From: Streptosporangium sp. NBC_01756
GTDB lineage: Bacteria > Actinomycetota > Actinomycetes > Streptosporangiales > Streptosporangiaceae
Length of the DNA stretch: 64,000 nucleotides
Reading direction: 5' to 3'
NCBI RefSeq assembly: GCF_035917975.1
Contig: NZ_CP109130.1
Coordinates: 1,116,001-1,180,000, forward strand
Shown: positions 1 through 64,000 of the stretch, one piece after another
Position numbering within the stretch: the stretch's first letter is position 1
Layout: the number at the start of each line of letters is the position of its first letter
Translations under genes and position numbers: made by a program
Notes under the pieces: generated by a model
Database searches by the model: none
Told to the model about the DNA's origin: nothing
The model's input: only the letters and a program-made list of their open reading frames with translations

Positions 1-1249
1 CGTCGGGAACCCGGCCGAGCCTCTCCCCCACGACCATCCGCCGCTGGACCAGCTCCACCGGCAGGTCGTCGCCCTCGCACAGGACGGCCCTGACCGCCTC
101 GGTGACCTCCGCCAGCCCGGCCAGCGGCCGTCCGCGGAGCACCGCCAGGCTCTGTGTCAGTCTTACCGCCTCGATGACGTGCGCCGAGGAGACCGGCAGG
201 TCCTCCTCGCGCAGCACCCCGGCCGCCGCGGTCAGCCACCGCTCCACCGGGCGGTCGGCGGAGGCGAACAGGTGGTGGTACCAGCCCGGCGAGGTCACCC
301 CCGCGCCGTATCCGCTCCAGGCCGCCAGCCGCCCGTACGTCCAGGGCACCCAGGTCATCTCGGCCTTCACCTTGGGCAGCCCTCGCAGCAACGCGTCGTC
401 GGCCTTCACCGTGGGCAGCCCGGCTCCCCACGCGGCGTCCTCCGCCGAGGTCCCGGCCAGCGCGGGCACGTGCCAGGCGCCGCAGACGACGGCGATCCGC
501 TCGAACCCGTCCTTGACCGCCCTGCGGATCGTGCGCCGCATGAAGGCCTCGCGCCGGGCCTCCCTCGCGTCGGCCACGTGTCCCTCGCGAACCGCCGCCA
601 TCGCTTCGGCGATCACCTGGAACGGCGTGTCCCCCCGGTGCTCGACCACGTCCTCCCACCAGCGCTCCGGATCGTCGTATCCGGCGGCGCGGGCGAGCGT
701 CCCGATCGGATCGGTCCGTACGGCCGACGCCCCGGCATCCGGCCCCTCCCCGGCCCGCGGCCCTTCGTCTGCAAGACCCTCGTTCCCAGGATCCTCATTG
801 CCCGGCTCCGTGCCCTCAGGTCGCGTGCCCTCAGGTCGCGCGCCCTCGGCTCCCGCGTCCGGCGGGGCGCCGACCCGCCGCTCCTCCCCCGGCTCCCCCG
901 ACTCCCCCGGATCTTCCGGCTCCTCCGGGTCGGAGGCGAGGCTGTGGACGGCGGGCAGGTCGCAGAAGCGGACCGGGACACCCGCCCCCACGGCATGGCG
1001 GATCGCCTGCCACTCGGGCGAGAACACCGCGAACGGCCAGAACGCCGCCTTGGCGGGCTCCCCCGGCACGTGGGCCAGCAGCGCCACCGGAGGTTCGAGG
1101 CCGGGGTCCTTGGCCAGCTCCACCAGCACGTCAGCTTCGGGCGGCCCCTCGATGAGGACGATGTCCGGCTTGAGCCGCTCCAACTCCCGGCTCAGAGACC
1201 GCGCCGACCCCGGTCCGTGGTGCCGGACTCCCAGCACGGAGACGCTCAT
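1..1249 (-). CDS. DUF5682 family protein (3' end beyond window)
   Basis: The reading frame starts at the ATG at 1249-1247, behind a GGAGG six bases upstream, and runs off the left edge, so the C-terminus is missing. It begins MSVSVLGVRHHGPGSAR and continues with an IEGPPEAD motif, which is how DUF5682 proteins start. A conserved-looking ERIAVVCGAWHVPAL stretch follows around residue 260. Between them, roughly residues 105-155, lies an acidic, Pro/Gly/Glu-rich insert with short internal repeats (EGARPEG, EGTRPEG). In actinomycetes this family usually sits between a MoxR ATPase and a VWA-domain gene, and the MoxR gene is directly upstream here. The biochemical role is unknown. Confidence 0.8.
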   Translation of the reverse strand, partial: MSVSVLGVRHHGPGSARSLSRELERLKPDIVLIEGPPEADVLVELAKDPGLEPPVALLAHVPGEPAKAAFWPFAVFSPEWQAIRHAVGAGVPVRFCDLPAVHSLASDPEEPEDPGESGEPGEERRVGAPPDAGAEGARPEGTRPEGTEPGNEDPGNEGLADEGPRAGEGPDAGASAVRTDPIGTLARAAGYDDPERWWEDVVEHRGDTPFQVIAEAMAAVREGHVADAREARREAFMRRTIRRAVKDGFERIAVVCGAWHVPALAGTSAEDAAWGAGLPTVKADDALLRGLPKVKAEMTWVPWTYGRLAAWSGYGAGVTSPGWYHHLFASADRPVERWLTAAAGVLREEDLPVSSAHVIEAVRLTQSLAVLRGRPLAGLAEVTEAVRAVLCEGDDLPVELVQRRMVVGERLGRVPD

Positions 1250-1359
1250 GGGCGACCTCCGGCCATCGGGACATCCGTCCACACCGCCGGGCCCGAGCAG
1301 CGGCGGACGTCACGCGGCGCGATCACCGTGAAACGTGACGGCCCCGTCTCGGCATCCCC

Positions 1360-1433
1360 GACCCGCCTCACGAGGGCCTCAGCCCGCGTCACAGCGCCTC
1401 CGACCCGCCTCATGACGGCCTCAGCCCGCGTCA
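1360..1433. repeat. 42-bp-period direct repeat at the moxR 3' end
   Basis: Two 32-bp copies, 1360-1391 and 1402-1433, match at 30 of 32 positions. The second copy contains the last codons and stop of the MoxR gene (stop at 1421-1423). The first lies in the 171-bp gap before the DUF5682 gene. It looks like a duplicated gene tail. Confidence 0.75.
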
Positions 1434-2488
1434 CGGCAGGCCCGGTAGAAGTCTCGCCAGTCCTGGCGCTCGCGGACGACGGTCTCGAGGTATTCCCGCC
1501 AGACGACGCGGTCGGAGACCGGATCCTGAACCACGGCGCCGACGATTCCGGCGGCCACGTCGGCGGGGCGGAGCACGCCGTCGCCGAAGTGGGCGGCCAG
1601 GGCGATGCCGTTGGTGAGGACGGAGATCGCCTCGGCGGTGCTGAGCGTGCCGCTGGGAGACTTGACCTTGGTCCGGCCGTCCTCGGTGACGCCGGTGCGC
1701 AGCTCGCGGAAGACCGTGACGACGCGGCGGATCTCCGCGAGGCCGGTCATGGTCTCGGGGAGCTCCAGCGAGCGGCCGAGCTGGTCGACGCGGCGCGAGA
1801 CGATGTCCACCTCCTCCTCGGCCGTGGCGGGAACCGGCAGCACTACGGTGTTGAACCTGCGGCGCAGCGCGCTGGACAGGTCGTTGACCCCCCGGTCGCG
1901 GTCGTTGGCGGTGGCGATGACGTTGAAACCGCGCGCGGCCTGGACCTCGTCGTTGAGCTCGGGGATCGGCAGCGTCTTCTCCGACAGCACGGTGATCAGC
2001 GCGTCCTGCACGTCGGAGGGCATGCGGGTCAGCTCCTCCACCCGGGCGATCCGCCCCTCGGCCATCGCTCGCATCACCGGGCTGGGGGTGAGCGCCTGCC
2101 GGGACGGGCCCTCTGACAGCAGGCGGGCATAGTTCCAGCCGTAGCGGATGGCCTCCTCGGCCGTGCCCGCCGTCCCCTGCACCAGCAGGGTGGAGTCACC
2201 ACTGATCGCGGCGGCCAGGTGCTCCGACAGCCAGGTCTTGGCGGTGCCGGGCACCCCGAGGAGCAGCAGGGCGCGGTCGGTGGCCAGGGTGGCCACCGCC
2301 ACCTCCACGATGCGGCGGGGCCCGATGTACTTCGGGGTGATCCGGTCGCCGTCGCCGAGGATGTAGGAGGTCACCGCCCAGGGGGACAGTTTCCAGCCCG
2401 GTGGCCGGACCCGGTCGTCGTCTTTGGCCAGGATCGCCAGCTCGTCGGCGTACTGGTCTTCGGCATGGGCCCGCAGAACCGTTGTCAA
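1421..2488 (-). CDS. MoxR-family AAA+ ATPase
   Basis: A 355-residue AAA+ ATPase. The Walker A motif GVPGTAKT lies near residue 80, the Walker B/sensor region VEELTRMPSDVQDALI near residue 150, and a sensor ATANDRD with the arginine-rich LSSALRRRFN follows. This order is diagnostic of MoxR proteins, which act as chaperone-like ATPases with VWA-domain partners. The start ATG overlaps the stop of the upstream DUF5691 gene by four bases (ATGA), so the two are translationally coupled. The likely VWA partner is not in the window and would be expected past the left edge. The substrate is unknown. Confidence 0.9.
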   Translation of the reverse strand: MTTVLRAHAEDQYADELAILAKDDDRVRPPGWKLSPWAVTSYILGDGDRITPKYIGPRRIVEVAVATLATDRALLLLGVPGTAKTWLSEHLAAAISGDSTLLVQGTAGTAEEAIRYGWNYARLLSEGPSRQALTPSPVMRAMAEGRIARVEELTRMPSDVQDALITVLSEKTLPIPELNDEVQAARGFNVIATANDRDRGVNDLSSALRRRFNTVVLPVPATAEEEVDIVSRRVDQLGRSLELPETMTGLAEIRRVVTVFRELRTGVTEDGRTKVKSPSGTLSTAEAISVLTNGIALAAHFGDGVLRPADVAAGIVGAVVQDPVSDRVVWREYLETVVRERQDWRDFYRACRDAG

Positions 2489-3894
2489 GAGAGCTCCTTC
2501 AACATGTCGTCACGGAAACGCAGGAGGGCGGCGACCTCCTGGATGGGCGGTTCGAGCGAGAGCCGTTCGGCCACGCCGTACAGGGCGGGGTCGATGCGTT
2601 CGCCGGCGAGCCTGGTCAGCTCGCCGAGGTTCCAGGGCTGGGTGCCGGAGACCTCGAGGATCTTCTGCAGCACGGCCCTGGCCAGGTTGGGCCCCCAGGG
2701 CGCCGCGGCGCCGCCGAGGACCATGATGAGTTGGCCGTCCAGACCGTGCCGCCGGACGAAGCCGGCCGCGACGCTCTCCTGTTCGGCCGGGGGCAGCGCG
2801 GCCAGCAGGTCGGCGAGCGGATCCCAGGAGAACAGCTCCCTCGCCCACTCGGGGTCGCCCTGGAGCACCGCGGCCCTGACCCAGCCCGCCATGACCTCCC
2901 GGCCCCAGTCGTCGATCTTCATACGGACGAGCTCCGCGGGCGGACGGCCGAGCAGCCGGGTCCAGACGCCGAGCGGGGTGCGTGCCACGGCCTGCTGCAG
3001 CCACCAGCCCCGCTCTCCCGTCCCCCGCGGCGGCTTGGCCCGGATGCCGTCGCGCTCCATCGCGGCGTCGCAGGCGACGGGCGGGACGACCTGGATGTTC
3101 CCGGCTTCGACGGTGAGGTAGCGGGTGACCCGCTCGGCCATCCGCCGCCCCAGGTGCGAGTCGGGCAGCCGGGTCAGCAGGTCGGCGGCCTGGTGGCGGA
3201 CCTCCCTGCGGCGGTCGTCCAGGGCGGCCTCCAGGAACGGTTCGTCCTCGGGCGAGAGTCGCGCGGCCAGCACCTCCAGGAAGGCCGCCCGGTCATCGGG
3301 GGCCTCCTTCTCCCACGTCGCCGCGAGCAACCGCCTGGCTCCCGCCGGGTCGGCGGCCCGCAACGCGCTCAGATGGGCGCGGCGGTCACCCGAGGTGCCG
3401 AACTCCCAGATCTCCCGGGCGTCGTCGGATCCGGTCGCGGCGCCCGCGGTGACCTCTTCCCGCAGGAAATCCCACGCCGGGTTGAGGCCGGCCAGCCAGC
3501 GGCCCCGGTTTCCGGCGAGGACGCCCAGGTGCGGGCGGATCGACCGGTCCCTGGCTCCCTGGTCGAGAAGCTCCGGCAACAGGTGCGGCGAGACCCGGTA
3601 GCCGCGTCCGGCCGCGGTCTCCAGCCATTCGGCGAGCAGCCTCGGCCGCTCACCGCTGAGTATCCGGCTGAGCCGGTCGGCCGCCGCACGCGAGACCACG
3701 GGCTGCTCCTCGGACGGCGCGACGCTCAGCGGATCGCCCCCGCCCAGGCGCTGACCGGCCCGCATCCGCAGCGTGTGCACGGCGGCGCGTTCGAGGAGCT
3801 CGATCTCGGGAGCGGACTCACCCGGGACGGGACGGCGGTCGGTGCCGACGAGCGCGGCGGAGACGAGCTCCTCCCATTCGGTCGAGGCGTTCAC
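2485..3894 (-). CDS. DUF5691 family protein
   Basis: A 469-residue protein of unknown function starting at GTG 3894, whose bases overlap the stop of the SWIM gene as GTGA. A longer frame is open upstream, but the overlap and the family-typical N-terminus (NASTEWEELVSAALVGTDRRPVP) support this start. The protein is rich in leucine and alanine, with helix-pair segments such as LEAALDDRRREVRHQAADLL that resemble HEAT-like repeats. It has no signal peptide or membrane segment. Its place between a SWIM protein and a MoxR ATPase is conserved in actinomycetes and suggests a scaffold or adaptor role, which is inference. Confidence 0.8.
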   Translation of the reverse strand: MNASTEWEELVSAALVGTDRRPVPGESAPEIELLERAAVHTLRMRAGQRLGGGDPLSVAPSEEQPVVSRAAADRLSRILSGERPRLLAEWLETAAGRGYRVSPHLLPELLDQGARDRSIRPHLGVLAGNRGRWLAGLNPAWDFLREEVTAGAATGSDDAREIWEFGTSGDRRAHLSALRAADPAGARRLLAATWEKEAPDDRAAFLEVLAARLSPEDEPFLEAALDDRRREVRHQAADLLTRLPDSHLGRRMAERVTRYLTVEAGNIQVVPPVACDAAMERDGIRAKPPRGTGERGWWLQQAVARTPLGVWTRLLGRPPAELVRMKIDDWGREVMAGWVRAAVLQGDPEWARELFSWDPLADLLAALPPAEQESVAAGFVRRHGLDGQLIMVLGGAAAPWGPNLARAVLQKILEVSGTQPWNLGELTRLAGERIDPALYGVAERLSLEPPIQEVAALLRFRDDMLKELS

Positions 3895-5222
3895 AGCACA
3901 ACCACCCGGCCTTCCTCGTCCCAGGTCGTGAGAGGCAGCAGCCCTCTCGGAGTCCATTCGGCGGCGACCGTCAGCGGGTGCCCGCCGGAGGTCGCGATCA
4001 GCCGCCAGGGAATGCCGGCGGACGGGTGCAGCGCGAATCCTCCCGAAGGGCCGGCGAGCGACCAGGAACCGTTCCCGGCGGGGGCCACCGCGTCGAGGAC
4101 CACGGGCCAGGAGTCCACCCAGGGGTCGCCGGCCAGCGCTCCGGCCACCTCCTCCAGCACCTCGTGCGGGGAGGATCCGGGCGCGGGGGCCGCGGGGGCG
4201 CCACCGTGCCGGATGGCGACGAGGGCCCGCAGCGGCGACGCCCCCGGGTAGAACGCCAGATCGGCGTCGAGAGCCGTGCCGGTGACGAGCGAGGCGTCGA
4301 GGGCCTGGCCCACCGGGGCGAAGGAGAGCACGAGCGCCGCCCTGCCGGTGTTCCGGCCGCGGAGCCAGACCCGGCGTGCGACCAGTCGGTCCTGCTCCTC
4401 GTCGCGGCGCCCGAGCACGTCCCAGACGTCCCTGACCGTCTCCCCCGCGAGCACCTCCTCCTTCGTGACCGGGAATCCGACGCGTTCGCGGACCCGTCGC
4501 ACCAGCGCCGCGCCGGCCTCCGTCTCCCCGATGGCCTCGGGAAGGCGGCGGTGGGCCACGCAGAGAAGGTGCAGGAGGGCGTATTCGCTGAGGAGGCGAG
4601 CGGGCCAGTCCGCACTGCTCAGCACGGAGTTCAGGCGGGAGAGGGCACCGGCGACGGCCGGAGCCTGCGCGTCGACCAGGCGTCTGGCCAGATCGTCCCA
4701 GTGGTCGTGCCGCCGGGATCCGGCGAGCCCCTGCCTGATCTGGTCGGCGAGCCAGCGCTCCAGCTCCGACAGCCCTGCGGCCACCCGCTGCTCCCGCTGC
4801 CCGGCCCGGCGGGCGTCGGCGGGATCCGCCTCTGCCGCGCGGGGCGTCGCGGCCGGCGGATCCGCCGCGCGGGCCGTCGCCTTGGCGGCGCGCTCGCGCC
4901 GCTGGTCAAGCCATTCGGTCACCCAGTCGGCAGGCTCGGCGGCGGCCGGGACGCCGTCGGCCGACCACAGCAGCAGCAGGCCGAGGGCGTGTTTGCAGGG
5001 AAACTTCCGGCTCGGGCAACTGCACCGGTAGGCGGGCTCGGACAGGTCGACGCACGCCCGATAGGGCGTGGAGCCGCTGCCCTTGCACTCGCCCCACAGC
5101 GCGTCCGCCGTGACTCCGATCCCCGACCACTTGCCGGGCGAGGAGACCTTCTGGGCCGCTTTGCCGGATGAGGCGTCAGGCGCGAGCGCGAGCACCTGAT
5201 CCCGGTTCCACCGTTCGATCAC
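3891..5222 (-). CDS. SWIM zinc finger family protein
   Basis: First gene of the four-gene operon, 443 residues from the GTG at 5222. The frame is open further upstream, but that stretch would overlap the divergent cupin gene and reads like non-coding DNA; the chosen N-terminus (IERWNRDQVLALAPDASS) is typical of the family. The SWIM zinc-binding motif is visible near residues 66-80 as CSC-PSRKFPCKH, the C-x-C-x(n)-C-x-H pattern. SWIM fingers bind nucleic acid or protein. The central part (about 150-200) is Ala/Arg-rich and the C-terminal half has no recognised domain. Expression probably starts in the gap 5223-5354. Confidence 0.85.
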   Translation of the reverse strand: MIERWNRDQVLALAPDASSGKAAQKVSSPGKWSGIGVTADALWGECKGSGSTPYRACVDLSEPAYRCSCPSRKFPCKHALGLLLLWSADGVPAAAEPADWVTEWLDQRRERAAKATARAADPPAATPRAAEADPADARRAGQREQRVAAGLSELERWLADQIRQGLAGSRRHDHWDDLARRLVDAQAPAVAGALSRLNSVLSSADWPARLLSEYALLHLLCVAHRRLPEAIGETEAGAALVRRVRERVGFPVTKEEVLAGETVRDVWDVLGRRDEEQDRLVARRVWLRGRNTGRAALVLSFAPVGQALDASLVTGTALDADLAFYPGASPLRALVAIRHGGAPAAPAPGSSPHEVLEEVAGALAGDPWVDSWPVVLDAVAPAGNGSWSLAGPSGGFALHPSAGIPWRLIATSGGHPLTVAAEWTPRGLLPLTTWDEEGRVVVL

Positions 5223-5354
5223 GGTCCGAACCGTAGCCAACCCCGCCGACAAAACCGGATCCACCGAACGACGCCCGCCGCACCGGGGCCGGGCCACCGA
5301 CGTTTCCCACTCCGGCGGACCGGACAACCCGCGGTCCGCCGGAAGACGACTCCC

Positions 5355-5360
5355 TATGAT
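5355..5360 (+). promoter_or_regulatory. Candidate -10 box for a leaderless cupin mRNA
   Basis: TATGAT ends seven bases before the GTG at 5368 and there is no Shine-Dalgarno sequence. This spacing is the usual layout for actinobacterial leaderless transcripts that begin at the start codon. No convincing -35 box was seen. Confidence 0.4.
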
Positions 5361-5367
5361 CTGTGGA

Positions 5368-5799
5368 GTGACGACTTCTTTCCGCCCGCCGCTCGCCGAG
5401 ATCCTCGACCTGCTGCCGCATCCCGAGGGCGGCTGGTACCGGGAGACCTGGAAGACCTCCGTCGATCTCACCCCGCCCGGCTACGACGGGACCCGGGCCA
5501 CCGCCACCGGAATCTACTTCCTGCTGGAACCGGGCGAGGAGTCGCGCCCGCACGTGGTCCGCTCCGACGAGGTGTGGCTCTGGCACCGGGGCGGCCCGCT
5601 GACCCTGACCCTCGGCGGGCACGACGGCCAGCCGGTGAGCACGGTGACCCTCGGTCCTGTGGTCGAGGAGGGGCAGGTCCCGCAGGCCCTGATCCCCGGC
5701 GGGGTCTGGCAGGCCGCGTGCCCCGCCGGGGACCAGGGCGTGCTCGTGAGTTGCGTCGTCTCCCCCGGTTTCGACTTCGCCGACTTCCGCATGGCGTGA
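5368..5799 (+). CDS. Cupin family protein, DUF985 type
   Basis: A 143-residue single-domain cupin. The N-terminal LLPHPEGGWYRETW motif and the IYFLLEPGEESRPHVVRSDEVW segment are hallmarks of the DUF985/cupin_5 family, which forms small beta-barrels of unclear substrate. An in-frame ATG at 5356 would add four residues, but it lies inside a -10-like TATGAT, so the GTG at 5368 is preferred as a leaderless start. It is divergent from the SWIM operon and followed 55 bp later by an aldehyde dehydrogenase gene, with which it may be co-transcribed. Confidence 0.85.
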   Translation: MTTSFRPPLAEILDLLPHPEGGWYRETWKTSVDLTPPGYDGTRATATGIYFLLEPGEESRPHVVRSDEVWLWHRGGPLTLTLGGHDGQPVSTVTLGPVVEEGQVPQALIPGGVWQAACPAGDQGVLVSCVVSPGFDFADFRMA

Positions 5800-5854
5800 C
5801 GCTCCACCCGTCTGCGGGGAGAATGCGGTTACCCGACATGCAAGGAGGTCAAAG

Positions 5855-7405
5855 GTGACCCGCGAGATCGTCTCCGTCATCGGCGGAAAGCAGACCACCA
5901 ACGGCACGGCCTACGACTCGATCAACCCGGCGCGCGTGGACGAGGTGGTCGCGCGGGTCCGGCTGGCCGACGCGGAGACGTTCTCCGCCGCGTGCCGTAC
6001 GGCCGCCGAGGCGCAGCGGGAGTGGGCGCGGGTGCCCGCCCCCGTCCGGGGGCGGGTGATCGCCTCGATCGGGCGCCTGGTGGAGGCCAACGCCGAGTCG
6101 CTGGCCCGCCTGGTCACCCGCGAGATCGGCAAGCCGTACGCCGAGGCGCTGGGGGAGGTCCGGGAGATCGTCGACACCTGCGACTTCTTCCTCGGCGAGG
6201 GACGGCGGCTCTACGGGCAGACGGTGCCCTCGGAGATGCCGGACAAGAACCTGTTCACCTTCCGGGTGCCGGTCGGGGTGGCCGCGGTGATCACGGCGGG
6301 CAACTTCCCGGTCGCGGTGCCGTCGTGGTATCTCGTCCCTGCGCTGCTGTCCGGCAACGCGGTCGTCTGGAAGCCCGCGGAGTACGCCGCGGCCTCGGCC
6401 CACGCGCTCTATCTGCTGTTCGCCGCGGCGGGACTGCCCGACGGCGTGCTGAACCTGGTGCTCGCCGACGGCCCCGCGACGTTCGACGGACTTGGCGCGG
6501 CGCTGGCCGAGGGCACGGTGCACAAGGTCGGGTTCACCGGCTCGACCGAGGTCGGCCGCCGGATCGGCGAGCTGTGCGGGCGGCACCTGCAGTCGCCCTG
6601 CCTGGAGCTCGGCGGCAAGAATCCGATGGTGGTCATGCCCGACGCCGACCTGGACCTGGCGGTGGAGGGGGCGCTGTTCGCCGGGTTCGGCACGGCGGGG
6701 CAGCGCTGCACCTCGCTCGGCACGGTGATCGTGCACGAGAGCGTCCACGACGAGTTCCTCAGCCGCTACACACGGGCCGTGGCGGACGCGACGGTCGGCG
6801 ACCCCGCCGGGGACGTGCTGTGCGGGCCGCTGCTCGACCACAGGTTCGCCTCGCGCTACGAGGAGTATCTGGACTGGATCCAGCCGCACCACACGGTCGT
6901 CTCCGGTCCGACCGGCCGGATCACCGGCGGCAGCCCCCGCGGGGACTTCTCCGGCGACGGCGGGCTCTACTACCACCCGGTGGTCGTGGACGGCGTGCGC
7001 CCCGGCGACCGGCTGTTCATGGAGGAGACCTTCGGCCCGATCGTGGGCGTCACCACCTTCTCGACGCTGGAGGAGGCCGTCGAGCTGGCCAACCTGCCCG
7101 GTTACGGACTCTCCTCCTCCATTTACACCACCGACCCCAAAGCCGCCTTCCGGTTCCGTTCGGGCATCGGCGCGGGCATGGTCAGCGTCAACAACTCCAC
7201 CTCGGGCGCGGAGGCCCACCTGCCCTTCGGCGGGAACGGCAAGTCCGGCAACGGCAGTCGCCAGTCAGGGGTGTGGGTGCTCGACCAGTTCACCCGGTGG
7301 CAGGCGATGAACTGGGACTATTCCGGCAAGCTCCAGAAGGCCCAGATGGACGTCGCCGAAATCATCCCGGACCTGGATTTCCGGCTGTCGACGACTCGGG
7401 ACTGA
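5855..7405 (+). CDS. NAD(P)-dependent aldehyde dehydrogenase
   Basis: A 516-residue member of the aldehyde dehydrogenase superfamily, which oxidises aldehydes to acids with NAD(P)+. Visible family signatures are TAGNFPVAVPSW and WKPAEY (cofactor site), FTGSTEVGR (Rossmann glycine motif), LELGGKNP with the general-base Glu near residue 253, and GTAGQRCTSLGT with the catalytic Cys near residue 287. The GTAGQRC form is reminiscent of the ALDH7 (antiquitin / aminoadipate semialdehyde) group, but the substrate cannot be fixed. It starts at GTG 5855 behind a perfect AAGGAGG six bases away. Confidence 0.9.
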   Translation: MTREIVSVIGGKQTTNGTAYDSINPARVDEVVARVRLADAETFSAACRTAAEAQREWARVPAPVRGRVIASIGRLVEANAESLARLVTREIGKPYAEALGEVREIVDTCDFFLGEGRRLYGQTVPSEMPDKNLFTFRVPVGVAAVITAGNFPVAVPSWYLVPALLSGNAVVWKPAEYAAASAHALYLLFAAAGLPDGVLNLVLADGPATFDGLGAALAEGTVHKVGFTGSTEVGRRIGELCGRHLQSPCLELGGKNPMVVMPDADLDLAVEGALFAGFGTAGQRCTSLGTVIVHESVHDEFLSRYTRAVADATVGDPAGDVLCGPLLDHRFASRYEEYLDWIQPHHTVVSGPTGRITGGSPRGDFSGDGGLYYHPVVVDGVRPGDRLFMEETFGPIVGVTTFSTLEEAVELANLPGYGLSSSIYTTDPKAAFRFRSGIGAGMVSVNNSTSGAEAHLPFGGNGKSGNGSRQSGVWVLDQFTRWQAMNWDYSGKLQKAQMDVAEIIPDLDFRLSTTRD

Positions 7406-7989
7406 GGGCCCCGGACCCCCGCGTCCCACCGTCCGGCCCGTCCGCGGACGCGTCGGACCCGCCCGCCAGGGTCACGGAAGCGGTTCCTCCCGGGTGTGGC
7501 CACCTGGGGTTTCCTCGGTGAACAGTGCCGAATTTGCCATAATGGGGGGTTCTCCCCATCATGATCGCGGCATGCCTCCTCATGGACGAGGTGCGCCGCG
7601 ACAGCCGATGTGATCTTCACGGAGGGATCGGCCGTCACCGCCGGGGTCCGGCCGTACGAGGTCGGCCCGGCACCGCGTCCACCGGTCCGCGCGTCACGTT
7701 CGGGAGGCACCCGTACGGCCCGCGCGAGGCCGCCACCCGCCTGGAGGGCCGTCGAGCCCACCGGGAACACGTGGGGGGCCGCGTGCTGCGGCGCGGTCCC
7801 CCACGGATTCGACGATCCGGGCGGTCGCCCGGTGCCTCGGGGGCCGCTCACGCCGTGCCCGGCGGCCTCAGGGCCGCGAAGATCAGAAATGTGATCCCGG
7901 CCGGGGCGCAGCGAGCGTGCGCGGTTCCGCGCTACGGCAGGCGCCGGAGGGGCATGGTTTTCCGCCGGGGAACGGGAGGCTTCGCCGGG
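7406..7989. other. Intergenic region without a supported gene
   Basis: About 580 bp between the aldehyde dehydrogenase and the convergent ATP-binding protein. It has several short open frames on both strands, all Arg/Pro-rich with no family motif, no good ribosome site and composition typical of spurious frames in GC-rich DNA. No clear terminator or repeat was recognised. Confidence 0.5.
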
Positions 7990-8391
7990 TCAGAAGGAAA
8001 CCTCGAACCACAGGGTCCGGAACCCGCGCGCGTCGTCCCGGGCCCCCCAGCGATCCGCGAGCAGGTCGACCAGGAACATCCCGCGCCCGCCCTCCCCTTC
8101 GGGATCGTTGCGCACGTGGGGCGCGGACACCCCCGACCCGGCGTCGCGCACCTCCACCAGCACCGCGCCGGGGCACACCGCCACGGTCATCTCGACCGTG
8201 CCGCCGCCGCTCGACCCCGAGTGGACCACCGAGTTCGTCACCACCTCGCTCACCAGCAGGACGACGTCGTCGAACGCCGGGTGGTCCTCTCCCAGGAGCT
8301 CTCCGACCCGGAACCGGGCGAGCGACACCGATTCCGGCACGCCTCGCAGGGTGATCGTCGACCGGGACGGCACGGTCCGCTGATCGAGCAT
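7990..8391 (-). CDS. ATP-binding anti-sigma-factor-like protein (HATPase_c_2)
   Basis: A 133-residue GHKL ATPase domain of the RsbW/SpoIIAB-like type common in streptomycetes. The N box reads SEVVTNSVVHS (E-x3-N-x3-H), the G1 box VEVRDAGSG and the G2 box GGRGMFLVDLLADRWG. Such proteins usually act as anti-sigma factors or serine kinases. The start at 8391 is chosen because GAGG lies nine bases upstream and the longer frame is not family-like. It is divergent from an XRE-DUF5753 regulator and a DUF397 gene. This trio recurs in actinomycete developmental loci such as abaA and whiJ. Confidence 0.85.
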   Translation of the reverse strand: MLDQRTVPSRSTITLRGVPESVSLARFRVGELLGEDHPAFDDVVLLVSEVVTNSVVHSGSSGGGTVEMTVAVCPGAVLVEVRDAGSGVSAPHVRNDPEGEGGRGMFLVDLLADRWGARDDARGFRTLWFEVSF

Positions 8392-8540
8392 AATGATCGG
8401 CCTCGCTCTCCGGCACGCACGTTCAGGCGCACATACCGCTCCGAGATGGCACACTCACTCACGGTGAACTGTTCTATCAGGGTCTTCAATAGCTCATGTT
8501 GAAATTCCACAGTTTTCTTTCCCCCGACGGAGGTACGCGC

Positions 8541-9410
8541 ATGGCGTCCCGGCGTAGCCCCACGGCCCGTCATCGCCGTCTGATGGCCGAACTGAACCGA
8601 CTGCGCGAAGACAGCGGGCTGACCCGCGCGCAGGTGGCCGAACGGATCGGCGCCACCGACACCACCGTCTGGCGATACGAGACGGGGCTGACCCGCCCCA
8701 AACCCTCCGACGTGGCGGCCCTCACCGAGGTGTACGGCGTGACCGGGGAGGCCAGGGACTCCCTGGTCCAGACGGCCAGGGAGGCCCGCAAGCGCGGCTG
8801 GTGGCACCGGCACCGGCAGGCGCTCAAACCAGGCTTCGACTCCTACATCGGGCTGGAGGCGGAGGCGTCGGTGGTGCGCTCGTACGAGCCGCTGGTCGTC
8901 CCCGGCCTGATGCAGACGGAGGCGTACGCGCGCGCCGTCATCGAGGCGACCGCGCTCACCCACGCCCCCTCGGCGGTCGACGAGAAGGTCTCCGTGCGCA
9001 TGTCGCGCCAGCAGCTGCTGTACGGCCCCGGCGATCCGATCCAGCTCGTCGCGGTGCTGGACGAGGCGGTGCTCCGGCGCCGGGTAGGCGGTCCGGGAGT
9101 GATGCGCGAGCAACTGGAACATCTTCTCGATCTAGGCAGACTGCCCAATGTGGAGATTCGGGTTATTCCGTTCTCCGCAGGCGCGCACGCCGCGATGGAC
9201 GGTAAGTTCTGCCTGCTCAGCTTCCCCGAACCCGAAGATCCCGACCTGGTCTACCTGGAGCAGGCCGCGAGCGGGTTGGTGCCGGAAGACCCGGAGGAGG
9301 TGCGCCGCTACACCCTCATGTTCGGGAGCCTGTCGGCACTGGCTCTCGGCGCGGAGGCGTCGGCCGCCTTCATCGCCCAGCGGGCGAAAAGATGTTCCAA
9401 CGAACAATAG
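8541..9410 (+). CDS. XRE-family regulator with DUF5753 (WhiJ-like)
   Basis: A 289-residue protein with an N-terminal helix-turn-helix (about residues 10-65, including LTRAQVAERIGATDTTVWRYETG) and a C-terminal DUF5753 domain (about 90-275, including SYEPLVVPGLMQTEAYARA). A GGAGG seven bases before the ATG at 8541 fixes the start; an upstream in-frame start lacks one. The architecture matches WhiJ-like regulators of streptomycete development. The DUF397 gene follows after 10 bp, so the two form an operon. XRE-DUF397 pairs have been proposed to work as toxin-antitoxin-like modules. Confidence 0.9.
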   Translation: MASRRSPTARHRRLMAELNRLREDSGLTRAQVAERIGATDTTVWRYETGLTRPKPSDVAALTEVYGVTGEARDSLVQTAREARKRGWWHRHRQALKPGFDSYIGLEAEASVVRSYEPLVVPGLMQTEAYARAVIEATALTHAPSAVDEKVSVRMSRQQLLYGPGDPIQLVAVLDEAVLRRRVGGPGVMREQLEHLLDLGRLPNVEIRVIPFSAGAHAAMDGKFCLLSFPEPEDPDLVYLEQAASGLVPEDPEEVRRYTLMFGSLSALALGAEASAAFIAQRAKRCSNEQ

Positions 9411-9420
9411 GAAGAGAGAA

Positions 9421-9666
9421 ATGCAGGGCTCCACGATGGATCTGTCCAGCGTCGCGTGGCGCAAGAGCAGTCGCAGCACCAACGGAGGCGACTGCGTCGA
9501 AGTGGCGATCGTGCCCGGTGACCCGGCTCTGGCCGAGCACAAGGCCGACGCCGATGAGCTTTACCTCGTCCGCGACTCCAAGGACCCGGGAGGTCCCGCG
9601 CTGGCCTTCACCCAACGCGAGTGGGACGCCTTCGTCGGCGGCGTGAAGGACGGCGAGTTCGGCTGA
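9421..9666 (+). CDS. DUF397 small protein
   Basis: An 81-residue protein with the DUF397 signatures WRKSSRS-x(5)-DCVEVA near the N-terminus, VRDSKDPGGPAL in the middle and FTQREWDAFV near the C-terminus. It starts at ATG 9421 behind GGAAGAG; the ATG at 9436 is a possible alternative. DUF397 proteins are almost always encoded next to XRE-DUF5753 regulators, as here, and are thought to modulate them. The biochemical function is not settled. Confidence 0.9.
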   Translation: MQGSTMDLSSVAWRKSSRSTNGGDCVEVAIVPGDPALAEHKADADELYLVRDSKDPGGPALAFTQREWDAFVGGVKDGEFG

Positions 9667-9681
9667 CACGTCCCCGGTGAG

Positions 9682-9718
9682 CCGGGTGCCGCAGGCGGCT
9701 CCGCCCTGCGGCACCCGG
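9682..9718. terminator. Bidirectional hairpin between convergent genes
   Basis: A perfect 14-bp inverted repeat (9682-9695 with 9705-9718, nine-base loop) lies between the stops of the DUF397 gene (+) and the glycoside hydrolase (-). It has no U-tract, as is common for actinomycete terminators. Confidence 0.7.
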
Positions 9719-9736
9719 TCCACCGGGACACCGCCC

Positions 9737-12403
9737 TCAGGTCAGGCTGTCGCAACTTCTCGCGTCGGCGTCCTCGGCCGCCTTCGGCACCCATCGGACG
9801 TTGGCGAACGAGGCGGAGAACGCGCCCTCGGTGTAGACGAGGAACGGCGTGTTGACCGCCTCCAGGTCGAGGCCCGTGGCCGCGAAGCACGCGATCGGGA
9901 TCTTGACCGTCGCCTTGCTCCCGGCCGGGAGCCCCTGGAACAGCGACGTCGCCACCACTTCGGAGAAGCAGGGATAGCCGCAGTGGACGCTGATCACGGT
10001 CCGTGCGGCCGGCGCCTGGTGGACGATGGTGTCGAAGACCAGCGCGGCGTCGGCGTTGAGGTAACCCCGCAGATCGCTGCCACCGGCCGGGTCCTGCAGG
10101 TAGAACTGTGCCGGTCCGCCGCCGTTCCAGGTCGCCTTCAGGCCGTCCTGCTGCACGTTGACGTCGGACTGCACCACGCCGATCGCCGAATGCGCCGCCT
10201 CACCGTCGACGCCGATCTCGGTGCCGCCCCAGTTGTCGGCCGATCCGATGAAACTCCGGTACGGCGCGACGTCCGCCCGGTTGAAGATCTCCAGATCCTC
10301 GCTCGCCTCGCCGCCGCCGCCCGGCTGGCCGCAGCCGAACTCGGGACCGGTCTCGTCCAGCGTCCCGACCGAGCCGCTCTGCCCGGAGCGCAGGCCGTAC
10401 CCGAGCGGGAAGAGCGGCTCGTAGTCCTCGTCCCCGAGGTTGAGCGGCGTCTGACACGCGCTCTTCGGCCACGAGTACGACAGCGTGCCGGTGTATCCGG
10501 CCTCTTGGTGCGATCCGCGGACGAGCAGGTCCGCGACACCGCCACCCTCGGTGCCCGGAAGCCAGGCGGCGACGAAGGCGTCGGAGCGGTTGAGCTCCTT
10601 GTTGACCCAGAGCGGGCGGCCCGAGACATAGACGGTGACCACGGGTGCGCCCCTGCCGCTGACCTTGTCCAGAACGGCCAAGTCGCCGGGGTAGAGCTTG
10701 GCCGCCTCCAGAGAGCGCCGGCCGAGGTCGCCGACCCCCTCGGCGTACGGCGTCTCGCCGATCACCGCGACGACCGCGTCGTACGCCGAGGGGTCGACGC
10801 CGTCCGCCGTCTCGCTGAAGGTGACGTCCGCCTCGCCCAGCGCCGCACGCAGCCCGCCGAGGATCGTCGTGCCGTTCGGGAAGTCGGCGTTGGTGTTACC
10901 GGTGCCCTGCCAGGTGAGGGTCCAGCCCCCGGTCTGGTTCTGCAGGCTGTCGGCGCTCTTGCCGACCACGAGCACCTTGGAGCTCCTGGCCAGCGGCAGC
11001 ACGCCGCCGTTGTTCTTGAGCAGGACCTGCGACCTGCGGACGGCCTCGCGGGCGAGTTTCCTCGCCTCCAGAGCGTGGGCCGATCCCGCCAGGGCACGGC
11101 CGGACGGCTTTGGCGCGTCGAACACTCCGGCGCGCAGCTTCACCCGCAGGATCCGGGTGACCGCGTCGTCGACGCGTGCCATCGGGATCTCACCGGCTTC
11201 GACCTGCCCGATCGTGTTGGCGATGAACGCCTTCCAGTCGTTGGGCACCATCACCACGTCGACACCGGCGTTGACGGCCCGGGCGCAGCTCGCGTTGGTG
11301 CATCCGGCGACCTGGCCGATGCCGTTCCAGTCGGAGACGACGACACCGTCGAAGTCCATCTTCTGCTTGAGGATGTCGGTGACGGCGCGCCTGCTGCCGT
11401 GCAGCTTGCCCTCGTCGATGCCGAGGTCGGTGTTCGTCCAGCTGTTGAAGGACACCATCACGGTCTGGGCACCGGCCGCGAGCGCGCCGTAGTAGCCCTG
11501 GCCGTGCATGTTGACCATCTCGGCCTCGGACGAGGGGTTCACCCCCTGGTCGATCCCCTTGAGCGTGCCGCCGTCGCCGATGAAGTGCTTGGCGGTGGCG
11601 ATGACACCCCTGTCGCCGATGCCGCGCGGGTGCCCGCCCTGCAGACCGTTGACGGCTTCGTAGCCGTAGGCCCGGGTGATCCGGGGGTCTTCGGAGAAGC
11701 CCTCGTAGGTGCGGCCCCACCGGTCGTCCCGGACGACGGCGAGGGTGGGTGCGAAGGCCCAGTCCTGGCCGGTCGCGCGGATCTGCGCGGCCGTCGCCGC
11801 CCCGATGTCGCGGACGAGGCACGGGTCGTGCGCGGCCCCCAGGCCGATGTTGTGCGGGAAGACCGTCGCACCGTAGACGTTGTTGTTGCCGTGGACGGCG
11901 TCGATGCCCCAGATGACGGGGATCTTCGCTCTGGTGCCGAGGGAGGCCTGCCAGTAGGCGTCCGCGAGGTCGAGCCAGGCCTGGGGTGAGGCGTGCTTGT
12001 CACGGCCGGGCCATGAGCCGCCGCCGTTGAGCACCGAGCCGATACCGTACTGCCTGACCTCCTCGGGGGTGATCGCCGCGATCTCGGGCTGCGTCATCTG
12101 CCCGATCTTCTCGGCCAGCGTCATCCCCGCGAGGATCTTCGCCACCCGCTTCTCATCGGCCGGGTTCCGCTTGATCCGGCTCTTCACCTTGGGCCAGTCG
12201 GCGAGCACGGGCAGGCTCTTCTCGATACGGGCGCACCCTCCGGCGCCCAGGGACGGCCCGCCGATCTCCGGCTGCCGGGCGCCTGCCGCGGCGTCCGCGG
12301 CCACGGCCGGGATTCCGGGGGCGCCTGCGGCCAGGAGGGCAAGGCCCGCCAGCACCGCGAGTCCGCTCCGGCGTGCGCCCGATCGGGCGAGGGGTCTGGT
12401 CAT
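9737..12403 (-). CDS. Secreted glycoside hydrolase family 3 (beta-glucosidase/exoglucanase type)
   Basis: An 888-residue exported enzyme. A Sec-type signal (Arg-rich start, then LAVLAGLALLAAG, cleavage after AVAA) is followed by the GH3 TIM barrel with KHFIGDGGT and the nucleophile motif VVSDWNG (Asp near residue 358), the GH3 C-terminal domain, and a C-terminal extension of about 230 residues resembling the carbohydrate-binding region of ExoP-type 1,3-1,4-beta-glucan exohydrolases. The ATG at 12403 is preferred over an upstream in-frame TTG (12430). Three CebR/LacI-type operator candidates upstream point to induction by cello- or other beta-gluco-oligosaccharides. Confidence 0.9.
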   Translation of the reverse strand: MTRPLARSGARRSGLAVLAGLALLAAGAPGIPAVAADAAAGARQPEIGGPSLGAGGCARIEKSLPVLADWPKVKSRIKRNPADEKRVAKILAGMTLAEKIGQMTQPEIAAITPEEVRQYGIGSVLNGGGSWPGRDKHASPQAWLDLADAYWQASLGTRAKIPVIWGIDAVHGNNNVYGATVFPHNIGLGAAHDPCLVRDIGAATAAQIRATGQDWAFAPTLAVVRDDRWGRTYEGFSEDPRITRAYGYEAVNGLQGGHPRGIGDRGVIATAKHFIGDGGTLKGIDQGVNPSSEAEMVNMHGQGYYGALAAGAQTVMVSFNSWTNTDLGIDEGKLHGSRRAVTDILKQKMDFDGVVVSDWNGIGQVAGCTNASCARAVNAGVDVVMVPNDWKAFIANTIGQVEAGEIPMARVDDAVTRILRVKLRAGVFDAPKPSGRALAGSAHALEARKLAREAVRRSQVLLKNNGGVLPLARSSKVLVVGKSADSLQNQTGGWTLTWQGTGNTNADFPNGTTILGGLRAALGEADVTFSETADGVDPSAYDAVVAVIGETPYAEGVGDLGRRSLEAAKLYPGDLAVLDKVSGRGAPVVTVYVSGRPLWVNKELNRSDAFVAAWLPGTEGGGVADLLVRGSHQEAGYTGTLSYSWPKSACQTPLNLGDEDYEPLFPLGYGLRSGQSGSVGTLDETGPEFGCGQPGGGGEASEDLEIFNRADVAPYRSFIGSADNWGGTEIGVDGEAAHSAIGVVQSDVNVQQDGLKATWNGGGPAQFYLQDPAGGSDLRGYLNADAALVFDTIVHQAPAARTVISVHCGYPCFSEVVATSLFQGLPAGSKATVKIPIACFAATGLDLEAVNTPFLVYTEGAFSASFANVRWVPKAAEDADARSCDSLT

Positions 12404-12501
12404 CGAGGGTCCGTTCTCGAGGCGCGGCAACGGTCACGGCGGCCCCCGGTCCGCACTGCGCAGATCGTGACGCTGTCACGGCAGTCGAGTCAATAGGTCC
12501 G

Positions 12502-12515
12502 TGAGAGCGCTCTCT
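12502..12515. promoter_or_regulatory. CebR/LacI-type operator O1 upstream of the GH3 gene
   Basis: TGAGAGCGCTCTCT contains a perfect 12-bp palindrome (GAGAGCGCTCTC, 12503-12514) and matches the streptomycete CebR box TGGGAGCGCTCCCA at 11 of 14 positions. It lies about 100 bp upstream of the hydrolase start. Confidence 0.65.
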
Positions 12516-12550
12516 CACATGAGAGATCATCCTGCGGATCGCCGACGCGC

Positions 12551-12566
12551 GTGAAATCGCTTTCGG
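12551..12566. promoter_or_regulatory. Weak LacI-type operator O2
   Basis: GTGAAATCGCTTTCGG is an imperfect palindrome around CG, with the spacing of LacI-family operators, about 50 bp from O1. It may be an auxiliary site. Confidence 0.35.
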
Positions 12567-12631
12567 CAAGCGTTTTTTCTTCTACATCCGATCGCCTACC
12601 TGCGGAAAGAGGACCAGGGATCGCCTCTGCT

Positions 12632-12645
12632 TGAAAGCGCTCTCA
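12632..12645. promoter_or_regulatory. CebR/LacI-type operator O3
   Basis: TGAAAGCGCTCTCA is palindromic except at one symmetric pair and shares the AGCGCTCTC core with O1, 130 bp away. Such spacing would allow DNA looping, though nothing here shows it. Confidence 0.5.
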
Positions 12646-12694
12646 CGGTGATGCGGATTCGGCGTCGCAGGACATGTCAGGTGCGAACGGTCAG

Positions 12695-12732
12695 GGCTGA
12701 TCCGTCGCTGTCACGGCGGCGACGGATCAGCC
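12695..12732. terminator. Perfect hairpin, possible terminator
   Basis: Perfect 14-bp arms (12695-12708 and 12719-12732) with a ten-base loop. There is no U-tract. It sits at the 3' end of the frame-broken minus-strand remnant, so it may be that gene's old terminator. Confidence 0.5.
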
Positions 12733-13092
12733 GTGCGATCCGGGGAGGACCTCCTCGGATCACGTCGAGCACGCCCCGCAGGCCGTCCCGCAGCTCAGCC
12801 GGATCCACGTGGGACCGAGGATGTCGAACCGCGTGCCTCGATCATCGGAGGCCGGGCGCCACTCATCGCCGCCGTCCACGCTCTCGGCCGGTGCGGTGGC
12901 GGCACGCGTCCGATCCGGATTTTGGGCCTAGGCAAGCATGGACAGCTGAACTAACTTCTGGAAAGGCATCTTGTCCGAACCGCCGCCTCAACCTGCTCGC
13001 CTCCGGGAACCACCTGCTCGCCGTCACCGCCCGGACCGTGCCGCCCCGGCCGGTGGACGAGGGCGGACCGGTGAACCTGACGGAGGACACGC

Positions 13093-13884
13093 GTGCGCAG
13101 AGCTCTCGCCCATCCCGAGCGACGGCCTGTCCTGGTGACCGGTGCCTCTTCGGGGATCGGCTCCGCCGTGGCCGTCGGGCTGGCGGCCGCCGGATATCCG
13201 GTGGCGCTGGGCGCGCGCCGTACCGCGATCTGCGAGGAGCTGGCGGCGGGAATTCGCGCCGACGGCGGAGAGGCGGTGGCACTGGCCCTGGACGTCACCT
13301 CGGACGAGTCCGTGGCCTCCTTCGTCGCCGGGGCCGAGCGGCTCCTGGGTACGGTCGAAGTGGTGGTGACGTGCGCGGGCGAGGTGACTCCGGAGAACGC
13401 CTACGAGACGGCGACGCCCAACTTCGAGGCGCAGTTGCAGCTCAACCTGGTCGGCACCCAACGATTCGTGGCCAAGGTCGCACCCTCGATGGCGACGAGG
13501 CACCGCGGCGACATCGTGTTCGTCAGCTCCGACGTCGTACGGCTCCCGCGCCCTCGGATGGGCGCCTACGTCGCGGCCAAGAACGGCGTCGAGGGGCTGG
13601 CCAGGGCGATGCAGATGGAGCTGGAGGGCACCGGGGTCCGCGCGTCGATCCTGCGGCCGGGGCCGACGCTGTCAGGGATGGGGTCGACCTGGCCGGTGGA
13701 GGTCTTGCAGGCCGTGCTGGACGACTGGGTGCGGTTCGGACTGGCCAGGCACGACCGCTTCCTCAATCCCCGCGACGTGGCGGCGGCCGTACTGGCCGTG
13801 ATCTCCATGCCGCGCGGTGCGCACGTCACCCTGCTCGAGGTCGAACCGGAGGCGCCTCTGCGCACGGAGCGGCCGGCCCACTGA
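13093..13884 (+). CDS. Short-chain dehydrogenase/reductase
   Basis: A 263-residue classical SDR. It has the cofactor motif TGASSGIG near residue 16, the NAG-equivalent CAGEV near 94, the active-site Ser in VFVSSDVV and the catalytic Y-x3-K as YVAAK near 157. An Arg pair after the second strand (ARR) suggests NADP preference. The start is GTG 13093 with GGAGG six bases upstream. The substrate is unknown, and its neighbours give no pathway. Confidence 0.9.
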   Translation: MRRALAHPERRPVLVTGASSGIGSAVAVGLAAAGYPVALGARRTAICEELAAGIRADGGEAVALALDVTSDESVASFVAGAERLLGTVEVVVTCAGEVTPENAYETATPNFEAQLQLNLVGTQRFVAKVAPSMATRHRGDIVFVSSDVVRLPRPRMGAYVAAKNGVEGLARAMQMELEGTGVRASILRPGPTLSGMGSTWPVEVLQAVLDDWVRFGLARHDRFLNPRDVAAAVLAVISMPRGAHVTLLEVEPEAPLRTERPAH

Positions 13885-14290
13885 ACGGGGCGGGACGCGC
13901 GAGTCCGGTACGGCCCGGAGTCGCGGCCCGGAGACCGTCTGGAGGCCGGGGGCCGGGGTCATCGTCTTGCCCGAAGGCGGGTGATACGTTCCGGGGGGAG
14001 CCGCACCCATGGACGCGGTTCCGTCCCGGTGGGATCCGAGCATGCGACCGCCGAGCCGGTGAGGGATGTGAGAGGGATCGGATCCGTCCGGGGAGGCGCG
14101 CTTGGGACGACCTTGTTGCGGAAAACGGCATAACCTGTAACGCCCAGCGACCTGTTGCACGACATATTGGTACAAGTCAGGACTCTTGCGAGAAGTTCCG
14201 TCCCCGGCGGGGAATCAGCCGAGGACGAGAGGCGGAGACGCCTCTCACCATACTCGCCCGGACCGGCTGGCCGACGGACTCGGAGTGCCC
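13885..14290. other. Intergenic region
   Basis: About 400 bp with no supported gene. A short perfect hairpin (AGAGGCG, loop GAGA, CGCCTCT; 14228-14245) lies in the presumed leader of the next gene. A GGCATAAC stretch near 14126-14133, with TTG-rich sequence upstream, could be a promoter, but this is weak. Confidence 0.4.
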
Positions 14291-14674
14291 ATGAGCGACC
14301 ACGCGAACGACAGCGCTCCCGACCGCCGGATCCGCGGATTGGAGATCATGAAGCGAGTCCACGGCTGGGACCAGGCCGGGGAGGGTCCCGGCGACTTCTT
14401 CGGCATGACCGTCGAGCACCTGTTCGCCGAGGTATGGTCCAGAGACGGACTGAGCATGCGAGACCGGCGGCTGCTCCTGCTCGGCCTCCTCATCGGGCAG
14501 GGCATGGACGACGCGACAGAGGTCCAGCTCGACGCGGCGCTGCGCACCGGCGAGCTCACCCCGGACGAGCTCCGCGAGATCGTCATCTTCCTCACCCACT
14601 ACGCGGGCTGGCCACGCGGCGCCAAGCTCGACACCCAGGTCGAGGAGCTGATCGCCCGGGTCATGAGGGCGTAG
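14291..14674 (+). CDS. Carboxymuconolactone decarboxylase / AhpD-like protein
   Basis: A 127-residue all-helical protein of the CMD family, with the family pattern RDRRLLLLGLLIGQGMDD, then ELREIVIFLTHYAGWPRGA. The Cys-x-x-Cys pair of AhpD-type peroxidase reductases is absent, so it is closer to the gamma-CMD branch and may act on a lactone or simply be uncharacterised. It starts at ATG 14291 with GGAG five bases upstream; the 35 codons before it look non-coding. Confidence 0.85.
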   Translation: MSDHANDSAPDRRIRGLEIMKRVHGWDQAGEGPGDFFGMTVEHLFAEVWSRDGLSMRDRRLLLLGLLIGQGMDDATEVQLDAALRTGELTPDELREIVIFLTHYAGWPRGAKLDTQVEELIARVMRA

Positions 14675-14861
14675 CCCGTCCGCCGGAAGCCGCCACGCCG
14701 ATGGTGCGTGGCGGGACGGCGGCAGGGCGCGCGGCCGATCGGGAGCCGATGCCTCCTGCCCGTCGGGCCGCCTGTCCGAGGCATCGGCCGGTGGCGCTCG
14801 GGGTCGGGATGCGGCCGGGGGCAGGGTCGCGGGCAGCCGGCGCCGAGGCGCGACCGACCGG

Positions 14862-16121
14862 TCAGAGGCGCTCGACGTTGGCTCCCCGGCAGCGGTCACG
14901 TGTGTCGAAGACGAAGGGGCTCACCCGCTGGACCATCTCGTAGTCGAAGCAGTCGTGGTCGGTCAGAATCACGACCGCGTCCGCCTGCGACAGCTCGCAG
15001 GCCGTCGGCTGGACGAGCTCGATCCCCTGCGGCGGCATCAACGCGTTCACGTGGGGATCGGCGGCCAGCACGTCGGCACCCAGCTTACGCAGGGCCTTGG
15101 CCACCTCGATGGCGGGCGACTCGCGGCAGTCTCCGGCGTTCTTCTTGTAGGCGAGGCCGAGCAGGAACACCCGGCTGCCCCTGACCGCCTTGCGCCGCCG
15201 GTTCAGGCCGAGGATCAGCCGATGCACGACATGGTCCGGCATGTGGTCGTTGATGTCGTTGGCCAACTCCACGAACCGGAAGTTGTGCCCCAGGCTGCGT
15301 TTCACCTTCCATGACAGATAGGACGGATCGATCGGCAGGCAGTGCCCGCCGACTCCTGGGCCGGGGGTGAAGCGCATATATCCGAACGGTTTGGTGGAGG
15401 CGGCGTCGATCGCTTCCCAGACATCGATCCCCAGCTGCTGAGCGAAGATCGACAGCTCGTTCACCAGGGCGATGTTGACATGCCGGAAGGTGTTCTCCAA
15501 GAGCTTGCACAGCTCGGCGACCTGCATCGACGAGACCGGGACGACGTCGCGCACGATGCGTCCGTAGAACTCGCGGGTCCTTTCCAGAGATGCCCCGTCG
15601 AGCCCGGAGACGACCTTCGGCGTGTTCTCCAGATGCCATCGGGGGTTGCCCGGGTCGATCCGTTCCGGGCTGTAGCCCAGAAAGAAGTCCTCCGGCGTGC
15701 ACAGCCCCGAGCCCTCCTCCAGCAGCGGCCGGAGATACTCCTCGGTGGTTCCGGGATAGGTGGTGGACTCCAGGATCACCGTGGCGCCCGGCCGTATCAA
15801 CGGAGCCAGCGACTCGCCGGCCGAGCCGATGTGGCGAAGGTCGGGAACACCCTCGCGCAGTGGCGTCGGCACCGTTATCACGCAGACGTCGAACCCCTCC
15901 GCGTCGGCGTAGTCGGTGCTGGCCAGGTAGCGGCCGGAACGGTGGGCGGCGGCCAGCAGGTCGTCGCCGACGTCCTCGACATAGGACTCGGCGGCGTTGA
16001 GCCGTTTGACCCGCCACTCGTCCAGATCGATCCCCACGACGTCGAACCCCGCGCCGACCGCGCGCATCGCCAGAGGCAGGCCGACGTAACCCTGGCCGAC
16101 GACGACCAGTTTCTCTCCCAT
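14862..16121 (-). CDS. UDP-N-acetylhexosamine 6-dehydrogenase (WecC/WbpA type)
   Basis: A 419-residue nucleotide-sugar dehydrogenase that oxidises C6 of a UDP-HexNAc to the uronic acid with two NAD+. The N-terminal Rossmann motif VVGQGYVGLPLA, the VPTPLREG segment, the ESTTYPGTT motif, KLLENTFRHVNIALVNE and the catalytic-Cys motif PGPGVGGHCLPIDP (Cys261) are all present. The sequence resembles the WbpA/WecC branch more than UDP-glucose dehydrogenases; whether the substrate is GlcNAc or ManNAc is not determined. GGAGG eight bases before ATG 16121 fixes the start. It opens the glycan locus. Confidence 0.9.
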   Translation of the reverse strand: MGEKLVVVGQGYVGLPLAMRAVGAGFDVVGIDLDEWRVKRLNAAESYVEDVGDDLLAAAHRSGRYLASTDYADAEGFDVCVITVPTPLREGVPDLRHIGSAGESLAPLIRPGATVILESTTYPGTTEEYLRPLLEEGSGLCTPEDFFLGYSPERIDPGNPRWHLENTPKVVSGLDGASLERTREFYGRIVRDVVPVSSMQVAELCKLLENTFRHVNIALVNELSIFAQQLGIDVWEAIDAASTKPFGYMRFTPGPGVGGHCLPIDPSYLSWKVKRSLGHNFRFVELANDINDHMPDHVVHRLILGLNRRRKAVRGSRVFLLGLAYKKNAGDCRESPAIEVAKALRKLGADVLAADPHVNALMPPQGIELVQPTACELSQADAVVILTDHDCFDYEMVQRVSPFVFDTRDRCRGANVERL

Positions 16122-16674
16122 GTCAGGACCTCCGTTACTTCGAGATGAGATACACCTTTGACTGTAGGAGCCCGTTGTTCTCACAACGCCGATTCAACGG
16201 CGAATCGGGCGTGTCGTCCTTGGCCTGCTCCGACGACACCGGAAAAGCGGATCGAGACAGCCGTCGGCAACACACCCTGACCGCTTTATCCAAAAAACCA
16301 ACTAATAGCGACTTTTTGCGATACCCCTATTATATTTAGGTATTTTGAAATTTGAAATAGGAAAAATAACGACAGGACGGTATATTCGCTGATCCGACCG
16401 GACCCGAGGGAGATGTTCGCGCATACGACCCGGCCCCGGCGAGGAGTACGCCATCTCGCCCGGCGAGGTGGCGGAGCGGCCCGAGGGCGGGCGGGACGGC
16501 GGGGTTCCTCGCGCCGGTCACCGCCCGAACCGGCTCGGCCGCCGAAAGGAAACCTGCGGGTCCGATCACCTCGCAAAAGCCGGATTCTTCGCGTCTCCGA
16601 GTTTTCCCAGATATTCCAATGGCATTACTGAAGGATCACGGGGCCGGGCGAGGCAACTACGTATCGTATCGGCC
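16122..16674. other. Intergenic region with AT-rich island
   Basis: About 550 bp between divergent genes. The segment 16280-16380 is strikingly AT-rich for this genome, with runs of A and T and TATTATATTT. CCTATT (16326-16331) and AATAGG (16356-16361) form an inverted repeat. It probably holds divergent promoters and could bind an Lsr2-type silencer. The remaining open frames lack family features. Confidence 0.5.
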
Positions 16675-17472
16675 ATGGGTATCCGTGCTGTCGTTCGCAA
16701 CGCTGTCCGCCCGGCCTATCTTCCGGTCATGACTCATAAAGTCTGGCTGCGAATGACAGTGGGGCACGAGCGAGAAAGGGTCGCAGCCACCAAGTGGGCG
16801 TCCGAACGGGCGGAGAGCGTCGACGAATGGGGAAGTCTCATCGACGCGACCCTCTGGAGAGAGAGCGTGCAGTTTGCGGGGTCCCTGTCCGAATCGGCAC
16901 AACCACAGGTTCGCAGGCTCGCCGCCGCAGGTGTGGATCTGGGAGGGCCGGGCGGTGTCGAGCTCCTCTACTTTCTCACCCGCGCCCTCCGCCCCATCGT
17001 GGCGGTGGAGACGGGGGTGGCCGCCGGCTGGTCCACCTCGGCGATTCTCGCGGCGATGCGGGCGAACGAGGCCGGCCATCTGTACTCGAGTGATTTTCCC
17101 TTCTTCCGCCTCCCCGACCCGGAGCGATATATCGGATGCGTCGTTCCCGAGGATCTCAAGGACTCATGGACCCTGCTCATCAAGGGGGACCGAAGAAATC
17201 TTGAGGAGATTCTCCCGCCGGGGCGCCAGGTGGGCCTCTTTCATTACGACTCCGACAAGACGAGAGACGGAAGGGAGTTCTTTCTTCGACGGTCGCGGTC
17301 CCACCTGGCCGAGAACCACGTCATTGTCATGGATGACATCCAGGACAACCTGGTCTTCCGGGAGTACGCGGAGGCGCAACCTCTCTTCCGCGTCTTCGCG
17401 TACATGGGAAAATACATCGGCATGACCGGGCCAGGTCTGATGACCATGGAAAAGAAGGGGCCTGTGGAATAG
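16675..17472 (+). CDS. Class I SAM-dependent methyltransferase (Methyltransf_24 type)
   Basis: A 265-residue protein with the SAM-binding signature VAVETGVAAGWSTSAILAAM near residues 121-140, then an acidic strand end (YSSDFPFF) and a later VGLFHYDSDKTRDGREFF motif, typical of the Methyltransf_24 / class I group that includes sugar and cephalosporin hydroxylase-like methyltransferases. It lies in the glycan locus and may methylate a sugar, which is inference. The start at ATG 16675 lacks a good Shine-Dalgarno; a TATCGT a few bases upstream could serve a leaderless transcript. A later ATG (16729) is possible. Confidence 0.75.
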   Translation: MGIRAVVRNAVRPAYLPVMTHKVWLRMTVGHERERVAATKWASERAESVDEWGSLIDATLWRESVQFAGSLSESAQPQVRRLAAAGVDLGGPGGVELLYFLTRALRPIVAVETGVAAGWSTSAILAAMRANEAGHLYSSDFPFFRLPDPERYIGCVVPEDLKDSWTLLIKGDRRNLEEILPPGRQVGLFHYDSDKTRDGREFFLRRSRSHLAENHVIVMDDIQDNLVFREYAEAQPLFRVFAYMGKYIGMTGPGLMTMEKKGPVE

Positions 17473-17952
17473 CGAAGGATTTTTCCGCGCCTCCGCGCCG
17501 GTTCGCGCCGCCATCGACATATATGAACAAAGCCGGTCGGCGCATGATCCCCGAGATATGAGCTCGGGCGAATTCTGCCCCTCCCGATGCGGCAACCTCT
17601 CCCGGAGAGACGGATTTCCATGGAATCGGGGAACCGTTTCGATGCTCACCGGCAGCCGTCACCGATGAATGCATTCCGGTGGCGCATCAAATGAAATTCG
17701 CCTTCATCGCACACGAGCTCACATATTCCACCGCTCGGAGCACGGTCGCCGGTACAGCACCATCGTGCCCCGCATCGTCAGCAGGAATATTCACATTATA
17801 TGTTCCGACGTTGGCCTCCCCTCTGTCCTATACGGAAAATCCGAAGAGCCGGGCAGATCCGGAGTGGAGATCCCAGGGGTTTTCCCACCGGTCTCCGACT
17901 GCCGACCGGGCCGTACGCCCATACAACAGAGATCAGCAAGGAGTTGTGTCGA
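17473..17952. other. Intergenic region
   Basis: About 480 bp upstream of the DUF3494 gene. A short open frame from ATG 17691 begins MKFAFIAHELTY, which resembles the start of a real protein, but it decays into low-complexity sequence and has no ribosome site. No convincing gene or hairpin is seen. Confidence 0.4.
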
Positions 17953-20148
17953 ATGTGCAGTTCCCAGAGCGATGCCGTTGACCAGACGGTCGGCAGAGCC
18001 GCGCCGGAAGAGCCGCGGTGTGCGGCGGTCGCGCCACCCTCGCCGGATCCGGCGGAGGCGTCTGGCCGCCGTGCGGAGTACCGGCGGGAGTTCATCGCAC
18101 CCGCGACCGGTGCCGGCCGCCGTCGCCCGCTCCGGCAGAGCGTCGGTCGCTCCCTGCTCAAAGGGTCCGTCGCCGTCGCCCTGGTAGCAGGCATGGTCGC
18201 CGCCGCCCCTGCGGGCATCGCCAGCGCGAAACCGGTGAGAGCGAGCGCGACGCCGGTGAGTCTCGGCGCCGCCGCGCCCTTCGGGGCGCTCGCCCAGACG
18301 GCGGTGAGCAACATGAACGAGACCTCGATCACCGGGGACCTCGGAGTGAGCCCGGGCTCCTCGGTGGTCGGATTCCCCCCCGGCACCGTGTCGGGGACCA
18401 TACACGCGAACGACGCCACCGCGGCGCAGGCCATGACCGACGCGGTCGCCGCCTACAACAACGCCGCCGGGCAGACGCCCGACGCCACCGTACCGGCCCA
18501 ACTGGGTGGGACGACCAAGGCTCCGGGGGTCTACAACTCCTCCACCGGAAGCTTCTCGATCAGCGGCACACTCACCCTCGACGCCCAGGGTGATCCCGAC
18601 GCCGTCTTCATCTTCCAGGCGTCCACCCTCACCACGGCGAACGTCAGCAACATCAACCTCCTGCGCGGCGCGCAGGCGGACAACGTCTTCTGGCAACTCA
18701 GCAACAACGCGACTCTGGGAACGTATTGCACGTTCCGGGGGAACGTGCTGACCCAGAACGCGGTCACGATCAACACCGGCGCCGCCATCTTCGGCCGTGT
18801 CTTCGCGCTCATCGGCACTATCAGCGCCCAGGGCACCGGCGGTATCCCCGCCACCCGCGTCACCGTGCCGAACGACCCGCCGACCACCACGACCCTGGTC
18901 TCCTCGCTCAACCCCGCCTGGCAGGGCGATCCGGTGACCTTCACCGCCACGGTCCAGGCGAACTCCGGCTCGGTCATCCCGGCCGGGGAAGTGGTCTTCA
19001 AGGACGGCTCCACCATCGTCCGCTCGACTTTCGTCAATCCTTCGGGCGTCGCCACGTTCACCACCGCGGGTCTCAGTCCGGGACAACACACGATCACCGC
19101 CGTCTATCTGGGCGGAGACACCTTCGACAACGAGGCTTTGATCCACTTTGCGCCGAGCACGTCACCCGCGCTGTCCCAGACCGTGTCGGACAGTCTGTGG
19201 AACAAGACAGCGATCCCGGCCACCGCGTCACAGCCCGACTCCCAGCCCGTCACGCTGGGGGTGAAGTTCAAGTCGTCGACGGCCGGCACCGCCACCGGGG
19301 TCCGCTTCTACAAGGGCCCCCAGAACACCGGAACCCATACCGGGAGCCTGTGGACCAGCAGCGGCCAACTCCTCACCAGCGTGACCTTCGCCAACGAGAC
19401 CCCGTCCGGATGGCAACAGGCGAACTTCGGAACACCCGTCGCGCTCACCGCCAACACCACCTACGTCATCTCGTACCACGCCCCGGCGGGGGCCTACTCC
19501 ACAACCCGCCCCTACTTCGCCACGCAGTACACCAACGGCCCCCTCACCGCCCTCTCCGACGGCGCGGGCGGCGGCAACGGCGTCTACACCTACGGCGCGA
19601 CCAGCACCTTCCCCACCGCCAGCTACCAGGCCACCAACTACTGGGTCGACGTGATATTCGCCCCGTCGGACAGTCTGTGGAACAAGACAGCGACCCCGGC
19701 CACCGCGTCACAGCCCGACTCCCAGCCCGTCACGCTGGGGGTGAAGTTCAACACGTCGACGGCCGGCACCGCCACCGGGGTCCGCTTCTACAAGGCCCCC
19801 CAGAACACCGGAACCCACACCGGGAGCCTGTGGACCAGCAGCGGCCAACACCTCACCACCGCGACCTTCGCCAACGAGACCCCGTCCGGATGGCAACAGG
19901 CGAACTTCGGAACACCCGTCGCGCTCACCGCCAACACCACCTACATCATCTCGTACCACGCCCCGGCGGGGGCCTACTCCACAACCCGCCCCTACTTCGC
20001 CACGCAGTACACCAACGGCCCCCTCACCGCCCTCTCCGACGGCGCGGGCGGCGGCAACGGCGTCTACACCTACGGCGCGACCAACACCTTCCCCACCACC
20101 AGCTACCAGGCCACCAACTACTGGGTCGACGTGATATTCCACAGCTAG
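17953..20148 (+). CDS. Exported ice-binding-fold (DUF3494) protein with two DUF4082 modules
   Basis: A 731-residue surface or secreted protein. An unusually long 70-residue N-region precedes a hydrophobic signal (residues 71-92). A DUF3494 ice-binding-like beta-solenoid spans about 102-302 (LGAAAPFGALAQTAVSN, TGDLGVSPG, AGAIF-like strands), an Ig-like domain about 310-395 (GDPVTFTATVQ, AGEVVFKDG), and two DUF4082 modules 412-571 and 572-731. The modules are near-identical at DNA level. The start is ATG 17953 with AAGGAG nine bases upstream. DUF3494 domains in actinomycetes are often adhesins or matrix proteins and not true antifreeze proteins; the role here is inferred as cell-surface. Confidence 0.85.
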   Translation: MCSSQSDAVDQTVGRAAPEEPRCAAVAPPSPDPAEASGRRAEYRREFIAPATGAGRRRPLRQSVGRSLLKGSVAVALVAGMVAAAPAGIASAKPVRASATPVSLGAAAPFGALAQTAVSNMNETSITGDLGVSPGSSVVGFPPGTVSGTIHANDATAAQAMTDAVAAYNNAAGQTPDATVPAQLGGTTKAPGVYNSSTGSFSISGTLTLDAQGDPDAVFIFQASTLTTANVSNINLLRGAQADNVFWQLSNNATLGTYCTFRGNVLTQNAVTINTGAAIFGRVFALIGTISAQGTGGIPATRVTVPNDPPTTTTLVSSLNPAWQGDPVTFTATVQANSGSVIPAGEVVFKDGSTIVRSTFVNPSGVATFTTAGLSPGQHTITAVYLGGDTFDNEALIHFAPSTSPALSQTVSDSLWNKTAIPATASQPDSQPVTLGVKFKSSTAGTATGVRFYKGPQNTGTHTGSLWTSSGQLLTSVTFANETPSGWQQANFGTPVALTANTTYVISYHAPAGAYSTTRPYFATQYTNGPLTALSDGAGGGNGVYTYGATSTFPTASYQATNYWVDVIFAPSDSLWNKTATPATASQPDSQPVTLGVKFNTSTAGTATGVRFYKAPQNTGTHTGSLWTSSGQHLTTATFANETPSGWQQANFGTPVALTANTTYIISYHAPAGAYSTTRPYFATQYTNGPLTALSDGAGGGNGVYTYGATNTFPTTSYQATNYWVDVIFHS
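19186..20145 (+). repeat. Two tandem 480-bp DUF4082 module repeats
   Basis: The copies 19186-19665 and 19666-20145 are in exact 480-bp register and differ at only a handful of bases, most of them silent or conservative. The same 160-residue module occurs three more times in the gene at 26265-30074. Confidence 0.95.
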
Positions 20149-20196
20149 CGTTCCAGTGGCCGTGCCCTCACGGAACGTTCCGAGTCGATGACAGTC

Positions 20197-20225
20197 CGCG
20201 TGCCGGTTCACGGAACCGGCACGCG
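20197..20225. terminator. Hairpin terminator after the DUF3494 gene
   Basis: A perfect 13-bp stem (20197-20209 with 20213-20225) and three-base loop, 49 bp past the stop. It has no U-tract. Confidence 0.7.
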
Positions 20226-20264
20226 AGTAGCGGAGCCGGACGCCTGGAGCCGGCGGGTGACATC

Positions 20265-20292
20265 GGCTCTCCGGGCACGGCACCGGAGAGCC
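20265..20292 (-). terminator. Hairpin terminator after rmlB
   Basis: A perfect 10-bp stem (20265-20274 with 20283-20292, eight-base loop) that starts eight bases past the rmlB stop on the minus strand. Confidence 0.65.
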
Positions 20293-20299
20293 CCAGGAC

Positions 20300-21277
20300 T
20301 CAGCCTGCCTGCCCCTTCAGCGGGCGCCACCAGTCTTGGTGATCGCGATACCACCGCACGACCTCGGCGAGCCCCTCGCTGATGTCCACCCGTGGTTCGT
20401 AGCCGATGGCCTGGATCTTGCCGCAGTCAAGGGAGTAACGGCGGTCGTGCCCGAGGCGGTCGGGCACGTGCTCGACCGCCTCCCACCCCGCGCCGACGGC
20501 CGCGAGCAGCCACCCGGTCAGCTCCCGGTTGGTCAGCTCGACGCCGCCGCCGATGTTGTACACCTCGCCCGGCGAGCCCTTCTCCAGCACGATCTGAATG
20601 GCCCGGCAGTGGTCGTCGACGTGCAGCCACTCCCGCACGTTGAGCCCGTCCCCGTAGAGGGGGACCTTCCCTCCGTCGAGCAGGTTGGTGGCGAAGAGCG
20701 GGATGAGCTTCTCGGGATATTGGTAGGGACCGTAGTTGTTGCAGCAGCGGGTCACCCGGACATCCAGACCGTGAGTCCGGTGATAGGCCCGGCAGATCAG
20801 GTCCCCTCCGGCTTTGGCCGCCGAGTAAGGGGAGTTGGGGAGCAGGGGCGCGCTCTCGCTCCAGGACCCTTGCGCGATCGACCCGTACACCTCGTCGGTG
20901 GAAACCTGGACGACTGTCCGGACACCGCCCTCGAGCGCCGCCTGAAGAAGCCGCTGGGTGCCCAGCACATTCGTCGTCACGAAGTCGCCGGCTCCCGCGA
21001 TGGACCGGTCGACGTGGGTCTCGGCCGCGAAGTTCACGATCACGTCGCACCCGGGGACGACTTCCCTGAGAAGCCGCTGGTCGGTGATGTCTCCCTGGAC
21101 GAACGTGTAGCCGAGGTGCCCTGCGAGGGGAGCGAGGTTACCCAGGTTCCCGGCGTAGGTGAGCTTGTCGAGAACGACGACACGGGCGTCCTCGTACCCC
21201 GGATACGAACCGAGCAGCAGGGAGCGCACATAGTGCGATCCGATGAATCCGGCGCCGCCGGTGACGAGGATTCTCAT
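20300..21277 (-). CDS. rmlB: dTDP-glucose 4,6-dehydratase
   Basis: A 325-residue extended SDR that converts dTDP-glucose to dTDP-4-keto-6-deoxyglucose. It shows TGGAGFIGSHYVR (NAD site), the RmlB-specific FAAETHVDRSI, VSTDEVYG with the active-site Asp-Glu pair, and the catalytic YSAAK. The ATG at 21277 overlaps the stop of rmlA by four bases (ATGA), so the two are coupled. No rmlC or rmlD accompanies them; with the WecE-type transaminase nearby, the likely product line is an amino-deoxyhexose and not rhamnose. Confidence 0.93.
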   Translation of the reverse strand: MRILVTGGAGFIGSHYVRSLLLGSYPGYEDARVVVLDKLTYAGNLGNLAPLAGHLGYTFVQGDITDQRLLREVVPGCDVIVNFAAETHVDRSIAGAGDFVTTNVLGTQRLLQAALEGGVRTVVQVSTDEVYGSIAQGSWSESAPLLPNSPYSAAKAGGDLICRAYHRTHGLDVRVTRCCNNYGPYQYPEKLIPLFATNLLDGGKVPLYGDGLNVREWLHVDDHCRAIQIVLEKGSPGEVYNIGGGVELTNRELTGWLLAAVGAGWEAVEHVPDRLGHDRRYSLDCGKIQAIGYEPRVDISEGLAEVVRWYRDHQDWWRPLKGQAG

Positions 21278-22341
21278 GAGCACACCCGTATCTTGCTGTG
21301 GTCGCCCACCATGAACTCATGGGTGTTGGGCATGTTTTCCGCGCTGCTCACCTCGACGTTGCGCCCGATCAGGGAGCGGGCGATGCGCGAGACGCCGTGG
21401 ACGGAGGAGTCGTCGAGCACTATCGAGTATTCGATCTCGGTCTTCTCCATCCGGCACCCCGAGCCGATCGAGGTGAAGGGGCCGACATAGGACGATATGA
21501 TCTTGGTGTCCGCCCCGATCACGATGGGTCCGCGGAGGATCGAGCCCTCCACCACCGCCCCCCGCTCCACGACGACCCGTCCGGTGATCTCACTCAGGCC
21601 ATCCACCATGCCCTTGACATCGGGCTCGATCTGCTCAAGGACGATGCGGTTGCACTCCAGCATGTCCTGCAGGCGTCCGGTGTCCTTCCAGTAGCCGCTG
21701 ACGAGATGGGAGTGGACACGGGCACCGTCGTCGATGAGCCACTTGACGGCGTCGGTGATCTCCAGCTCACCTCGCGCGGAGGGTGTGATCGCCCGGACCG
21801 CCTCGTGGATGGCCGGAGAGAAGATGTACACCCCGACGATCGCGAGATCGCTGCGCGGGCGCTCCGGCTTCTCCTCCAGTCCGAGGATCTCACCTCCCGG
21901 CCCGAGTTCGGCGACTCCGTAGAACTGCGGTTCGGCGACTCTGGTGAGCAGGATCTGGGCGTCGTGGCCGGCCCCGCGGAAGGCGTCCACCAGGTCGGTG
22001 ATCCCGCCCACCAGGAAATTGTCGCCCAGGTACATCACGAAGGGTTCGCCGGCGAGGAACTCCTCGGCGATCAGGACGCAGTGCGCCAGGCCCAGCGGGG
22101 CCTCCTGAGGAATGTAGGTGACGTCGATGCCGAATCTCGAGCCGTCTCCGACGGCCTGGCGGATCTCGTGGCCGGTGTCACCGACGACGATGCCCACGTC
22201 GGTGATGCCCGCGGCCCGGATCGCCTCAAGCCCGTAGTAGAGCACCGGCTTGTTGGCGACGGGGACCAGTTGCTTCGCCGAGGTATGGGTCAGCGGGCGC
22301 AGCCTCGTCCCCTTGCCGCCCGCCAGAACGAGTGCCTTCAC
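21274..22341 (-). CDS. rmlA: Glucose-1-phosphate thymidylyltransferase, long form
   Basis: A 355-residue enzyme making dTDP-glucose from dTTP and glucose-1-phosphate. The N-terminal signature LVLAGGKGTRLRPLTHT, the LGDNFL metal site and EKPERPRSDLA are present. The C-terminal 110 residues (RVVVERGAVVEGSILRGPIVIGADT) form a left-handed beta-helix, as in the StrD-like long RmlA proteins of actinomycetes. The start is GTG 22341; the 15 residues upstream in the open frame are not conserved. It is first in a two-gene operon with rmlB. Confidence 0.93.
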   Translation of the reverse strand: MKALVLAGGKGTRLRPLTHTSAKQLVPVANKPVLYYGLEAIRAAGITDVGIVVGDTGHEIRQAVGDGSRFGIDVTYIPQEAPLGLAHCVLIAEEFLAGEPFVMYLGDNFLVGGITDLVDAFRGAGHDAQILLTRVAEPQFYGVAELGPGGEILGLEEKPERPRSDLAIVGVYIFSPAIHEAVRAITPSARGELEITDAVKWLIDDGARVHSHLVSGYWKDTGRLQDMLECNRIVLEQIEPDVKGMVDGLSEITGRVVVERGAVVEGSILRGPIVIGADTKIISSYVGPFTSIGSGCRMEKTEIEYSIVLDDSSVHGVSRIARSLIGRNVEVSSAENMPNTHEFMVGDHSKIRVCS

Positions 22342-22474
22342 GCTCTCTGGATTCCTTCCGTGAAGAACGTATGGCCCAGCGACCACTTGCCCACCCGAAC
22401 TTATCCGGAAATCCGACCGGTTCCGCCTCGCCGCCCCACGCCTTTACCGAGTGACATGCGGGGTATTGCCGGTC

Positions 22475-22939
22475 TCACACGCTTCCCCGGTCGCGAAATG
22501 TCCACCTCCGGTGTATCGCATAGCTCAGCGGCGGACTCGCGATGATCACCAACGCCTGTGCCGCCATAATCGAAATTCCCATCAATTCCACAAAAATCGG
22601 AATTCCGATGACGGATGCCATCAGGAAGCTCATCCCGACTGCATAGAACCGTAGATAGCCCGCCAACCAGGATTCCCCGCGGACCCGGAAGACGATCAGC
22701 CGGTACCAGGGGTAGACGATCACCACGGTGATCAGATGGCTGGCCACGACCAGGAAAAGGTAGGGGACCGAATCCTCGGCGGCCAGTAATCCCAGGCCAA
22801 GAAGAGCGTAATGAACCGCGGCCGTCATGGCGCCGGCCAACAGATATGTGATGCGGTGACCACCAAGAGCCCAGATCGTGGCCCATGGCCCCGAATGCGA
22901 TTTCCCGCCGTGGGTTGTGCGCTTTTCGACTTCAACCAT
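22475..22939 (-). CDS. GtrA family membrane protein
   Basis: A 154-residue protein with four predicted membrane segments (about 30-50, 60-80, 95-115, 122-142) and the GtrA-like C-terminus SYAIHRRWTFRD. GtrA proteins flip polyprenyl-phosphate-linked single sugars across the membrane. It is divergent from a GtrB-like GT2 starting at 23019, the classical partner. The start at ATG 22939 gives a basic cytoplasmic N-terminus of about 25 residues. Confidence 0.88.
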   Translation of the reverse strand: MVEVEKRTTHGGKSHSGPWATIWALGGHRITYLLAGAMTAAVHYALLGLGLLAAEDSVPYLFLVVASHLITVVIVYPWYRLIVFRVRGESWLAGYLRFYAVGMSFLMASVIGIPIFVELMGISIMAAQALVIIASPPLSYAIHRRWTFRDRGSV

Positions 22940-23018
22940 GCGGCGGTCACTCCGGATCGTGGTCGGGCGGCGGGATAGACAGGATTGTAATCGGCTAAAG
23001 ATAATAATCGGGGGATTG

Positions 23019-24014
23019 ATGTCAGTGTCGGTGGTTATTCCGTGTTACCGTTCCGCACGGACGCTTCCGACATTGGTGGCCAGGCTCATGCCGGTCCTCC
23101 GTGACCTCTCCGTCCGGCACGAGGTCATCCTCGTCGTCGACGGAAGCCCGGACGACACCTGGGAGACGGCCGTCGAGCTGGCCCACCGATTCGTGGGCGT
23201 CCGCGCGATCCACCTGTCCCGCAACTACGGCCAGCACAACGCGCTGGTCGCCGGCATCAGGGAGGCGGGATGCGAGGTCGTCGTCACGATGGACGACGAC
23301 CTGCAGCACCCGCCGGAGCAGATCCCCCTGCTGCTGGCCACGCTTGAGGGCGACCGCCTCGACCTGGTGTACGGCGTTCCGCACAGCGAGGAGCACGGGT
23401 TCCTCCGGAACGTCGCATCCCAATTGGTGAAGGCGGGCATGGCAGGCGGCCTGGGTATCCGCACCGCCCGGACGATCAGCGCCTTCCGCGCCTTCCGGAC
23501 GTGTCTCCGCGACGGGTTCGAGGGCCTGTCCGGGCCGCACGCGTCGATCGACGTGGCCCTGTCCTGGTCCACGACGAAGGTCGGTTCGGTCAGGGTGCAC
23601 ATGATCGAGCGCGCCCAGGGCCGGTCCAACTACACACCGCGCCTGCTGGTCCGGCACGCGTTGAACATGCTTCTCGGCTACAGCGCGACTCCCCTGCGGA
23701 TGGCGAGCTGGCTGGGATTCCTCACCGGTGTCTTCGGTCTGCTGCTGGGCGGCACGGTTCTGTGGCGTTTCGCCGCGGGCGACACCACGGTCGCCGGGTT
23801 CACCACCATCGCCTCGATGGTCGCGCTCTTCTCGTCCGCTCAGCTGATATCCATCGGGGTTCTCGGTGAGTACGTCGGCCGCATCCACGGAAGCGGAATG
23901 GGACGACCGACCTACGTGGTACGGGAGCGGGCCGGTTCGCCCGCCCTCCGGCCGTTCGACGGTCCTAGCGTTCCCGCGGGCACGAGAGCCGGTTCCGCAT
24001 CAGGTGAACAGTGA
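23019..24014 (+). CDS. GT2 polyprenyl-phosphate glycosyltransferase (GtrB/ArnC-like)
   Basis: A 331-residue GT-A enzyme. The N-terminal VSVVIPCYRSARTL, VILVVDGSPDDT and the DDDLQHPP metal motif (about residues 92-99) are typical of dolichyl/undecaprenyl-phosphate sugar synthases. Two C-terminal membrane helices (about 228-250 and 265-285) match the GtrB/DPM1 architecture. It would transfer a sugar from a nucleotide donor to polyprenyl phosphate for GtrA to flip. The start at ATG 23019 fits the family, though only a short purine run lies before it. Confidence 0.9.
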   Translation: MSVSVVIPCYRSARTLPTLVARLMPVLRDLSVRHEVILVVDGSPDDTWETAVELAHRFVGVRAIHLSRNYGQHNALVAGIREAGCEVVVTMDDDLQHPPEQIPLLLATLEGDRLDLVYGVPHSEEHGFLRNVASQLVKAGMAGGLGIRTARTISAFRAFRTCLRDGFEGLSGPHASIDVALSWSTTKVGSVRVHMIERAQGRSNYTPRLLVRHALNMLLGYSATPLRMASWLGFLTGVFGLLLGGTVLWRFAAGDTTVAGFTTIASMVALFSSAQLISIGVLGEYVGRIHGSGMGRPTYVVRERAGSPALRPFDGPSVPAGTRAGSASGEQ

Positions 24015-24756
24015 GAACGGCCTGTACGGGTTCGAACCCGTACCTGGCCCACGCTCTCTGCACTCGCGTATTGTGCGCTTGGGTGGAGATGACGATCTCG
24101 GTCGCGCCGCGGGCCAGCGTGCGCTCCTCGACCGCCTTGAGCAGGTAGGCGTAGAGACCGCGCCCCTGCGCTCCGGAGACGATCCCGGCGAGGAGGATCT
24201 CCGTCCGGGAATCGCCCTCCTCCAGCGTCGCCAGCCCGAGCACGTCGTCCACGCCGGCCCCGCGCAACGCCCCCCGCAGTGCGAGGCACCGCCCCTCGGC
24301 GGCGGACCTCAGCGCCCACTCCCGGTAGCCCGCCAGCGCGCCGCCGACGTCGAACAGGGGGTTGGCCATGTAGTGGTTCCCGTAAGCGGCGAAGATGTCG
24401 GAGACCGACGCCCGCACCTCGGCCGGGTCGACCGGCTCCGCCGTCCGCAGATCCGGCGACCACTCGGGCGCGTGCCCCTTTCCTGCGGGCAGGCGCCAGT
24501 ACACCAGGCAGTCGGCGAACACGGCTGTCCGGCCGAGCGTGGTCAGTTCCGCGAACCAGCCGACGTTCTCAGCCGGGTAGCGCAGCACGACGACGTCGGC
24601 GGCCGACCCCAGAACGGCCTCACGGACCACCGGGAACGGGGATCCCGCCGCCGCCGACACGGTCAGCCGCTCGACGGAACACCCGAATCGGGCGGATTCG
24701 AGTGGGGACTCCCGAGCCCGTACGGCTCCCGACTCCATCACGTCGTACCAGCCCAT
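23965..24756 (-). CDS. GNAT N-acetyltransferase, WecD-like
   Basis: A 263-residue protein whose C-terminal GNAT fold is visible as GLATLEEGDSRTEILLAGIVSGAQGRGLYAYLLKA (acetyl-CoA loop near residue 207) and NTRVQRAWARYGFEPVQ. Its first ~120 residues form a second divided domain, as in WecD, the dTDP-4-amino-4,6-dideoxygalactose N-acetyltransferase. The ATG at 24756 shares a base with the stop of the WecE-type gene (TGATG), so they are translationally coupled. That pairing supports a role in acetylating the WecE product. Its 3' end overlaps the convergent GT2 gene by 50 bp. Confidence 0.75.
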   Translation of the reverse strand: MGWYDVMESGAVRARESPLESARFGCSVERLTVSAAAGSPFPVVREAVLGSAADVVVLRYPAENVGWFAELTTLGRTAVFADCLVYWRLPAGKGHAPEWSPDLRTAEPVDPAEVRASVSDIFAAYGNHYMANPLFDVGGALAGYREWALRSAAEGRCLALRGALRGAGVDDVLGLATLEEGDSRTEILLAGIVSGAQGRGLYAYLLKAVEERTLARGATEIVISTQAHNTRVQRAWARYGFEPVQAVLTVHLMRNRLSCPRER

Positions 24757-25910
24757 CAGCGCACCCCGTAGGTCCGGGTCGCGTCGATCACGCGCGCCGT
24801 GTCCGCGTCGTCCATGTCGGGAAAGAGGGGCAGCCGTACCAGGCGGTCGGCGGCCCTCTCCGTGACCGGGCAGCCACCCGGAGCCGCCCGCCCGTATCGC
24901 AGGCCCGCGGGCGCGGCATGCAGCGGCTGGTAGTGGAACACCGCCTGCACGCCCCGGTCGGCCAGATGACCGATGAACGCCTGGCGGTTCTCCGGGTCCG
25001 GGAACAGCAGATGGTACAGGTGCGCCGGGTGGTCGCAGCCCTCCGGAAGCACCGGCTGGGAGATCCCGTTCTCCGCGGCCCAGTCCCCCAGTTCCTCGTG
25101 ATACCTGTGCCACACGGCGTGCCGCCGGGACTGAATCGTGCCGAACGACTCCAGCTGAGCGGTCAGCTGAGCGGCGAGGACATCGGAGAGCAGGTAGCTG
25201 GAGCCGATGTCGACCCAGCGGTACTTGTCGACCTGTCCGCGGTAGAACCGGCTGCGGTCGGTGCCCTTCTCCCTGATGATCTCGGCGCGGCCGATCAGGG
25301 CGGCATCGTTCAGGAGTAGCGCGCCCCCCTCTCCGCACTGCACGTTCTTGGTCGCGTGGAAGCTCTGGGCCGCCATCCGGCCGAACGACCCGAGAGGCCG
25401 ACCCCGATACGACCCGCCCAGGCCGTGGGCGTTGTCCTCGATGAGCGTGAGGCCACGCCGCTCGCAGAGCTCCCCGATCGCCTCCATCTCGCAGGCGACA
25501 CCCGCGTAGTGGACGACCACGACGGCCCGCGTCCGGTCGGTGACCGCCGCTTCGAGCAGCCGTTCGTCCACGTTGAGCGTGTCGGGCCTGCAGTCGGCGA
25601 ACACGGGCACCGCCCCGCGCAGGGCATAGGCGTTGGCCGTCGAGACGAAGGTGAACGACGGCATGATGACCTCGTCGCCCGGCTGCAGGCCGAGCAGCAA
25701 CGCCGACATCTCCAGCGCGTGAGTGCAGGAACTGGTCAGCAGCGCCTCCTTCGCCCCGGTCGTCTCCTTCAGCAGTCCGGTGGCCCGCCGGGTGAAAGGC
25801 CCGTCTCCGCAGGTGAATCCCTGACGCACCGCCTCGGTGAGGTAGCCGAGCTCGTTACCGGAGACATGTGTCCGGTTGAACGGGATGCTTTTCAGAAAGG
25901 TTGCGCTCAC
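24756..25910 (-). CDS. wecE: dTDP-4-keto-6-deoxyglucose C4 transaminase (WecE/RffA type)
   Basis: A 384-residue PLP enzyme of the DegT/DnrJ/EryC1 family, and strongly WecE-like: IPFNRTHVSGNELGY, the FTCGDGPFTRR segment, GDEVIMPSFTFVSTANA, VHYAGVACEME, FHATKNVQCGEGGA (PLP-binding Lys), IREKGTDRSRFYRGQVDKY and FHYQPLH all follow the enterobacterial enzyme closely. It would make dTDP-4-amino-4,6-dideoxygalactose from the RmlB product. The start is uncertain: GTG 25910 gives a length near that of E. coli WecE (376); an in-frame GTG at 25964 is alternative. Confidence 0.9.
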   Translation of the reverse strand: MSATFLKSIPFNRTHVSGNELGYLTEAVRQGFTCGDGPFTRRATGLLKETTGAKEALLTSSCTHALEMSALLLGLQPGDEVIMPSFTFVSTANAYALRGAVPVFADCRPDTLNVDERLLEAAVTDRTRAVVVVHYAGVACEMEAIGELCERRGLTLIEDNAHGLGGSYRGRPLGSFGRMAAQSFHATKNVQCGEGGALLLNDAALIGRAEIIREKGTDRSRFYRGQVDKYRWVDIGSSYLLSDVLAAQLTAQLESFGTIQSRRHAVWHRYHEELGDWAAENGISQPVLPEGCDHPAHLYHLLFPDPENRQAFIGHLADRGVQAVFHYQPLHAAPAGLRYGRAAPGGCPVTERAADRLVRLPLFPDMDDADTARVIDATRTYGVR

Positions 25911-26264
25911 GGCCGCAGTGAACAACGGACGGGCCGGCCGACACGCGTTGCGGTGTCTTTCCACGGCGAACCGTTACGCAAGCCTTACGACGCCCAGCGG
26001 CCGATGACGATCACGACCGCCGTGATCGTTCACCTTCCCGGAATCCCGCGAAGCGAGCAGGCTTCCACCAAAAATGATCTCCTGATGCAAGAACGGCCCC
26101 GGAATCCGTCCTACCGGGGTATCGCCGTCTCTCTGGGTGATACTGGCTTGAAATCAGATCTTGTCGCTTTTCCCCTGCTCCTGGTGTTCCCCCGTTCGGT
26201 GGAACCTGCCAACGAGTTGCGACCAGAGGTCGCGCACACCACAGGCGAGAAAAGGACGAGTGCG
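25911..26264. other. Divergent promoter region
   Basis: About 350 bp between the transaminase and the large secreted protein. It contains a CCCCGG/CCGGGG hairpin (26097-26119) and sequence of lower GC than its surroundings around 26060-26180. No gene is supported. Confidence 0.4.
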
Positions 26265-29200
26265 ATGCAACGGCAGAGGCTTCCGATAGTGGTGTTCGCC
26301 CTCGGCGTCTGCATCATGCTCCTGATCGGCGCGTCACCGGCTGCCTGGGGGCTGGCATCCGTCCCGCGTGCCGATCCGGGCGGTCCGACGGACACGAAGG
26401 CCGCCGGCGAGAGCCGGACGGCCCCGGGCCAACCGGAGAACCTTCCCGGCCCGAAGGACGCCGCTCCTCCGGAGGTCGTCCTCCTCCCGGAAGACGCCTC
26501 CGGTCCCGACCCCGCCTCGCCGGACACGCACGGCTCCGAAGAGGCCTCCACCCCGCCGGACGCCCCGTCCACCGGAGGCGTCACCACCCCGCCGAGCCTG
26601 CCCGGCTCGCCCCGGCCGGCCGACGGCTCAAGCCCGGAAGGCATCAACCCCGTGGAAGCGGATCCGACGCCGTCAGCAGCCCCGGAGCGGCGCCCGGTTC
26701 AACCCCCTCGCTCCTCCGCCGATGTGACGGGCCCCGGGAAGAACGCAGACCACCCGACGGCGGGCGTCGGCAGGGGGGCGAAGAGGACGGCCGGAGCCGC
26801 CCGGATCCGTGCCCTCCGCGCCGACTGCCCACCCACCTCCGTCATCTGCCTGGAGAACAGCCTGCCCGGCAACCCTCCCAGCGAATGGGACATACCGGGG
26901 GCGGGCAGCAGCGGCATCCAGGGCTACGGAACCACCATGAGCGTCAACAAGGGCGGGACCATCCAGTTCAAGGTGGACACCGACTCGACCGATTACCGGG
27001 TGGACATCTACCGCACGGGATACTACGGCGGGATGGGCGCGCGGAAGATGACGACGATCAGCCCGTCCGTCCCGCTGCCCCAGACGCAGCCGGACTGCCT
27101 GAGCGACCCGGTGACCCAACTGGTGGACTGCGGAACCTGGGCGGTTTCCGCTTCCTGGGCGGTACCGGCCGACGCCGTCTCCGGTGTGTACCTCGCGAAC
27201 CTGATCCGGCAGGACGGAACGGACGGCGCCAGCCAGATGATATTCGTGGTCCGCGACGACGAGCGCGGATCGGATCTCCTCGTGCAGACCTCCGACGCCA
27301 CCTGGCAGGCCTACAACACCTACGGCGGGGCCAGCCTGTATCGCGGCAACGGCCAGCAGGGACGTGGTTTCAAGGTGAGCTACAACCGCCCGTTCACCAC
27401 ACGTGGCAGCACCTGTTGCAACGGCTCGGTGGAGAGCTGGTTCTTCGACTCCGAATATCCGATGGTCAGATGGATGGAGGCCAACGGATACGACGTGAGC
27501 TACACCACGAACATCGACACCACGGCGCGGCCGGCGGAACTGCTCGAACACCGGCTGTTCATCTCCTCCGGCCATGACGAGTACTGGTCGGAGGAGATGC
27601 GGACGAATGTCCAGAACGCGCTGAGCGGCGGCGTCAACCTCGCCTTCTTCTCCGGGAACGAGGTCTTCTGGAAGACCAGGTGGGAGAGCAGCATCGACGG
27701 GTCGGCCACTCCGCTGCGGACACTCGTCTGCTACAAGGAGACGCTGGCCAACGCCAAGATCGATCCGAGTCCGCAGTGGACCGGTTCGTGGCGTGATCCG
27801 CGTTTCTCCCCGCCGTCGAACGGCGGCAGGCCCGAGAACGCCCTGACCGGGACGTGGTTCAGAGTCAACGGCGTCGCCAACAACTCGCTCAGCGTTCCCG
27901 CCGAGTTCGGCGACCTGCGGCTGTGGCGCAACACCTCCATCGCCACCCTTCCACCCGGTCAGACCGCGGTGTTCCCCGCGGGGACACTCGGCTACGAATG
28001 GGACCAGGCACCTGACAACGGTTCCGCGCCCGCCGGACTGGTGAAGCTCTCCAGGACGATCCAGAGCGTTCCGGCCTTCCTGCTCGACTTCGGCAGCACG
28101 TACGGACCCAGGATCGCGACGCACAATCTGACGCTTTACAAGGCCGCGAGCGGCGCCCTTGTCTTCGGTGCGGGAACCACGCAGTGGGCATGGGGACTCG
28201 ACGCCTTCCACGATCGGCCGGGGTCGCCCACGGATGTCCGGATGCAGCAGGCGACGGTCAATCTCTTCGCCGACATGCATGCGCAGCCGGCCAGTCTCCA
28301 GCCGAACCTGGTTCCGGCGACCGCGTCGACGGACACCGCCGCCCCGACGTCAACGATCACCAACCCGCTGGACGACGCGTCCCTGTCCGCGAAAGTGGCT
28401 GTCACGATCAAGGGAACGGCGACCGACACCGGCGGTGGCGTCGTCGCGGGCATCGAGGTCTCGGTCGACGGCGGCACCTCCTGGCACCCGGCGGCGGGGC
28501 GCACCGACTGGCAGTATCGCTGGACGCCCACCGCAGCCGGAACCGCGACGATCCAGGTCCGAGCGGTCGACGACATCGGCAACATCCAGAATCCGCCGAC
28601 CGCCGTCACCGTCACCGTCACCTCGTGCCCCTGCACCATGTGGCCGGCGACCACCGTGCCCGCCGCCACCTCGCACTGGGATCCCAAGGCGGTCGAAGGC
28701 GGGGTGAAATTCCGGTCCGCGAGTCCGGGCTTCATCACGGGGGTCAGGTTCTACAAGGGAGCGCTCAACACGGGGACGCACGTCGGCAATCTCTGGACCT
28801 CCACCGGACAGCTCCTGGCAGGGGCGACATTCATCAACGAGACGGACAGCGGTTGGCAACAGGTGAACTTCTCCGCACCCGTCCCGATCGACGCCGGCAC
28901 CACCTACGTCGCCTCCTACCACACGACCTCGGGCTTCTACTCGATAACCAGACCGTACTTCACGACTCCGCACACCAGCGGCCCGCTCACCGCACTCGCC
29001 AACGGCACGGAAGGCGGCAACGGCGTATACACCTACAGCCCCACGAGCGCCTTCCCCACCAGCACCTACCAGGCCACCAACTACTGGGTCGACGTCGTGT
29101 TCGAACCGTCGAACAGCCTGTGGGACAACACGGACCTCCCGGACGTCCCCTCCAGCAACGACGCCCAGGCCATCACGGTGGGCGTGAAGTTCAGCTCGGC

Positions 29201-30074
29201 CACGACCGGCGCCATCAACGGCATCCGGTTCTACAAGGGGTCGCAGAACACCGGAACCCACACCGGGAGCCTGTGGACGAGCAGCGGTCAGCTCCTCGCG
29301 ACGGCGACCTTCACCAACGAGAGCACCTCCGGCTGGCAGCGGGTGAACTTCTCCACTCCCGTCCCGATCACCGCCGGCACCACCTACGTCGCCTCCTACC
29401 ACACGACATCGGGGCATTACTCCACGACGAGGCCGTATTTCACCTCCGCGTACACGAACGACCCGCTCACCGCACCCGCCGACGGCGAGCAAGGCGGCAA
29501 CGGCGTATACACCTACGGCGCCGCGAACACCTTCCCCACCAGCACCTACCAGTCCACCAACTACTGGGTCGACGTCGTGTTCACTCCGTCGAACAGCCTG
29601 TGGGACAACTCGGCGCTCCCGGCTGTCGCATCGCACAACGATCCCAAGGCGGTCACCCTGGGTGTGAAATTCAGATCGACCACGGCCGGCACCATCAGGG
29701 GAATCCGGTTCTACAAGGGGGCGCAGAACACCGGACCCCACACCGGGAGCCTGTGGACGAGCAGCGGTCAGCTCCTCGCGACGGGGACCTTCACCACCGA
29801 GAGCGCCTCCGGCTGGCAGGAGATGGTCTTCTCCACGCCCGTCCCGATCACCGCCGGCGCCACCTACGTCGCCTCCTACCACACGACCTCGGGCTTCTAC
29901 TCGACAACCAGACCGTACTTCACGGCTCCGTACACCAGCGCCCCGCTCACCGCGCTCGCCGACGGTGCGGAAGGCGGCAACGGCGTGTACACCTACGGCG
30001 CCGTGAGCACCTTCCCCATCAGCACCTACCAGGCCACCAACTACTGGGTCGACGTGTTGCTCGACTTCCTCTAG
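26265..30074 (+). CDS. Large secreted protein: dimethylformamidase-like domain, Ig-like domain, three DUF4082 modules
   Basis: A 1269-residue exported protein. The signal peptide is residues 1-31 (VVFALGVCIMLLIGASPAAWGLA). Residues 32-185 are a Pro/Ser/Thr/Gly-rich linker, suited to spanning a wall. About 187-675 resembles the large subunit of N,N-dimethylformamidase (YRTGYYGGMGAR, WQAYNTYGG, ISSGHDEYWSEEM with His437-Asp438-Glu439-Tyr440). An Ig-like fold follows (about 695-785), then three 160-residue DUF4082 modules to the end. The start is ATG 26265 with AAAGGA eight bases upstream. The substrate is unknown; the amide-hydrolase kinship is family knowledge and any activity on the glycan is inference. 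Confidence 0.85.
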   Translation: MQRQRLPIVVFALGVCIMLLIGASPAAWGLASVPRADPGGPTDTKAAGESRTAPGQPENLPGPKDAAPPEVVLLPEDASGPDPASPDTHGSEEASTPPDAPSTGGVTTPPSLPGSPRPADGSSPEGINPVEADPTPSAAPERRPVQPPRSSADVTGPGKNADHPTAGVGRGAKRTAGAARIRALRADCPPTSVICLENSLPGNPPSEWDIPGAGSSGIQGYGTTMSVNKGGTIQFKVDTDSTDYRVDIYRTGYYGGMGARKMTTISPSVPLPQTQPDCLSDPVTQLVDCGTWAVSASWAVPADAVSGVYLANLIRQDGTDGASQMIFVVRDDERGSDLLVQTSDATWQAYNTYGGASLYRGNGQQGRGFKVSYNRPFTTRGSTCCNGSVESWFFDSEYPMVRWMEANGYDVSYTTNIDTTARPAELLEHRLFISSGHDEYWSEEMRTNVQNALSGGVNLAFFSGNEVFWKTRWESSIDGSATPLRTLVCYKETLANAKIDPSPQWTGSWRDPRFSPPSNGGRPENALTGTWFRVNGVANNSLSVPAEFGDLRLWRNTSIATLPPGQTAVFPAGTLGYEWDQAPDNGSAPAGLVKLSRTIQSVPAFLLDFGSTYGPRIATHNLTLYKAASGALVFGAGTTQWAWGLDAFHDRPGSPTDVRMQQATVNLFADMHAQPASLQPNLVPATASTDTAAPTSTITNPLDDASLSAKVAVTIKGTATDTGGGVVAGIEVSVDGGTSWHPAAGRTDWQYRWTPTAAGTATIQVRAVDDIGNIQNPPTAVTVTVTSCPCTMWPATTVPAATSHWDPKAVEGGVKFRSASPGFITGVRFYKGALNTGTHVGNLWTSTGQLLAGATFINETDSGWQQVNFSAPVPIDAGTTYVASYHTTSGFYSITRPYFTTPHTSGPLTALANGTEGGNGVYTYSPTSAFPTSTYQATNYWVDVVFEPSNSLWDNTDLPDVPSSNDAQAITVGVKFSSATTGAINGIRFYKGSQNTGTHTGSLWTSSGQLLATATFTNESTSGWQRVNFSTPVPITAGTTYVASYHTTSGHYSTTRPYFTSAYTNDPLTAPADGEQGGNGVYTYGAANTFPTSTYQSTNYWVDVVFTPSNSLWDNSALPAVASHNDPKAVTLGVKFRSTTAGTIRGIRFYKGAQNTGPHTGSLWTSSGQLLATGTFTTESASGWQEMVFSTPVPITAGATYVASYHTTSGFYSTTRPYFTAPYTSAPLTALADGAEGGNGVYTYGAVSTFPISTYQATNYWVDVLLDFL
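28629..30068 (+). repeat. Three tandem DUF4082 modules, 480-bp period
   Basis: Modules at about 28629-29108, 29109-29588 and 29589-30068 keep an exact 480-bp spacing at their shared SNSLWDN boundary. They are more diverged than the two in the DUF3494 gene but clearly the same family (VRFYKG, NTGTHTGSLWTSSGQLL, GGNGVYTY, TNYWVDV). Confidence 0.9.
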
Positions 30075-30103
30075 GCCGAGGCCGGCCCATGTCCGTAAGA
30101 ACC

Positions 30104-30137
30104 TCGATGTGACCTTCATGACCGAAGGTCACATCGA
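30104..30137. terminator. Perfect hairpin between the secreted protein and asnB
   Basis: A 14-bp perfect stem (30104-30117 with 30124-30137) and six-base loop, 30 bp after the upstream stop and 28 bp before asnB. It is probably a terminator; an operator is possible. Confidence 0.65.
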
Positions 30138-30164
30138 TCCCCACCAACGACTTCTGGAGGCCAG

Positions 30165-32081
30165 ATGTGCGGGATAGCCGGAATGGCGTCGACGCTTCTT
30201 CCCGACCCTCAGCTCATCCACCGCATGTGCGATGTGATGGTGCACCGGGGCCCCGACGGGGACGGCTTCCACAGCGACGAGCACGCGGTGCTCGGCATGC
30301 GCCGGCTGGCGATCATCGATCTCGCCACCGGCGACCAGCCGGTCTACAGCGAGAACGCCCGGGTCGTGGCCGTCTTCAACGGCGAGATCTACAACTTCGC
30401 CGAACTGCGGCAGGACCTGATCCGGCGAGGACACCGGTTGAGTTCGGCCGGGGACTCTGAGTGCCTCGTCCACCTTTACCAGGAACACGGCGCCGACCTG
30501 GTCCGGCGGCTCCGCGGGATGTTCGCCTTCGCCATCTGGGACCGCGACCGGGAACGCCTGGTCCTGGCCCGGGACAGGGTGGGGAAGAAACCGCTCTACT
30601 GGCGGGCCGACCAGTCCTCGATCTGGTTCGGGTCAGAGCTGAAATCCCTTGAGCAGGACCCCCGGATGAGCCGTGAGATCGATCCGGTCGCTCTGCATCA
30701 CTACCTGACCTACCAATACGTTCCCGCACCGTGGTCGATCTATCAGGGCGTGCACAAGCTCCCTCCCGGGCACCTGCTCATCTGGGAGCGGGGAGAGATC
30801 ACCGTACGCCGCTACTGGGAACTGGACCGCACTCCACGACCGGTGACGGACGGACGGGACGAGGAGGAGCGGCTGCGCGAGCTGCTCCTGGAGGCGACCC
30901 GGATCCGCATGGTGAGCGAGAGGCCCATCGGGGCGTTCCTGTCAGGTGGAGTGGATTCCTCCGCGGTCGTGGCGGCCATGGCCATGCAGAGCCACGGACA
31001 GGTGAAGACGTTCTGCGTCGGCTTCGAGGACAGCCGGTACGACGAGCGGCACAAGGCGCGGATGGTCGCCGAGCGGTACGGCACCGATCACCACGAACTG
31101 GTGGTGACGGCCGGCCTACTCGACGTCCTTCCGCATCTCGCGTGGCACTTCGACGAGCCGTTCGCCGACTCCTCGGCGATTCCCAGCTTCTATGTGGCAC
31201 AGCTGAGCCGGCGGCATGTCACCGTCGCGCTCAACGGGGACGGCGGGGACGAGTGTTTCGCCGGCTACCGGCGCTACGTCCTGATGAATCGGGCCCGGAG
31301 GCTGCCGGCCATCCCCAGGACCCTCGCGGCCCTGTCCGCTCGGATCGGCACTGTTCTCACCGAGCGGAGCGGAACCGGATCCTGGCCCCGGCATCTTGGC
31401 CGGCTGATGCGATTCGCCGCAGAGCGCCCGTCACGGCGCTATCCCAGCCTGATGGCCTCCTTCACGCACGAGCAGAAGTCCAGGATCTACAGTGACGCGC
31501 TCCACCACCGGCTCGCGGAGGTGGACAGCTACGGGCTGCTCGAAACGATCTTCAGAAGTTCGTCGGCCGACACCGATCTCGGCCGGGCGCTGGATGTCGA
31601 CACCCTCACCTACCTCCCCGGCGACCTGCTGGTGAAGGTGGACACCACCACGATGGCCAACTCACTGGAAGCTCGCTCCCCGTTCCTTGACCATCACCTG
31701 ATGGAGTGGGCGGCAGGCCTTCCCGGCGAGTTGAACATCAGCAACGGCCAGACCAAACTACTGCTGAAACGGGCGGTCGCACCCTGGCTGCCGGAAGAGC
31801 TGCTGTGCTACCCCAAGCAGGGTTTCGGCGTTCCGCTGGCGGCCTGGCTCCGTGGTGAGCTGCGGGAGCTGGCCTTCGACGTGCTCACGGACGGCACCGC
31901 CCGCAGCCGGGGGCTGTTCAAGCCGCCGGCGATCCGCCATCTGCTCCAGCGGCACATGGATGGCGCCGATCACGGCGGTCAACTGTGGGCGCTGCTGCAG
32001 TTCGAGCTCTGGCACCGGGCTCACGCGTCCGTGAGCGGAGTCGTCGCGGCGGAGGTCGGCTGCCCCGCGCCCCTGACGTGA
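30165..32081 (+). CDS. asnB: AsnB-type glutamine amidotransferase / asparagine synthase-like
   Basis: A 638-residue two-domain enzyme. The N-terminal Ntn domain has the catalytic Cys2 (MCGIAG), RRLAIIDL and NGEIYN, for glutamine hydrolysis. The synthetase domain has the PP-loop LSGGVDSS (residues 259-266), NGDGGDECFAGY and the C-terminal KQGFGVP. Homologues inside polysaccharide loci often amidate sugar carboxylates and do not make free asparagine, and a uronate-forming dehydrogenase is encoded at 14862-16121, so sugar amidation is the favoured inference. TGGAGG lies before ATG 30165. Confidence 0.9.
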   Translation: MCGIAGMASTLLPDPQLIHRMCDVMVHRGPDGDGFHSDEHAVLGMRRLAIIDLATGDQPVYSENARVVAVFNGEIYNFAELRQDLIRRGHRLSSAGDSECLVHLYQEHGADLVRRLRGMFAFAIWDRDRERLVLARDRVGKKPLYWRADQSSIWFGSELKSLEQDPRMSREIDPVALHHYLTYQYVPAPWSIYQGVHKLPPGHLLIWERGEITVRRYWELDRTPRPVTDGRDEEERLRELLLEATRIRMVSERPIGAFLSGGVDSSAVVAAMAMQSHGQVKTFCVGFEDSRYDERHKARMVAERYGTDHHELVVTAGLLDVLPHLAWHFDEPFADSSAIPSFYVAQLSRRHVTVALNGDGGDECFAGYRRYVLMNRARRLPAIPRTLAALSARIGTVLTERSGTGSWPRHLGRLMRFAAERPSRRYPSLMASFTHEQKSRIYSDALHHRLAEVDSYGLLETIFRSSSADTDLGRALDVDTLTYLPGDLLVKVDTTTMANSLEARSPFLDHHLMEWAAGLPGELNISNGQTKLLLKRAVAPWLPEELLCYPKQGFGVPLAAWLRGELRELAFDVLTDGTARSRGLFKPPAIRHLLQRHMDGADHGGQLWALLQFELWHRAHASVSGVVAAEVGCPAPLT

Positions 32082-32312
32082 AAACGACCGCCGCCGGTGC
32101 GCGTGACGTGACACCTCTGTCCCGTTTCCCTCTCCGAGGCGCTCGCGCCGGCACCCCTGCGGACATGTCACTCCGATCGCCGCCACCGGCCGGCGGGCCG
32201 AGCACACTGTCAGAAACGACGAAGATCACTGACTCATAAAGGAGTGGCAAGAACACCATCGAGCACGAGCGTCCGAACGCCCCAGGGGTATTGGCGCCGC
32301 CAGAATCGTCAT

Positions 32313-34748
32313 ATGGCAAAAACTCCGAATCTTCAAAATTATGCGCTTGCACAGCTCGGACCGACCGGCGACCTTAAAGCGCGGGAATTTCCGACCGAAG
32401 AACAGGAATCTGCTCGGCACCGGAGGTTACGGCTCTTCTCAACGTGGCTTCCGGCGACGTTGACGACCGCTTTCATCATTGCCGTGCTGGGTTTCTACGG
32501 CGTTTCTGCCTCCGAGATGATCCGTTTCGGCGCCTATGTCGTGCTGGGCCTCGCGCTGCCGGGACTGCTGCTGATCCGCGCCCTGTATCGCGGCACCCGT
32601 ACCCTGCCGGAGGAGATGGCCCTCGGACTGGCACTGGGTTACGCCATAGAAGCGCTCACCTACATCGCGGGCCGCGCCGCCGGAGCACCGCTACTGGTCG
32701 TGGCCTGGCCGATCGGCACCTATGTGCTCTTCCTCGCCGTTCCCCGGCTGCGCAGGCACTGGGGCGGTGGCTCCCGGCCGAGAACACCGATGTGGTGGTC
32801 ATGGTCCATGGCCCTGATCGTGGCCTATCTGACCGTCTGGGGAGCCGTCAATTTCTTCCGGACCCATTCCCCCACCTGGCCCGGCCTCGCGGCATCGTAT
32901 ATCGACATGCCGTTTCACCTGGCGCTGATCGGCGAATTGAAGCATCACGTGCCACCCACGGTGCCGATGGTCGCCGGCGAGCCTCTCTCCTACCACTGGT
33001 TCGTCTACGCCCATTTCGCGGCGGCGAGCTGGATCACCGGGATTGAGCCGCTGATGCTGCTGTTCCGGCTGGCGATGCTGCCGATGATGGCCGCGCTCTT
33101 CATTCTTCTCGGAATGATCGGACGGCGTGTCATCGGCTCGTGGATCGGGGCGATCGCGGCCGTGGCGGGCATAGTCTTCATGGCCGCGCCGAAGCTCTAC
33201 GTCGGCCTGAACGTGGGCCTGTTCGCATGGCGGGGCGTCCAATCGTGGACGAGCCCCACCGTGACCTTCGGTGCTCTGCTGTTCGCCCCGGTCATCCTGC
33301 TCCTCACCGACCTCCTCGAACCCCGTCGGCAGGACATCGCCAACCTCCTCTCCTCAAGAGCCGGAGGACCGGCGCGGTGGACGCCCGGTCCGGTGATTCC
33401 CCCGGCGGGCCGGACGGCCTCGCACTGGTTCCTCCTGGTGCTCTTCCTGGTGACGATCATCGGGGCCAAAGCCACCCTCCTTCCCATGCTCACCGCGGGT
33501 CTGACGATGGTGGCCGTCGTGGAGGGCGTCAGACGGCGCCGCCCTCCATGGCCCGTGCTGGCCATACTCGCGGTCACCGCCGCGTGCCTTCTCTACGCGC
33601 AGTTCGTGCTGTTCGGCGGCGCCCGGCAGGGGATGATGATCGACCCTTTCGATCTCGTACGCAAGACTTGGGCGGGACTGACCGCACGAGAAGCCGCAGC
33701 CGCTCCATGGACCGCGGTGCTCGGCGTCACGCTGCTGTATCTCCTCTGCTGGGTTGTCACCTGGTGCGGAATCCTCGGTCTGCTGAGCCGGCCGCGGCTG
33801 CTGCTGCGTCCCACGGTGGCCCTCATGCTCGGCATGGGCGCCGCCGCTCTCGGCGTGGTGCTCCTACTCGGGCATCCGCATCTGAGCCAGCTCTACTTCT
33901 TCGAGGCGTGCTACCCCTATCTGATGATCGTGTCGATCTACGGGTTCACCGTCGTCACCCGGCGGGCGCACGTCTCTCCCCGGGCGATGACGTACGCGGC
34001 CGGCGCCGGGGTGGGGACCGCCTACCTGATCCATGCCCTCTGCCGTGTTGAGACTCCGTTCACCGGCGACAGGACGGACACCGTCCTCTATGTCCCCTAC
34101 CTCGTCCTCGTGGCCGTCGTCCTGCTCGCGGCCCTGGTCCTGAACGTCAGGGGGCCGCGGCTCCGGGCGTGGGCACTCACGCTCTGCATGCTCGTGGCCA
34201 CCGGTATGCCCGCCGCCTGGTACATCCGGGTCGCCTCGATCGCCTCCCCCGCCCCGGCGCCGACCACCCAGCCGGCAGCCGCCCGGGTGGTCCCCGACGG
34301 CATCCTGGAGGCCGGACGATGGCTACGCGCCCATTCACGGCCGGACGAGCTGGTCGCCACGAACGCGCACTGTCTCTGGGACTACGAGAATCCCTGCGAC
34401 AGCCGCCACTTCTGGGTCGCGGCACTGGCCGAACGGCATGTGCTGGTCGAGGGGTGGACGTACACGGCGAGGAATTTCTCGCGCTGGCAACCCCTGGGCC
34501 CGCAGGTGCAGAATCTTCCGTTCTGGGACGGTGAGCGATTCCGCCTGAACGAGGCGGTCTTCAGCGCGCCGTCCGCGGATTCGGTCCAGCGGCTACGGGA
34601 CCGCTACGGAGTCCGCTGGCTCTTCGCCGACGAACGCCATACCGCCCCGGACTCGAAGATCGGGGCCTTCGCGGAACTCCGGTTCCGCTCCGGCGACTAC
34701 GCCGTTTACCAGGTGCCGGACGCCTCCGGGGCGGATCAGCCGGGCTGA
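32313..34748 (+). CDS. Polytopic membrane protein, GT-C-like glycosyltransferase
   Basis: An 811-residue protein with about a dozen or more hydrophobic helices (from residue 35 to about 640) and a C-terminal extracytoplasmic region of about 170 residues (GILEAGRWLRAHSRPDELVATN, WTYTARNFSRWQPLG). An early luminal loop carries SYIDMPFHLALIGELKHH, and SYHWFVYAHF follows; such acidic and His loops are seen in GT-C enzymes. It could use polyprenyl-phosphate sugars. The start is uncertain: ATG 32313 has no clear ribosome site, and an in-frame GTG at 32244 next to AAAGGA would add 23 residues. Confidence 0.7.
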   Translation: MAKTPNLQNYALAQLGPTGDLKAREFPTEEQESARHRRLRLFSTWLPATLTTAFIIAVLGFYGVSASEMIRFGAYVVLGLALPGLLLIRALYRGTRTLPEEMALGLALGYAIEALTYIAGRAAGAPLLVVAWPIGTYVLFLAVPRLRRHWGGGSRPRTPMWWSWSMALIVAYLTVWGAVNFFRTHSPTWPGLAASYIDMPFHLALIGELKHHVPPTVPMVAGEPLSYHWFVYAHFAAASWITGIEPLMLLFRLAMLPMMAALFILLGMIGRRVIGSWIGAIAAVAGIVFMAAPKLYVGLNVGLFAWRGVQSWTSPTVTFGALLFAPVILLLTDLLEPRRQDIANLLSSRAGGPARWTPGPVIPPAGRTASHWFLLVLFLVTIIGAKATLLPMLTAGLTMVAVVEGVRRRRPPWPVLAILAVTAACLLYAQFVLFGGARQGMMIDPFDLVRKTWAGLTAREAAAAPWTAVLGVTLLYLLCWVVTWCGILGLLSRPRLLLRPTVALMLGMGAAALGVVLLLGHPHLSQLYFFEACYPYLMIVSIYGFTVVTRRAHVSPRAMTYAAGAGVGTAYLIHALCRVETPFTGDRTDTVLYVPYLVLVAVVLLAALVLNVRGPRLRAWALTLCMLVATGMPAAWYIRVASIASPAPAPTTQPAAARVVPDGILEAGRWLRAHSRPDELVATNAHCLWDYENPCDSRHFWVAALAERHVLVEGWTYTARNFSRWQPLGPQVQNLPFWDGERFRLNEAVFSAPSADSVQRLRDRYGVRWLFADERHTAPDSKIGAFAELRFRSGDYAVYQVPDASGADQPG

Positions 34749-34827
34749 GGCGGCCCGCCGCGCGGCCGCCCCGGATCACGATCGGTGACGTGTCCGATCC
34801 CGGGACGGCCGCGTGAGGCCGCCGCCG

Positions 34828-36456
34828 TCACCGGGACGGCGCCGGTGACGCCGCGCCCGGCCACGTGTGCACGGTCACCTGGTAAGCCGGGTCGCTTCTG
34901 CCGGCGCGAGCGTTGAGCCACCGGACGAGCGCGGGTGTCGGACCGTACGAACCCGATTCGGTGAGACCGGGACGGGCACTACGGAGCCGGTCCAGGAACC
35001 AGGTGGAGGCACCGTCCGTGAGATCCCTGTCGTAGCGGACCAGGACCCCGCCGGTGTCCTCTCCGCGGAGGACGGAGTCCAGGCGCCCGCGGTACGCGTC
35101 CCGGGACCGGTCCCAGATGACGCTCGCGGAGACCCCCTCCCGCTCCAGCATGGAGGCGATGTCGGTGCCGAAAGGCGCGTCCACGAGGACGCGGCTTCCC
35201 GGACCCGCGTGCTCACGCACGGCCCTGGCGATCTCGGCCCGCGGTACGGCATCGGTGGTTCTGAAGTAGTCACGGCCGAGGACCTCGTTGGCTTCGGCCG
35301 ACAGCCAGCAGAGCGAGATCACCACTGCCACCGCCACCCCTGTCCTCGGCGCCGAGCGGATCTTCTCCCGCAGCACATGAGCCAGCACGAGACTGACGAA
35401 GGGAACGGCCATCAACGTCCTGGCCGGGCCCGCGGTGAAGAGTTCACCGCGGAAGACAAGGCTCGCGACCACCACATAGGTCACCAGGATGCCCAGGGCG
35501 ATCGCCACGCTCGCGTACAGAGCCCGCCGCACGTCGGCGCGCAGGCGCGCGCGTGCGCCGATCCCGGAGATCATGACGGCGCCGAAGGCCCCGAGCAGCG
35601 GGATCAGCAGGAATGGTTGCAGAAGCGTCTCCCCCGTCATCATGCCGTAGCACCAGTACGCGAGGCGGGCGGCCACGCCCGTGACACCGCTGCTCGCGAC
35701 GCCCGCCGACGTCTGGATCCGGGCCGCGTGCGCGGTCTGGTCCAGGAGCAGCCCGATGATCGGAAGGAGCGGGAGAACACCGGCCGCCTGCGTCAGGACC
35801 CAGGCCTTGGGCGAGGTGGTGGACCTGTCCCGCCATCCCAGGTAGAGGAGGTTGACGGCCAGGAAGGCGCAGAGAGCGGCCAGGTAGTTCACGTAGACGA
35901 GAAGGACGAGGCTCGTCACCAGCGCGACCCGGGCGCCTCGGGAACGGGTTCTGATCGTCCGCATGGCCGCGATCACGCAGGCGACGAAGAGCAGGGCAGC
36001 CATGGTGTAGGGGCGGATGATGATCCCGTACTGCCACAACAGCGGCGAGGCGGCGGTGAGGAGAAGCCCGGCCTCCTGCGTGCGTCTGCCGAACCCGAGT
36101 TCCCGCGCGACGACAGGAGTGAGACAGAGCAGACCGACCGTCATGGCGAGGGCGAGTAGCTTCCCGGCGACGATCACGTCCAAGGGCAACAACAGTACGA
36201 AGTGCAGCACAAGGTAGAAAAGCGGCGGGTGTATGTCCTGCCCGGTCGCCTCCAGAACTCCCCCGACGGGTAGCAGCGACCATTCGAGAGTGATCTGCTC
36301 GTCACCCCTGACTCCGAAATAGCGGGCGGTCCAGAGTATGTGAACGAACTGGGCCACGGCATAGAGCGGAAGTACGACTCGTAACACGTACAGCGGAGCG
36401 GGCGTGTCGCGATCCGTTCCCGGAATAGGGGTCCTGAGCCTGACGGTGCTCCACAT
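34828..36456 (-). CDS. GT-C-like (GT39/PMT family) membrane glycosyltransferase
   Basis: A 542-residue membrane protein with about ten to twelve helices. The first outer loop holds RYFGVRGDEQITLEWSLLP and is followed by GQDIHPPLFYLVLHF; the acidic GDE and the HPPL motif are characteristic of dolichyl-phosphate-mannose/arabinose transferases of the GT39/GT83 type. The last 130 residues are soluble. With the GtrA and GtrB-like pair it would complete an external glycosylation branch. ATG 36456 is chosen because the upstream 46 codons are Arg-rich and unlike the family; there is no strong ribosome site. Confidence 0.8.
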   Translation of the reverse strand: MWSTVRLRTPIPGTDRDTPAPLYVLRVVLPLYAVAQFVHILWTARYFGVRGDEQITLEWSLLPVGGVLEATGQDIHPPLFYLVLHFVLLLPLDVIVAGKLLALAMTVGLLCLTPVVARELGFGRRTQEAGLLLTAASPLLWQYGIIIRPYTMAALLFVACVIAAMRTIRTRSRGARVALVTSLVLLVYVNYLAALCAFLAVNLLYLGWRDRSTTSPKAWVLTQAAGVLPLLPIIGLLLDQTAHAARIQTSAGVASSGVTGVAARLAYWCYGMMTGETLLQPFLLIPLLGAFGAVMISGIGARARLRADVRRALYASVAIALGILVTYVVVASLVFRGELFTAGPARTLMAVPFVSLVLAHVLREKIRSAPRTGVAVAVVISLCWLSAEANEVLGRDYFRTTDAVPRAEIARAVREHAGPGSRVLVDAPFGTDIASMLEREGVSASVIWDRSRDAYRGRLDSVLRGEDTGGVLVRYDRDLTDGASTWFLDRLRSARPGLTESGSYGPTPALVRWLNARAGRSDPAYQVTVHTWPGAASPAPSR

Positions 36457-36930
36457 CCTGCACTCGCTCTCTCGGTCGACGGGGTTCCGATCCCGGCCTG
36501 CGGATGCGTTGGTTCTTCCGTCGGCCACGCGTGGGATCGGTGCTCTCCGACCGCGCGGCGCGGCATCCCCGTTCGAGATGCCGCGGCTCTCCAAAGGAGC
36601 ATGCCATCGGCGGCACGGTCTTCTCGGTCACCTGCCGGTCCGGCAGACATTAGTGGCCGAGCGCGAGAAAACCCACCGCATTCAACAGGGAACGATCAAT
36701 CCTGACTCCGGCTTTGCCGGCAATTGGCAGGCAAAACCCACGCCGGCCAGGCCGCGAACGACGTTGTCCCGACGTGGCGCCGTGAAGTGCCGCCGGCCTC
36801 ACCCTGGCCGGATATATCGGCCATGCCAGTCCAAGATCGTAGAAGACCGACATTAATGATGGAGTCATGACTTTAAAATATTCTGCAGGCACGGAGCGCC
36901 GCCGCTATTTCCCGCTTCCCACTCGGGAAG
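36457..36930. other. Divergent promoter region
   Basis: About 470 bp between a minus-strand membrane enzyme and the plus-strand glycosyltransferase operon. Near 36855-36885 the sequence turns AT-rich: a 10-bp palindrome AGTCATGACT (36863-36872) is followed by TTTAAAATATT, a plausible -10 region about 50 bp before the start at 36931. Confidence 0.45.
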
Positions 36931-38088
36931 ATGACGCGGGTGAAAACGGAGACCGGGCCCACCCCCTCCCGCGCAAAAGTCGTTTATGTCGTTCCGCACC
37001 TGTCCTCAGAAGAATCCGAGCACTTCGCGCACATCCCCGCTTTCCTCGAGGCTCTCGGGAAACGGGTCGACCTGATCGCGCTGGTCGAGCGGGGAACGCC
37101 GCCCGAAAGGCTGCCCGGTGTGCATATGATCGTCTCGGCGGTGGGCCGCAACCGGCTCAGCCGCCTTTTCGGCTCCATTCGCGCGGTGCGCTCGTGCGCG
37201 CGGGCCGGCTACCGCACGTATTTCCTGCGGTACTCACGCTTCTTCCTCATCATGCTCATCGTGACCTATCCGTTTTTCGGGCACCGCATATTCCTGTGGC
37301 GCAGCGGCACAGCCGATCTGATCGAACACGGGCGCAGGAGGACGGTGCGGCAACGGCTGAACGACGGGCTCAACCAGTTGCTCTCCCGGTGCGTTCACAC
37401 GTTCGTCACGGGGCCGGAGAGCATGGTCCCGGTCATGCGTGCACGGTGGCACGTGCCCGGCAACAAGATGCGCCTGCTGTACAACGACATTGACAGCAAC
37501 CGCTTCGTCCCGCTCTCTCCGGAGGAGCGGGCGGAAGTCCGTCGTCGCCATGGCTGGGGCGATGACGAGTTCGTCGTTCTCTTCGTCCACCGGCTCTCCT
37601 TCCGGAGAGGGACGCGGCTGCTCGCCCCGCTGCTCGACCACGTCGGCGCCGACCTGCGGCGCCCGGTGCGACTGGTAGTGGTGGGGGACGGCCCCGATCG
37701 TTCCCTGCTCACCCACCAGAGCACCGGCCGGCCGGGACTGCAGATCCTGGGAGCGGTTCCCAACCGGGATCTTCCGCCGCTGTACGGCGCCGCCGACTGC
37801 TTCCTGATGCCGAGTTACGAGGAGGGTTTCCCCCGCGTGCTCCTGGAGGCGATGAGTTCGGCGCTCCCCATCGTGACGACCGGGGCCGGCGGCTCGGCGG
37901 ATGTGGTGGGCCCGGACTACCCGTTCATCTGCGACGTCGGAGACCTCACGGGCCTGGCGGAGAAGGTGGCCGAGGTCGCGCACCTGCCGCTGGCCGAGCG
38001 CACGGCTCTCGGAGGCCGGCTGCGAGAGCGGGCCCGGCACGAGTTCTCCCCCCAGAGAGTCGCCCAGATGCTGGAGGACATCCTGTGA
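36931..38088 (+). CDS. Glycosyltransferase family 4
   Basis: A 385-residue GT-B enzyme, first gene of a plus-strand operon that runs to 43078. The donor-binding C-terminal half shows VVLFVHRLSFRRGTRLL, LVVVGDGPDR and the E-x7-E motif in MPSYEEGFPRVLLEAMSS, typical of retaining GT4 enzymes. The N-terminal half (KVVYVVPHLSSEE) is the acceptor domain, with a hydrophobic patch near residues 100-115 suited to membrane binding. The start could be ATG 36931 or GTG 36940; the latter has GGAAG at better spacing. The 3' end overlaps the next gene as GTGA. Confidence 0.88.
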   Translation: MTRVKTETGPTPSRAKVVYVVPHLSSEESEHFAHIPAFLEALGKRVDLIALVERGTPPERLPGVHMIVSAVGRNRLSRLFGSIRAVRSCARAGYRTYFLRYSRFFLIMLIVTYPFFGHRIFLWRSGTADLIEHGRRRTVRQRLNDGLNQLLSRCVHTFVTGPESMVPVMRARWHVPGNKMRLLYNDIDSNRFVPLSPEERAEVRRRHGWGDDEFVVLFVHRLSFRRGTRLLAPLLDHVGADLRRPVRLVVVGDGPDRSLLTHQSTGRPGLQILGAVPNRDLPPLYGAADCFLMPSYEEGFPRVLLEAMSSALPIVTTGAGGSADVVGPDYPFICDVGDLTGLAEKVAEVAHLPLAERTALGGRLRERARHEFSPQRVAQMLEDIL

Positions 38089-39206
38089 AACCGGTCTCCG
38101 TCACCCTGGTCGGATCCAGCCCCTGGGATCGCGACATCCAGGTGAACGACGTCAACCTTCGCCCCGCACGGGCACTCGCCGAGCGCCTGGACGCCCCGTA
38201 CAACGTGATCGTTCCCGCCGGAGACGCCGAGCCGGGTTTCGTCGATCTTGATCCCGTACGCCTCTATCGCGTCAGAGGCGACTCACGACTGGGGTTTCTC
38301 CAGGCGGCACGCCGGACGATCGACCACGGCCCGACCGCCCGGAGTGACGTCCTGATGTCCAGCGACCCACTCGCCGCCGTCGCGGCAGAGCTGTCGCACA
38401 CGCGACGGATCACCCCGCACATCATGCAGGTGCAGGGAGACATCCTGGACCCGGGCCAGGAGTACGGCGGAACGCTCAAACGCATGGCGCTCGCCCTGGT
38501 CTCGCGGGCGGCCGTCCGCCGCGCCTCCGGCGTACGCGTGGTGAGCGACGGCCTCAGAGAGCGGGTGGAACGATTCACCCGGCGCCCGGTCGCGTACGTG
38601 CCGAGCCGGGTGGACACGAAGCTGTTCTTCCCCGCTCCGGACTCCTACCCGAAACCGATCCACCTGGTCATGATCGGCAGCCTGGTGCGGCGGAAGAACC
38701 ACGTGACCGTGCTGCGGGCATGGCCGGCCGTCCTGGAGGCCGTCCCCGACGCGCGGCTGGTCATTCTCGGCGAGGGCCCCACCCGCTCCGAACTGCGCGA
38801 TCTGATATTCGATCTCCACATCGAGCACCACGTCGAACTCCGTGGGCCCGTACCCCAGACGGAGGTCGTGTCGGTGCTCCAGCAGGCGCATGCCGTAGCC
38901 CATCCCGCCTGGTCGGAGGGACAGCCACGGGCGGTGCTGGAGGCGATGGCCTGCGGCCTGCCGGTGCTCTGCTCCGACATCTCCGCCCACCGGGAGATCG
39001 TCCGCCCGCATGTCGGCCGGCTTCTGGCGGCGGCGTCGGTCCACGACTGGGCGGAGGCGATCATCACGTTGCTGACGGACCCGGAACGCGCCCGTCAGAT
39101 GGGTCGTGACGCGCGCCGATACGTCAGCGAGCACCACGATTTCGATCTCATGATCAACCGTTTCGCCGATTTCATTCAGAGCGTCTCCGCCGGAGAACGG
39201 ACATAG
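38085..39206 (+). CDS. Glycosyltransferase family 4
   Basis: A 373-residue GT-B enzyme with IHLVMIGSLVRRKNHVTVLRAW, LVILGEGPTR and HPAWSEGQPRAVLEAMACG (E-x7-E) in the C-terminal domain. Its GTG start overlaps the previous stop by four bases, so the two glycosyltransferases are coupled. The N-terminal domain (VSVTLVGSSPWDRDIQ) is unlike the other GT4 proteins in the window, which suggests a distinct acceptor. The donor sugar cannot be read from sequence alone. Confidence 0.88.
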   Translation: MKPVSVTLVGSSPWDRDIQVNDVNLRPARALAERLDAPYNVIVPAGDAEPGFVDLDPVRLYRVRGDSRLGFLQAARRTIDHGPTARSDVLMSSDPLAAVAAELSHTRRITPHIMQVQGDILDPGQEYGGTLKRMALALVSRAAVRRASGVRVVSDGLRERVERFTRRPVAYVPSRVDTKLFFPAPDSYPKPIHLVMIGSLVRRKNHVTVLRAWPAVLEAVPDARLVILGEGPTRSELRDLIFDLHIEHHVELRGPVPQTEVVSVLQQAHAVAHPAWSEGQPRAVLEAMACGLPVLCSDISAHREIVRPHVGRLLAAASVHDWAEAIITLLTDPERARQMGRDARRYVSEHHDFDLMINRFADFIQSVSAGERT

Positions 39207-39217
39207 GAGAGAGCGAC

Positions 39218-39424
39218 ATGAGAATCCTCCGTGTCGGATACCGGCCGCCGCCCGATCCTGGCGGGAAGGAGCGCCCTGTCGAGGGGCGCACCCAGGAACA
39301 GCTTCTTCAGGGCCGGCGTGTGGTCGACGACTTCATCGGCCGGCCGGCGGCCGTCCAGGTGGGGGAACGGTGTGGGACCTCGATGACCGCTGGAACGCCC
39401 CACCCCGCCGGGGCCGTCTCATGA
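39218..39424 (+). pseudogene. Truncated GT4 glycosyltransferase remnant
   Basis: A 68-codon frame with an intact ribosome site (GGAGAG) and ATG at 39218. Its first ~34 residues, MRILRVGYRPPPDPGGKER and on, match the N-terminus of the intact GT4 at 44114-45226 (MRIVRVSYRVPPEPGGKER) closely, including at DNA level. After that the similarity stops and about 300 residues of the enzyme are missing. The frame stays open and ends in an ATGA overlap with the next gene, so it may still be translated and serve coupling. It is probably a deletion derivative of a duplicate. Confidence 0.75.
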
Positions 39425-40500
39425 AGCACCCGCACATCTGCGAAGTGATCAAGACGCTGGACGTGGGCGGCGCCGAGGTCCTGCTCGTCGAGCGGCTGCT
39501 CGCCGCGTTGCCGACGGACAAGCGCTACACCGTCGTATGCCAGCGGGCGTCCACTCGGATTCTCGTGGAGCGGCTACGGTCGGCCGGCGTGAACGTGGTC
39601 GTCCTCGGGAGCGGTTCTCACCCGTCCCGTCTCGTTCCGGCGGTCAGGCGGCTGGCACCCGATGTGCTCAACATGCACTCCCCCCTTCCCGCGGCTCTGC
39701 TACGGATGACATCACGTTTCTGGAACCCCCGTCCCGTCCTGATCTCGACTGTGCACAACGTGTGTTACCGCACACCGACGATGCTGCTCGACCGGGCGAC
39801 GGGGTGGCTGGACACGCGTACCGTCGCCGTCTCTCCCCAGGTCGCCCGCGCCGTCACGAGCTGGGGCGCGCGTGCCCTGTGCACCCGGATCCACGGTGTC
39901 GGCGTCGAGAGGCAGCGCGACTGGGCGATGGAGTCGGAGCGTATCAGGCAGGAGTGGAACGTCCCCGAGCACGCCTTTCTCATCACGCACGTCGCCAACT
40001 TCCGCCCGGCCAAGAACCACCGCATGCTCATCGAGGCCGCGACCAGGGTGATCGCCAGGAACCCGCGCGCCATGTTCCTCCTGGCCGGGTCCGGCCCGCT
40101 GCACGAGCAGGTGGCCAAGCGCGTCGCCGACCTCGGACTGGACGGCCTGCGTTTCCTCGGGCAGGTGCCGAACGCCGCGCGTCTGATCGCCGCTTCCGAT
40201 CTCCTCGTGCTCGGTTCCTCTCACGAGGGGTTGCCGGTCGTCATCATGGAGGCTTTCGCCGCGGGCGTGCCGGTCGTGTCCACCGACGTCGGCGGGGTGT
40301 CCGATCTGGTCACCACCGGCTGGAACGGTCTTCTCACCGTGCCGGGGGACTCCGAGGCCTTCGCTGAAGCCATCCTGCGGGCGATGCGTCCCGAAGTCCA
40401 CGGGCTCCTCCGGCAGGGAGCGAGGGACAGCGCCGACCTCGTCGACATCAGCCAGACCGCGGAGTGGTTCGACAGACTGTACGACGAGGTCTGCTCCTGA
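39421..40500 (+). CDS. Glycosyltransferase family 4
   Basis: A 359-residue GT-B enzyme. The acceptor domain begins HICEVIKTLDVGGAEVLLVERLL, the GGAE loop being common to GT4 enzymes. The donor domain has ITHVANFRPAKNHRMLIEA, LLAGSGPLHE and LGSSHEGLPVVIMEAFAAG (E-x7-E). The ATG at 39421 overlaps the stop of the truncated glycosyltransferase remnant (ATGA). A 17-residue upstream extension in frame is not conserved. Two bases separate its stop from the flippase gene. Confidence 0.88.
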   Translation: MKHPHICEVIKTLDVGGAEVLLVERLLAALPTDKRYTVVCQRASTRILVERLRSAGVNVVVLGSGSHPSRLVPAVRRLAPDVLNMHSPLPAALLRMTSRFWNPRPVLISTVHNVCYRTPTMLLDRATGWLDTRTVAVSPQVARAVTSWGARALCTRIHGVGVERQRDWAMESERIRQEWNVPEHAFLITHVANFRPAKNHRMLIEAATRVIARNPRAMFLLAGSGPLHEQVAKRVADLGLDGLRFLGQVPNAARLIAASDLLVLGSSHEGLPVVIMEAFAAGVPVVSTDVGGVSDLVTTGWNGLLTVPGDSEAFAEAILRAMRPEVHGLLRQGARDSADLVDISQTAEWFDRLYDEVCS

Positions 40501-40502
40501 TC

Positions 40503-41822
40503 ATGGCCACTCTCCTCGAACGTGCGATCCATCGCATGCGCCCGCCCGGCTCATCGCATCTGCGGACGTTCACCTCACTCACCGCCGCCAGCCAGGGCGA
40601 GGCGGTCCTGTCCATGCTCAGTCTGGTCGTCCTGGTACGGCTGGCGGGAACCGACCGGTCCGGGCAGCTGATCTTCGTTCAGGCGCTGTCGAGCGTCTGG
40701 TTCCTGCTGCTGGATCCCCGGATCGAGGACGCCGCACAGCGGTACGTCCCCATCGAGCAGCAGCGGAGCGGACAGGGTTCCGCGCTGTTCGTCTGCCTGC
40801 TGTGGTGGGACGTGGCGATCGGTGTGCTGGCGAGCGGCGTCGGTCTCCTGATGGTGCTGGCAGCGTGGCTGCTGGGCCTCGCCACCGGTGACCTCACGCT
40901 GATGCTCGCGCTCTCACTCGTCTCCGGCGGGGCCGCGGCGTCGACCGGGGCGGCCGGGGCGGCCTTCGCCCTGGCCGGCCGCCTACGTGATCTCGGGCGC
41001 GTACGGCTGCGGTGCGCCGTCCTGTCGTTCGGGCTGTCACTGGGCGGTCTGCTCGCCGGCGGCCCACCGGCCTATCTGGCCGGCCAGTGCGCGGCCGCCA
41101 TCGTGACGGCCGTCGTCCTCGGCATGCTGTCGCTGCGCACAATATCCGCCCACATCGGACCGGCCGTGACACGGGGCCGGCTCCCGGCCGGCCTCATCGC
41201 CTTCACGCTGAAAGCGTCCGCGGGAACCTCGGTCGCGGCGGCCTCCGAATCGGGCGTCCTCACGCTGGCGGGCTTCCTCGGAGGCCCCAGCCTGGTGACC
41301 ATCCTCAAGATCGCATCAGCTCCCGGCCGCTTCTACACCTCTCTGATCAGTCCGATCACCTCGATGCTGTACCCCCGGCTGGCCCAGGCCGCCGCAGCCG
41401 GGGAGCCGGCTCTCATCAGGCGGGACGTGATGCGCGCGACGCTGATGCTCACCGCGGCCGGGGCGATGGCGCTCGCCGTCGTGGTCCCCGTGGCCGGTGA
41501 CGCGCTCGGCCTGGTGTACGGCGCCCCGTACGTCCAGGCCGGCCAGACGGCCGGGCTCCTCCTGGGTGTCGCCTGCGTGAAGGGAGGCGCCTCCTGGTCC
41601 AAAGTGCTGCCTCTGGCCATGGGCAGGCCCGTCTGGAGAATCGCCTACCTCACGGCCGAGGGCGTCCTCCTTCTCGGTCTGCTCCTCATCGCCGACCGGG
41701 TGGCTCCGGACGCGGTGCGGACCTCGCTCACCTTCGGCTGGGGAGCGCTGGCCCTGGCCGTTCTCGGGACGGGCTTCTGGATCACTTGGCTACAGAGATT
41801 GACGAAGGTCGGTGGTCGGTGA
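40503..41822 (+). CDS. Wzx-like polysaccharide flippase (MOP superfamily)
   Basis: A 439-residue protein with about 12 hydrophobic helices and no large soluble domain, as expected of Wzx/MATE-type exporters of lipid-linked oligosaccharides. The stretch SLTAASQGEAVLSMLSLVVLVRLAGT at the start and the TSLISPITSMLYPRLAQ segment fit the family. It sits between glycosyltransferases and a polymerase. Its stop and the next start overlap as TGATG. The assignment rests on topology and context more than on a single motif. Confidence 0.75.
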   Translation: MATLLERAIHRMRPPGSSHLRTFTSLTAASQGEAVLSMLSLVVLVRLAGTDRSGQLIFVQALSSVWFLLLDPRIEDAAQRYVPIEQQRSGQGSALFVCLLWWDVAIGVLASGVGLLMVLAAWLLGLATGDLTLMLALSLVSGGAAASTGAAGAAFALAGRLRDLGRVRLRCAVLSFGLSLGGLLAGGPPAYLAGQCAAAIVTAVVLGMLSLRTISAHIGPAVTRGRLPAGLIAFTLKASAGTSVAAASESGVLTLAGFLGGPSLVTILKIASAPGRFYTSLISPITSMLYPRLAQAAAAGEPALIRRDVMRATLMLTAAGAMALAVVVPVAGDALGLVYGAPYVQAGQTAGLLLGVACVKGGASWSKVLPLAMGRPVWRIAYLTAEGVLLLGLLLIADRVAPDAVRTSLTFGWGALALAVLGTGFWITWLQRLTKVGGR

Positions 41823-43078
41823 TGATCGAGATCGCTCGCACGACACCCACGCGTCTCACGACAGAGCTGTTCGCGCCCGTGCGCTTCCTCTTCGCCGTGG
41901 TGGCGGGACTCGCCGGAGCGCTCGCCCGGGAACTCACCGGCAGCCCCTTCCTGGCGGAGGCGCTGTGGGCGCTGGCCCTGTTCGTCCTCCCTCTCCCCCT
42001 GCTCCCCGCGCTGCTGCTCGTCACCATGCGGCTGGAACTGCCCGGCCTCGGCGAGCTCGGCTTCAGCGATCTGGTCGCCGTCTTCTACGTGGTACGCCTG
42101 ACCTTCAGCTCCCGGATCCTCGACGTCCGGCTGTCACCGTCCCACCTCGTGCTCATCGTGTTCTTCGGCTGGGCGGTGCTGACGACGGCACCCCAGTCCG
42201 GCATGATGTGGCCACTCGTCCACATCATGCTCTACGCCGTCGTGGGGGTGGCGCTGACCCACAGCCCGACGGCCGGGACCGGCCTGCTCTGGACCGTGCT
42301 CGGGCTGGCCCTCTTCGAGACGATCGTGCACCTGCCCGACATGCTCACCCGCCTGCACGGAGTCGTCCTGGCGGATCCGGCCCAGCTGGGGGCACTGCTC
42401 ATCGCCGCCCTGCTCGTCGTCCCGCTGCTGCCTCTGCCCCCGAACGGGCGGATCGCCGTCCGCGGACTGCTCCTCGCCGGCATCGCCGCGACCCAGACCC
42501 GGTCGGTGTGGTTCGCGCTCTGCGTCGTGGCCGTAGCGATGCTGCTGCCCCGGCGCTGGCACCTCCCCGTCGGCCTGCCGCTCCTTATGGCTCCGCCCGC
42601 CCTGCTCGCCGCGGCGCAGGTCACCGCACTCTTCAAGCTCAACGGCGAATCCCTCGACCTGAGGCTGCAGTCGATCTCGGAGGGGCTGCGGAAGCTCTCC
42701 GAGAAACCCATCACCGGGCACGGCTGGGCCTTCCGCGATGTCAGCCCGACGGACTTCGCCAACGGGATCATCTACAACCTCTGGGTCCACCTGGGCGTTG
42801 CCACGGGCCTGGTCGGTGTCGCCCTGTTCGTGCTCTACGTATGTCTGCTGTCGTCCGAGACGGCCCGGAACCCGAGCGCGTACTTCTTCGTCACCGCGAT
42901 CCTGGCGATGTCGCTCACCGAGGTCCCGTTCTACGGAGGTTCGGTCATCGCGCTGCTCTTCTTCGCGCTGACCTCCGTCAGGAGGGAACCGGACCGGCCG
43001 GTGAGGACAGCGGAGGCAGAGCAGCCTGACACCACGTCCGGCCTGGCCGGCTCCGGTCATCGGAACGCTACGAGGTGA
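41822..43078 (+). CDS. Wzy-like O-antigen/exopolysaccharide polymerase
   Basis: A 418-residue protein with about 11 membrane helices. A larger outer loop around residues 285-330 (LRLQSISEGLRKLSEKPITGHGWAF) precedes the last helices, and the GHG-type turn is typical of Wzy/WaaL proteins. Position after the flippase supports polymerase over ligase, but the two cannot be separated by sequence reading. Start ATG 41822; an adjacent in-frame GTG at 41819 is equivalent. The end overlaps the convergent epimerase gene by 11 bp. Confidence 0.75.
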   Translation: MIEIARTTPTRLTTELFAPVRFLFAVVAGLAGALARELTGSPFLAEALWALALFVLPLPLLPALLLVTMRLELPGLGELGFSDLVAVFYVVRLTFSSRILDVRLSPSHLVLIVFFGWAVLTTAPQSGMMWPLVHIMLYAVVGVALTHSPTAGTGLLWTVLGLALFETIVHLPDMLTRLHGVVLADPAQLGALLIAALLVVPLLPLPPNGRIAVRGLLLAGIAATQTRSVWFALCVVAVAMLLPRRWHLPVGLPLLMAPPALLAAAQVTALFKLNGESLDLRLQSISEGLRKLSEKPITGHGWAFRDVSPTDFANGIIYNLWVHLGVATGLVGVALFVLYVCLLSSETARNPSAYFFVTAILAMSLTEVPFYGGSVIALLFFALTSVRREPDRPVRTAEAEQPDTTSGLAGSGHRNATR

Positions 43079-44024
43079 TCCATTTCCACTGCTGGCCCAT
43101 GCCTTCGGCCAGTGACGTCGACGGCTCGTAGCCGAGCAGCTTCCGCGCCCTGGTCAGGTCGGCCTCCGTGGTGTCCACGTCGCCCAGCTGTGTCACGTCA
43201 CGGAGAATCGGGACGTCCTGACCGGTCACCTGGGCGGCACATGCCAGCACGTCCAGCATGGAGACGCTGCGGCCACCGCCGACGTTGACCACCTCGGCCT
43301 GAGCGGGAGCCACGCAGGCGGCCATCGTGGCCGCGACCGCATCGCCGACATAGGTGAAGTCCCGACGCTGGACGCCATCGCCGTACAGGCGGAGCGGGTG
43401 ACCGGTGAGCACGGACCGGAGTATCCGGCCGATGGCCATGTCCGGTCGCTGCCGAGGACCGTAGACGGTGAAGTATCTCAGGGCCACCACACTCAACGGG
43501 GTGTCCCGCCTGACCGCGTAGGCGAGCGAGAGCCGCTCCGCGGCCAGCTTCGTGACCCCGTACGGCGAGAGCGGGAAAGGAAGGTCTTCTTCGCGTGAGG
43601 GGCGGCCGACGCTGTTCCCGTACACGCTCGACGACGAGGCGAGGACCATCCTGGGCACGTCCGTGGAAACGCACGCCTCAAGCAGGCGCTGGGTCACCAT
43701 GACGTTCGACGCCAGATATTCCGCGAATCGCTCCCCCCACGAGGGCCGGACACCGGGAACACCCGCGAGGTGGAAGACAGCCGAAGCACCTTCCGTCAAC
43801 GACCTCAGATCCAGCTCCCCCAGCTCCCCCTCGACCAGGTGAAAGCCACGCCGGCCCAGGAGGCTCTCGAGGTTTTCGGCTGCCACCGGGTCGCCCGCCG
43901 GAGAGCGCCGGTCTATCCCGACCACATTCGCTCCCTGGAGCAACAACGCCTCGGCCAGGTGTGACCCGATGAAGCCGGCCACCCCCGTCACGACTGCCCG
44001 CTCCACTTGTTGCATGCCACTCAC
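43068..44024 (-). CDS. NAD-dependent epimerase/dehydratase
   Basis: A 318-residue extended SDR with TGVAGFIGSHLAEALL (NAD site), VFHLAGVPGVRPSW, ASSSSVYGN and the catalytic YGVTK. Together with RRDFTYVGDAVAA this is the pattern of UDP-glucuronate or UDP-glucose 4-epimerases; the exact sugar is open. The start is GTG 44024 behind GGGGA; the ATG at 44015 is possible. It forms a minus-strand stretch with the GT4 and methyltransferase genes upstream, but with gaps that allow separate promoters. Confidence 0.85.
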   Translation of the reverse strand: MSGMQQVERAVVTGVAGFIGSHLAEALLLQGANVVGIDRRSPAGDPVAAENLESLLGRRGFHLVEGELGELDLRSLTEGASAVFHLAGVPGVRPSWGERFAEYLASNVMVTQRLLEACVSTDVPRMVLASSSSVYGNSVGRPSREEDLPFPLSPYGVTKLAAERLSLAYAVRRDTPLSVVALRYFTVYGPRQRPDMAIGRILRSVLTGHPLRLYGDGVQRRDFTYVGDAVAATMAACVAPAQAEVVNVGGGRSVSMLDVLACAAQVTGQDVPILRDVTQLGDVDTTEADLTRARKLLGYEPSTSLAEGMGQQWKWITS

Positions 44025-44113
44025 TGAATTCCCCGTTTCTTGAGAGTGGACAATTACTGCGCAGCGCCGTATGAGCTTTTCCGGTGGCGGTTACGCAGAA
44101 AATCTCACAACGC

Positions 44114-45226
44114 TTATCTCAGGGCACCGCTCGGATGACCCGCGTTCAGAGCCACGCGGTACCACTCCTCGAACCGGCCGGCGACCACCGGCCAGTCCAG
44201 TGCGGTGGCCGCTTGGGTTCCCAGTGTGCTCATCCGACGGCGAAGGTCCTCATCCCCCAGCACGGTGCGAAGGACGCGCACCAGGTCGTCGACGGACCCG
44301 GATTCGAAGGTCCGGTACGCCGCACGGTTCGACACGACTGGATCGAGCAGGGCGTCGGACGACACCACCACGGGGGTGCCGAGCGCGAGCGCTTCGAGGG
44401 CGGCCGTCGGCACTCCCTCCCCCTTGCCGTCGAGGCGGCGTGAGGCAAGCACGAAGACTTCCGCGCGGCGCACCTGCCGGTAGACCTCGTCTCGGAGAAG
44501 CTGCCCGGCGAACTCGATCCCCGTCTCCGTCCCCGCCAGCCGGCGCAGTCGGCCGAGTTCGGGTCCGTCGCCGACGACGAGGAGCCGGAGCCCCGGGTTG
44601 GCAGGCCGAAGCGCCTGAACCGCCTCGATGAGGAGAGCATGGTTCTTCATGGGCTCCAGGGATCCGACACTCACGATCAGCCCGGGTTCACGAGCGGGCG
44701 GCGGTGACCCGGATATGGCTCCGAGATCGATTCCGCTGGAGGCGACCAGGATCCGGCGCCGATCGGCGCCGCGGTCCATCAGATCATCAGCCGTTCGTGA
44801 ACCGATGGCGATGAACGCTCCGACATGGCCGAGGGCCATTCTGGCCAGTCGCCGATGCCGCCTCGCGAGCGCTGCGTGCACCGTCAAAACGAGTGGAATG
44901 CCAAGCTTTCTGCAGAAAGGTCCGATAACGGATGCTTCGACATGATCCCCGTGAAGGTGGACGAGATCGACAGGACCCGCGTTCCTCAGTGCCCCCACGA
45001 CTTCGGCCGCGAAAGCCAGAACATCGGACTTCACCGCCAGGAGGCACGACAACCCGGTCGGCCGGAGGGGCAGCACCATCGCGCCGTTCGGCACAGTGCT
45101 CCCACCCCGGAACGCGAGTGTCACCTCGTGACCTCGTCTCAGCTGTTCCCGGGTGAGACATTCGACATGTCGCTCCTTGCCGCCCGGTTCGGGTGGCACG
45201 CGGTAGCTCACGCGTACGATCCTCAT
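44114..45226 (-). CDS. Glycosyltransferase family 4
   Basis: A 370-residue GT-B enzyme. The N-terminus RIVRVSYRVPPEPGGKERHVECL carries the GGKE loop, VHLHGDHVEAS follows, and the donor domain shows LIVSVGSLEPMKNHALLIEA, LLVVGDGPELGRL and LDGKGEGVPTAALEALALG (E-x7-E form). It is the intact relative of the remnant at 39218-39424. The protein starts at ATG 45226 and is preceded by a gap of about 230 bp with lower GC. Confidence 0.88.
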   Translation of the reverse strand: MRIVRVSYRVPPEPGGKERHVECLTREQLRRGHEVTLAFRGGSTVPNGAMVLPLRPTGLSCLLAVKSDVLAFAAEVVGALRNAGPVDLVHLHGDHVEASVIGPFCRKLGIPLVLTVHAALARRHRRLARMALGHVGAFIAIGSRTADDLMDRGADRRRILVASSGIDLGAISGSPPPAREPGLIVSVGSLEPMKNHALLIEAVQALRPANPGLRLLVVGDGPELGRLRRLAGTETGIEFAGQLLRDEVYRQVRRAEVFVLASRRLDGKGEGVPTAALEALALGTPVVVSSDALLDPVVSNRAAYRTFESGSVDDLVRVLRTVLGDEDLRRRMSTLGTQAATALDWPVVAGRFEEWYRVALNAGHPSGALR

Positions 45227-45452
45227 GCCCGAACCGCTCCGATCCCATCACCCGCACCACTTGATCACTACAAAAAATCATCACACAGAGCGATCAATTC
45301 TTGCTCTACGCGTTCGCGGCGTGTCGCGGACAATGTGACCAGCCGCCGGAACGGTGATCACCGGCCGGGACCCCGGCTGCAGGGCGAACCCCCGTTCGCC
45401 GGAGATCGAGCCGACCACGGGGGTTGGCCATCGGGATGGCCGGCGGCTTCCA

Positions 45453-46067
45453 TCAGCGCGGTGCCAGCAGAGTGAGGTACGTCTTGCAGAGCAGGTTGGG
45501 CCAGCGTCGCACCGCATAGGCGATGTGGCGGCTCCTGGGGCCGACGATGATGCGCTCGTCGACGACCCTCCAGCTCTGCTCAACGGCGCAATCATGAATG
45601 AATTTCCGCGATTCATGCAATGAAAAGAGCCAGCGATGCCGATCCTGAGGTTTCGCCGAGGGCAGACCATACTTGTCCGAGAGCGGCTTTCCGCGCAGGA
45701 ATCGCAGCCGGGTGTTCACCTCGTAGCAGTTCGGCAAGGTGATGACAATGTGGTCCTTGGCCACCCGGCACAGCTCTGAGAACGCATGGTGGATGTCATC
45801 GGTGTGTTCGAGCACATCGAGTGCGGCCACCACATTGATGGTCTTGTCATCGAACGGAAGCTTTTCGCCGAGGTCTGCGACGATCTCGGCGGAAGGGTCG
45901 ACATCCACCCCCTGATAACGCACGCGATGACCCATGAGCGCAGTCTCCAGTTCGCGGGAACGGCAGCCGACGTCCACCACGCTGCCCTGCCAGATGGACG
46001 GGTACGTCCGCACCACCCCCTGGGCCTTCTGCAGAGACGACCCGCCGTCGAGAATCGCGAGCTTCAT
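45453..46067 (-). CDS. SAM-dependent methyltransferase (type 11)
   Basis: A 204-residue class I methyltransferase: motif I VVDVGCRSRELE near residue 33, an acidic strand end GVDVDPSAEIVADL, and motif II/III VVAALDVLEHTDDIHHAF, then LPNCYEVNTRLRFLRGKPLSDKYG. This resembles small methyltransferases of lipopolysaccharide and exopolysaccharide loci. The start at ATG 46067 (MKLAILDGGSS) is preferred since the 64 upstream codons are not family-like. Confidence 0.85.
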   Translation of the reverse strand: MKLAILDGGSSLQKAQGVVRTYPSIWQGSVVDVGCRSRELETALMGHRVRYQGVDVDPSAEIVADLGEKLPFDDKTINVVAALDVLEHTDDIHHAFSELCRVAKDHIVITLPNCYEVNTRLRFLRGKPLSDKYGLPSAKPQDRHRWLFSLHESRKFIHDCAVEQSWRVVDERIIVGPRSRHIAYAVRRWPNLLCKTYLTLLAPR

Positions 46068-46562
46068 ATGTTGACCACACCTTCTCGCAGCTTGTGACTT
46101 ACTTGTCACCAAGCGTAGCGGCAGGTACCGATGGAGCACTTCATCCGGTGACGACTCGGAGGGCGTGTCACGCCTCGACGGAAAGACCGCCGGCGGTCGC
46201 TTGAAGAATGCGCGGTCACGTAACCCCACGTGGGCCCACATCCGGAAAAATCCGGTCACCTCACCATATATTTATATGGAATATCCGACCTAGCCCATTC
46301 TCCGTTTTTCAGACCGATCATGTTGTTCTGGGGAAAACTCATAGACGCTGCGGTTCACCAACGGGAACGAGCCATCAAGAACGACATGCTGGGACTCTGA
46401 GACGCCCCACGGCTTACCAAGTGCACGAAATGAGCTGACTCGATCATGAGTGGGTACGGAATATGGAAATATTTCGCCACCACCGTGACGGCACTGCTGA
46501 AGCAAGGCGAATCCCGAGCTAGCTTCTCCGACGTGAACCTGGCCCGGCGTCAAGGAGCCCGC
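46068..46562. other. Divergent intergenic region with AT-rich palindrome
   Basis: About 495 bp between the methyltransferase (-) and a GT4 gene (+). At 46264-46279 the sequence CCATATATTTATATGG is a palindrome of 7-bp arms with a TT centre, in a local AT-rich patch. It may be an operator or silencer site. Open frames here are not supported as genes. Confidence 0.5.
46264..46279. promoter_or_regulatory. AT-rich palindrome, candidate operator
   Basis: CCATATA-TT-TATATGG in a GC-rich background, upstream of both divergent genes. No known regulator is assigned. Confidence 0.4.
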
Positions 46563-47756
46563 ATGAAGCCAGACGGTCGGATCCGCGTCATGGAGATCAT
46601 CGCTCGGATGAATGTGGGCGGCCCCGCCACTCAGGTGATGGGGCTGTCCGAACGGCTGAATCCGGAGGAGTTCGATCATCGCCTCTACACAGGTCACATC
46701 GACGTCGGCGAGTGCGACCATCTCGGTCTGAAAGGTTCGGCGGTACGTGTCCATCCGGTCCCGGGTCTCGGCCGGTCGGTCACCCCTTCCGGCGACTGTC
46801 TGGCCCTCATCCGCCTGATGGCCGCGATGCGTGGCTTCCGGCCGCACGTCATCCACACCAGGACGGCGAAGGCCGGCGCTCTCGGACGCATGGCGGCACG
46901 CCTCTCCCATGTCGGCGCGGCCCGGATCCATGTCTTCCACGGGCATCTCCTCAACGGCTACTTCACCGGGCCGAAGCGTGCGCTCTATGTGCGGTCGGAA
47001 CGGATCCTCGCCTCGATGACCGACCGCCTGGTGACCGTCGGCTCCCAGGTCCGCGACGAACTGCTCGATGCCCGGATCGGCCGGCCGGAGCAGTACGTCG
47101 TGATCGCCCCCGGCGTACGGCTCGGCCCGATCCCCGACCGCGGGGCCGCCCGCACCGCGCTGGGCCTGCCCCCTAACGCGCCCGTCGTGGCATACGTGGG
47201 CCGGCTCACCCGGGTGAAACGGCCCGACCGGTTCGTCGCCACGGCCCGTGCCGTACTCCGGCAGGTGCCCGACTGCCACTTCGTCGTCTGCGGCGGGGGC
47301 GAGCTGCGCGGGCAGGTCGAACGCGACATCGAGCCGATCCGGCACTCCTTTCACCTGCTCGGCTGGCGGAAGGACGTGGAGTCGGTGTACTCGGCCGCCG
47401 ACGTGGTCCTGCTGACCTCCGACAACGAGGGCACACCCCTGACGCTCGTCGAGGCCGGGATGGCCGGAACCCCGGCCGTCTCCACACGTGTCGGAAGCGT
47501 GGCGGAGATCGTCCAGGACGGGCGGACCGGCCTGCTGGCCGGAACCGACGCCGACGAACTGGCAGCACACATCGTGAGAATGCTGTCCGCCCCCGATCTC
47601 GCCCGCCAGATGGGCGAAGCGGCCCGCCAGTGGACCACGGCCTCGTTCAACGTGGAACGCCTGACCGCGGACACCGAAGCCCTTTATCGATCGCTGGGCG
47701 GGGAGCGCCGCGGTCGCCAGGCCGCGGAACGGACCACAAAGGGGATGAACAAGTGA
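46563..47756 (+). CDS. Glycosyltransferase family 4
   Basis: A 397-residue GT-B enzyme with an N-terminal RVMEIIARMNVGGPATQVMGL, VIHTRTAKAGALGRMAA and a donor domain with VVAYVGRLTRVKRPDRFV, FVVCGGGELR and LTSDNEGTPLTLVEAGMAG (E-x7-E). The VHTRT...KAGALGR combination is seen in GT4 enzymes that act early in polyprenyl-linked repeat synthesis, but the sugar is unknown. AAGGAG five bases before ATG 46563 sets the start. It is coupled to the next epimerase by a GTGA overlap. Confidence 0.88.
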   Translation: MKPDGRIRVMEIIARMNVGGPATQVMGLSERLNPEEFDHRLYTGHIDVGECDHLGLKGSAVRVHPVPGLGRSVTPSGDCLALIRLMAAMRGFRPHVIHTRTAKAGALGRMAARLSHVGAARIHVFHGHLLNGYFTGPKRALYVRSERILASMTDRLVTVGSQVRDELLDARIGRPEQYVVIAPGVRLGPIPDRGAARTALGLPPNAPVVAYVGRLTRVKRPDRFVATARAVLRQVPDCHFVVCGGGELRGQVERDIEPIRHSFHLLGWRKDVESVYSAADVVLLTSDNEGTPLTLVEAGMAGTPAVSTRVGSVAEIVQDGRTGLLAGTDADELAAHIVRMLSAPDLARQMGEAARQWTTASFNVERLTADTEALYRSLGGERRGRQAAERTTKGMNK

Positions 47757-48718
47757 GAGTTCTGGTGACCGGCGGCGCGGGGTTCATCGGCGCCAATCTG
47801 TGCCGTGCGCTCCTGGCCCGCCCCGAGGTCGAGAACGTCACGGTGCTGGACGATCTGAGCAGCGGAGATCTCGCCAACCTCGACGGGGTCGAGGTGGACT
47901 TCGTGAGGGGCAGCATCCTGGACACGGAACTTCTGCCCGACCTCGTCACCGGCGCCTCCACCGTCGTCCATCTCGCCGCGCGGCCGTCGGTTCCCCGGTC
48001 CCTGACGGATCCGCTGGCCTCCCACACTGTCAACGCCACCGGCACCTTGCACGTCCTGGAGGCCTGCCGTGCGACCAGGCCGCACGTGGTGCTCGCCTCG
48101 TCGTCCTCGGTGTACGGCAACTGCCGGGAGCCGCAGAAGCACGAGGACCTCCCTACCCGGCCGCTGAGCCCGTACGGTGCGAGCAAACTCGCGACCGAGG
48201 CATACGGCCTGGCGTACGCGGAAAGCTTCGGTCTGCCGGTGCTGCCCTTCCGCTTCTTCAACGTCTACGGCCCCATGCAGGCCGCAGGCCACGCCTACGC
48301 GGCTGTCATCCCGACATTCGTGTCCATGGCGCTGCGGAGTCGACCGGTGCCGATCTACGGTGACGGGAACCAGGCGCGGGACTTCACCTACGTGGGCTCG
48401 TTGACCGAGGTCCTCGTCGACGCCGCCCTCCGCCGGGTGACCAGCGCGACGCCGGTGAACCTCGCGTTCGGGACACGGACCACCCTGCGGCGGCTGAAGG
48501 ACACCCTCGGAACGGTCCTCGGCAGGCCGGTCGAGTCGGCCTTCCTGCCGCCCAGGATCGGTGAGATCCAGGAGTCGCAGGCCTCCCCACGCCTGCTGCG
48601 CCACCTGTTCCCCGGTGTGTGCCCGGTGTCCCTGGAAGACGGGCTCCGCATGACGGTGGCCTGGTTCGAGAGTCCGGTGGCCACCGGCACCGGCAGGCGA
48701 CTCGATGCCCATATCTGA
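47753..48718 (+). CDS. NAD-dependent epimerase/dehydratase (GalE-like)
   Basis: A 321-residue extended SDR: VLVTGGAGFIGANLCRALL, VVHLAARPSVPRSLTDP, ASSSSVYGNC and the catalytic YGASK are visible, as is ARDFTYVGSLTEVL. The pattern is that of UDP-glucose/UDP-GlcNAc 4-epimerases. The start is GTG 47753, overlapping the previous stop, with AAAGGGG eight bases upstream; the long open extension upstream is a shadow of the GT4 gene. It is one of three such enzymes in the locus. Confidence 0.88.
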   Translation: MRVLVTGGAGFIGANLCRALLARPEVENVTVLDDLSSGDLANLDGVEVDFVRGSILDTELLPDLVTGASTVVHLAARPSVPRSLTDPLASHTVNATGTLHVLEACRATRPHVVLASSSSVYGNCREPQKHEDLPTRPLSPYGASKLATEAYGLAYAESFGLPVLPFRFFNVYGPMQAAGHAYAAVIPTFVSMALRSRPVPIYGDGNQARDFTYVGSLTEVLVDAALRRVTSATPVNLAFGTRTTLRRLKDTLGTVLGRPVESAFLPPRIGEIQESQASPRLLRHLFPGVCPVSLEDGLRMTVAWFESPVATGTGRRLDAHI

Positions 48719-48772
48719 CTCGTCTTTCCCTCCACTACAGAGACCTCTCCACGCACGTAATAAGGGAAGCCA

Positions 48773-49762
48773 GTGAAGAAATCATCAAGGAACACCTACC
48801 TGATAACGGGCGGCAGCGGGTTCATCGGATCGCATCTGGCCGACGCGTTGCTCGCCCGCGGCGAGTCGGTCGTGGTCCTGGACAACTTGTCCACCGGGCG
48901 GCGGGAGAACCTGCAACCTCATCCCCGCCTGCACTTCGTGCACGGGTCGGTCCTGGACGAGCTCATGGTGGATGAGCTGGTCCACCGGTGCGACGTGGTC
49001 GTCCACCTCGCGGCCGCGGTCGGCGTCAAACTGATCGTCGAACAGCCGCTACGGTCCCTGACGACCAACATCCGCGGCTCGGAGATCGTGATCGAGGCCG
49101 CGCACCGGTACCGGAAGAAGATCCTGGTCACCAGTACGAGCGAGATCTACGGCAAGAACTCCTCCGGCGCTCTCCGTGAGGACTCCGACCGCATCCTCGG
49201 CAGCCCCGCGGTGGTGCGCTGGGCCTACAGCACCGCGAAGGCCGTCGACGAGATCCTCGCCAATGCCTACCACAAGGAACGCGGCCTGCCGACGATCGTG
49301 GTCAGGCTGTTCAACACCGTGGGGTCGCGGCAGAGCCCGGCCTACGGCATGGTCATCCCCCGCCTGGTACGGCAGGCGCTCAGCGGTATGCCCCTCACAG
49401 TCTTCGGCGACGGCACCCAGACCCGCTGTTTCGCCCATGTCACGGATGTCGTCGACGCGCTGCTCAGACTTCTCGACGACGACGCGGCGATCGGGCAGAC
49501 CTTCAACATCGGCTCCGCCGACGAGGTGAGCATCCTGGAACTGGCGAAGCTGGTCATCGAGCACACCGGCTCCCCGTCGGGTGTCGACCTGATCCCCTAC
49601 CACGAGGCCTACGAGCAGGGCTTCGAGGACATGACGCGCCGGGTTCCCGACACCACCAAAATCCGCGAGCTCACCGGCTGGACTCCACAACGCGCTCTCG
49701 ATGAGATCCTCGTGGATGTCGTCGCGGAGGCCCGCGCGGATCTCGCGGTGTCCATCCGGTGA
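48773..49762 (+). CDS. NAD-dependent epimerase/dehydratase (UXS/epimerase type)
   Basis: A 329-residue extended SDR: LITGGSGFIGSHLADALL, VVHLAAAVGVKLIVEQPL, VTSTSEIYGKN and the catalytic YSTAK. The VGVKLIVE and TSTSEIYGK wording, with FGDGTQTRCFAHVTDVV, is closest to UDP-glucuronate decarboxylase and related nucleoside-diphosphate-sugar epimerases. It starts at GTG 48773 behind AAGGGAAG. The stop overlaps the start of the phosphosugar transferase (GTGA). Confidence 0.85.
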   Translation: MKKSSRNTYLITGGSGFIGSHLADALLARGESVVVLDNLSTGRRENLQPHPRLHFVHGSVLDELMVDELVHRCDVVVHLAAAVGVKLIVEQPLRSLTTNIRGSEIVIEAAHRYRKKILVTSTSEIYGKNSSGALREDSDRILGSPAVVRWAYSTAKAVDEILANAYHKERGLPTIVVRLFNTVGSRQSPAYGMVIPRLVRQALSGMPLTVFGDGTQTRCFAHVTDVVDALLRLLDDDAAIGQTFNIGSADEVSILELAKLVIEHTGSPSGVDLIPYHEAYEQGFEDMTRRVPDTTKIRELTGWTPQRALDEILVDVVAEARADLAVSIR

Positions 49763-50799
49763 ACGGAACGATCCCCCTCGTCGCAGGAGCGGCCGCCTTT
49801 CTCCTCAGCGCCGCGGCCATCGTGCCGCTGAGGCGTCTGGCCCTGCGGTGGGACCTCACCGACCGTCCCGGCGGGAACAAGGCCCATGCCCGTCCGACTC
49901 CCTACCTGGGAGGCGTCGCGATCGTGCTGGCCACAGTCGTGCCCGCGACGGCGGTGCTGGGCCTGGCCGATCGGCGGATCACAGCGATCCTCCTGGCCGC
50001 CACCGCGATCGCCCTGCTCGGTCTGATCGACGACATCGGCTCGCTGTCCATGTTCACCCGATTGGCCGTGGAGACCGCGACGGCGAGCGGGGTCGTGTTC
50101 TCCGGTGTCCAGATCACCCTGACGGGCGGCTGGGTGGACGGAGCCGTCACGGTGGTGTGGATCGTGGTGATGACGAACTCCTTCAACCTGCTGGACAACA
50201 TGGACGGCACGCTGGGAGCCGTCACCACGGTCGCCGCCGCCTTCCTGGCGGGGACGGCCTTCGTGTCCGCCCAGCCGGCGCTCGGGCTGCTGCTGACCCT
50301 GCTGGCCTACGCCAGCCTCGGCTTTCTCCTGCACAACTGGCCTCCCGCGAGGATATTCATGGGGGATTCCGGGGCTCTGTTCATCGGCTTCGTCCTCAGC
50401 TGTTCGGCGATCGTCCTGGTGACGGGGCAGGACCCCGGTGCCATGGTCTCCGGGCTGCTTCTGCCGACCTTCATCGCAACCGTCGACACCGGTGTCGTGT
50501 TCATCTCACGGATGAGGGTGGGCCGTTCACCGCTGGCGGGCGGCACCGACCACGTTTCACACCGGCTCCGCCGGGTCGGCTTCGGCACCCGGGTGATCGC
50601 CATGATGCTCGGCATGATCACAGCGTTCGCCGGCGCGCTCTGCCTGGCGGTGGCTCTGAAGTGGATACCGGCGATCGCCGCGGCGATCACCGGGGGCGGA
50701 ACCGCCCTTCTCCTCATCATCCTGCTGCAGGGCGTGAGCGTTTACTCGCCGTTCCTGCGCTCCAAGGCTCATTCACGAATCCCCGAAAGGCTGCGTTGA
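49759..50799 (+). CDS. Polyprenyl-phosphate phosphosugar transferase (WecA/TagO type)
   Basis: A 346-residue membrane enzyme of the PNPT family that starts lipid-linked glycan synthesis by moving a HexNAc-1-phosphate to undecaprenyl/decaprenyl phosphate. It has about ten helices, the DRPGGNKAHARPTPYLGG cytoplasmic motif, the LIDDIGS Asp-Asp pair, NSFNLLDNMDG, FMGDSGALFIGF and the late GGTDHVSHRL His-rich loop. These are the WecA/MraY/TagO hallmarks. It starts at GTG 49759 inside the previous stop. It is the likely initiating transferase of the whole pathway. Confidence 0.92.
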   Translation: MNGTIPLVAGAAAFLLSAAAIVPLRRLALRWDLTDRPGGNKAHARPTPYLGGVAIVLATVVPATAVLGLADRRITAILLAATAIALLGLIDDIGSLSMFTRLAVETATASGVVFSGVQITLTGGWVDGAVTVVWIVVMTNSFNLLDNMDGTLGAVTTVAAAFLAGTAFVSAQPALGLLLTLLAYASLGFLLHNWPPARIFMGDSGALFIGFVLSCSAIVLVTGQDPGAMVSGLLLPTFIATVDTGVVFISRMRVGRSPLAGGTDHVSHRLRRVGFGTRVIAMMLGMITAFAGALCLAVALKWIPAIAAAITGGGTALLLIILLQGVSVYSPFLRSKAHSRIPERLR

Positions 50800-50803
50800 T
50801 CCA

Positions 50804-52168
50804 GTGGATCTGCTCTACTACATGCGGCTCATACGCAGGAATTGGCTGCTCGTCCTGTTCTCCCTGGTCCTGGCGGTGGCTGCGGCGTCCTTCGTGACCG
50901 CCCACACGCCACCGAGATACGTCGCGACGATCACCATGCTGGTCTCCGGTCATGACAGGGAGGGCAGCCTCTCCACCGCCTACCAGGCGGGGATGCTGTC
51001 CCAGCAGCGTGTGCAGTCCTACGCCGAACTGCTGACCAGCCGCCGTGTGATCGAAAAGATCACCGAAGGCGATGACGTGCAGCGGCTTCAGGGAAACATC
51101 ACCGCGGAGTCCATCCCCGACACCGTGCTCATCCGGGCCACGGTCACCGACACCGTCCCCGCGCGCGCCGCACAGCTGGCCAATGCCCTGGGCACCGAGT
51201 TCCCCAGGCTGATCAACGAGATCGAGCGGCCCACCCCTCGAAGCCGCGCCAGCGTCAGTGTCACCCTGGTGGATCGGGCGGATCTCCCGGTGACGCCGGT
51301 CAGCCCCCGGCCGTTGGTCAACCTCGCGCTTGCCGTGATGATCGCGCTGTTCCTCGCTCTCGGCTCACTCGTCCTCCGCGACCGCCTGGACACGACCATA
51401 AAGTCGGACAAGGCCCTGCAGCAGGCAGCGAAGACCGCCATCCTGGGGATCATCGGCTACGAACGGGACGCACGGCGCCTTCCGCTGATCGTCCGCAGCC
51501 ATGGCCGGTCGTCCAGGGCCGAGGCATTCCGCTCGCTCCGCACCAACCTGCAGTTCGTCGGCGTCGATCGGCACCCGAAATCGCTCGTGGTCACCAGTTG
51601 CCTGCCGAGTGAGGGTAAATCCTCGACAGCCGCCAACCTCGCGATCACGCTCGCGCAGGCCGGCTGGCGGGTGATCCTGGTCGACGCCGATCTCCGCCGC
51701 CCGCGTATCCCGTACTACTTCGGAATCGAGGGCACGACGGGCCTCACCGACGTGCTGATCGAAAAGGCCGGGCTGCAGGGGGTCGTCCAGACGTGGGGCG
51801 AAGCGGAACTGTCGATCCTGCCAAGCGGGCAGATCCCACCGAACCCGAGCGAGCTCCTCGGCTCGCGCGTGATGCGCAATGTGCTCGCCCAGCTCACGGA
51901 GACCTACGACATGGTGATCGTCGACGCACCACCGCTGCTGCCCGTCACCGACGCCGCGACGCTCGCGACGGTCTGCGACGGCACGCTGCTCGTCGCACGG
52001 TACGGCAAGACCCGGCAGGAGCACGTCGTCCGTGCCACTGAGATGCTCTCGTCGATCAACGTCCGCGTGGTGGGCGCCGTCCTGAACTTCGCGCCCGTCA
52101 GGAACAGTCAGGAATACGGCTACGGCTACGGCTACGACGCCGAGGTCAAGACGACGGTGAATGTGTGA
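50804..52168 (+). CDS. BY-kinase with Wzz chain-length domain
   Basis: A 454-residue fused regulator of polysaccharide chain length. The N-terminal Wzz domain has two helices (about 15-34 and 168-188) flanking an outer region. The C-terminal kinase has Walker A SCLPSEGKSST (Lys272), Walker A' VILVDADLRRP and Walker B MVIVDAPPLL. The C-terminus ends in a Tyr cluster (EYGYGYGYDAE), the usual autophosphorylation tail. GTG start at 50804, four bases after the previous stop. The gene overlaps its convergent phosphatase by 23 bp. Confidence 0.92.
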   Translation: MDLLYYMRLIRRNWLLVLFSLVLAVAAASFVTAHTPPRYVATITMLVSGHDREGSLSTAYQAGMLSQQRVQSYAELLTSRRVIEKITEGDDVQRLQGNITAESIPDTVLIRATVTDTVPARAAQLANALGTEFPRLINEIERPTPRSRASVSVTLVDRADLPVTPVSPRPLVNLALAVMIALFLALGSLVLRDRLDTTIKSDKALQQAAKTAILGIIGYERDARRLPLIVRSHGRSSRAEAFRSLRTNLQFVGVDRHPKSLVVTSCLPSEGKSSTAANLAITLAQAGWRVILVDADLRRPRIPYYFGIEGTTGLTDVLIEKAGLQGVVQTWGEAELSILPSGQIPPNPSELLGSRVMRNVLAQLTETYDMVIVDAPPLLPVTDAATLATVCDGTLLVARYGKTRQEHVVRATEMLSSINVRVVGAVLNFAPVRNSQEYGYGYGYDAEVKTTVNV

Positions 52169-52829
52169 GCAGCCGGAGCGGGACGGCGAGCGACGTGGCG
52201 ATCCTCCGCCCCGCGATCCGGTAGGCCAGCCAGGATCCCCCGTAGGGGTCGGGGATATCGGGCCGGTCCACCCGCACCAGCCCACGCAGTGCCCTCACCT
52301 CGGCGATCAGTGTGTGGGCCCGTGACACGGGGTCCTCATGGCGGGTGACCGCGGCGGACGGCACGGCCTGGGCCAGCGTACCGAACTCGGTGATGGTGAA
52401 GGCCAGGGTGACCGCCGGAAAATGCCTGGCCACCGACTCGGCACGGTGCTCGGAGGAGGCGGTCAGCACCAGGTCGGCGGCGGCCACGAGTTCGGGGGTC
52501 AGCGGGCGGGAGACGAACCCGCCGGGATCTCCCCCAAGCCGGATCAGCACGCGTTGCGCCCGCTCGGCCATCTGCTTTCCCGGCTCGGCGTGCGTGCCGG
52601 CGCTGATCACCTGGAGTGCCGGGCACGGTCCCAGGACCGACCGGGTCAGCCGTTCCGCCAACGGGGAACGGCAGAGATTGCCTGTGCAGACGTACAGGAT
52701 ACGGAACCTGGGGGCGTCACCCGGAGCGGGCACCGCTTCCACGTCCCTCCAGCACCGCCGGCCGCAGCTCTCGTGACCGGGGAGCCGGGCGGGCAGGCTG
52801 TTCTCAATGGTCTCCGGTGAATCCCGCAT
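52146..52829 (-). CDS. Low-molecular-weight protein tyrosine phosphatase
   Basis: A 227-residue protein whose catalytic C-x5-R loop, VCTGNLCRSP (Cys48 to Arg54), and late acidic DIPDP segment are the LMW-PTP signature. It lies convergent to the BY-kinase and would dephosphorylate its Tyr tail, as Wzb does for Wzc. The first 40 residues are not part of the fold, and the last 20 are basic and hydrophobic. ATG 52829 is chosen because the long open frame upstream is a shadow of the DUF4012 gene; an internal start nearer the fold is possible. Confidence 0.9.
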   Translation of the reverse strand: MRDSPETIENSLPARLPGHESCGRRCWRDVEAVPAPGDAPRFRILYVCTGNLCRSPLAERLTRSVLGPCPALQVISAGTHAEPGKQMAERAQRVLIRLGGDPGGFVSRPLTPELVAAADLVLTASSEHRAESVARHFPAVTLAFTITEFGTLAQAVPSAAVTRHEDPVSRAHTLIAEVRALRGLVRVDRPDIPDPYGGSWLAYRIAGRRIATSLAVPLRLLTHSPSS

Positions 52830-52950
52830 GAGCGCGACGGTAGAGCGTCCCTCCGAGCTTTCGTCTCCGGCGCGCCGCGCTTTACCCTTTACTGCAGGTG
52901 CCGGAGGGACGGCGTGCGCGCGTCCACCGCTTTCTGCCACGGCTCCTCGG

Positions 52951-54714
52951 TCAGCGGGTACAGCCTTGCGTGTTCCACACGATCCGGGTGTGCTGGGGAT
53001 GGACCAGCGGCTGCACCGGGACCAACGGCTGCCGGCCGGAGGAGGGTTCCAGCAGATCGAACTCCAGCGTTCTCGACTGCCCGGGGGCGAACTCCAGCAG
53101 GGTCGAGTAGACGGGATGGGAGCGTTCGTCCTCTCGCGTGACCGCCACCCGGTCACCGTCGAGCCGTGCCGTCCTCATCTTCGTTCCGGCCCCCGCGTAC
53201 AGCGACACCCACAACAGGTTGGAGCCGACCGCGTGGTGGAGCCGCAGGGAGTCCATCCGGCCGGTCACGTAGGAGGGCAGGCTCCGGTCCGGCACGTCGT
53301 TGGTGAGCCGGACCCGGACCGTCGTGGGGCGCAGCCCGCTCCAGCACGGGCCCAGCTCGTAGTCGAGGGAGCGCTTCAGGTAGTAGTCGAGCTTGCCGCC
53401 GGCGGAGTTGTTGACCACCAGCCCCGCGAACGGTCCCGGCCGCCGGGGCAGCACACCGCCGACATCGGCCGCCGACAGGAGTGACTGCTCCGCGCCGCGG
53501 CGGCTCCAGATCTGGATCCTGCGCTCGTCCACCATGTGGAGCAGGGCGGGCAGCAGCCGGAAAGGCTCGGCGAGGGCCTTGGGCAGCGTCTCGCTGACAG
53601 CTCCGGCGACCGTGATGAGGAACCGTTTACGCACCGTCGGGTCGGTATACCGGGCATAGGCGGTGCGTTCGGTGAGGTCGACGACGTTCTCGGCGGTCAC
53701 CCTCTCCCCACCGGGGAGGGTGACCGGTCCGATCGCCTCAAGCAGGTAGGACAGGCCGATCGGGTCGATCGCGATGGCACCGTCCAGCCGGCGGTGGGTC
53801 TGCCGTTCCCACAGCCCGGTCCAGGTGGCCGCGGCATAGGGGAAGTGCGGGGAGAGGTTGGAGATGGAGAGCATCCTGACCGCGCTCGGCCCGTAGCGTG
53901 CTCGGAAGTCCGCACCGTGATCGGCGACAGGTGCCGGACTCGTGGCGAGACCTTTGTTGTCGGACAGCCGCGTGATGCCGATCCCGCCGGGTCCGGCCCG
54001 CAGGATGCCGAACGCGCCGACCAGGCCTCCGGTCCCCCGCGCCTCGGCATTGGTCTGGAACGCCATGAAGTAACGGCGCGGGCCGTCGTGGCCCAGCATC
54101 GGCGGGAGCAGGGCCGTGACGGTCGCCGCGCTGCCGAGCCAGCCCCGCAACTGATCGACTCCGTCCAGAGCCGTACCGCGGGCCTGGTCGAGCAGGTCGA
54201 CGCCGGTGTCGGATGGCGTGGCCGCCAGGCGGGACCTCACCCGTGCGAGCCGGATGACGGCGTCGTCCAGCACCGGCGTCGCAGCGTCGAGTGTGTCGAG
54301 CACCGAGGTCATACCGCCCGAGGAGTGCGTCTTCGCCGGCAGGAGCGCCCCACCGACCCGCTGGACGGCGGCCAGCACCTCGGTCAGCTCCGCGGCGCTC
54401 TCGGCCAGCCCGCGCACGGTCGTCGCACCGTCTCCCACCATCGGAGCGTGGGCGATCACCGACCAGTCGGGGCCCGCGGTGAGCCGCTTCGCCTCGGCGG
54501 CGTGCCACCGGGCGTCCGCGAGCATCCGGGCCATCGGCTCGAGGTCACGCGTGCTCGCCAGCGTGCGCAACTGGAGCAGCGCGCTCCTGGTCGCCTCCAG
54601 ATGGTCGCGCACGCTCAGGGCGAGATGGGCCGACCAGCCCCCGGCCGGCACAATGACGGCGACGAGACCCAGCAGGCCGGCCACGACGACTCGTCTGCGC
54701 CCCCTAGAGTGCAC
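52951..54714 (-). CDS. DUF4012 membrane-anchored protein
   Basis: A 587-residue protein with one N-terminal membrane helix (residues 9-30) and a large outer region. The RRYFMAFQTNAEARGTGGLVGAFGIL motif near residue 215, and the later SNLSPHFPYAA and TLPGG-containing stretches, are diagnostic of DUF4012, a family frequent in polysaccharide loci of actinomycetes and other Gram-positives. The sequence has a LytR/CpsA/Psr flavour, but no catalytic motif was identified. It starts at GTG 54714, 11 bp inside the upstream LPFTG gene, so the two are co-translated. Confidence 0.88.
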   Translation of the reverse strand: MHSRGRRRVVVAGLLGLVAVIVPAGGWSAHLALSVRDHLEATRSALLQLRTLASTRDLEPMARMLADARWHAAEAKRLTAGPDWSVIAHAPMVGDGATTVRGLAESAAELTEVLAAVQRVGGALLPAKTHSSGGMTSVLDTLDAATPVLDDAVIRLARVRSRLAATPSDTGVDLLDQARGTALDGVDQLRGWLGSAATVTALLPPMLGHDGPRRYFMAFQTNAEARGTGGLVGAFGILRAGPGGIGITRLSDNKGLATSPAPVADHGADFRARYGPSAVRMLSISNLSPHFPYAAATWTGLWERQTHRRLDGAIAIDPIGLSYLLEAIGPVTLPGGERVTAENVVDLTERTAYARYTDPTVRKRFLITVAGAVSETLPKALAEPFRLLPALLHMVDERRIQIWSRRGAEQSLLSAADVGGVLPRRPGPFAGLVVNNSAGGKLDYYLKRSLDYELGPCWSGLRPTTVRVRLTNDVPDRSLPSYVTGRMDSLRLHHAVGSNLLWVSLYAGAGTKMRTARLDGDRVAVTREDERSHPVYSTLLEFAPGQSRTLEFDLLEPSSGRQPLVPVQPLVHPQHTRIVWNTQGCTR

Positions 54715-55252
54715 TGGAAGATCGGCGACGCCGTACGGAGATCAGCGTTCCGGCGGCACCGGCGGCGAGCAGGCCGGCGCCCACCGTGGCGATGAGCGCC
54801 ACGGGTGCTCCGGTGAAGGGCAGCTCATCGGCACCGGAGGTGGCGGCGGCGACCGTCCGGTGTCCCCCGCCGCACCCGCCGCACCCGCCGCATCCACCGC
54901 ACCTTCGGTGATGACCCCAGCCGTTGTCGGTGAACGTGATGACCTGCCGGTTGGTGGAGTCCTGGACGATTGCCGGACCGTCGTCCTCGTCATCGTCATC
55001 GCGGGCCTTACCGGTGATGGCATTCACCTTGCCCTCGACGCGGTCCTCGATCTCCGACAGGAGCGGGTCGTCCGTGTCGAAGTCCCCCAGGAAGGGGTCA
55101 CCGTTGTCGGGATGTGGCGGATAGGGCTTCGCTGGCGAGGCCGCCATCGGCGGCGAGAGTGCGGAGGCGGTCGCCGTTTCGGCGATTCCGAGCGCGGGTC
55201 CACCTCCAACAGCCATCGCGATGAGAAGAGAGATCGTCTGTTTTCCGGTCAT
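54704..55252 (-). CDS. LPFTG-type sortase-anchored surface protein
   Basis: A 182-residue exported protein. A signal peptide (about 1-30, LLIAMAVGGGPALGIAETATA) is followed by a Pro-rich and acidic region with a DDDDEDD run (about residue 85), a Cys/Gly stretch (CGGCGGCGGCGGG, about 120), and a C-terminal sorting signal: LPFTG, a 20-residue hydrophobic span and an RRRR tail. No sortase is encoded in the window. AGGAG six bases before ATG 55252 fixes the start. It overlaps the DUF4012 gene. Confidence 0.85.
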   Translation of the reverse strand: MTGKQTISLLIAMAVGGGPALGIAETATASALSPPMAASPAKPYPPHPDNGDPFLGDFDTDDPLLSEIEDRVEGKVNAITGKARDDDDEDDGPAIVQDSTNRQVITFTDNGWGHHRRCGGCGGCGGCGGGHRTVAAATSGADELPFTGAPVALIATVGAGLLAAGAAGTLISVRRRRSSSAL

Positions 55253-55493
55253 TTCTGACTCCTGGTGGCGATGATTCAGGCCATAGAACACACCACTCGG
55301 AACACGAGCGACATGTCTCCGGAACCCGTTATATTCACCCCCGCATAGGGACAGCCCGTACGGCTCGCGCACATTACCGAACGATCGCCGACTGCCCTCG
55401 GAACATTGACCTTCGGGAAGCGACACGCCGCAGCCGGACAGGATCGCCCGGAAGGGGCGAGAAGTCGGGCGCCGGAGCCGGTGAGGAGGCCCC

Positions 55494-55499
55494 TAGACT
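55494..55499 (+). promoter_or_regulatory. Candidate -10 box for a leaderless dehydrogenase mRNA
   Basis: TAGACT ends six bases before the ATG at 55506 and no Shine-Dalgarno is present, which fits leaderless transcription. Confidence 0.4.
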
Positions 55500-55505
55500 T
55501 CGGAC

Positions 55506-56261
55506 ATGCCTTCCGCATTGATCACGGGCGCGACCGCCGGCATCGGTGCCGCGTTCGCCCGCCGCCTGGCCGCCGACGGTTTCTCCCTCGTCCTGGTGGC
55601 CCGCGACGAGGGGCGGCTGAGCGCCTCCGCAGAGGAGTTGCGCCTGCGCTACGGGGTGGAGGTCGAGGTGCTGGCCGCCGACCTGGCCGCCGAGGAGGGG
55701 CTGACCGCGGTCGAGCGGCGACTCCGGGAAGGGGTCGACCTGCTGGTCAACAACGCCGGCTTCGGCCATCCCGGTGCGTTCCTCGACGTTCCGGTCGCCG
55801 ACGAGCTACGGATGCTGAAGGTGCACTGTGAGGCGGTGCTGCGGCTGACGCTGGCCGCACTGCCGGGGATGCGGAAGCGCGACCGGGGAGCGGTGGTCAA
55901 CGTCGCGTCGGTTGCGGCGTTCTTCACCCGGGGCACCTACAGCGCGTCCAAGGCATGGGTGGTCAACTTCAGCGAGTCCATCGCCGCCGAGCTGACCGGC
56001 GGCCGCGTGCGGGTGATGGCCCTGTGCCCGGGGTTCGTCAGGACCGAGTTTCACGACCGCGCCTCGATGGACGTCTCCGGCATCCCCGGCTTCCTATGGC
56101 TCTCGGCGGACAAGGTGGTGAACGAGGCCATGGGCGACCTGGCCCGCGGCAGACGGGTGAGCGTCCCGGACATCCGCTACAAGGTCATCGTCGGGGTCGG
56201 CAGGCTGGTCCCCCGAGGCCTCACCGGAGAGGTCTCCCGCCGCCTCGGCCGCCGGCGGTAG
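55506..56261 (+). CDS. Short-chain dehydrogenase/reductase
   Basis: A 251-residue classical SDR: TGATAGIGAAFARRLA near residue 8, NNAGFGHPGAF near 85, the Ser in NVASVAAFF and the catalytic YSASK near 146. The LCPGFVRTEFHDR segment is common in the actinobacterial DltE-like group. The C-terminus is Arg-rich (RRLGRRR). It starts at ATG 55506, probably on a leaderless mRNA. Its last 39 bases lie in a 60-bp unit that is repeated directly downstream. Confidence 0.9.
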   Translation: MPSALITGATAGIGAAFARRLAADGFSLVLVARDEGRLSASAEELRLRYGVEVEVLAADLAAEEGLTAVERRLREGVDLLVNNAGFGHPGAFLDVPVADELRMLKVHCEAVLRLTLAALPGMRKRDRGAVVNVASVAAFFTRGTYSASKAWVVNFSESIAAELTGGRVRVMALCPGFVRTEFHDRASMDVSGIPGFLWLSADKVVNEAMGDLARGRRVSVPDIRYKVIVGVGRLVPRGLTGEVSRRLGRRR

Positions 56262-56342
56262 GCCCGCCGGGCAGGACGCGGACCCGGAGAGGCCACCCGC
56301 CGCCTCGGCCATCGGCGGTGCACCCGCCAGGCAGAGCGCGGG
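56224..56342. repeat. 60-bp tandem duplication at the dehydrogenase 3' end
   Basis: 56224-56282 and 56284-56342 share most positions in exact 60-bp register (CGGAGAGG, CCCGCCGCCTCGGCC, GGCGGT, CCCGCC blocks). The first copy includes the stop at 56259-56261; the second is non-coding. It resembles the duplicated moxR tail at 1360-1433. Confidence 0.75.
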
Positions 56343-56381
56343 CCGCGGCGGGCACGGGACACGGTGGCCGGTACGGACACG

Positions 56382-56422
56382 AAAAGGCCCGCACCACGGG
56401 AGGGGGTCGTGGCACGGGCCCT
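56382..56422 (-). terminator. Intrinsic terminator of msiK
   Basis: On the minus strand a GC-rich 13-bp stem with two G-U pairs and a loop of C-rich bases is followed by UUUUC. It sits just after the msiK stop. Confidence 0.85.
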
Positions 56423-56440
56423 TTCGGCCTACGGGGTTGG

Positions 56441-57661
<1,221 letters not shown>

Positions 57662-57705
57662 GGAGAGTCCTTAGCGCCTCGGGCCAACCCCGCGTTCACC
57701 CGATG

Positions 57706-57719
57706 TGGATACGTTTTCA
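57706..57719. promoter_or_regulatory. LacI-type operator candidate near msiK
   Basis: TGGATACGTTTTCA matches the ideal palindrome TGGAAACGTTTCCA at 12 of 14 positions. It lies 45 bp upstream of the msiK start. Confidence 0.55.
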
Positions 57720-57825
57720 TGCATCCCATCGGAAAGGAACATCGGTGTCAAGAGGTGGCATGGTTCTTCCTTGTCAACGGGGGCATCGTTATCTCTTCGC
57801 ACTGGATCCACTACGGAAATCATGG

Positions 57826-57839
57826 TGGAATCGTTTCCA
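57826..57839. promoter_or_regulatory. LacI-type operator candidate overlapping the lacI start
   Basis: TGGAATCGTTTCCA is a palindrome broken at one pair (13 of 14 to the ideal) and its last base is the A of the regulator's start codon. This suggests autoregulation. Confidence 0.6.
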
Positions 57840-58837
57840 TGAACATGCGTCGTACGACCATCAAGGACGTCGCCGAGGCGGCGGGGGTCGGGGTCGCCAC
57901 GGTGTCGCGGGTTCTGTCCGGCGGCTCGGCGAGTCCCGAGACCAGGGAGCGGGTGCTGACCGTCGCGGCCCAGCTCGACTACCGGCCCAGCGCGCTCGGC
58001 CGCAACCTCCGCCAGCAGCGGTCGGGCGGGATAGGGCTGCTGCTGCCCGACATCACCGACACCTTCTACGGCCGGCTGGCCGACGGCGTGCTCGCCTGCG
58101 CGCGCTCGGCGGGCGAACCGGTGATCCTGGGGGCGACCGGCGACGACCCGGAACGCGAGGCGGAGCTGATCGGCATGCTGCTGGAGCAGGGGGTGGACCG
58201 GGTGATCGCGGTCCCCTCCGGCGACGGTGAGACGTGGACGCCGACGTTGCGGGCCGGGCTCGCCATGGTGTTCGCGCACCGGCTCGCGGCCGGGCGCGAC
58301 GATGTGCCCGCGGTCCTGGCGGACGACCGCGCGGGCGTGCAGACCGCGGTCGACTACCTGACGGGGCTGGGCCACCGGCGCATCGCCTACCTCGGCGGCC
58401 CCGGCCAGGAGCAGCGCCTGACCGCCTTCCGCCAGACGCTGGGCGACCTGGTGGACGAGGAGCTCATCGTCTCCGCGCGCGGCAGCCGCGACTCCGCCTA
58501 CGCGGCCGCCGCCGGACTCCTTCAGCGCCGCCCCGACCTGACGGCCGTGCTGGCCGGGGGCAACCTGCTGGGTGAGGCCGCCGTGCTCGCCGCCAGGGAG
58601 CTCGACCTGCGGGTGCCCAGGGACCTGTCACTGATCATGTTCGACGACGTGCCCTGGGCCGAGCTGTGCTCCCCGACGCTGACCGTGATCGCCCAGCCCG
58701 CCCAGGACATCGGCTACCGCGCGGCCGAACTGGTGCTGCGCACCGGAGGGCGACGCCCGCGAAGCGTGCTGCTGCCCACCGAGCTGATCGTCAGGGGAAG
58801 CTGCGCCCCTAAAGGGATTTCTCGATCGCCGCGATGA
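57839..58837 (+). CDS. LacI family transcriptional regulator
   Basis: A 332-residue repressor. The N-terminal helix-turn-helix reads TIKDVAEAAGVGVATVSRVLSG (residues 6-27), with the hinge SALGRNLRQQRS. The sugar-binding core follows: IGLLLPDITDTFYGRLADG, AVLADDRAGVQTAVDYL, GHRRIAYLGGP and LIMFDDVPWAELCSPTLT. It is divergent from msiK, so it probably controls msiK and itself. Start ATG 57839 with GGTGGA nine bases upstream; the huge open frame upstream is a shadow. It overlaps the glutathione peroxidase gene by 29 bp. Confidence 0.9.
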   Translation: MNMRRTTIKDVAEAAGVGVATVSRVLSGGSASPETRERVLTVAAQLDYRPSALGRNLRQQRSGGIGLLLPDITDTFYGRLADGVLACARSAGEPVILGATGDDPEREAELIGMLLEQGVDRVIAVPSGDGETWTPTLRAGLAMVFAHRLAAGRDDVPAVLADDRAGVQTAVDYLTGLGHRRIAYLGGPGQEQRLTAFRQTLGDLVDEELIVSARGSRDSAYAAAAGLLQRRPDLTAVLAGGNLLGEAAVLAARELDLRVPRDLSLIMFDDVPWAELCSPTLTVIAQPAQDIGYRAAELVLRTGGRRPRSVLLPTELIVRGSCAPKGISRSPR

Positions 58838-59294
58838 CGGCGGGGTCCTCCGGCTCGACGGCCGGGCGGAACCGGGCCAGCACCTCGCCCTCGCGGGAGA
58901 CCAGGAACTTCTCGAAGTTCCACTGGACGTCACCGGACGCGCCATCGGCATCGGGGGCCCGGGTAAGCGAGGCGTAGAGCGGATGCCGGTCCTCGCCGTT
59001 GACATCCGCCTTGGCGAGCAGCGGGAAGTCCACCCCGTAGGTGGTGGAGCAGAACTCCTGGATCTGCTCGGCGCTGCCCGGCTCCTGGCCCATGAACTGG
59101 TTGCACGGAACACCGACGACGGCGAACCCTCTGTCGGCGTAGGTCTGCTGGAGCCGGACCAGCCCCGCGTACTGCGGAGTGAGACCGCATCTGGAGGCCA
59201 CGTTCACGATGAGGGCTGCCTTGTCACCGAGCAGCTCCGCCAGGGTGGTGGGGGCGTCGGCAAGGGTGTGTACGGGGATATCACGGATACTCAT
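58809..59294 (-). CDS. Glutathione peroxidase family thiol peroxidase
   Basis: A 161-residue peroxidase: VNVASRCGLTPQY with the peroxidatic Cys36, GVPCNQFMGQEPG with the active-site Gln, and VQWNFEKFLV with the Trp-Asn pair. It has a Cys and not selenocysteine, and as in most actinomycetes it probably uses thioredoxin or mycothiol-linked reductants. It is monocistronic and convergent with the LacI gene. The start at ATG 59294 gives the family length. Confidence 0.93.
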   Translation of the reverse strand: MSIRDIPVHTLADAPTTLAELLGDKAALIVNVASRCGLTPQYAGLVRLQQTYADRGFAVVGVPCNQFMGQEPGSAEQIQEFCSTTYGVDFPLLAKADVNGEDRHPLYASLTRAPDADGASGDVQWNFEKFLVSREGEVLARFRPAVEPEDPAVIAAIEKSL

Positions 59295-59515
59295 GATCTG
59301 CAGCTTAATCGCCTGTCATATCCGAGAGTTACGGCGTCCAAGAAGTGAAATGTGACGGACGCCATAGGTGAGACGCCGAACCCCTCACCAGGCGCATGAT
59401 CTTTTCCTAACCGATCTTTGACAGAGACCTCGACAGGAACTGTCGACTCGCCTTCCGGGTAATCACTGGGGCATCGTGGCGGCCGTCCTCAGATCCCAGC
59501 GAAAGGCAGTTCTCT

Positions 59516-59932
59516 ATGCCGACGCCACGCCGTACCAGCGTTCTGCTGGTCACCTCGGCGCTCGCCGTCAGCACCACCGCCACGGTCGCCCAGATCTCCA
59601 CCGCCACCGCCGCCCACGCCTCCTCGGCGCAGCGGAGCAACAAGGCCCTCGCGGCACCCCTGGTGTCCGCGCGGGGCTGGACCAGAGGTCAGTTCGGCTG
59701 CCTCAGCCTCCTCTGGTCCAGGGAGAGCGGCTGGAACCATCGGGCGCACAACCGCTACTCCGGGGCCTACGGCATCCCTCAGGCGCTGCCCGGCGGAAAG
59801 ATGGCCAGCGCCGGTCGCGATTGGCGCACCAACCCCAGAACACAGATCAAATGGGGACTTTCCTACATCAAGAAGCGCTACGGCTCCCCATGCGGAGCGT
59901 GGGCGCATTTCCAGTCACGCGGCTGGTACTAG
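59516..59932 (+). CDS. Secreted transglycosylase SLT-like protein
   Basis: A 138-residue exported protein: signal peptide about 1-36 (VLLVTSALAVSTTATVA to AHAS), then a compact lysozyme-like domain with LLWSRESGWNHRAHN carrying the catalytic Glu, the GAYGIPQALPG motif and RDWRTNPRTQIKWGLSYIKKRYGSPCGAW. Such small SLT domains occur in actinomycete cell-wall remodelling enzymes. Two Cys (QFGCL and SPCGAW) could form a disulphide. It is followed by a paralogue at 60261. No riboswitch-like leader was recognised upstream. Confidence 0.85.
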   Translation: MPTPRRTSVLLVTSALAVSTTATVAQISTATAAHASSAQRSNKALAAPLVSARGWTRGQFGCLSLLWSRESGWNHRAHNRYSGAYGIPQALPGGKMASAGRDWRTNPRTQIKWGLSYIKKRYGSPCGAWAHFQSRGWY

Positions 59933-60260
59933 ATCCAAACCCCATGCCGGGGTGTTTTTCATCTCCTCTCCCCGCATAGGCGTATCGCCGGTGGTAAGCC
60001 GGGTCCCGCCGAATCACCCGTAGGCCACGAAGATCGGGCAAACACCTTTCCACGGCATGTCGCAACCGCCGCTCGGCCCTCCCCCGGCGTACTAGAAAGC
60101 GCCCTAGAGAAAACGTCGCGGCGTCTCATGCCGGAAACGGGCCGGCGAGACCGCGCGGGCATGTCCACGTCCGAGCCACGGGCGCCGGACCGTCCGGCGT
60201 GCGAGGGGGCCAACGCCCTCTCGCACGCCTCCCGCACGCGGCCAGCGGACAAGGATCACC
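59933..60260. other. Intergenic region between the two SLT-like genes
   Basis: About 330 bp. Besides the terminator it has a TACTAGAAAGCGCCCTAGAG stretch near 60089-60108 (CTAG repeated in a near-palindrome), plausible as a promoter or operator region. No gene is supported. Confidence 0.4.
59936..59960 (+). terminator. Intrinsic terminator
   Basis: ACCCC (59939-59943), a five-base loop and GGGGT (59949-59953), followed by GTTTTT, directly after the first SLT-like gene. Confidence 0.75.
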
Positions 60261-60761
60261 ATGAACAGCTACCGCGTCCTGCGGAACACCGCCGTTACCA
60301 TGATCACGGCCTCGGCCATGGTCGGCTCGGCGGGGATCGGGCAAGCCAAGGAAATCATGGAGCCGGCCAGGAAAGGGCTGGCGAAGATGATCGTCCATCA
60401 GGGTACGTGGTTCACCCGGGCCCAGCCCAGAGTCATCAGGTTCGCATCGAGAACCACCAGAAGCAGGAACAAGGCGATCGCGTTCCGCCTCGTCTCCCGC
60501 CGCCTGTGGTCTCACAGCCAGTTTCGCTGCCTGGACAGTCTCTGGACCAGAGAGAGCAACTGGAACCACCAGGCACACAACGCCTCCTCGGGGGCGTACG
60601 GCATTCCCCAGGCCCTGCCGGGCTCGAAGATGAGCGGCAGCGGCGGGGACTGGCGGTCGAACCCGGTCACCCAGATCAGCTGGGGACTGGGCTACATCAA
60701 GAGCCGCTACGGTTCACCGTGCGGAGCATGGGGTCATTTCCGGTCGAGTAACTGGTACTGA
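60261..60761 (+). CDS. Secreted transglycosylase SLT-like protein, paralogue
   Basis: A 166-residue exported relative of the gene at 59516. The signal spans about 1-29 (TAVTMITASAMVGSAGIGQA), followed by a basic spacer of about 55 residues that the other copy lacks, then the same domain: LDSLWTRESNWNHQAHN, GAYGIPQALPGSKM and LGYIKSRYGSPCGAWGHF. The catalytic Glu and the Cys pair are kept. It starts at ATG 60261 with AAGGA six bases upstream. The pair arose by duplication; the basic spacer could bind wall teichoic acid or peptidoglycan, which is inference. Confidence 0.85.
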   Translation: MNSYRVLRNTAVTMITASAMVGSAGIGQAKEIMEPARKGLAKMIVHQGTWFTRAQPRVIRFASRTTRSRNKAIAFRLVSRRLWSHSQFRCLDSLWTRESNWNHQAHNASSGAYGIPQALPGSKMSGSGGDWRSNPVTQISWGLGYIKSRYGSPCGAWGHFRSSNWY

Positions 60762-60768
60762 CCGCAAG

Positions 60769-60799
60769 GAGGAGTGTCCAGGGGAAGGGAACACTCCTC
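60769..60799. terminator. Hairpin between convergent genes
   Basis: GAGGAGTGT (60769-60777) and ACACTCCTC (60791-60799) form a 9-bp stem just after the second SLT-like gene and 30 bp from the TetR stop. Confidence 0.6.
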
Positions 60800-60828
60800 G
60801 GGCGTCCGGGGCCGGCGGGTCCCGGACG

Positions 60829-61461
60829 TCACCTTCTCAGCTGTACGGCTATCGCCTGGATGAGCAACTCCAGGCCGAACGCGAACTCCGCTTCGGGATC
60901 GAAGTCGACCAGTTGCGGGACCAGTCCGCTCACCTGCGGGAAGAGCACGGGATCGACATTCTCGACCGCGACGTCGGAGTGGGGGACGGGGGCGAAGGTC
61001 GGGGTGACGCCGACCTCGCGCAGCAGCGATCCCACGATGTAGGCGATGAACACCCGCAGGATGCGGACCGCGTCGTGCCCGTCGAACCCGGCGCTGCGCA
61101 GCGTGGCGAGCGCCCGATCCACCGGCAGCAGCCCGGCGGTCGACTGAAGCTGGCGGCTGACCACCACCATCGTGCAGCGGGGATAGTGGTGGGCGATCTG
61201 CCGGAAGGCGAGCGCCTGCATCCGCACCCGGTCGGTCCAGTCGGCGTCCGGGTCGTCGGTGAACTCGACCTGCGACAGCACGGTCTCGGCCACTCCGTCG
61301 AGCAGGGCGGACTTGTTGGGCACGTGGTTGTAGAGGGACATCACGCCCACGCCCAGGCCGGCGGCGATCCTGCGCATGGACACCGCGTCGGCCCCCTCGC
61401 GTTCGATCAGGTCGATGGCCGCGGCGACGATACGCGGACGGGACAGTGGCTCTGCGGGCAT
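60829..61461 (-). CDS. TetR family transcriptional regulator
   Basis: A 210-residue regulator. The N-terminal helix-turn-helix is SRPRIVAAAIDLIEREGADAVSMRRIAAGLGVGVMSLYNHVPNKSALLDG (about 8-57), followed by an all-helical ligand domain. It is divergent from the ferritin-like gene, and a 13-bp inverted repeat lies in the 88-bp gap. The ATG at 61461 is preferred; the 30-codon upstream extension would run through the operator. Confidence 0.9.
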   Translation of the reverse strand: MPAEPLSRPRIVAAAIDLIEREGADAVSMRRIAAGLGVGVMSLYNHVPNKSALLDGVAETVLSQVEFTDDPDADWTDRVRMQALAFRQIAHHYPRCTMVVVSRQLQSTAGLLPVDRALATLRSAGFDGHDAVRILRVFIAYIVGSLLREVGVTPTFAPVPHSDVAVENVDPVLFPQVSGLVPQLVDFDPEAEFAFGLELLIQAIAVQLRR

Positions 61462-61491
61462 ACTGCCATTGTCGCCTGCGTCTTGACGCCC

Positions 61492-61534
61492 GTACACCGT
61501 ACGTGCGACTCTCGCTGGTGTACGTACGGTGTAC
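61492..61534. promoter_or_regulatory. TetR-type operator
   Basis: Perfect 13-bp arms GTACACCGTACGT (61492-61504) and ACGTACGGTGTAC (61522-61534). The right arm also partly repeats (GTGTACGTACGGTGTACGT), giving overlapping half-sites. It covers the divergent promoter area of the tetR and ferritin-like genes. Confidence 0.75.
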
Positions 61535-61549
61535 GTCTCTGGAGGCCGC

Positions 61550-62665
61550 ATGTCGACTCACGATCTCTACACCATCCCGGCCGAGCTCTCCACCTGGGAT
61601 GTCGAGGCGGCCGGAGCCGCCCGCTTCACCTGGGAGTACGACGACGGCAGGGACCGCATGCTCGCCCTCTACCAGAAGGGCAAGGACAAGCAGTGGGACT
61701 CCGTCAAACGCATCGACTGGAGCCTTGAGGTCGATCCGTACAACGTGCTCGGCGTCCCCGACACCACCATCGCGATCCACGGCACGCCGCTGTGGGACAG
61801 GATGGACGACAGCCAGCGCAAGGACGTCCGCCTGCACAACGCGGCCTGGCAGTTCTCCCAGTTCCTGCACGGCGAGCAGGGTGCGATGATCTGTTCGGCC
61901 AGGATCGTCGAGTCGGTCCCCGAGCTCGACGCCAAGTTCTACGCCGCCACCCAGACCATGGACGAGGCCCGGCACGCCGAGACCTACGCCCGCTTCCTGC
62001 AGGAGAAGGTCGGCCTCGCCTACCCCATCAACACCCATCTCAAGTCCCTGCTGGACAGCACACTGAGCGACTCCCGCTGGGACATGCCCTACCTCGGCAT
62101 GCAGGTGCTCATCGAGGGCCTGGCGCTGGCCGCCTTCGGGGTGATGCGCGACATCACCACCAAGCCGCTGCCCAAACAGATCCTCGCCTACGTCATGCAG
62201 GACGAGGCCCGGCACGTGGCCTTCGGCCGGATGGCGCTGCGCGACTACTACCGGCAGCTCACCGAGGCCGAACTCCGCGAGCGCGAGGACTTCGTCATCG
62301 AAGGGTGCTACCTGATGCGCGACCGGCTGCGCGGCCGGGAGACGTGGGAGACCCTCGGTCTGAGCAGATCCGAGGTCGCCCAGGCCATGGAGTGCGTCGA
62401 CCAGTCGGAATATCTCCGGCTGTTCCGCTCCCTGCTGTTCAGCCGCATCGTTCCCTGCGTCAAGGACATCGGCCTGTGGAGCCCCCGTCTCCAGCAGGCC
62501 TACGCCGACATGGGCGTCCTGGACATGGCCGGGCAGAACCTGGAGACGCTGATGCGACAGGACGAGGACATCGCGGAGAAGCTCGACGCCGAGCGCTTCG
62601 CCGCCGAGGAGGCCGAACGGCACGCCGAGGTCGCCGAGACCGTGGCCATGGGTTCCGAGTCCTGA
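61550..62665 (+). CDS. Ferritin-like diiron protein
   Basis: A 371-residue protein of the ferritin-like/R2-like superfamily. Metal-ligand patterns are seen as HGEQGAMICSARIVES (Glu), MDEARHAETYARFL (Glu-x-x-His), EGLALAAFG (Glu) and MQDEARHVAFG (Glu-x-x-His), which complete a four-helix diiron site. Homologues are annotated as ferritin-like or oxygenase-like; the reaction is not known. GGAGG four bases before ATG 61550 fixes the start. It is probably repressed by the divergent TetR protein. The C-terminus is Glu/Ala-rich. Confidence 0.85.
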   Translation: MSTHDLYTIPAELSTWDVEAAGAARFTWEYDDGRDRMLALYQKGKDKQWDSVKRIDWSLEVDPYNVLGVPDTTIAIHGTPLWDRMDDSQRKDVRLHNAAWQFSQFLHGEQGAMICSARIVESVPELDAKFYAATQTMDEARHAETYARFLQEKVGLAYPINTHLKSLLDSTLSDSRWDMPYLGMQVLIEGLALAAFGVMRDITTKPLPKQILAYVMQDEARHVAFGRMALRDYYRQLTEAELREREDFVIEGCYLMRDRLRGRETWETLGLSRSEVAQAMECVDQSEYLRLFRSLLFSRIVPCVKDIGLWSPRLQQAYADMGVLDMAGQNLETLMRQDEDIAEKLDAERFAAEEAERHAEVAETVAMGSES

Positions 62666-62667
62666 CC

Positions 62668-62720
<53 letters not shown>

Positions 62721-62785
62721 CCGGATGGTGCACCGTGGCCCGCCGACCGGCAGGCCCCGCGCGGGAGCCGTACCGCGCCGGAGGC

Positions 62786-63109
62786 CTAACGGGTGAGCAC
62801 GAAGCCGAACGCTCCCACGGCGAAGGCCACGGTGCCGAGCCAGGCGATGACGGCATCGGACCGCTCGTCGAGTGGGCTGCCTCCGTGCAGGGCGTGTTGC
62901 ACGCGCTGGTACCGGACGCCGGTACGGGCCAGTAGCAGCGCCCCGCACAGGGCGGCCAGGACGAAGGGGGCGACGGCGAGCGGGGGGATGCCGACGCGCA
63001 GTCCGGCGCCTCCGGCGCCCAGACCGCTGACGGCGAGCAGCGCGGCGGTGCGGACCCAGGCCAGCCGGGTCCGCTCGTTCTGCAGACCCTCATCCCACAG
63101 CGGGGTCAT
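62786..63109 (-). CDS. DUF202 family membrane protein
   Basis: A 107-residue protein with three hydrophobic helices and the family start LQNERTRLAWVRTAALL. The ATG at 63109 overlaps the stop of the upstream DUF202 gene (ATGA), so the two short proteins are made together, perhaps as a heteromer. DUF202 proteins have no established role. Confidence 0.88.
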   Translation of the reverse strand: MTPLWDEGLQNERTRLAWVRTAALLAVSGLGAGGAGLRVGIPPLAVAPFVLAALCGALLLARTGVRYQRVQHALHGGSPLDERSDAVIAWLGTVAFAVGAFGFVLTR

Positions 63110-63447
63110 CGGCCCAGCAGGATGAGGATCACGGCCAGCACCGCCACGATCGCCACGCCGTATCCCAGGAGGGGGGCGATGGCGGGGGGCGGGAGCGGGG
63201 CGGCACTGCGCAGGGCGCGCTGGACGCGGCGCCAGCGAGGATAGGCCATCGCGGCCGACAGAGCCGACAGGGAGACCAGGGTGAGGGCCAGCACGGTCCG
63301 CATCCACGGCACGAAGACGTCCTCGGAGACCGCGGCCATGGCGACGCCGCCCGCGCTCAGCGCGAGCGACGTGCTCAGCCAGGTCAGGAAGGTGCGTTCG
63401 TTCGCGAGGGTGAACCGGGGATCCGGTTCGTTGCCGGGGCTGTCCAT
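63106..63447 (-). CDS. DUF202 family membrane protein (YidH-like)
   Basis: A 113-residue protein with three predicted helices and FTLANERTFLTWLSTSLALSAGGVAM, the YidH/DUF202 hallmark. The C-terminus ends in a helix followed by GR. It is the first gene of a two-gene operon with a second, diverged DUF202 protein. Function unknown; paired YidH/YidG-like genes are common in bacteria. Confidence 0.9.
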   Translation of the reverse strand: MDSPGNEPDPRFTLANERTFLTWLSTSLALSAGGVAMAAVSEDVFVPWMRTVLALTLVSLSALSAAMAYPRWRRVQRALRSAAPLPPPAIAPLLGYGVAIVAVLAVILILLGR

Positions 63448-63526
63448 GGGAACGACGCTATTTCAGCGACATTCCCCCTAGAGAACCCGGGTTTCCCGGA
63501 ATCGCAGGTAAGTGAGCCGTGCGGCC

Positions 63527-63928
63527 TCAGCCGCAGGCATCGGTGAGCTGCTTGACCCACGCGACCGAGTCGGTCGCGACCTTCTGCCCCGCGTCGACGG
63601 CCTCGTTGGCGCTTCCGACGTTCAGGCCGTCCAACTGCTTGGCGACATTGTCGGCGGCCTCCTTGAGCGTGGTGTTGGCCGCGCTGTCGGCCAGGTCACC
63701 GAGCTTGGCGGCCCCGTCGTTCAGTGCCTTCTCCATGGCGGCGGGGTCGTCCATCACGCCGGTGATCTTCTGAACGGTCTCGGTGACGATACCGGCGGCC
63801 TGCAGGCACTGCTGGGTCTTGTCGATCCCGTCGCTGACCTGCTGGAGCTCCGAACAACCGGTGGTGAGGAGGACAGCGGCCAGTGCGGAGGCGGCGAGGG
63901 CGGGGATTCGTCGCGGAAGGGGTCGCAT
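63527..63928 (-). CDS. Small lipoprotein
   Basis: A 133-residue exported protein. A lipoprotein signal (ALAASALAAVLLTTGC, lipobox LTTGC with Cys25) precedes a helical, Ala/Asp/Lys-rich mature part with two further Cys (one near residue 41, one at the C-terminus) that could pair. No domain was recognised. Start ATG 63928. Confidence 0.75.
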   Translation of the reverse strand: MRPLPRRIPALAASALAAVLLTTGCSELQQVSDGIDKTQQCLQAAGIVTETVQKITGVMDDPAAMEKALNDGAAKLGDLADSAANTTLKEAADNVAKQLDGLNVGSANEAVDAGQKVATDSVAWVKQLTDACG

Positions 63929-64000
63929 ACCCCGACCCTACCCAACGGGCCGGTACGGCAGGCGGATCCGCGGGTCTCCGTCTGCCGGAGGGCGCGGAGT

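What the first reader, a model, noticed from the sequence alone, without database searches (positions are those of the whole stretch)
14862..25910. Enterobacterial common antigen-like sugar set in an actinomycete glycan locus
One locus encodes a WecC/WbpA-type UDP-HexNAc dehydrogenase, RmlA, RmlB, a strongly WecE-like C4 transaminase and, coupled to it, a WecD-like acetyltransferase, with no RmlC or RmlD. These are the enzymes for dTDP-Fuc4NAc and a UDP-HexNAc uronate. Fuc4NAc-type sugars are best known from Gram-negative surface glycans; finding the set next to Wzx/Wzy machinery suggests an uncharacterised actinomycete polymer with both sugars.
Basis: partly seen in the sequence, partly recalled or inferred. 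Interest (0 to 1): 0.75.

Follow-up and report, generated by a model that had tools for sequence, protein, structure and literature searches.

The report
Lipid-linked Fuc4NAc module in actinomycetes
This bacterium carries the enzymes for a rare amino sugar best known from a coat molecule of gut bacteria, but the genes around them suggest that it hangs the sugar on a membrane lipid, flips it outside and attaches it to its surface by a different route.

Summary
In detail: a transaminase of WecE rank (above both curated cut-offs, 52% identical to E. coli WecE, in the WecE clade away from C3 enzymes), RmlA, RmlB and an overlapping acetyltransferase whose modelled fold is closest in the PDB to WecD. 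The ECA-like polymer reading is only partly supported: no WecB, WecF, WecG or WzyE match in the window, and the dehydrogenase's substrate is open. In 100 family genomes WecE is in 18, GT2 in 16, both in 15, within 8 kb each time, five of them without the polymer-cluster marker; 0 of 15 control DegT loci have such a GT2. WecE relatives in several phyla lie beside the same kind of GT2; 11 Enterobacterales ECA loci do not. The GT2 type follows the acylation cassette. Best explanation: a dTDP-Fuc4NAc-type sugar is moved onto polyprenyl phosphate, flipped by GtrA and transferred outside by a new GT-C family, as in Arn/Gtr systems. Product, C4 stereochemistry and acceptor are untested.

The parts
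24756..25964 (-). WecE: dTDP-4-keto-6-deoxyhexose C4 aminotransferase (start uncertain, 25964 or 25910)
   Evidence: TIGR02379 486 bits (cut-off 435), NF008687 525 (375); WecE clade 100/100
23965..24756 (-). WecD-like GNAT N-acetyltransferase, overlapping the wecE stop by one base
   Evidence: model pLDDT 82.5; best PDB match 2FS5 WecD, E 1.5e-12, Z 18.8, rmsd 3.1 over 207; only 26 bits to the WecD model
22998..24014 (+). GT2 polyprenyl-phosphate sugar transferase, ArnC/GtrB type, DDD motif, two C-terminal TM helices (longest frame starts 22878; end overlaps the GNAT end by 50 b)
   Evidence: best PDB match ArnC E 1.2e-38, then sll0501 (GtrB by recall); PRK10714 150 bits, under its cut-off of 529; TM helices; motif
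22475..22939 (-). GtrA-family flippase
   Evidence: PF04138 47.4 bits, cut-off 26.1
21274..22386 (-). RmlA, long form
   Evidence: TIGR01208 446 bits, cut-off 320
20300..21283 (-). RmlB, overlapping rmlA
   Evidence: TIGR01181 411 bits, cut-off 365
32313..34748 (+). Membrane protein of GT-C-like fold, family without Pfam model; Asp198 (codon 32904-32906), invariant in 8 rows, in the loop after the first core helix
   Evidence: 10 TM; VIA-align rows 1-34 GT-C enzymes, Z 16.5-7.2; no Pfam match for the window protein; alignment; model only pLDDT 60.7
34828..36594 (-). Second multi-TM protein, GT39-like by eye, not part of the conserved module
   Evidence: 7 TM; no family match; in 0 of 20 family loci
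14862..16184 (-). Nucleotide-sugar dehydrogenase of the UDP-HexNAc class, substrate open
   Evidence: TIGR03026; nearest PDB UDP-ManNAc DH, Cap5O, GalNAcA DH, CalS8; in 10 of 20 family loci and, for G012 and G002, in the next 20 kb
17953..20148 (+). Secreted ice-binding (DUF3494) + Big + DUF4082 protein
   Evidence: start by eye
26265..30074 (+). Secreted DMFA2_C + Big + DUF4082 protein, signal peptide by eye
   Evidence: start
40464..52168 (.). Polysaccharide cluster: Wzx-like (unverified), Wzy, SDRs, GTs, WecA-like GT4 49759-50799, Wzz/kinase 50804-52168
   Evidence: Wzz, WecA-like and SDR48 in 11 of 11 genus genomes fetched on that side

Best explanation
A sugar-decoration module of the multi-component transmembrane (Arn/Gtr-like) kind. 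RmlA and RmlB make dTDP-4-keto-6-deoxyglucose; the WecE-type transaminase puts an amine on C4; the WecD-like enzyme acetylates it, giving dTDP-Fuc4NAc or its C4 epimer. The ArnC-like GT2 then moves this sugar onto polyprenyl phosphate; GtrA flips the lipid-linked sugar; the GT-C protein 32313-34748 passes it, outside the membrane, to an acceptor, most likely the polysaccharide made by the neighbouring Wzx/Wzy/Wzz cluster or another wall polymer. Shown: the gene families, folds, order and co-occurrence. Inferred: every reaction, the lipid carrier, the C4 stereochemistry and the acceptor.
For: WecE rank and tree. WecD fold. GT2 nearest to ArnC, whose substrate is a 4-formamido sugar. GtrA. GT-C-like fold. 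In 100 family genomes WecE 18 (E 1e-100), GT2 16 (1e-60), both 15, gaps under 8 kb (Fisher 5e-14, not corrected for kinship); GT-C (1e-40) 21, with WecE in 14, gaps under 16 kb (6e-9). Control: ArnC-like GT2 in 0 of 15 loci of other DegT genes, 8 of the family and 7 of other families, against 18 of 20 WecE loci of the family plus a fragment in L042, whose whole copy is in L173. Of the best 80 genome-contig loci, full-length GT2 in 44 of 69 non-ECA loci (31 within 3 kb) and 0 of 11 Enterobacterales ECA loci. The GT2 falls into two clades: the 8 family loci of one all carry another GNAT (F7) plus WbqC; the WecD-like gene occurs only with the other clade (window and 9 loci), never with F7 or WbqC; one genus has both kinds, while WecE is 78-80% and 75-82% (L042 90%) like the window's in the two sets. 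GT2 thus seems to read the acylated product. In G011 RmlB, RmlA, GtrA, GT2 and GT-C lie together elsewhere in the locus. WecE with GT2 but without the polymer-cluster marker SDR48 in G029, G190, G095, G296, G383.
Against: GT2, GtrA and RmlA also occur without WecE in G010 and G036, so GT2 may not be specific for an amino sugar. Three WecE-positive family genomes (G365, G278, G111) have no such GT2 and four no GT-C (only part of the candidates was scored per genome). Other DegT genes can also have an ArnC-like GT2: L043, L064 and L142, not in the control. The WecD-like gene is in only 8 of 20 family loci, and 5 of the 15 rows of its GT2 clade lack it. Six of 17 GT2 matches hold one stop codon; in the one looked at (L062 = G127) the match runs a few codons past the frame. 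The GT-C model is weak (pLDDT 60.7; Foldseek TM 0.21-0.38 by query). GT2 is far below the ArnC equivalog cut-off. In the genus all 11 WecE genomes fetched on that side keep the polymer cluster, so use in the backbone is not excluded.
Confidence: 0.66

Rival explanations
1. ECA-like heteropolymer: the Fuc4NAc-type sugar and a UDP-HexNAc uronate are built into a Wzx/Wzy repeat unit on Und-PP by cytoplasmic transferases of the cluster.
For: Wzz, a WecA-like GT4, a Wzy and five group-1 glycosyltransferases lie 11-26 kb away. In the genus, Wzz, WecA-like and SDR48 are in 11 of 11 WecE genomes fetched on that side; the Wzx-like gene in 6 of the 11, the Wzy in 1. The dehydrogenase is in 10 of 13 genus WecE genomes (8 in the 20 first loci, and G012, G002) and both Microbispora.
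Against: No WecB, WecF, WecG, WzxE, WzyE match in the window; WecB family 3.36 Mb away; five genomes have WecE and GT2 without the marker SDR48; dehydrogenase hit in only 3 of 80 genome-contig loci, and it is also kept where WecE is missing (G010, G036, G390); it leaves GT2, GtrA and GT-C unexplained.
Confidence: 0.19
2. The module glycosylates secreted proteins (for example the neighbouring DUF4082 proteins) rather than a polysaccharide.
For: DUF4082 matches in 13 of 20 family loci and, for G002, in the next 20 kb (L180); the GT-C model is closest to protein oligosaccharyltransferases and ArnT; the proteins look Thr/Ser-rich by eye.
Against: L055 to L058 have WecE and GT2 without DUF4082 in the stretches read (for L055, L056 and L058 also none in the next 20 kb on one side); fold likeness does not show the acceptor.
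Confidence: 0.1
3. A secondary-metabolite sugar pathway, as in calicheamicin (CalS8, CalS13).
For: CalS8 is among the nearest solved dehydrogenases; one relative (G278, L061) has an EryCIII-like glycosyltransferase about 5 kb from WecE.
Against: CalS13 scores 111 bits on the WecE profile against 636 for WecE; no EryCIII-like transferase among the window proteins scanned; WecE in 13 of 15 same-genus relatives.
Confidence: 0.05

Closest known systems
Enterobacterial common antigen cluster (wecA-wecG, rffG, rffH)
   Same: RmlA, RmlB, WecE orthologue, WecD-fold acetyltransferase; a WecC-class dehydrogenase and WecA/Wzz-type proteins in the same region
   Different: No WecB, WecF, WecG, WzxE, WzyE match in the window; instead GtrA, ArnC-like GT2 and GT-C; RmlA is the long form
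Arn pathway (ArnB-ArnC-ArnT, Und-P-Ara4N on lipid A; recalled)
   Same: 4-amino sugar, polyprenyl-phosphate GT2, GT-C final transferase
   Different: dTDP instead of UDP route; WecE-clade, not ArnB-clade transaminase; acetyl instead of transient formyl (inferred); GtrA flippase; no lipid A expected in an actinomycete
Gram-positive multi-component transmembrane glycosylation systems (CsbB/GtcA/YfhO, GtlA/GtcA/GtlB)
   Same: GT-A + GtrA + GT-C layout (PMC8035078, passages read)
   Different: Sugars seen in those passages are Gal, GlcNAc and Glc; here a dTDP-4-amino-4,6-dideoxyhexose is predicted; the window GT-C has no Pfam match
Calicheamicin sugar genes (CalS8, CalS13)
   Same: dTDP-4-keto sugar amination in an actinomycete (recalled)
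   Different: CalS13 is a distant relative

Membership tests
WecE (TIGR02379 / NF008687) | Score above the curated cut-offs | tested here: met
   486 vs 435 and 525 vs 375 bits
WecE (TIGR02379 / NF008687) | Groups with E. coli WecE and not with C3 enzymes or ArnB | tested here: met
   100/100 branch; C3 set QdtB, DesV, WlaRG; 32 rows. The output warns that the WecE and ArnB branches are long.
WecE (TIGR02379 / NF008687) | Makes axial 4-amine (Fuc4N) | not testable with these tools
   The two NCBIfam titles even differ (glucose / galactose)
WecD | Curated WecD score | tested here: not met
   26 vs 219 bits and 24 vs 195
WecD | WecD fold as nearest structure | tested here: met
   rank 1, E 1.5e-12, TM 0.77 by target; Z 18.8 against 16.0 for the next. 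Two of the five rows behind the model were found by likeness to E. coli WecD.
ECA biosynthesis cluster | WecE, RmlA, RmlB present | tested here: met
ECA biosynthesis cluster | WecB in the locus (UDP-ManNAc supply) | tested here: not met
   no match in window; single PF02350 gene at 4.54 Mb
ECA biosynthesis cluster | WecC equivalog | tested here: not met
   232 vs 459 bits; 34% to E. coli WecC
ECA biosynthesis cluster | WecF, WecG, WzxE, WzyE | tested here: not met
   no tblastn match at 1e-3 in the window; sequence-diverse families, so function may be replaced
Multi-component transmembrane glycosylation (GtrA/GtrB/GT-C) | Polyprenyl-phosphate GT2 with C-terminal TM pair | tested here: met
   by similarity and predicted helices
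Multi-component transmembrane glycosylation (GtrA/GtrB/GT-C) | GtrA-family flippase | tested here: met
   PF04138 47.4 bits
Multi-component transmembrane glycosylation (GtrA/GtrB/GT-C) | GT-C transferase | tested here: inconclusive
   clear by structural comparison (Z to 16.5) but from a model of pLDDT 60.7 with low Foldseek TM-scores
Multi-component transmembrane glycosylation (GtrA/GtrB/GT-C) | Lipid-linked sugar and surface transfer | not testable with these tools
   needs biochemistry
Arn pathway | ArnB-clade UDP-Ara4N transaminase | tested here: not met
   229 vs 631 bits; separate clade

The most novel reading that the evidence does not exclude
Polyprenyl-phosphate-linked N-acyl 4-amino-4,6-dideoxyhexose is a widespread, undescribed glycan donor: outside Enterobacterales the usual partner of WecE is not a Wzx/Wzy polymer line but an ArnC-like GT2 that selects the acyl group, and in Actinomycetota the sugar is handed on by a new GT-C family. 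ECA would then be the special case and an Arn-like decoration route the common one.
Probability: 0.5. Interest if true: 0.75.

Novelty: new variant of a known kind. Interest (0 to 1): 0.58.

Why it matters
A census of 12,939 genomes (PMC7725333, passages read) states that the Fuc4NAc pathway is found only in Gammaproteobacteria. Here a WecE above its curated cut-offs with a WecD-fold partner sits in an actinomycete, and the same transaminase family occurs in many phyla, often beside a lipid-carrier transferase. If right, it gives a testable route for amino-deoxysugar decoration of Gram-positive walls, a new GT-C family with a probable donor, and a case where acylation genes and transferase change together. 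Actinomycete wall glycans are poorly known (PMC11481543, passages read).

Tried and rejected
C3-aminotransferase reading of the transaminase: rejected by tree and family scores. ArnB and CalS13 membership: rejected. Sequence-only WecD membership of the GNAT: failed, rescued only at fold level. Idea that the closest relative G011 had lost RmlA, RmlB and GtrA: wrong, they lie further along the contig next to GT2 and the GT-C. Strict WecE dependence of the GT2: rejected, G010 and G036 have GT2 without WecE. Sequence and family searches for the GT-C: nothing useful. tRNA and Rfam families in the window: none found. Literature: no paper on an actinomycete Fuc4NAc lipid donor among the listings of searches (open-licence PMC library; listings of 63, 89 and 90 were capped at 15 of 46, 8 of 218,643 and 12 of 2,671). 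Passages were read in PMC7725333, PMC11481543, PMC8035078 and PMC12826051 only. The paper on WecE versus CalS13 stereochemistry is recalled, not seen. The genus is unnamed; the family is Streptosporangiaceae by inference from named relatives at 74-78% and a contig of equal length in G127 and Microbispora catharanthi.

Rows dropped before counts: one search set aside GT2 hits under 250 aa (47 loci became 44); I picked the 11 ECA loci by their run of wec genes. The test (19 of 20) counts the L042 fragment. One search left L042 (fragment), L061 (no GT2), L062 (same genome as L059) and L063 out and used L173 for G011. RmlA in 19 of 20 includes L061 at 39%. Control loci were my choice from the lists. 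In some searches only 18, 10 and 21 candidates per genome at most were scored, so absences are lower-bound statements; E-value limits differ between the three. Co-occurrence tests are not corrected for kinship. Flank searches cover 20-40 kb around WecE, not whole genomes. After the recount (dehydrogenase and polymer cluster are well kept in the genus) I lowered the best explanation from 0.68 to 0.66 and raised the ECA-like rival from 0.17 to 0.19.


Full report
What is there. The window is G000:C1:1116001-1180000 of a 9.0 Mb single-contig genome. Named relatives place the family as Streptosporangiaceae. Gene content was read from ORFs, Pfam and NCBIfam. On the minus strand run rmlB (20300-21283), rmlA (21274-22386) and gtrA (22475-22939); divergent from them is the GT2 (22998-24014, +), which converges on the pair GNAT (23965-24756) and wecE (24756-25964), both minus. 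The wecE stop and the GNAT start share a base. The GT-C gene (32313-34748, +) lies 6 kb on. The dehydrogenase (14862-16184), a methyltransferase (16468-17472) and two secreted DUF4082 proteins flank the set; a polysaccharide cluster with Wzy, WecA-like GT4 and Wzz follows to 52168.

The sugar. The transaminase passes the curated cut-offs of both WecE models and matches solved WecE at 409 bits, against 188 for the next family, ArnB. In a 32-row tree it sits with WecE (100/100), apart from the C3 enzymes QdtB, DesV and WlaRG and from ArnB. The GNAT fails the WecD sequence models (26 vs 219 bits), and E. coli WecD finds it only at E 0.002, but its model (pLDDT 82.5, five rows) has E. coli WecD as the first match among 350,542 PDB chains (E 1.5e-12; Z 18.8 over 207 residues, next row 16.0). 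The gene order GT2, WecD-like, WecE recurs in L071 and L077. So dTDP-4-acetamido-4,6-dideoxyhexose is the likely product; galacto or gluco form is open.

The dehydrogenase. It is of the UDP-HexNAc class by nearest solved structures (UDP-ManNAc DH 218 bits, Cap5O 201, GalNAcA DH 189, CalS8 184, UDP-glucose DH 124), but below each listed equivalog cut-off. It is in 10 of 20 family loci, and for G012 and G002 in the next 20 kb, so it is kept in 10 of 13 genus genomes with WecE; it is also kept in G010, G036 and G390, where WecE was not found nearby. Outside, it is in 3 of 80 genome-contig loci. It goes with the polymer cluster rather than with WecE.

What travels with WecE. In 20 family loci (the window not counted) GT2 is found in 19 (18 whole, one fragment in L042), RmlA in 19, RmlB and GtrA in 17, the GT-C in 15, DUF4082 in 13, the WecD-like GNAT in 8. 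In 100 family genomes WecE is in 18, GT2 in 16 and both in 15, with gaps under 8 kb; the GT-C is in 21 and shared in 14. WecE without GT2: G365, G278, G111; GT2 without WecE: G036. In the genus, own genome plus 15 relatives, WecE is in 14 and GT2 in 15; G010 has GT2 only and G013 neither. Control: 15 loci of other DegT genes (8 of the family, 7 of other families) have no ArnC-like GT2 within about 10 kb. Outside the control, a second DegT type does have one (L043, L064, L142; below). Beyond the family, 44 of 69 non-ECA genome-contig loci have a full-length GT2 of this kind, in Verrucomicrobiota, Cyanobacteriota, Chloroflexota, Acidobacteriota and others, some directly adjacent (L067, L070, L075, L080); 0 of 11 Enterobacterales ECA loci have one.

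How it probably works. GT2 is nearest to ArnC, then sll0501 and dolichol-phosphate mannose synthase. GtrA is a curated match. The GT-C protein has no family match, but rows 1 to 34 of its structural comparison are GT-C enzymes or complexes that hold one (oligosaccharyltransferases, ArnT bound to undecaprenyl phosphate, AftA/B/D, EmbA, DPY19, Pmt4, ALG; Z 16.5 to 7.2; unrelated rows at most 6.3; that one translocon chain is STT3 is recalled). The first nine Foldseek rows are of the same kind, with low TM-scores. The aligned part begins near model residue 157, and Asp198, invariant in 8 rows, follows the first core helix, where GT-C enzymes carry their catalytic acid (recalled). The model is weak (pLDDT 60.7), so this is a fold call, not an activity.

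Coupling of GT2 to acylation. The GT2 tree has two clades. All 8 family loci of one clade (GT2 55-58% like the window's) carry another GNAT, F7, and a WbqC protein; neither was found with the other clade. The WecD-like gene was found in the window and 9 loci, all with the other clade (75-82%) and never beside F7 or WbqC. Five of the 15 rows of that clade lack the WecD-like gene. One genus has both kinds, while WecE is 78-80% and 75-82% (L042 90%) like the window's in the two sets. This suggests that GT2 reads the acyl group. Second, L043, L064 and L142 hold another DegT beside another ArnC-like GT2 and the same GT-C family; two of these DegT proteins join the C3 set in the tree and the third is 83% identical to one of them: a parallel amino-sugar module.

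Against. G010 keeps RmlB, RmlA, GtrA, GT2 and two GT-C genes but no WecE, and G036 is similar; so the lipid-linking part can serve another 6-deoxyhexose, and WecE/WecD looks like an exchangeable cassette. Eleven of the 19 loci with GT2 lack the WecD-like gene; eight of them have F7 and WbqC. All 11 genus genomes fetched on that side keep Wzz, WecA-like and SDR48, so a role in the backbone is not excluded; five genomes of other genera have WecE and GT2 without the marker SDR48.

Compared with the known. It is not an ECA locus: WecB, WecF, WecG, WzxE and WzyE give no match. It works like the Arn pathway and like the Gram-positive multi-component systems reviewed in PMC8035078 (passages), with a donor not seen in the passages read there. 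PMC7725333 (passages) confines Fuc4NAc to Gammaproteobacteria; the present data argue that this needs a second look, with the caveat that no product has been measured.

Noticed in passing
17953-20148 and 26265-30074: Two secreted proteins with DUF4082 domains (one with an ice-binding DUF3494 domain, one with a dimethylformamidase-like domain) flank the module; DUF4082 matches in 13 of 20 family loci. Role unknown; possible binders or targets of the glycan.
   Followed up: partly
L043:8036-10268, L064:14600-16688, L142:12352-14419: A second module: DegT transaminase (C3-like in the tree for L043 and L142) next to another ArnC-like GT2 and copies of the same GT-C family.
   Followed up: partly
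L047:13433-14149, also L048, L049, L051, L053, L054, L059, L060: WbqC-like protein (PF08889 tested on L047) in all eight loci with the second GT2 type, always together with GNAT F7; may be the amide-forming step of another N-acyl sugar.
   Followed up: partly
L182 (G010): Module with RmlB, RmlA, GtrA, GT2 and two GT-C genes but no WecE; an aldo/keto-reductase-like ORF (by eye) lies beside GT2.
   Followed up: partly
34828-36594: Multi-TM protein with an RGDE...HPPL stretch that looks like a GT39 enzyme (by eye), but no family match and no relative in the 20 family loci.
   Followed up: partly
52951-54714 and 61529-62665: DUF4012 protein next to Wzz, seen with the polymer cluster in the genus; an AurF-like oxygenase further on.
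   Followed up: no
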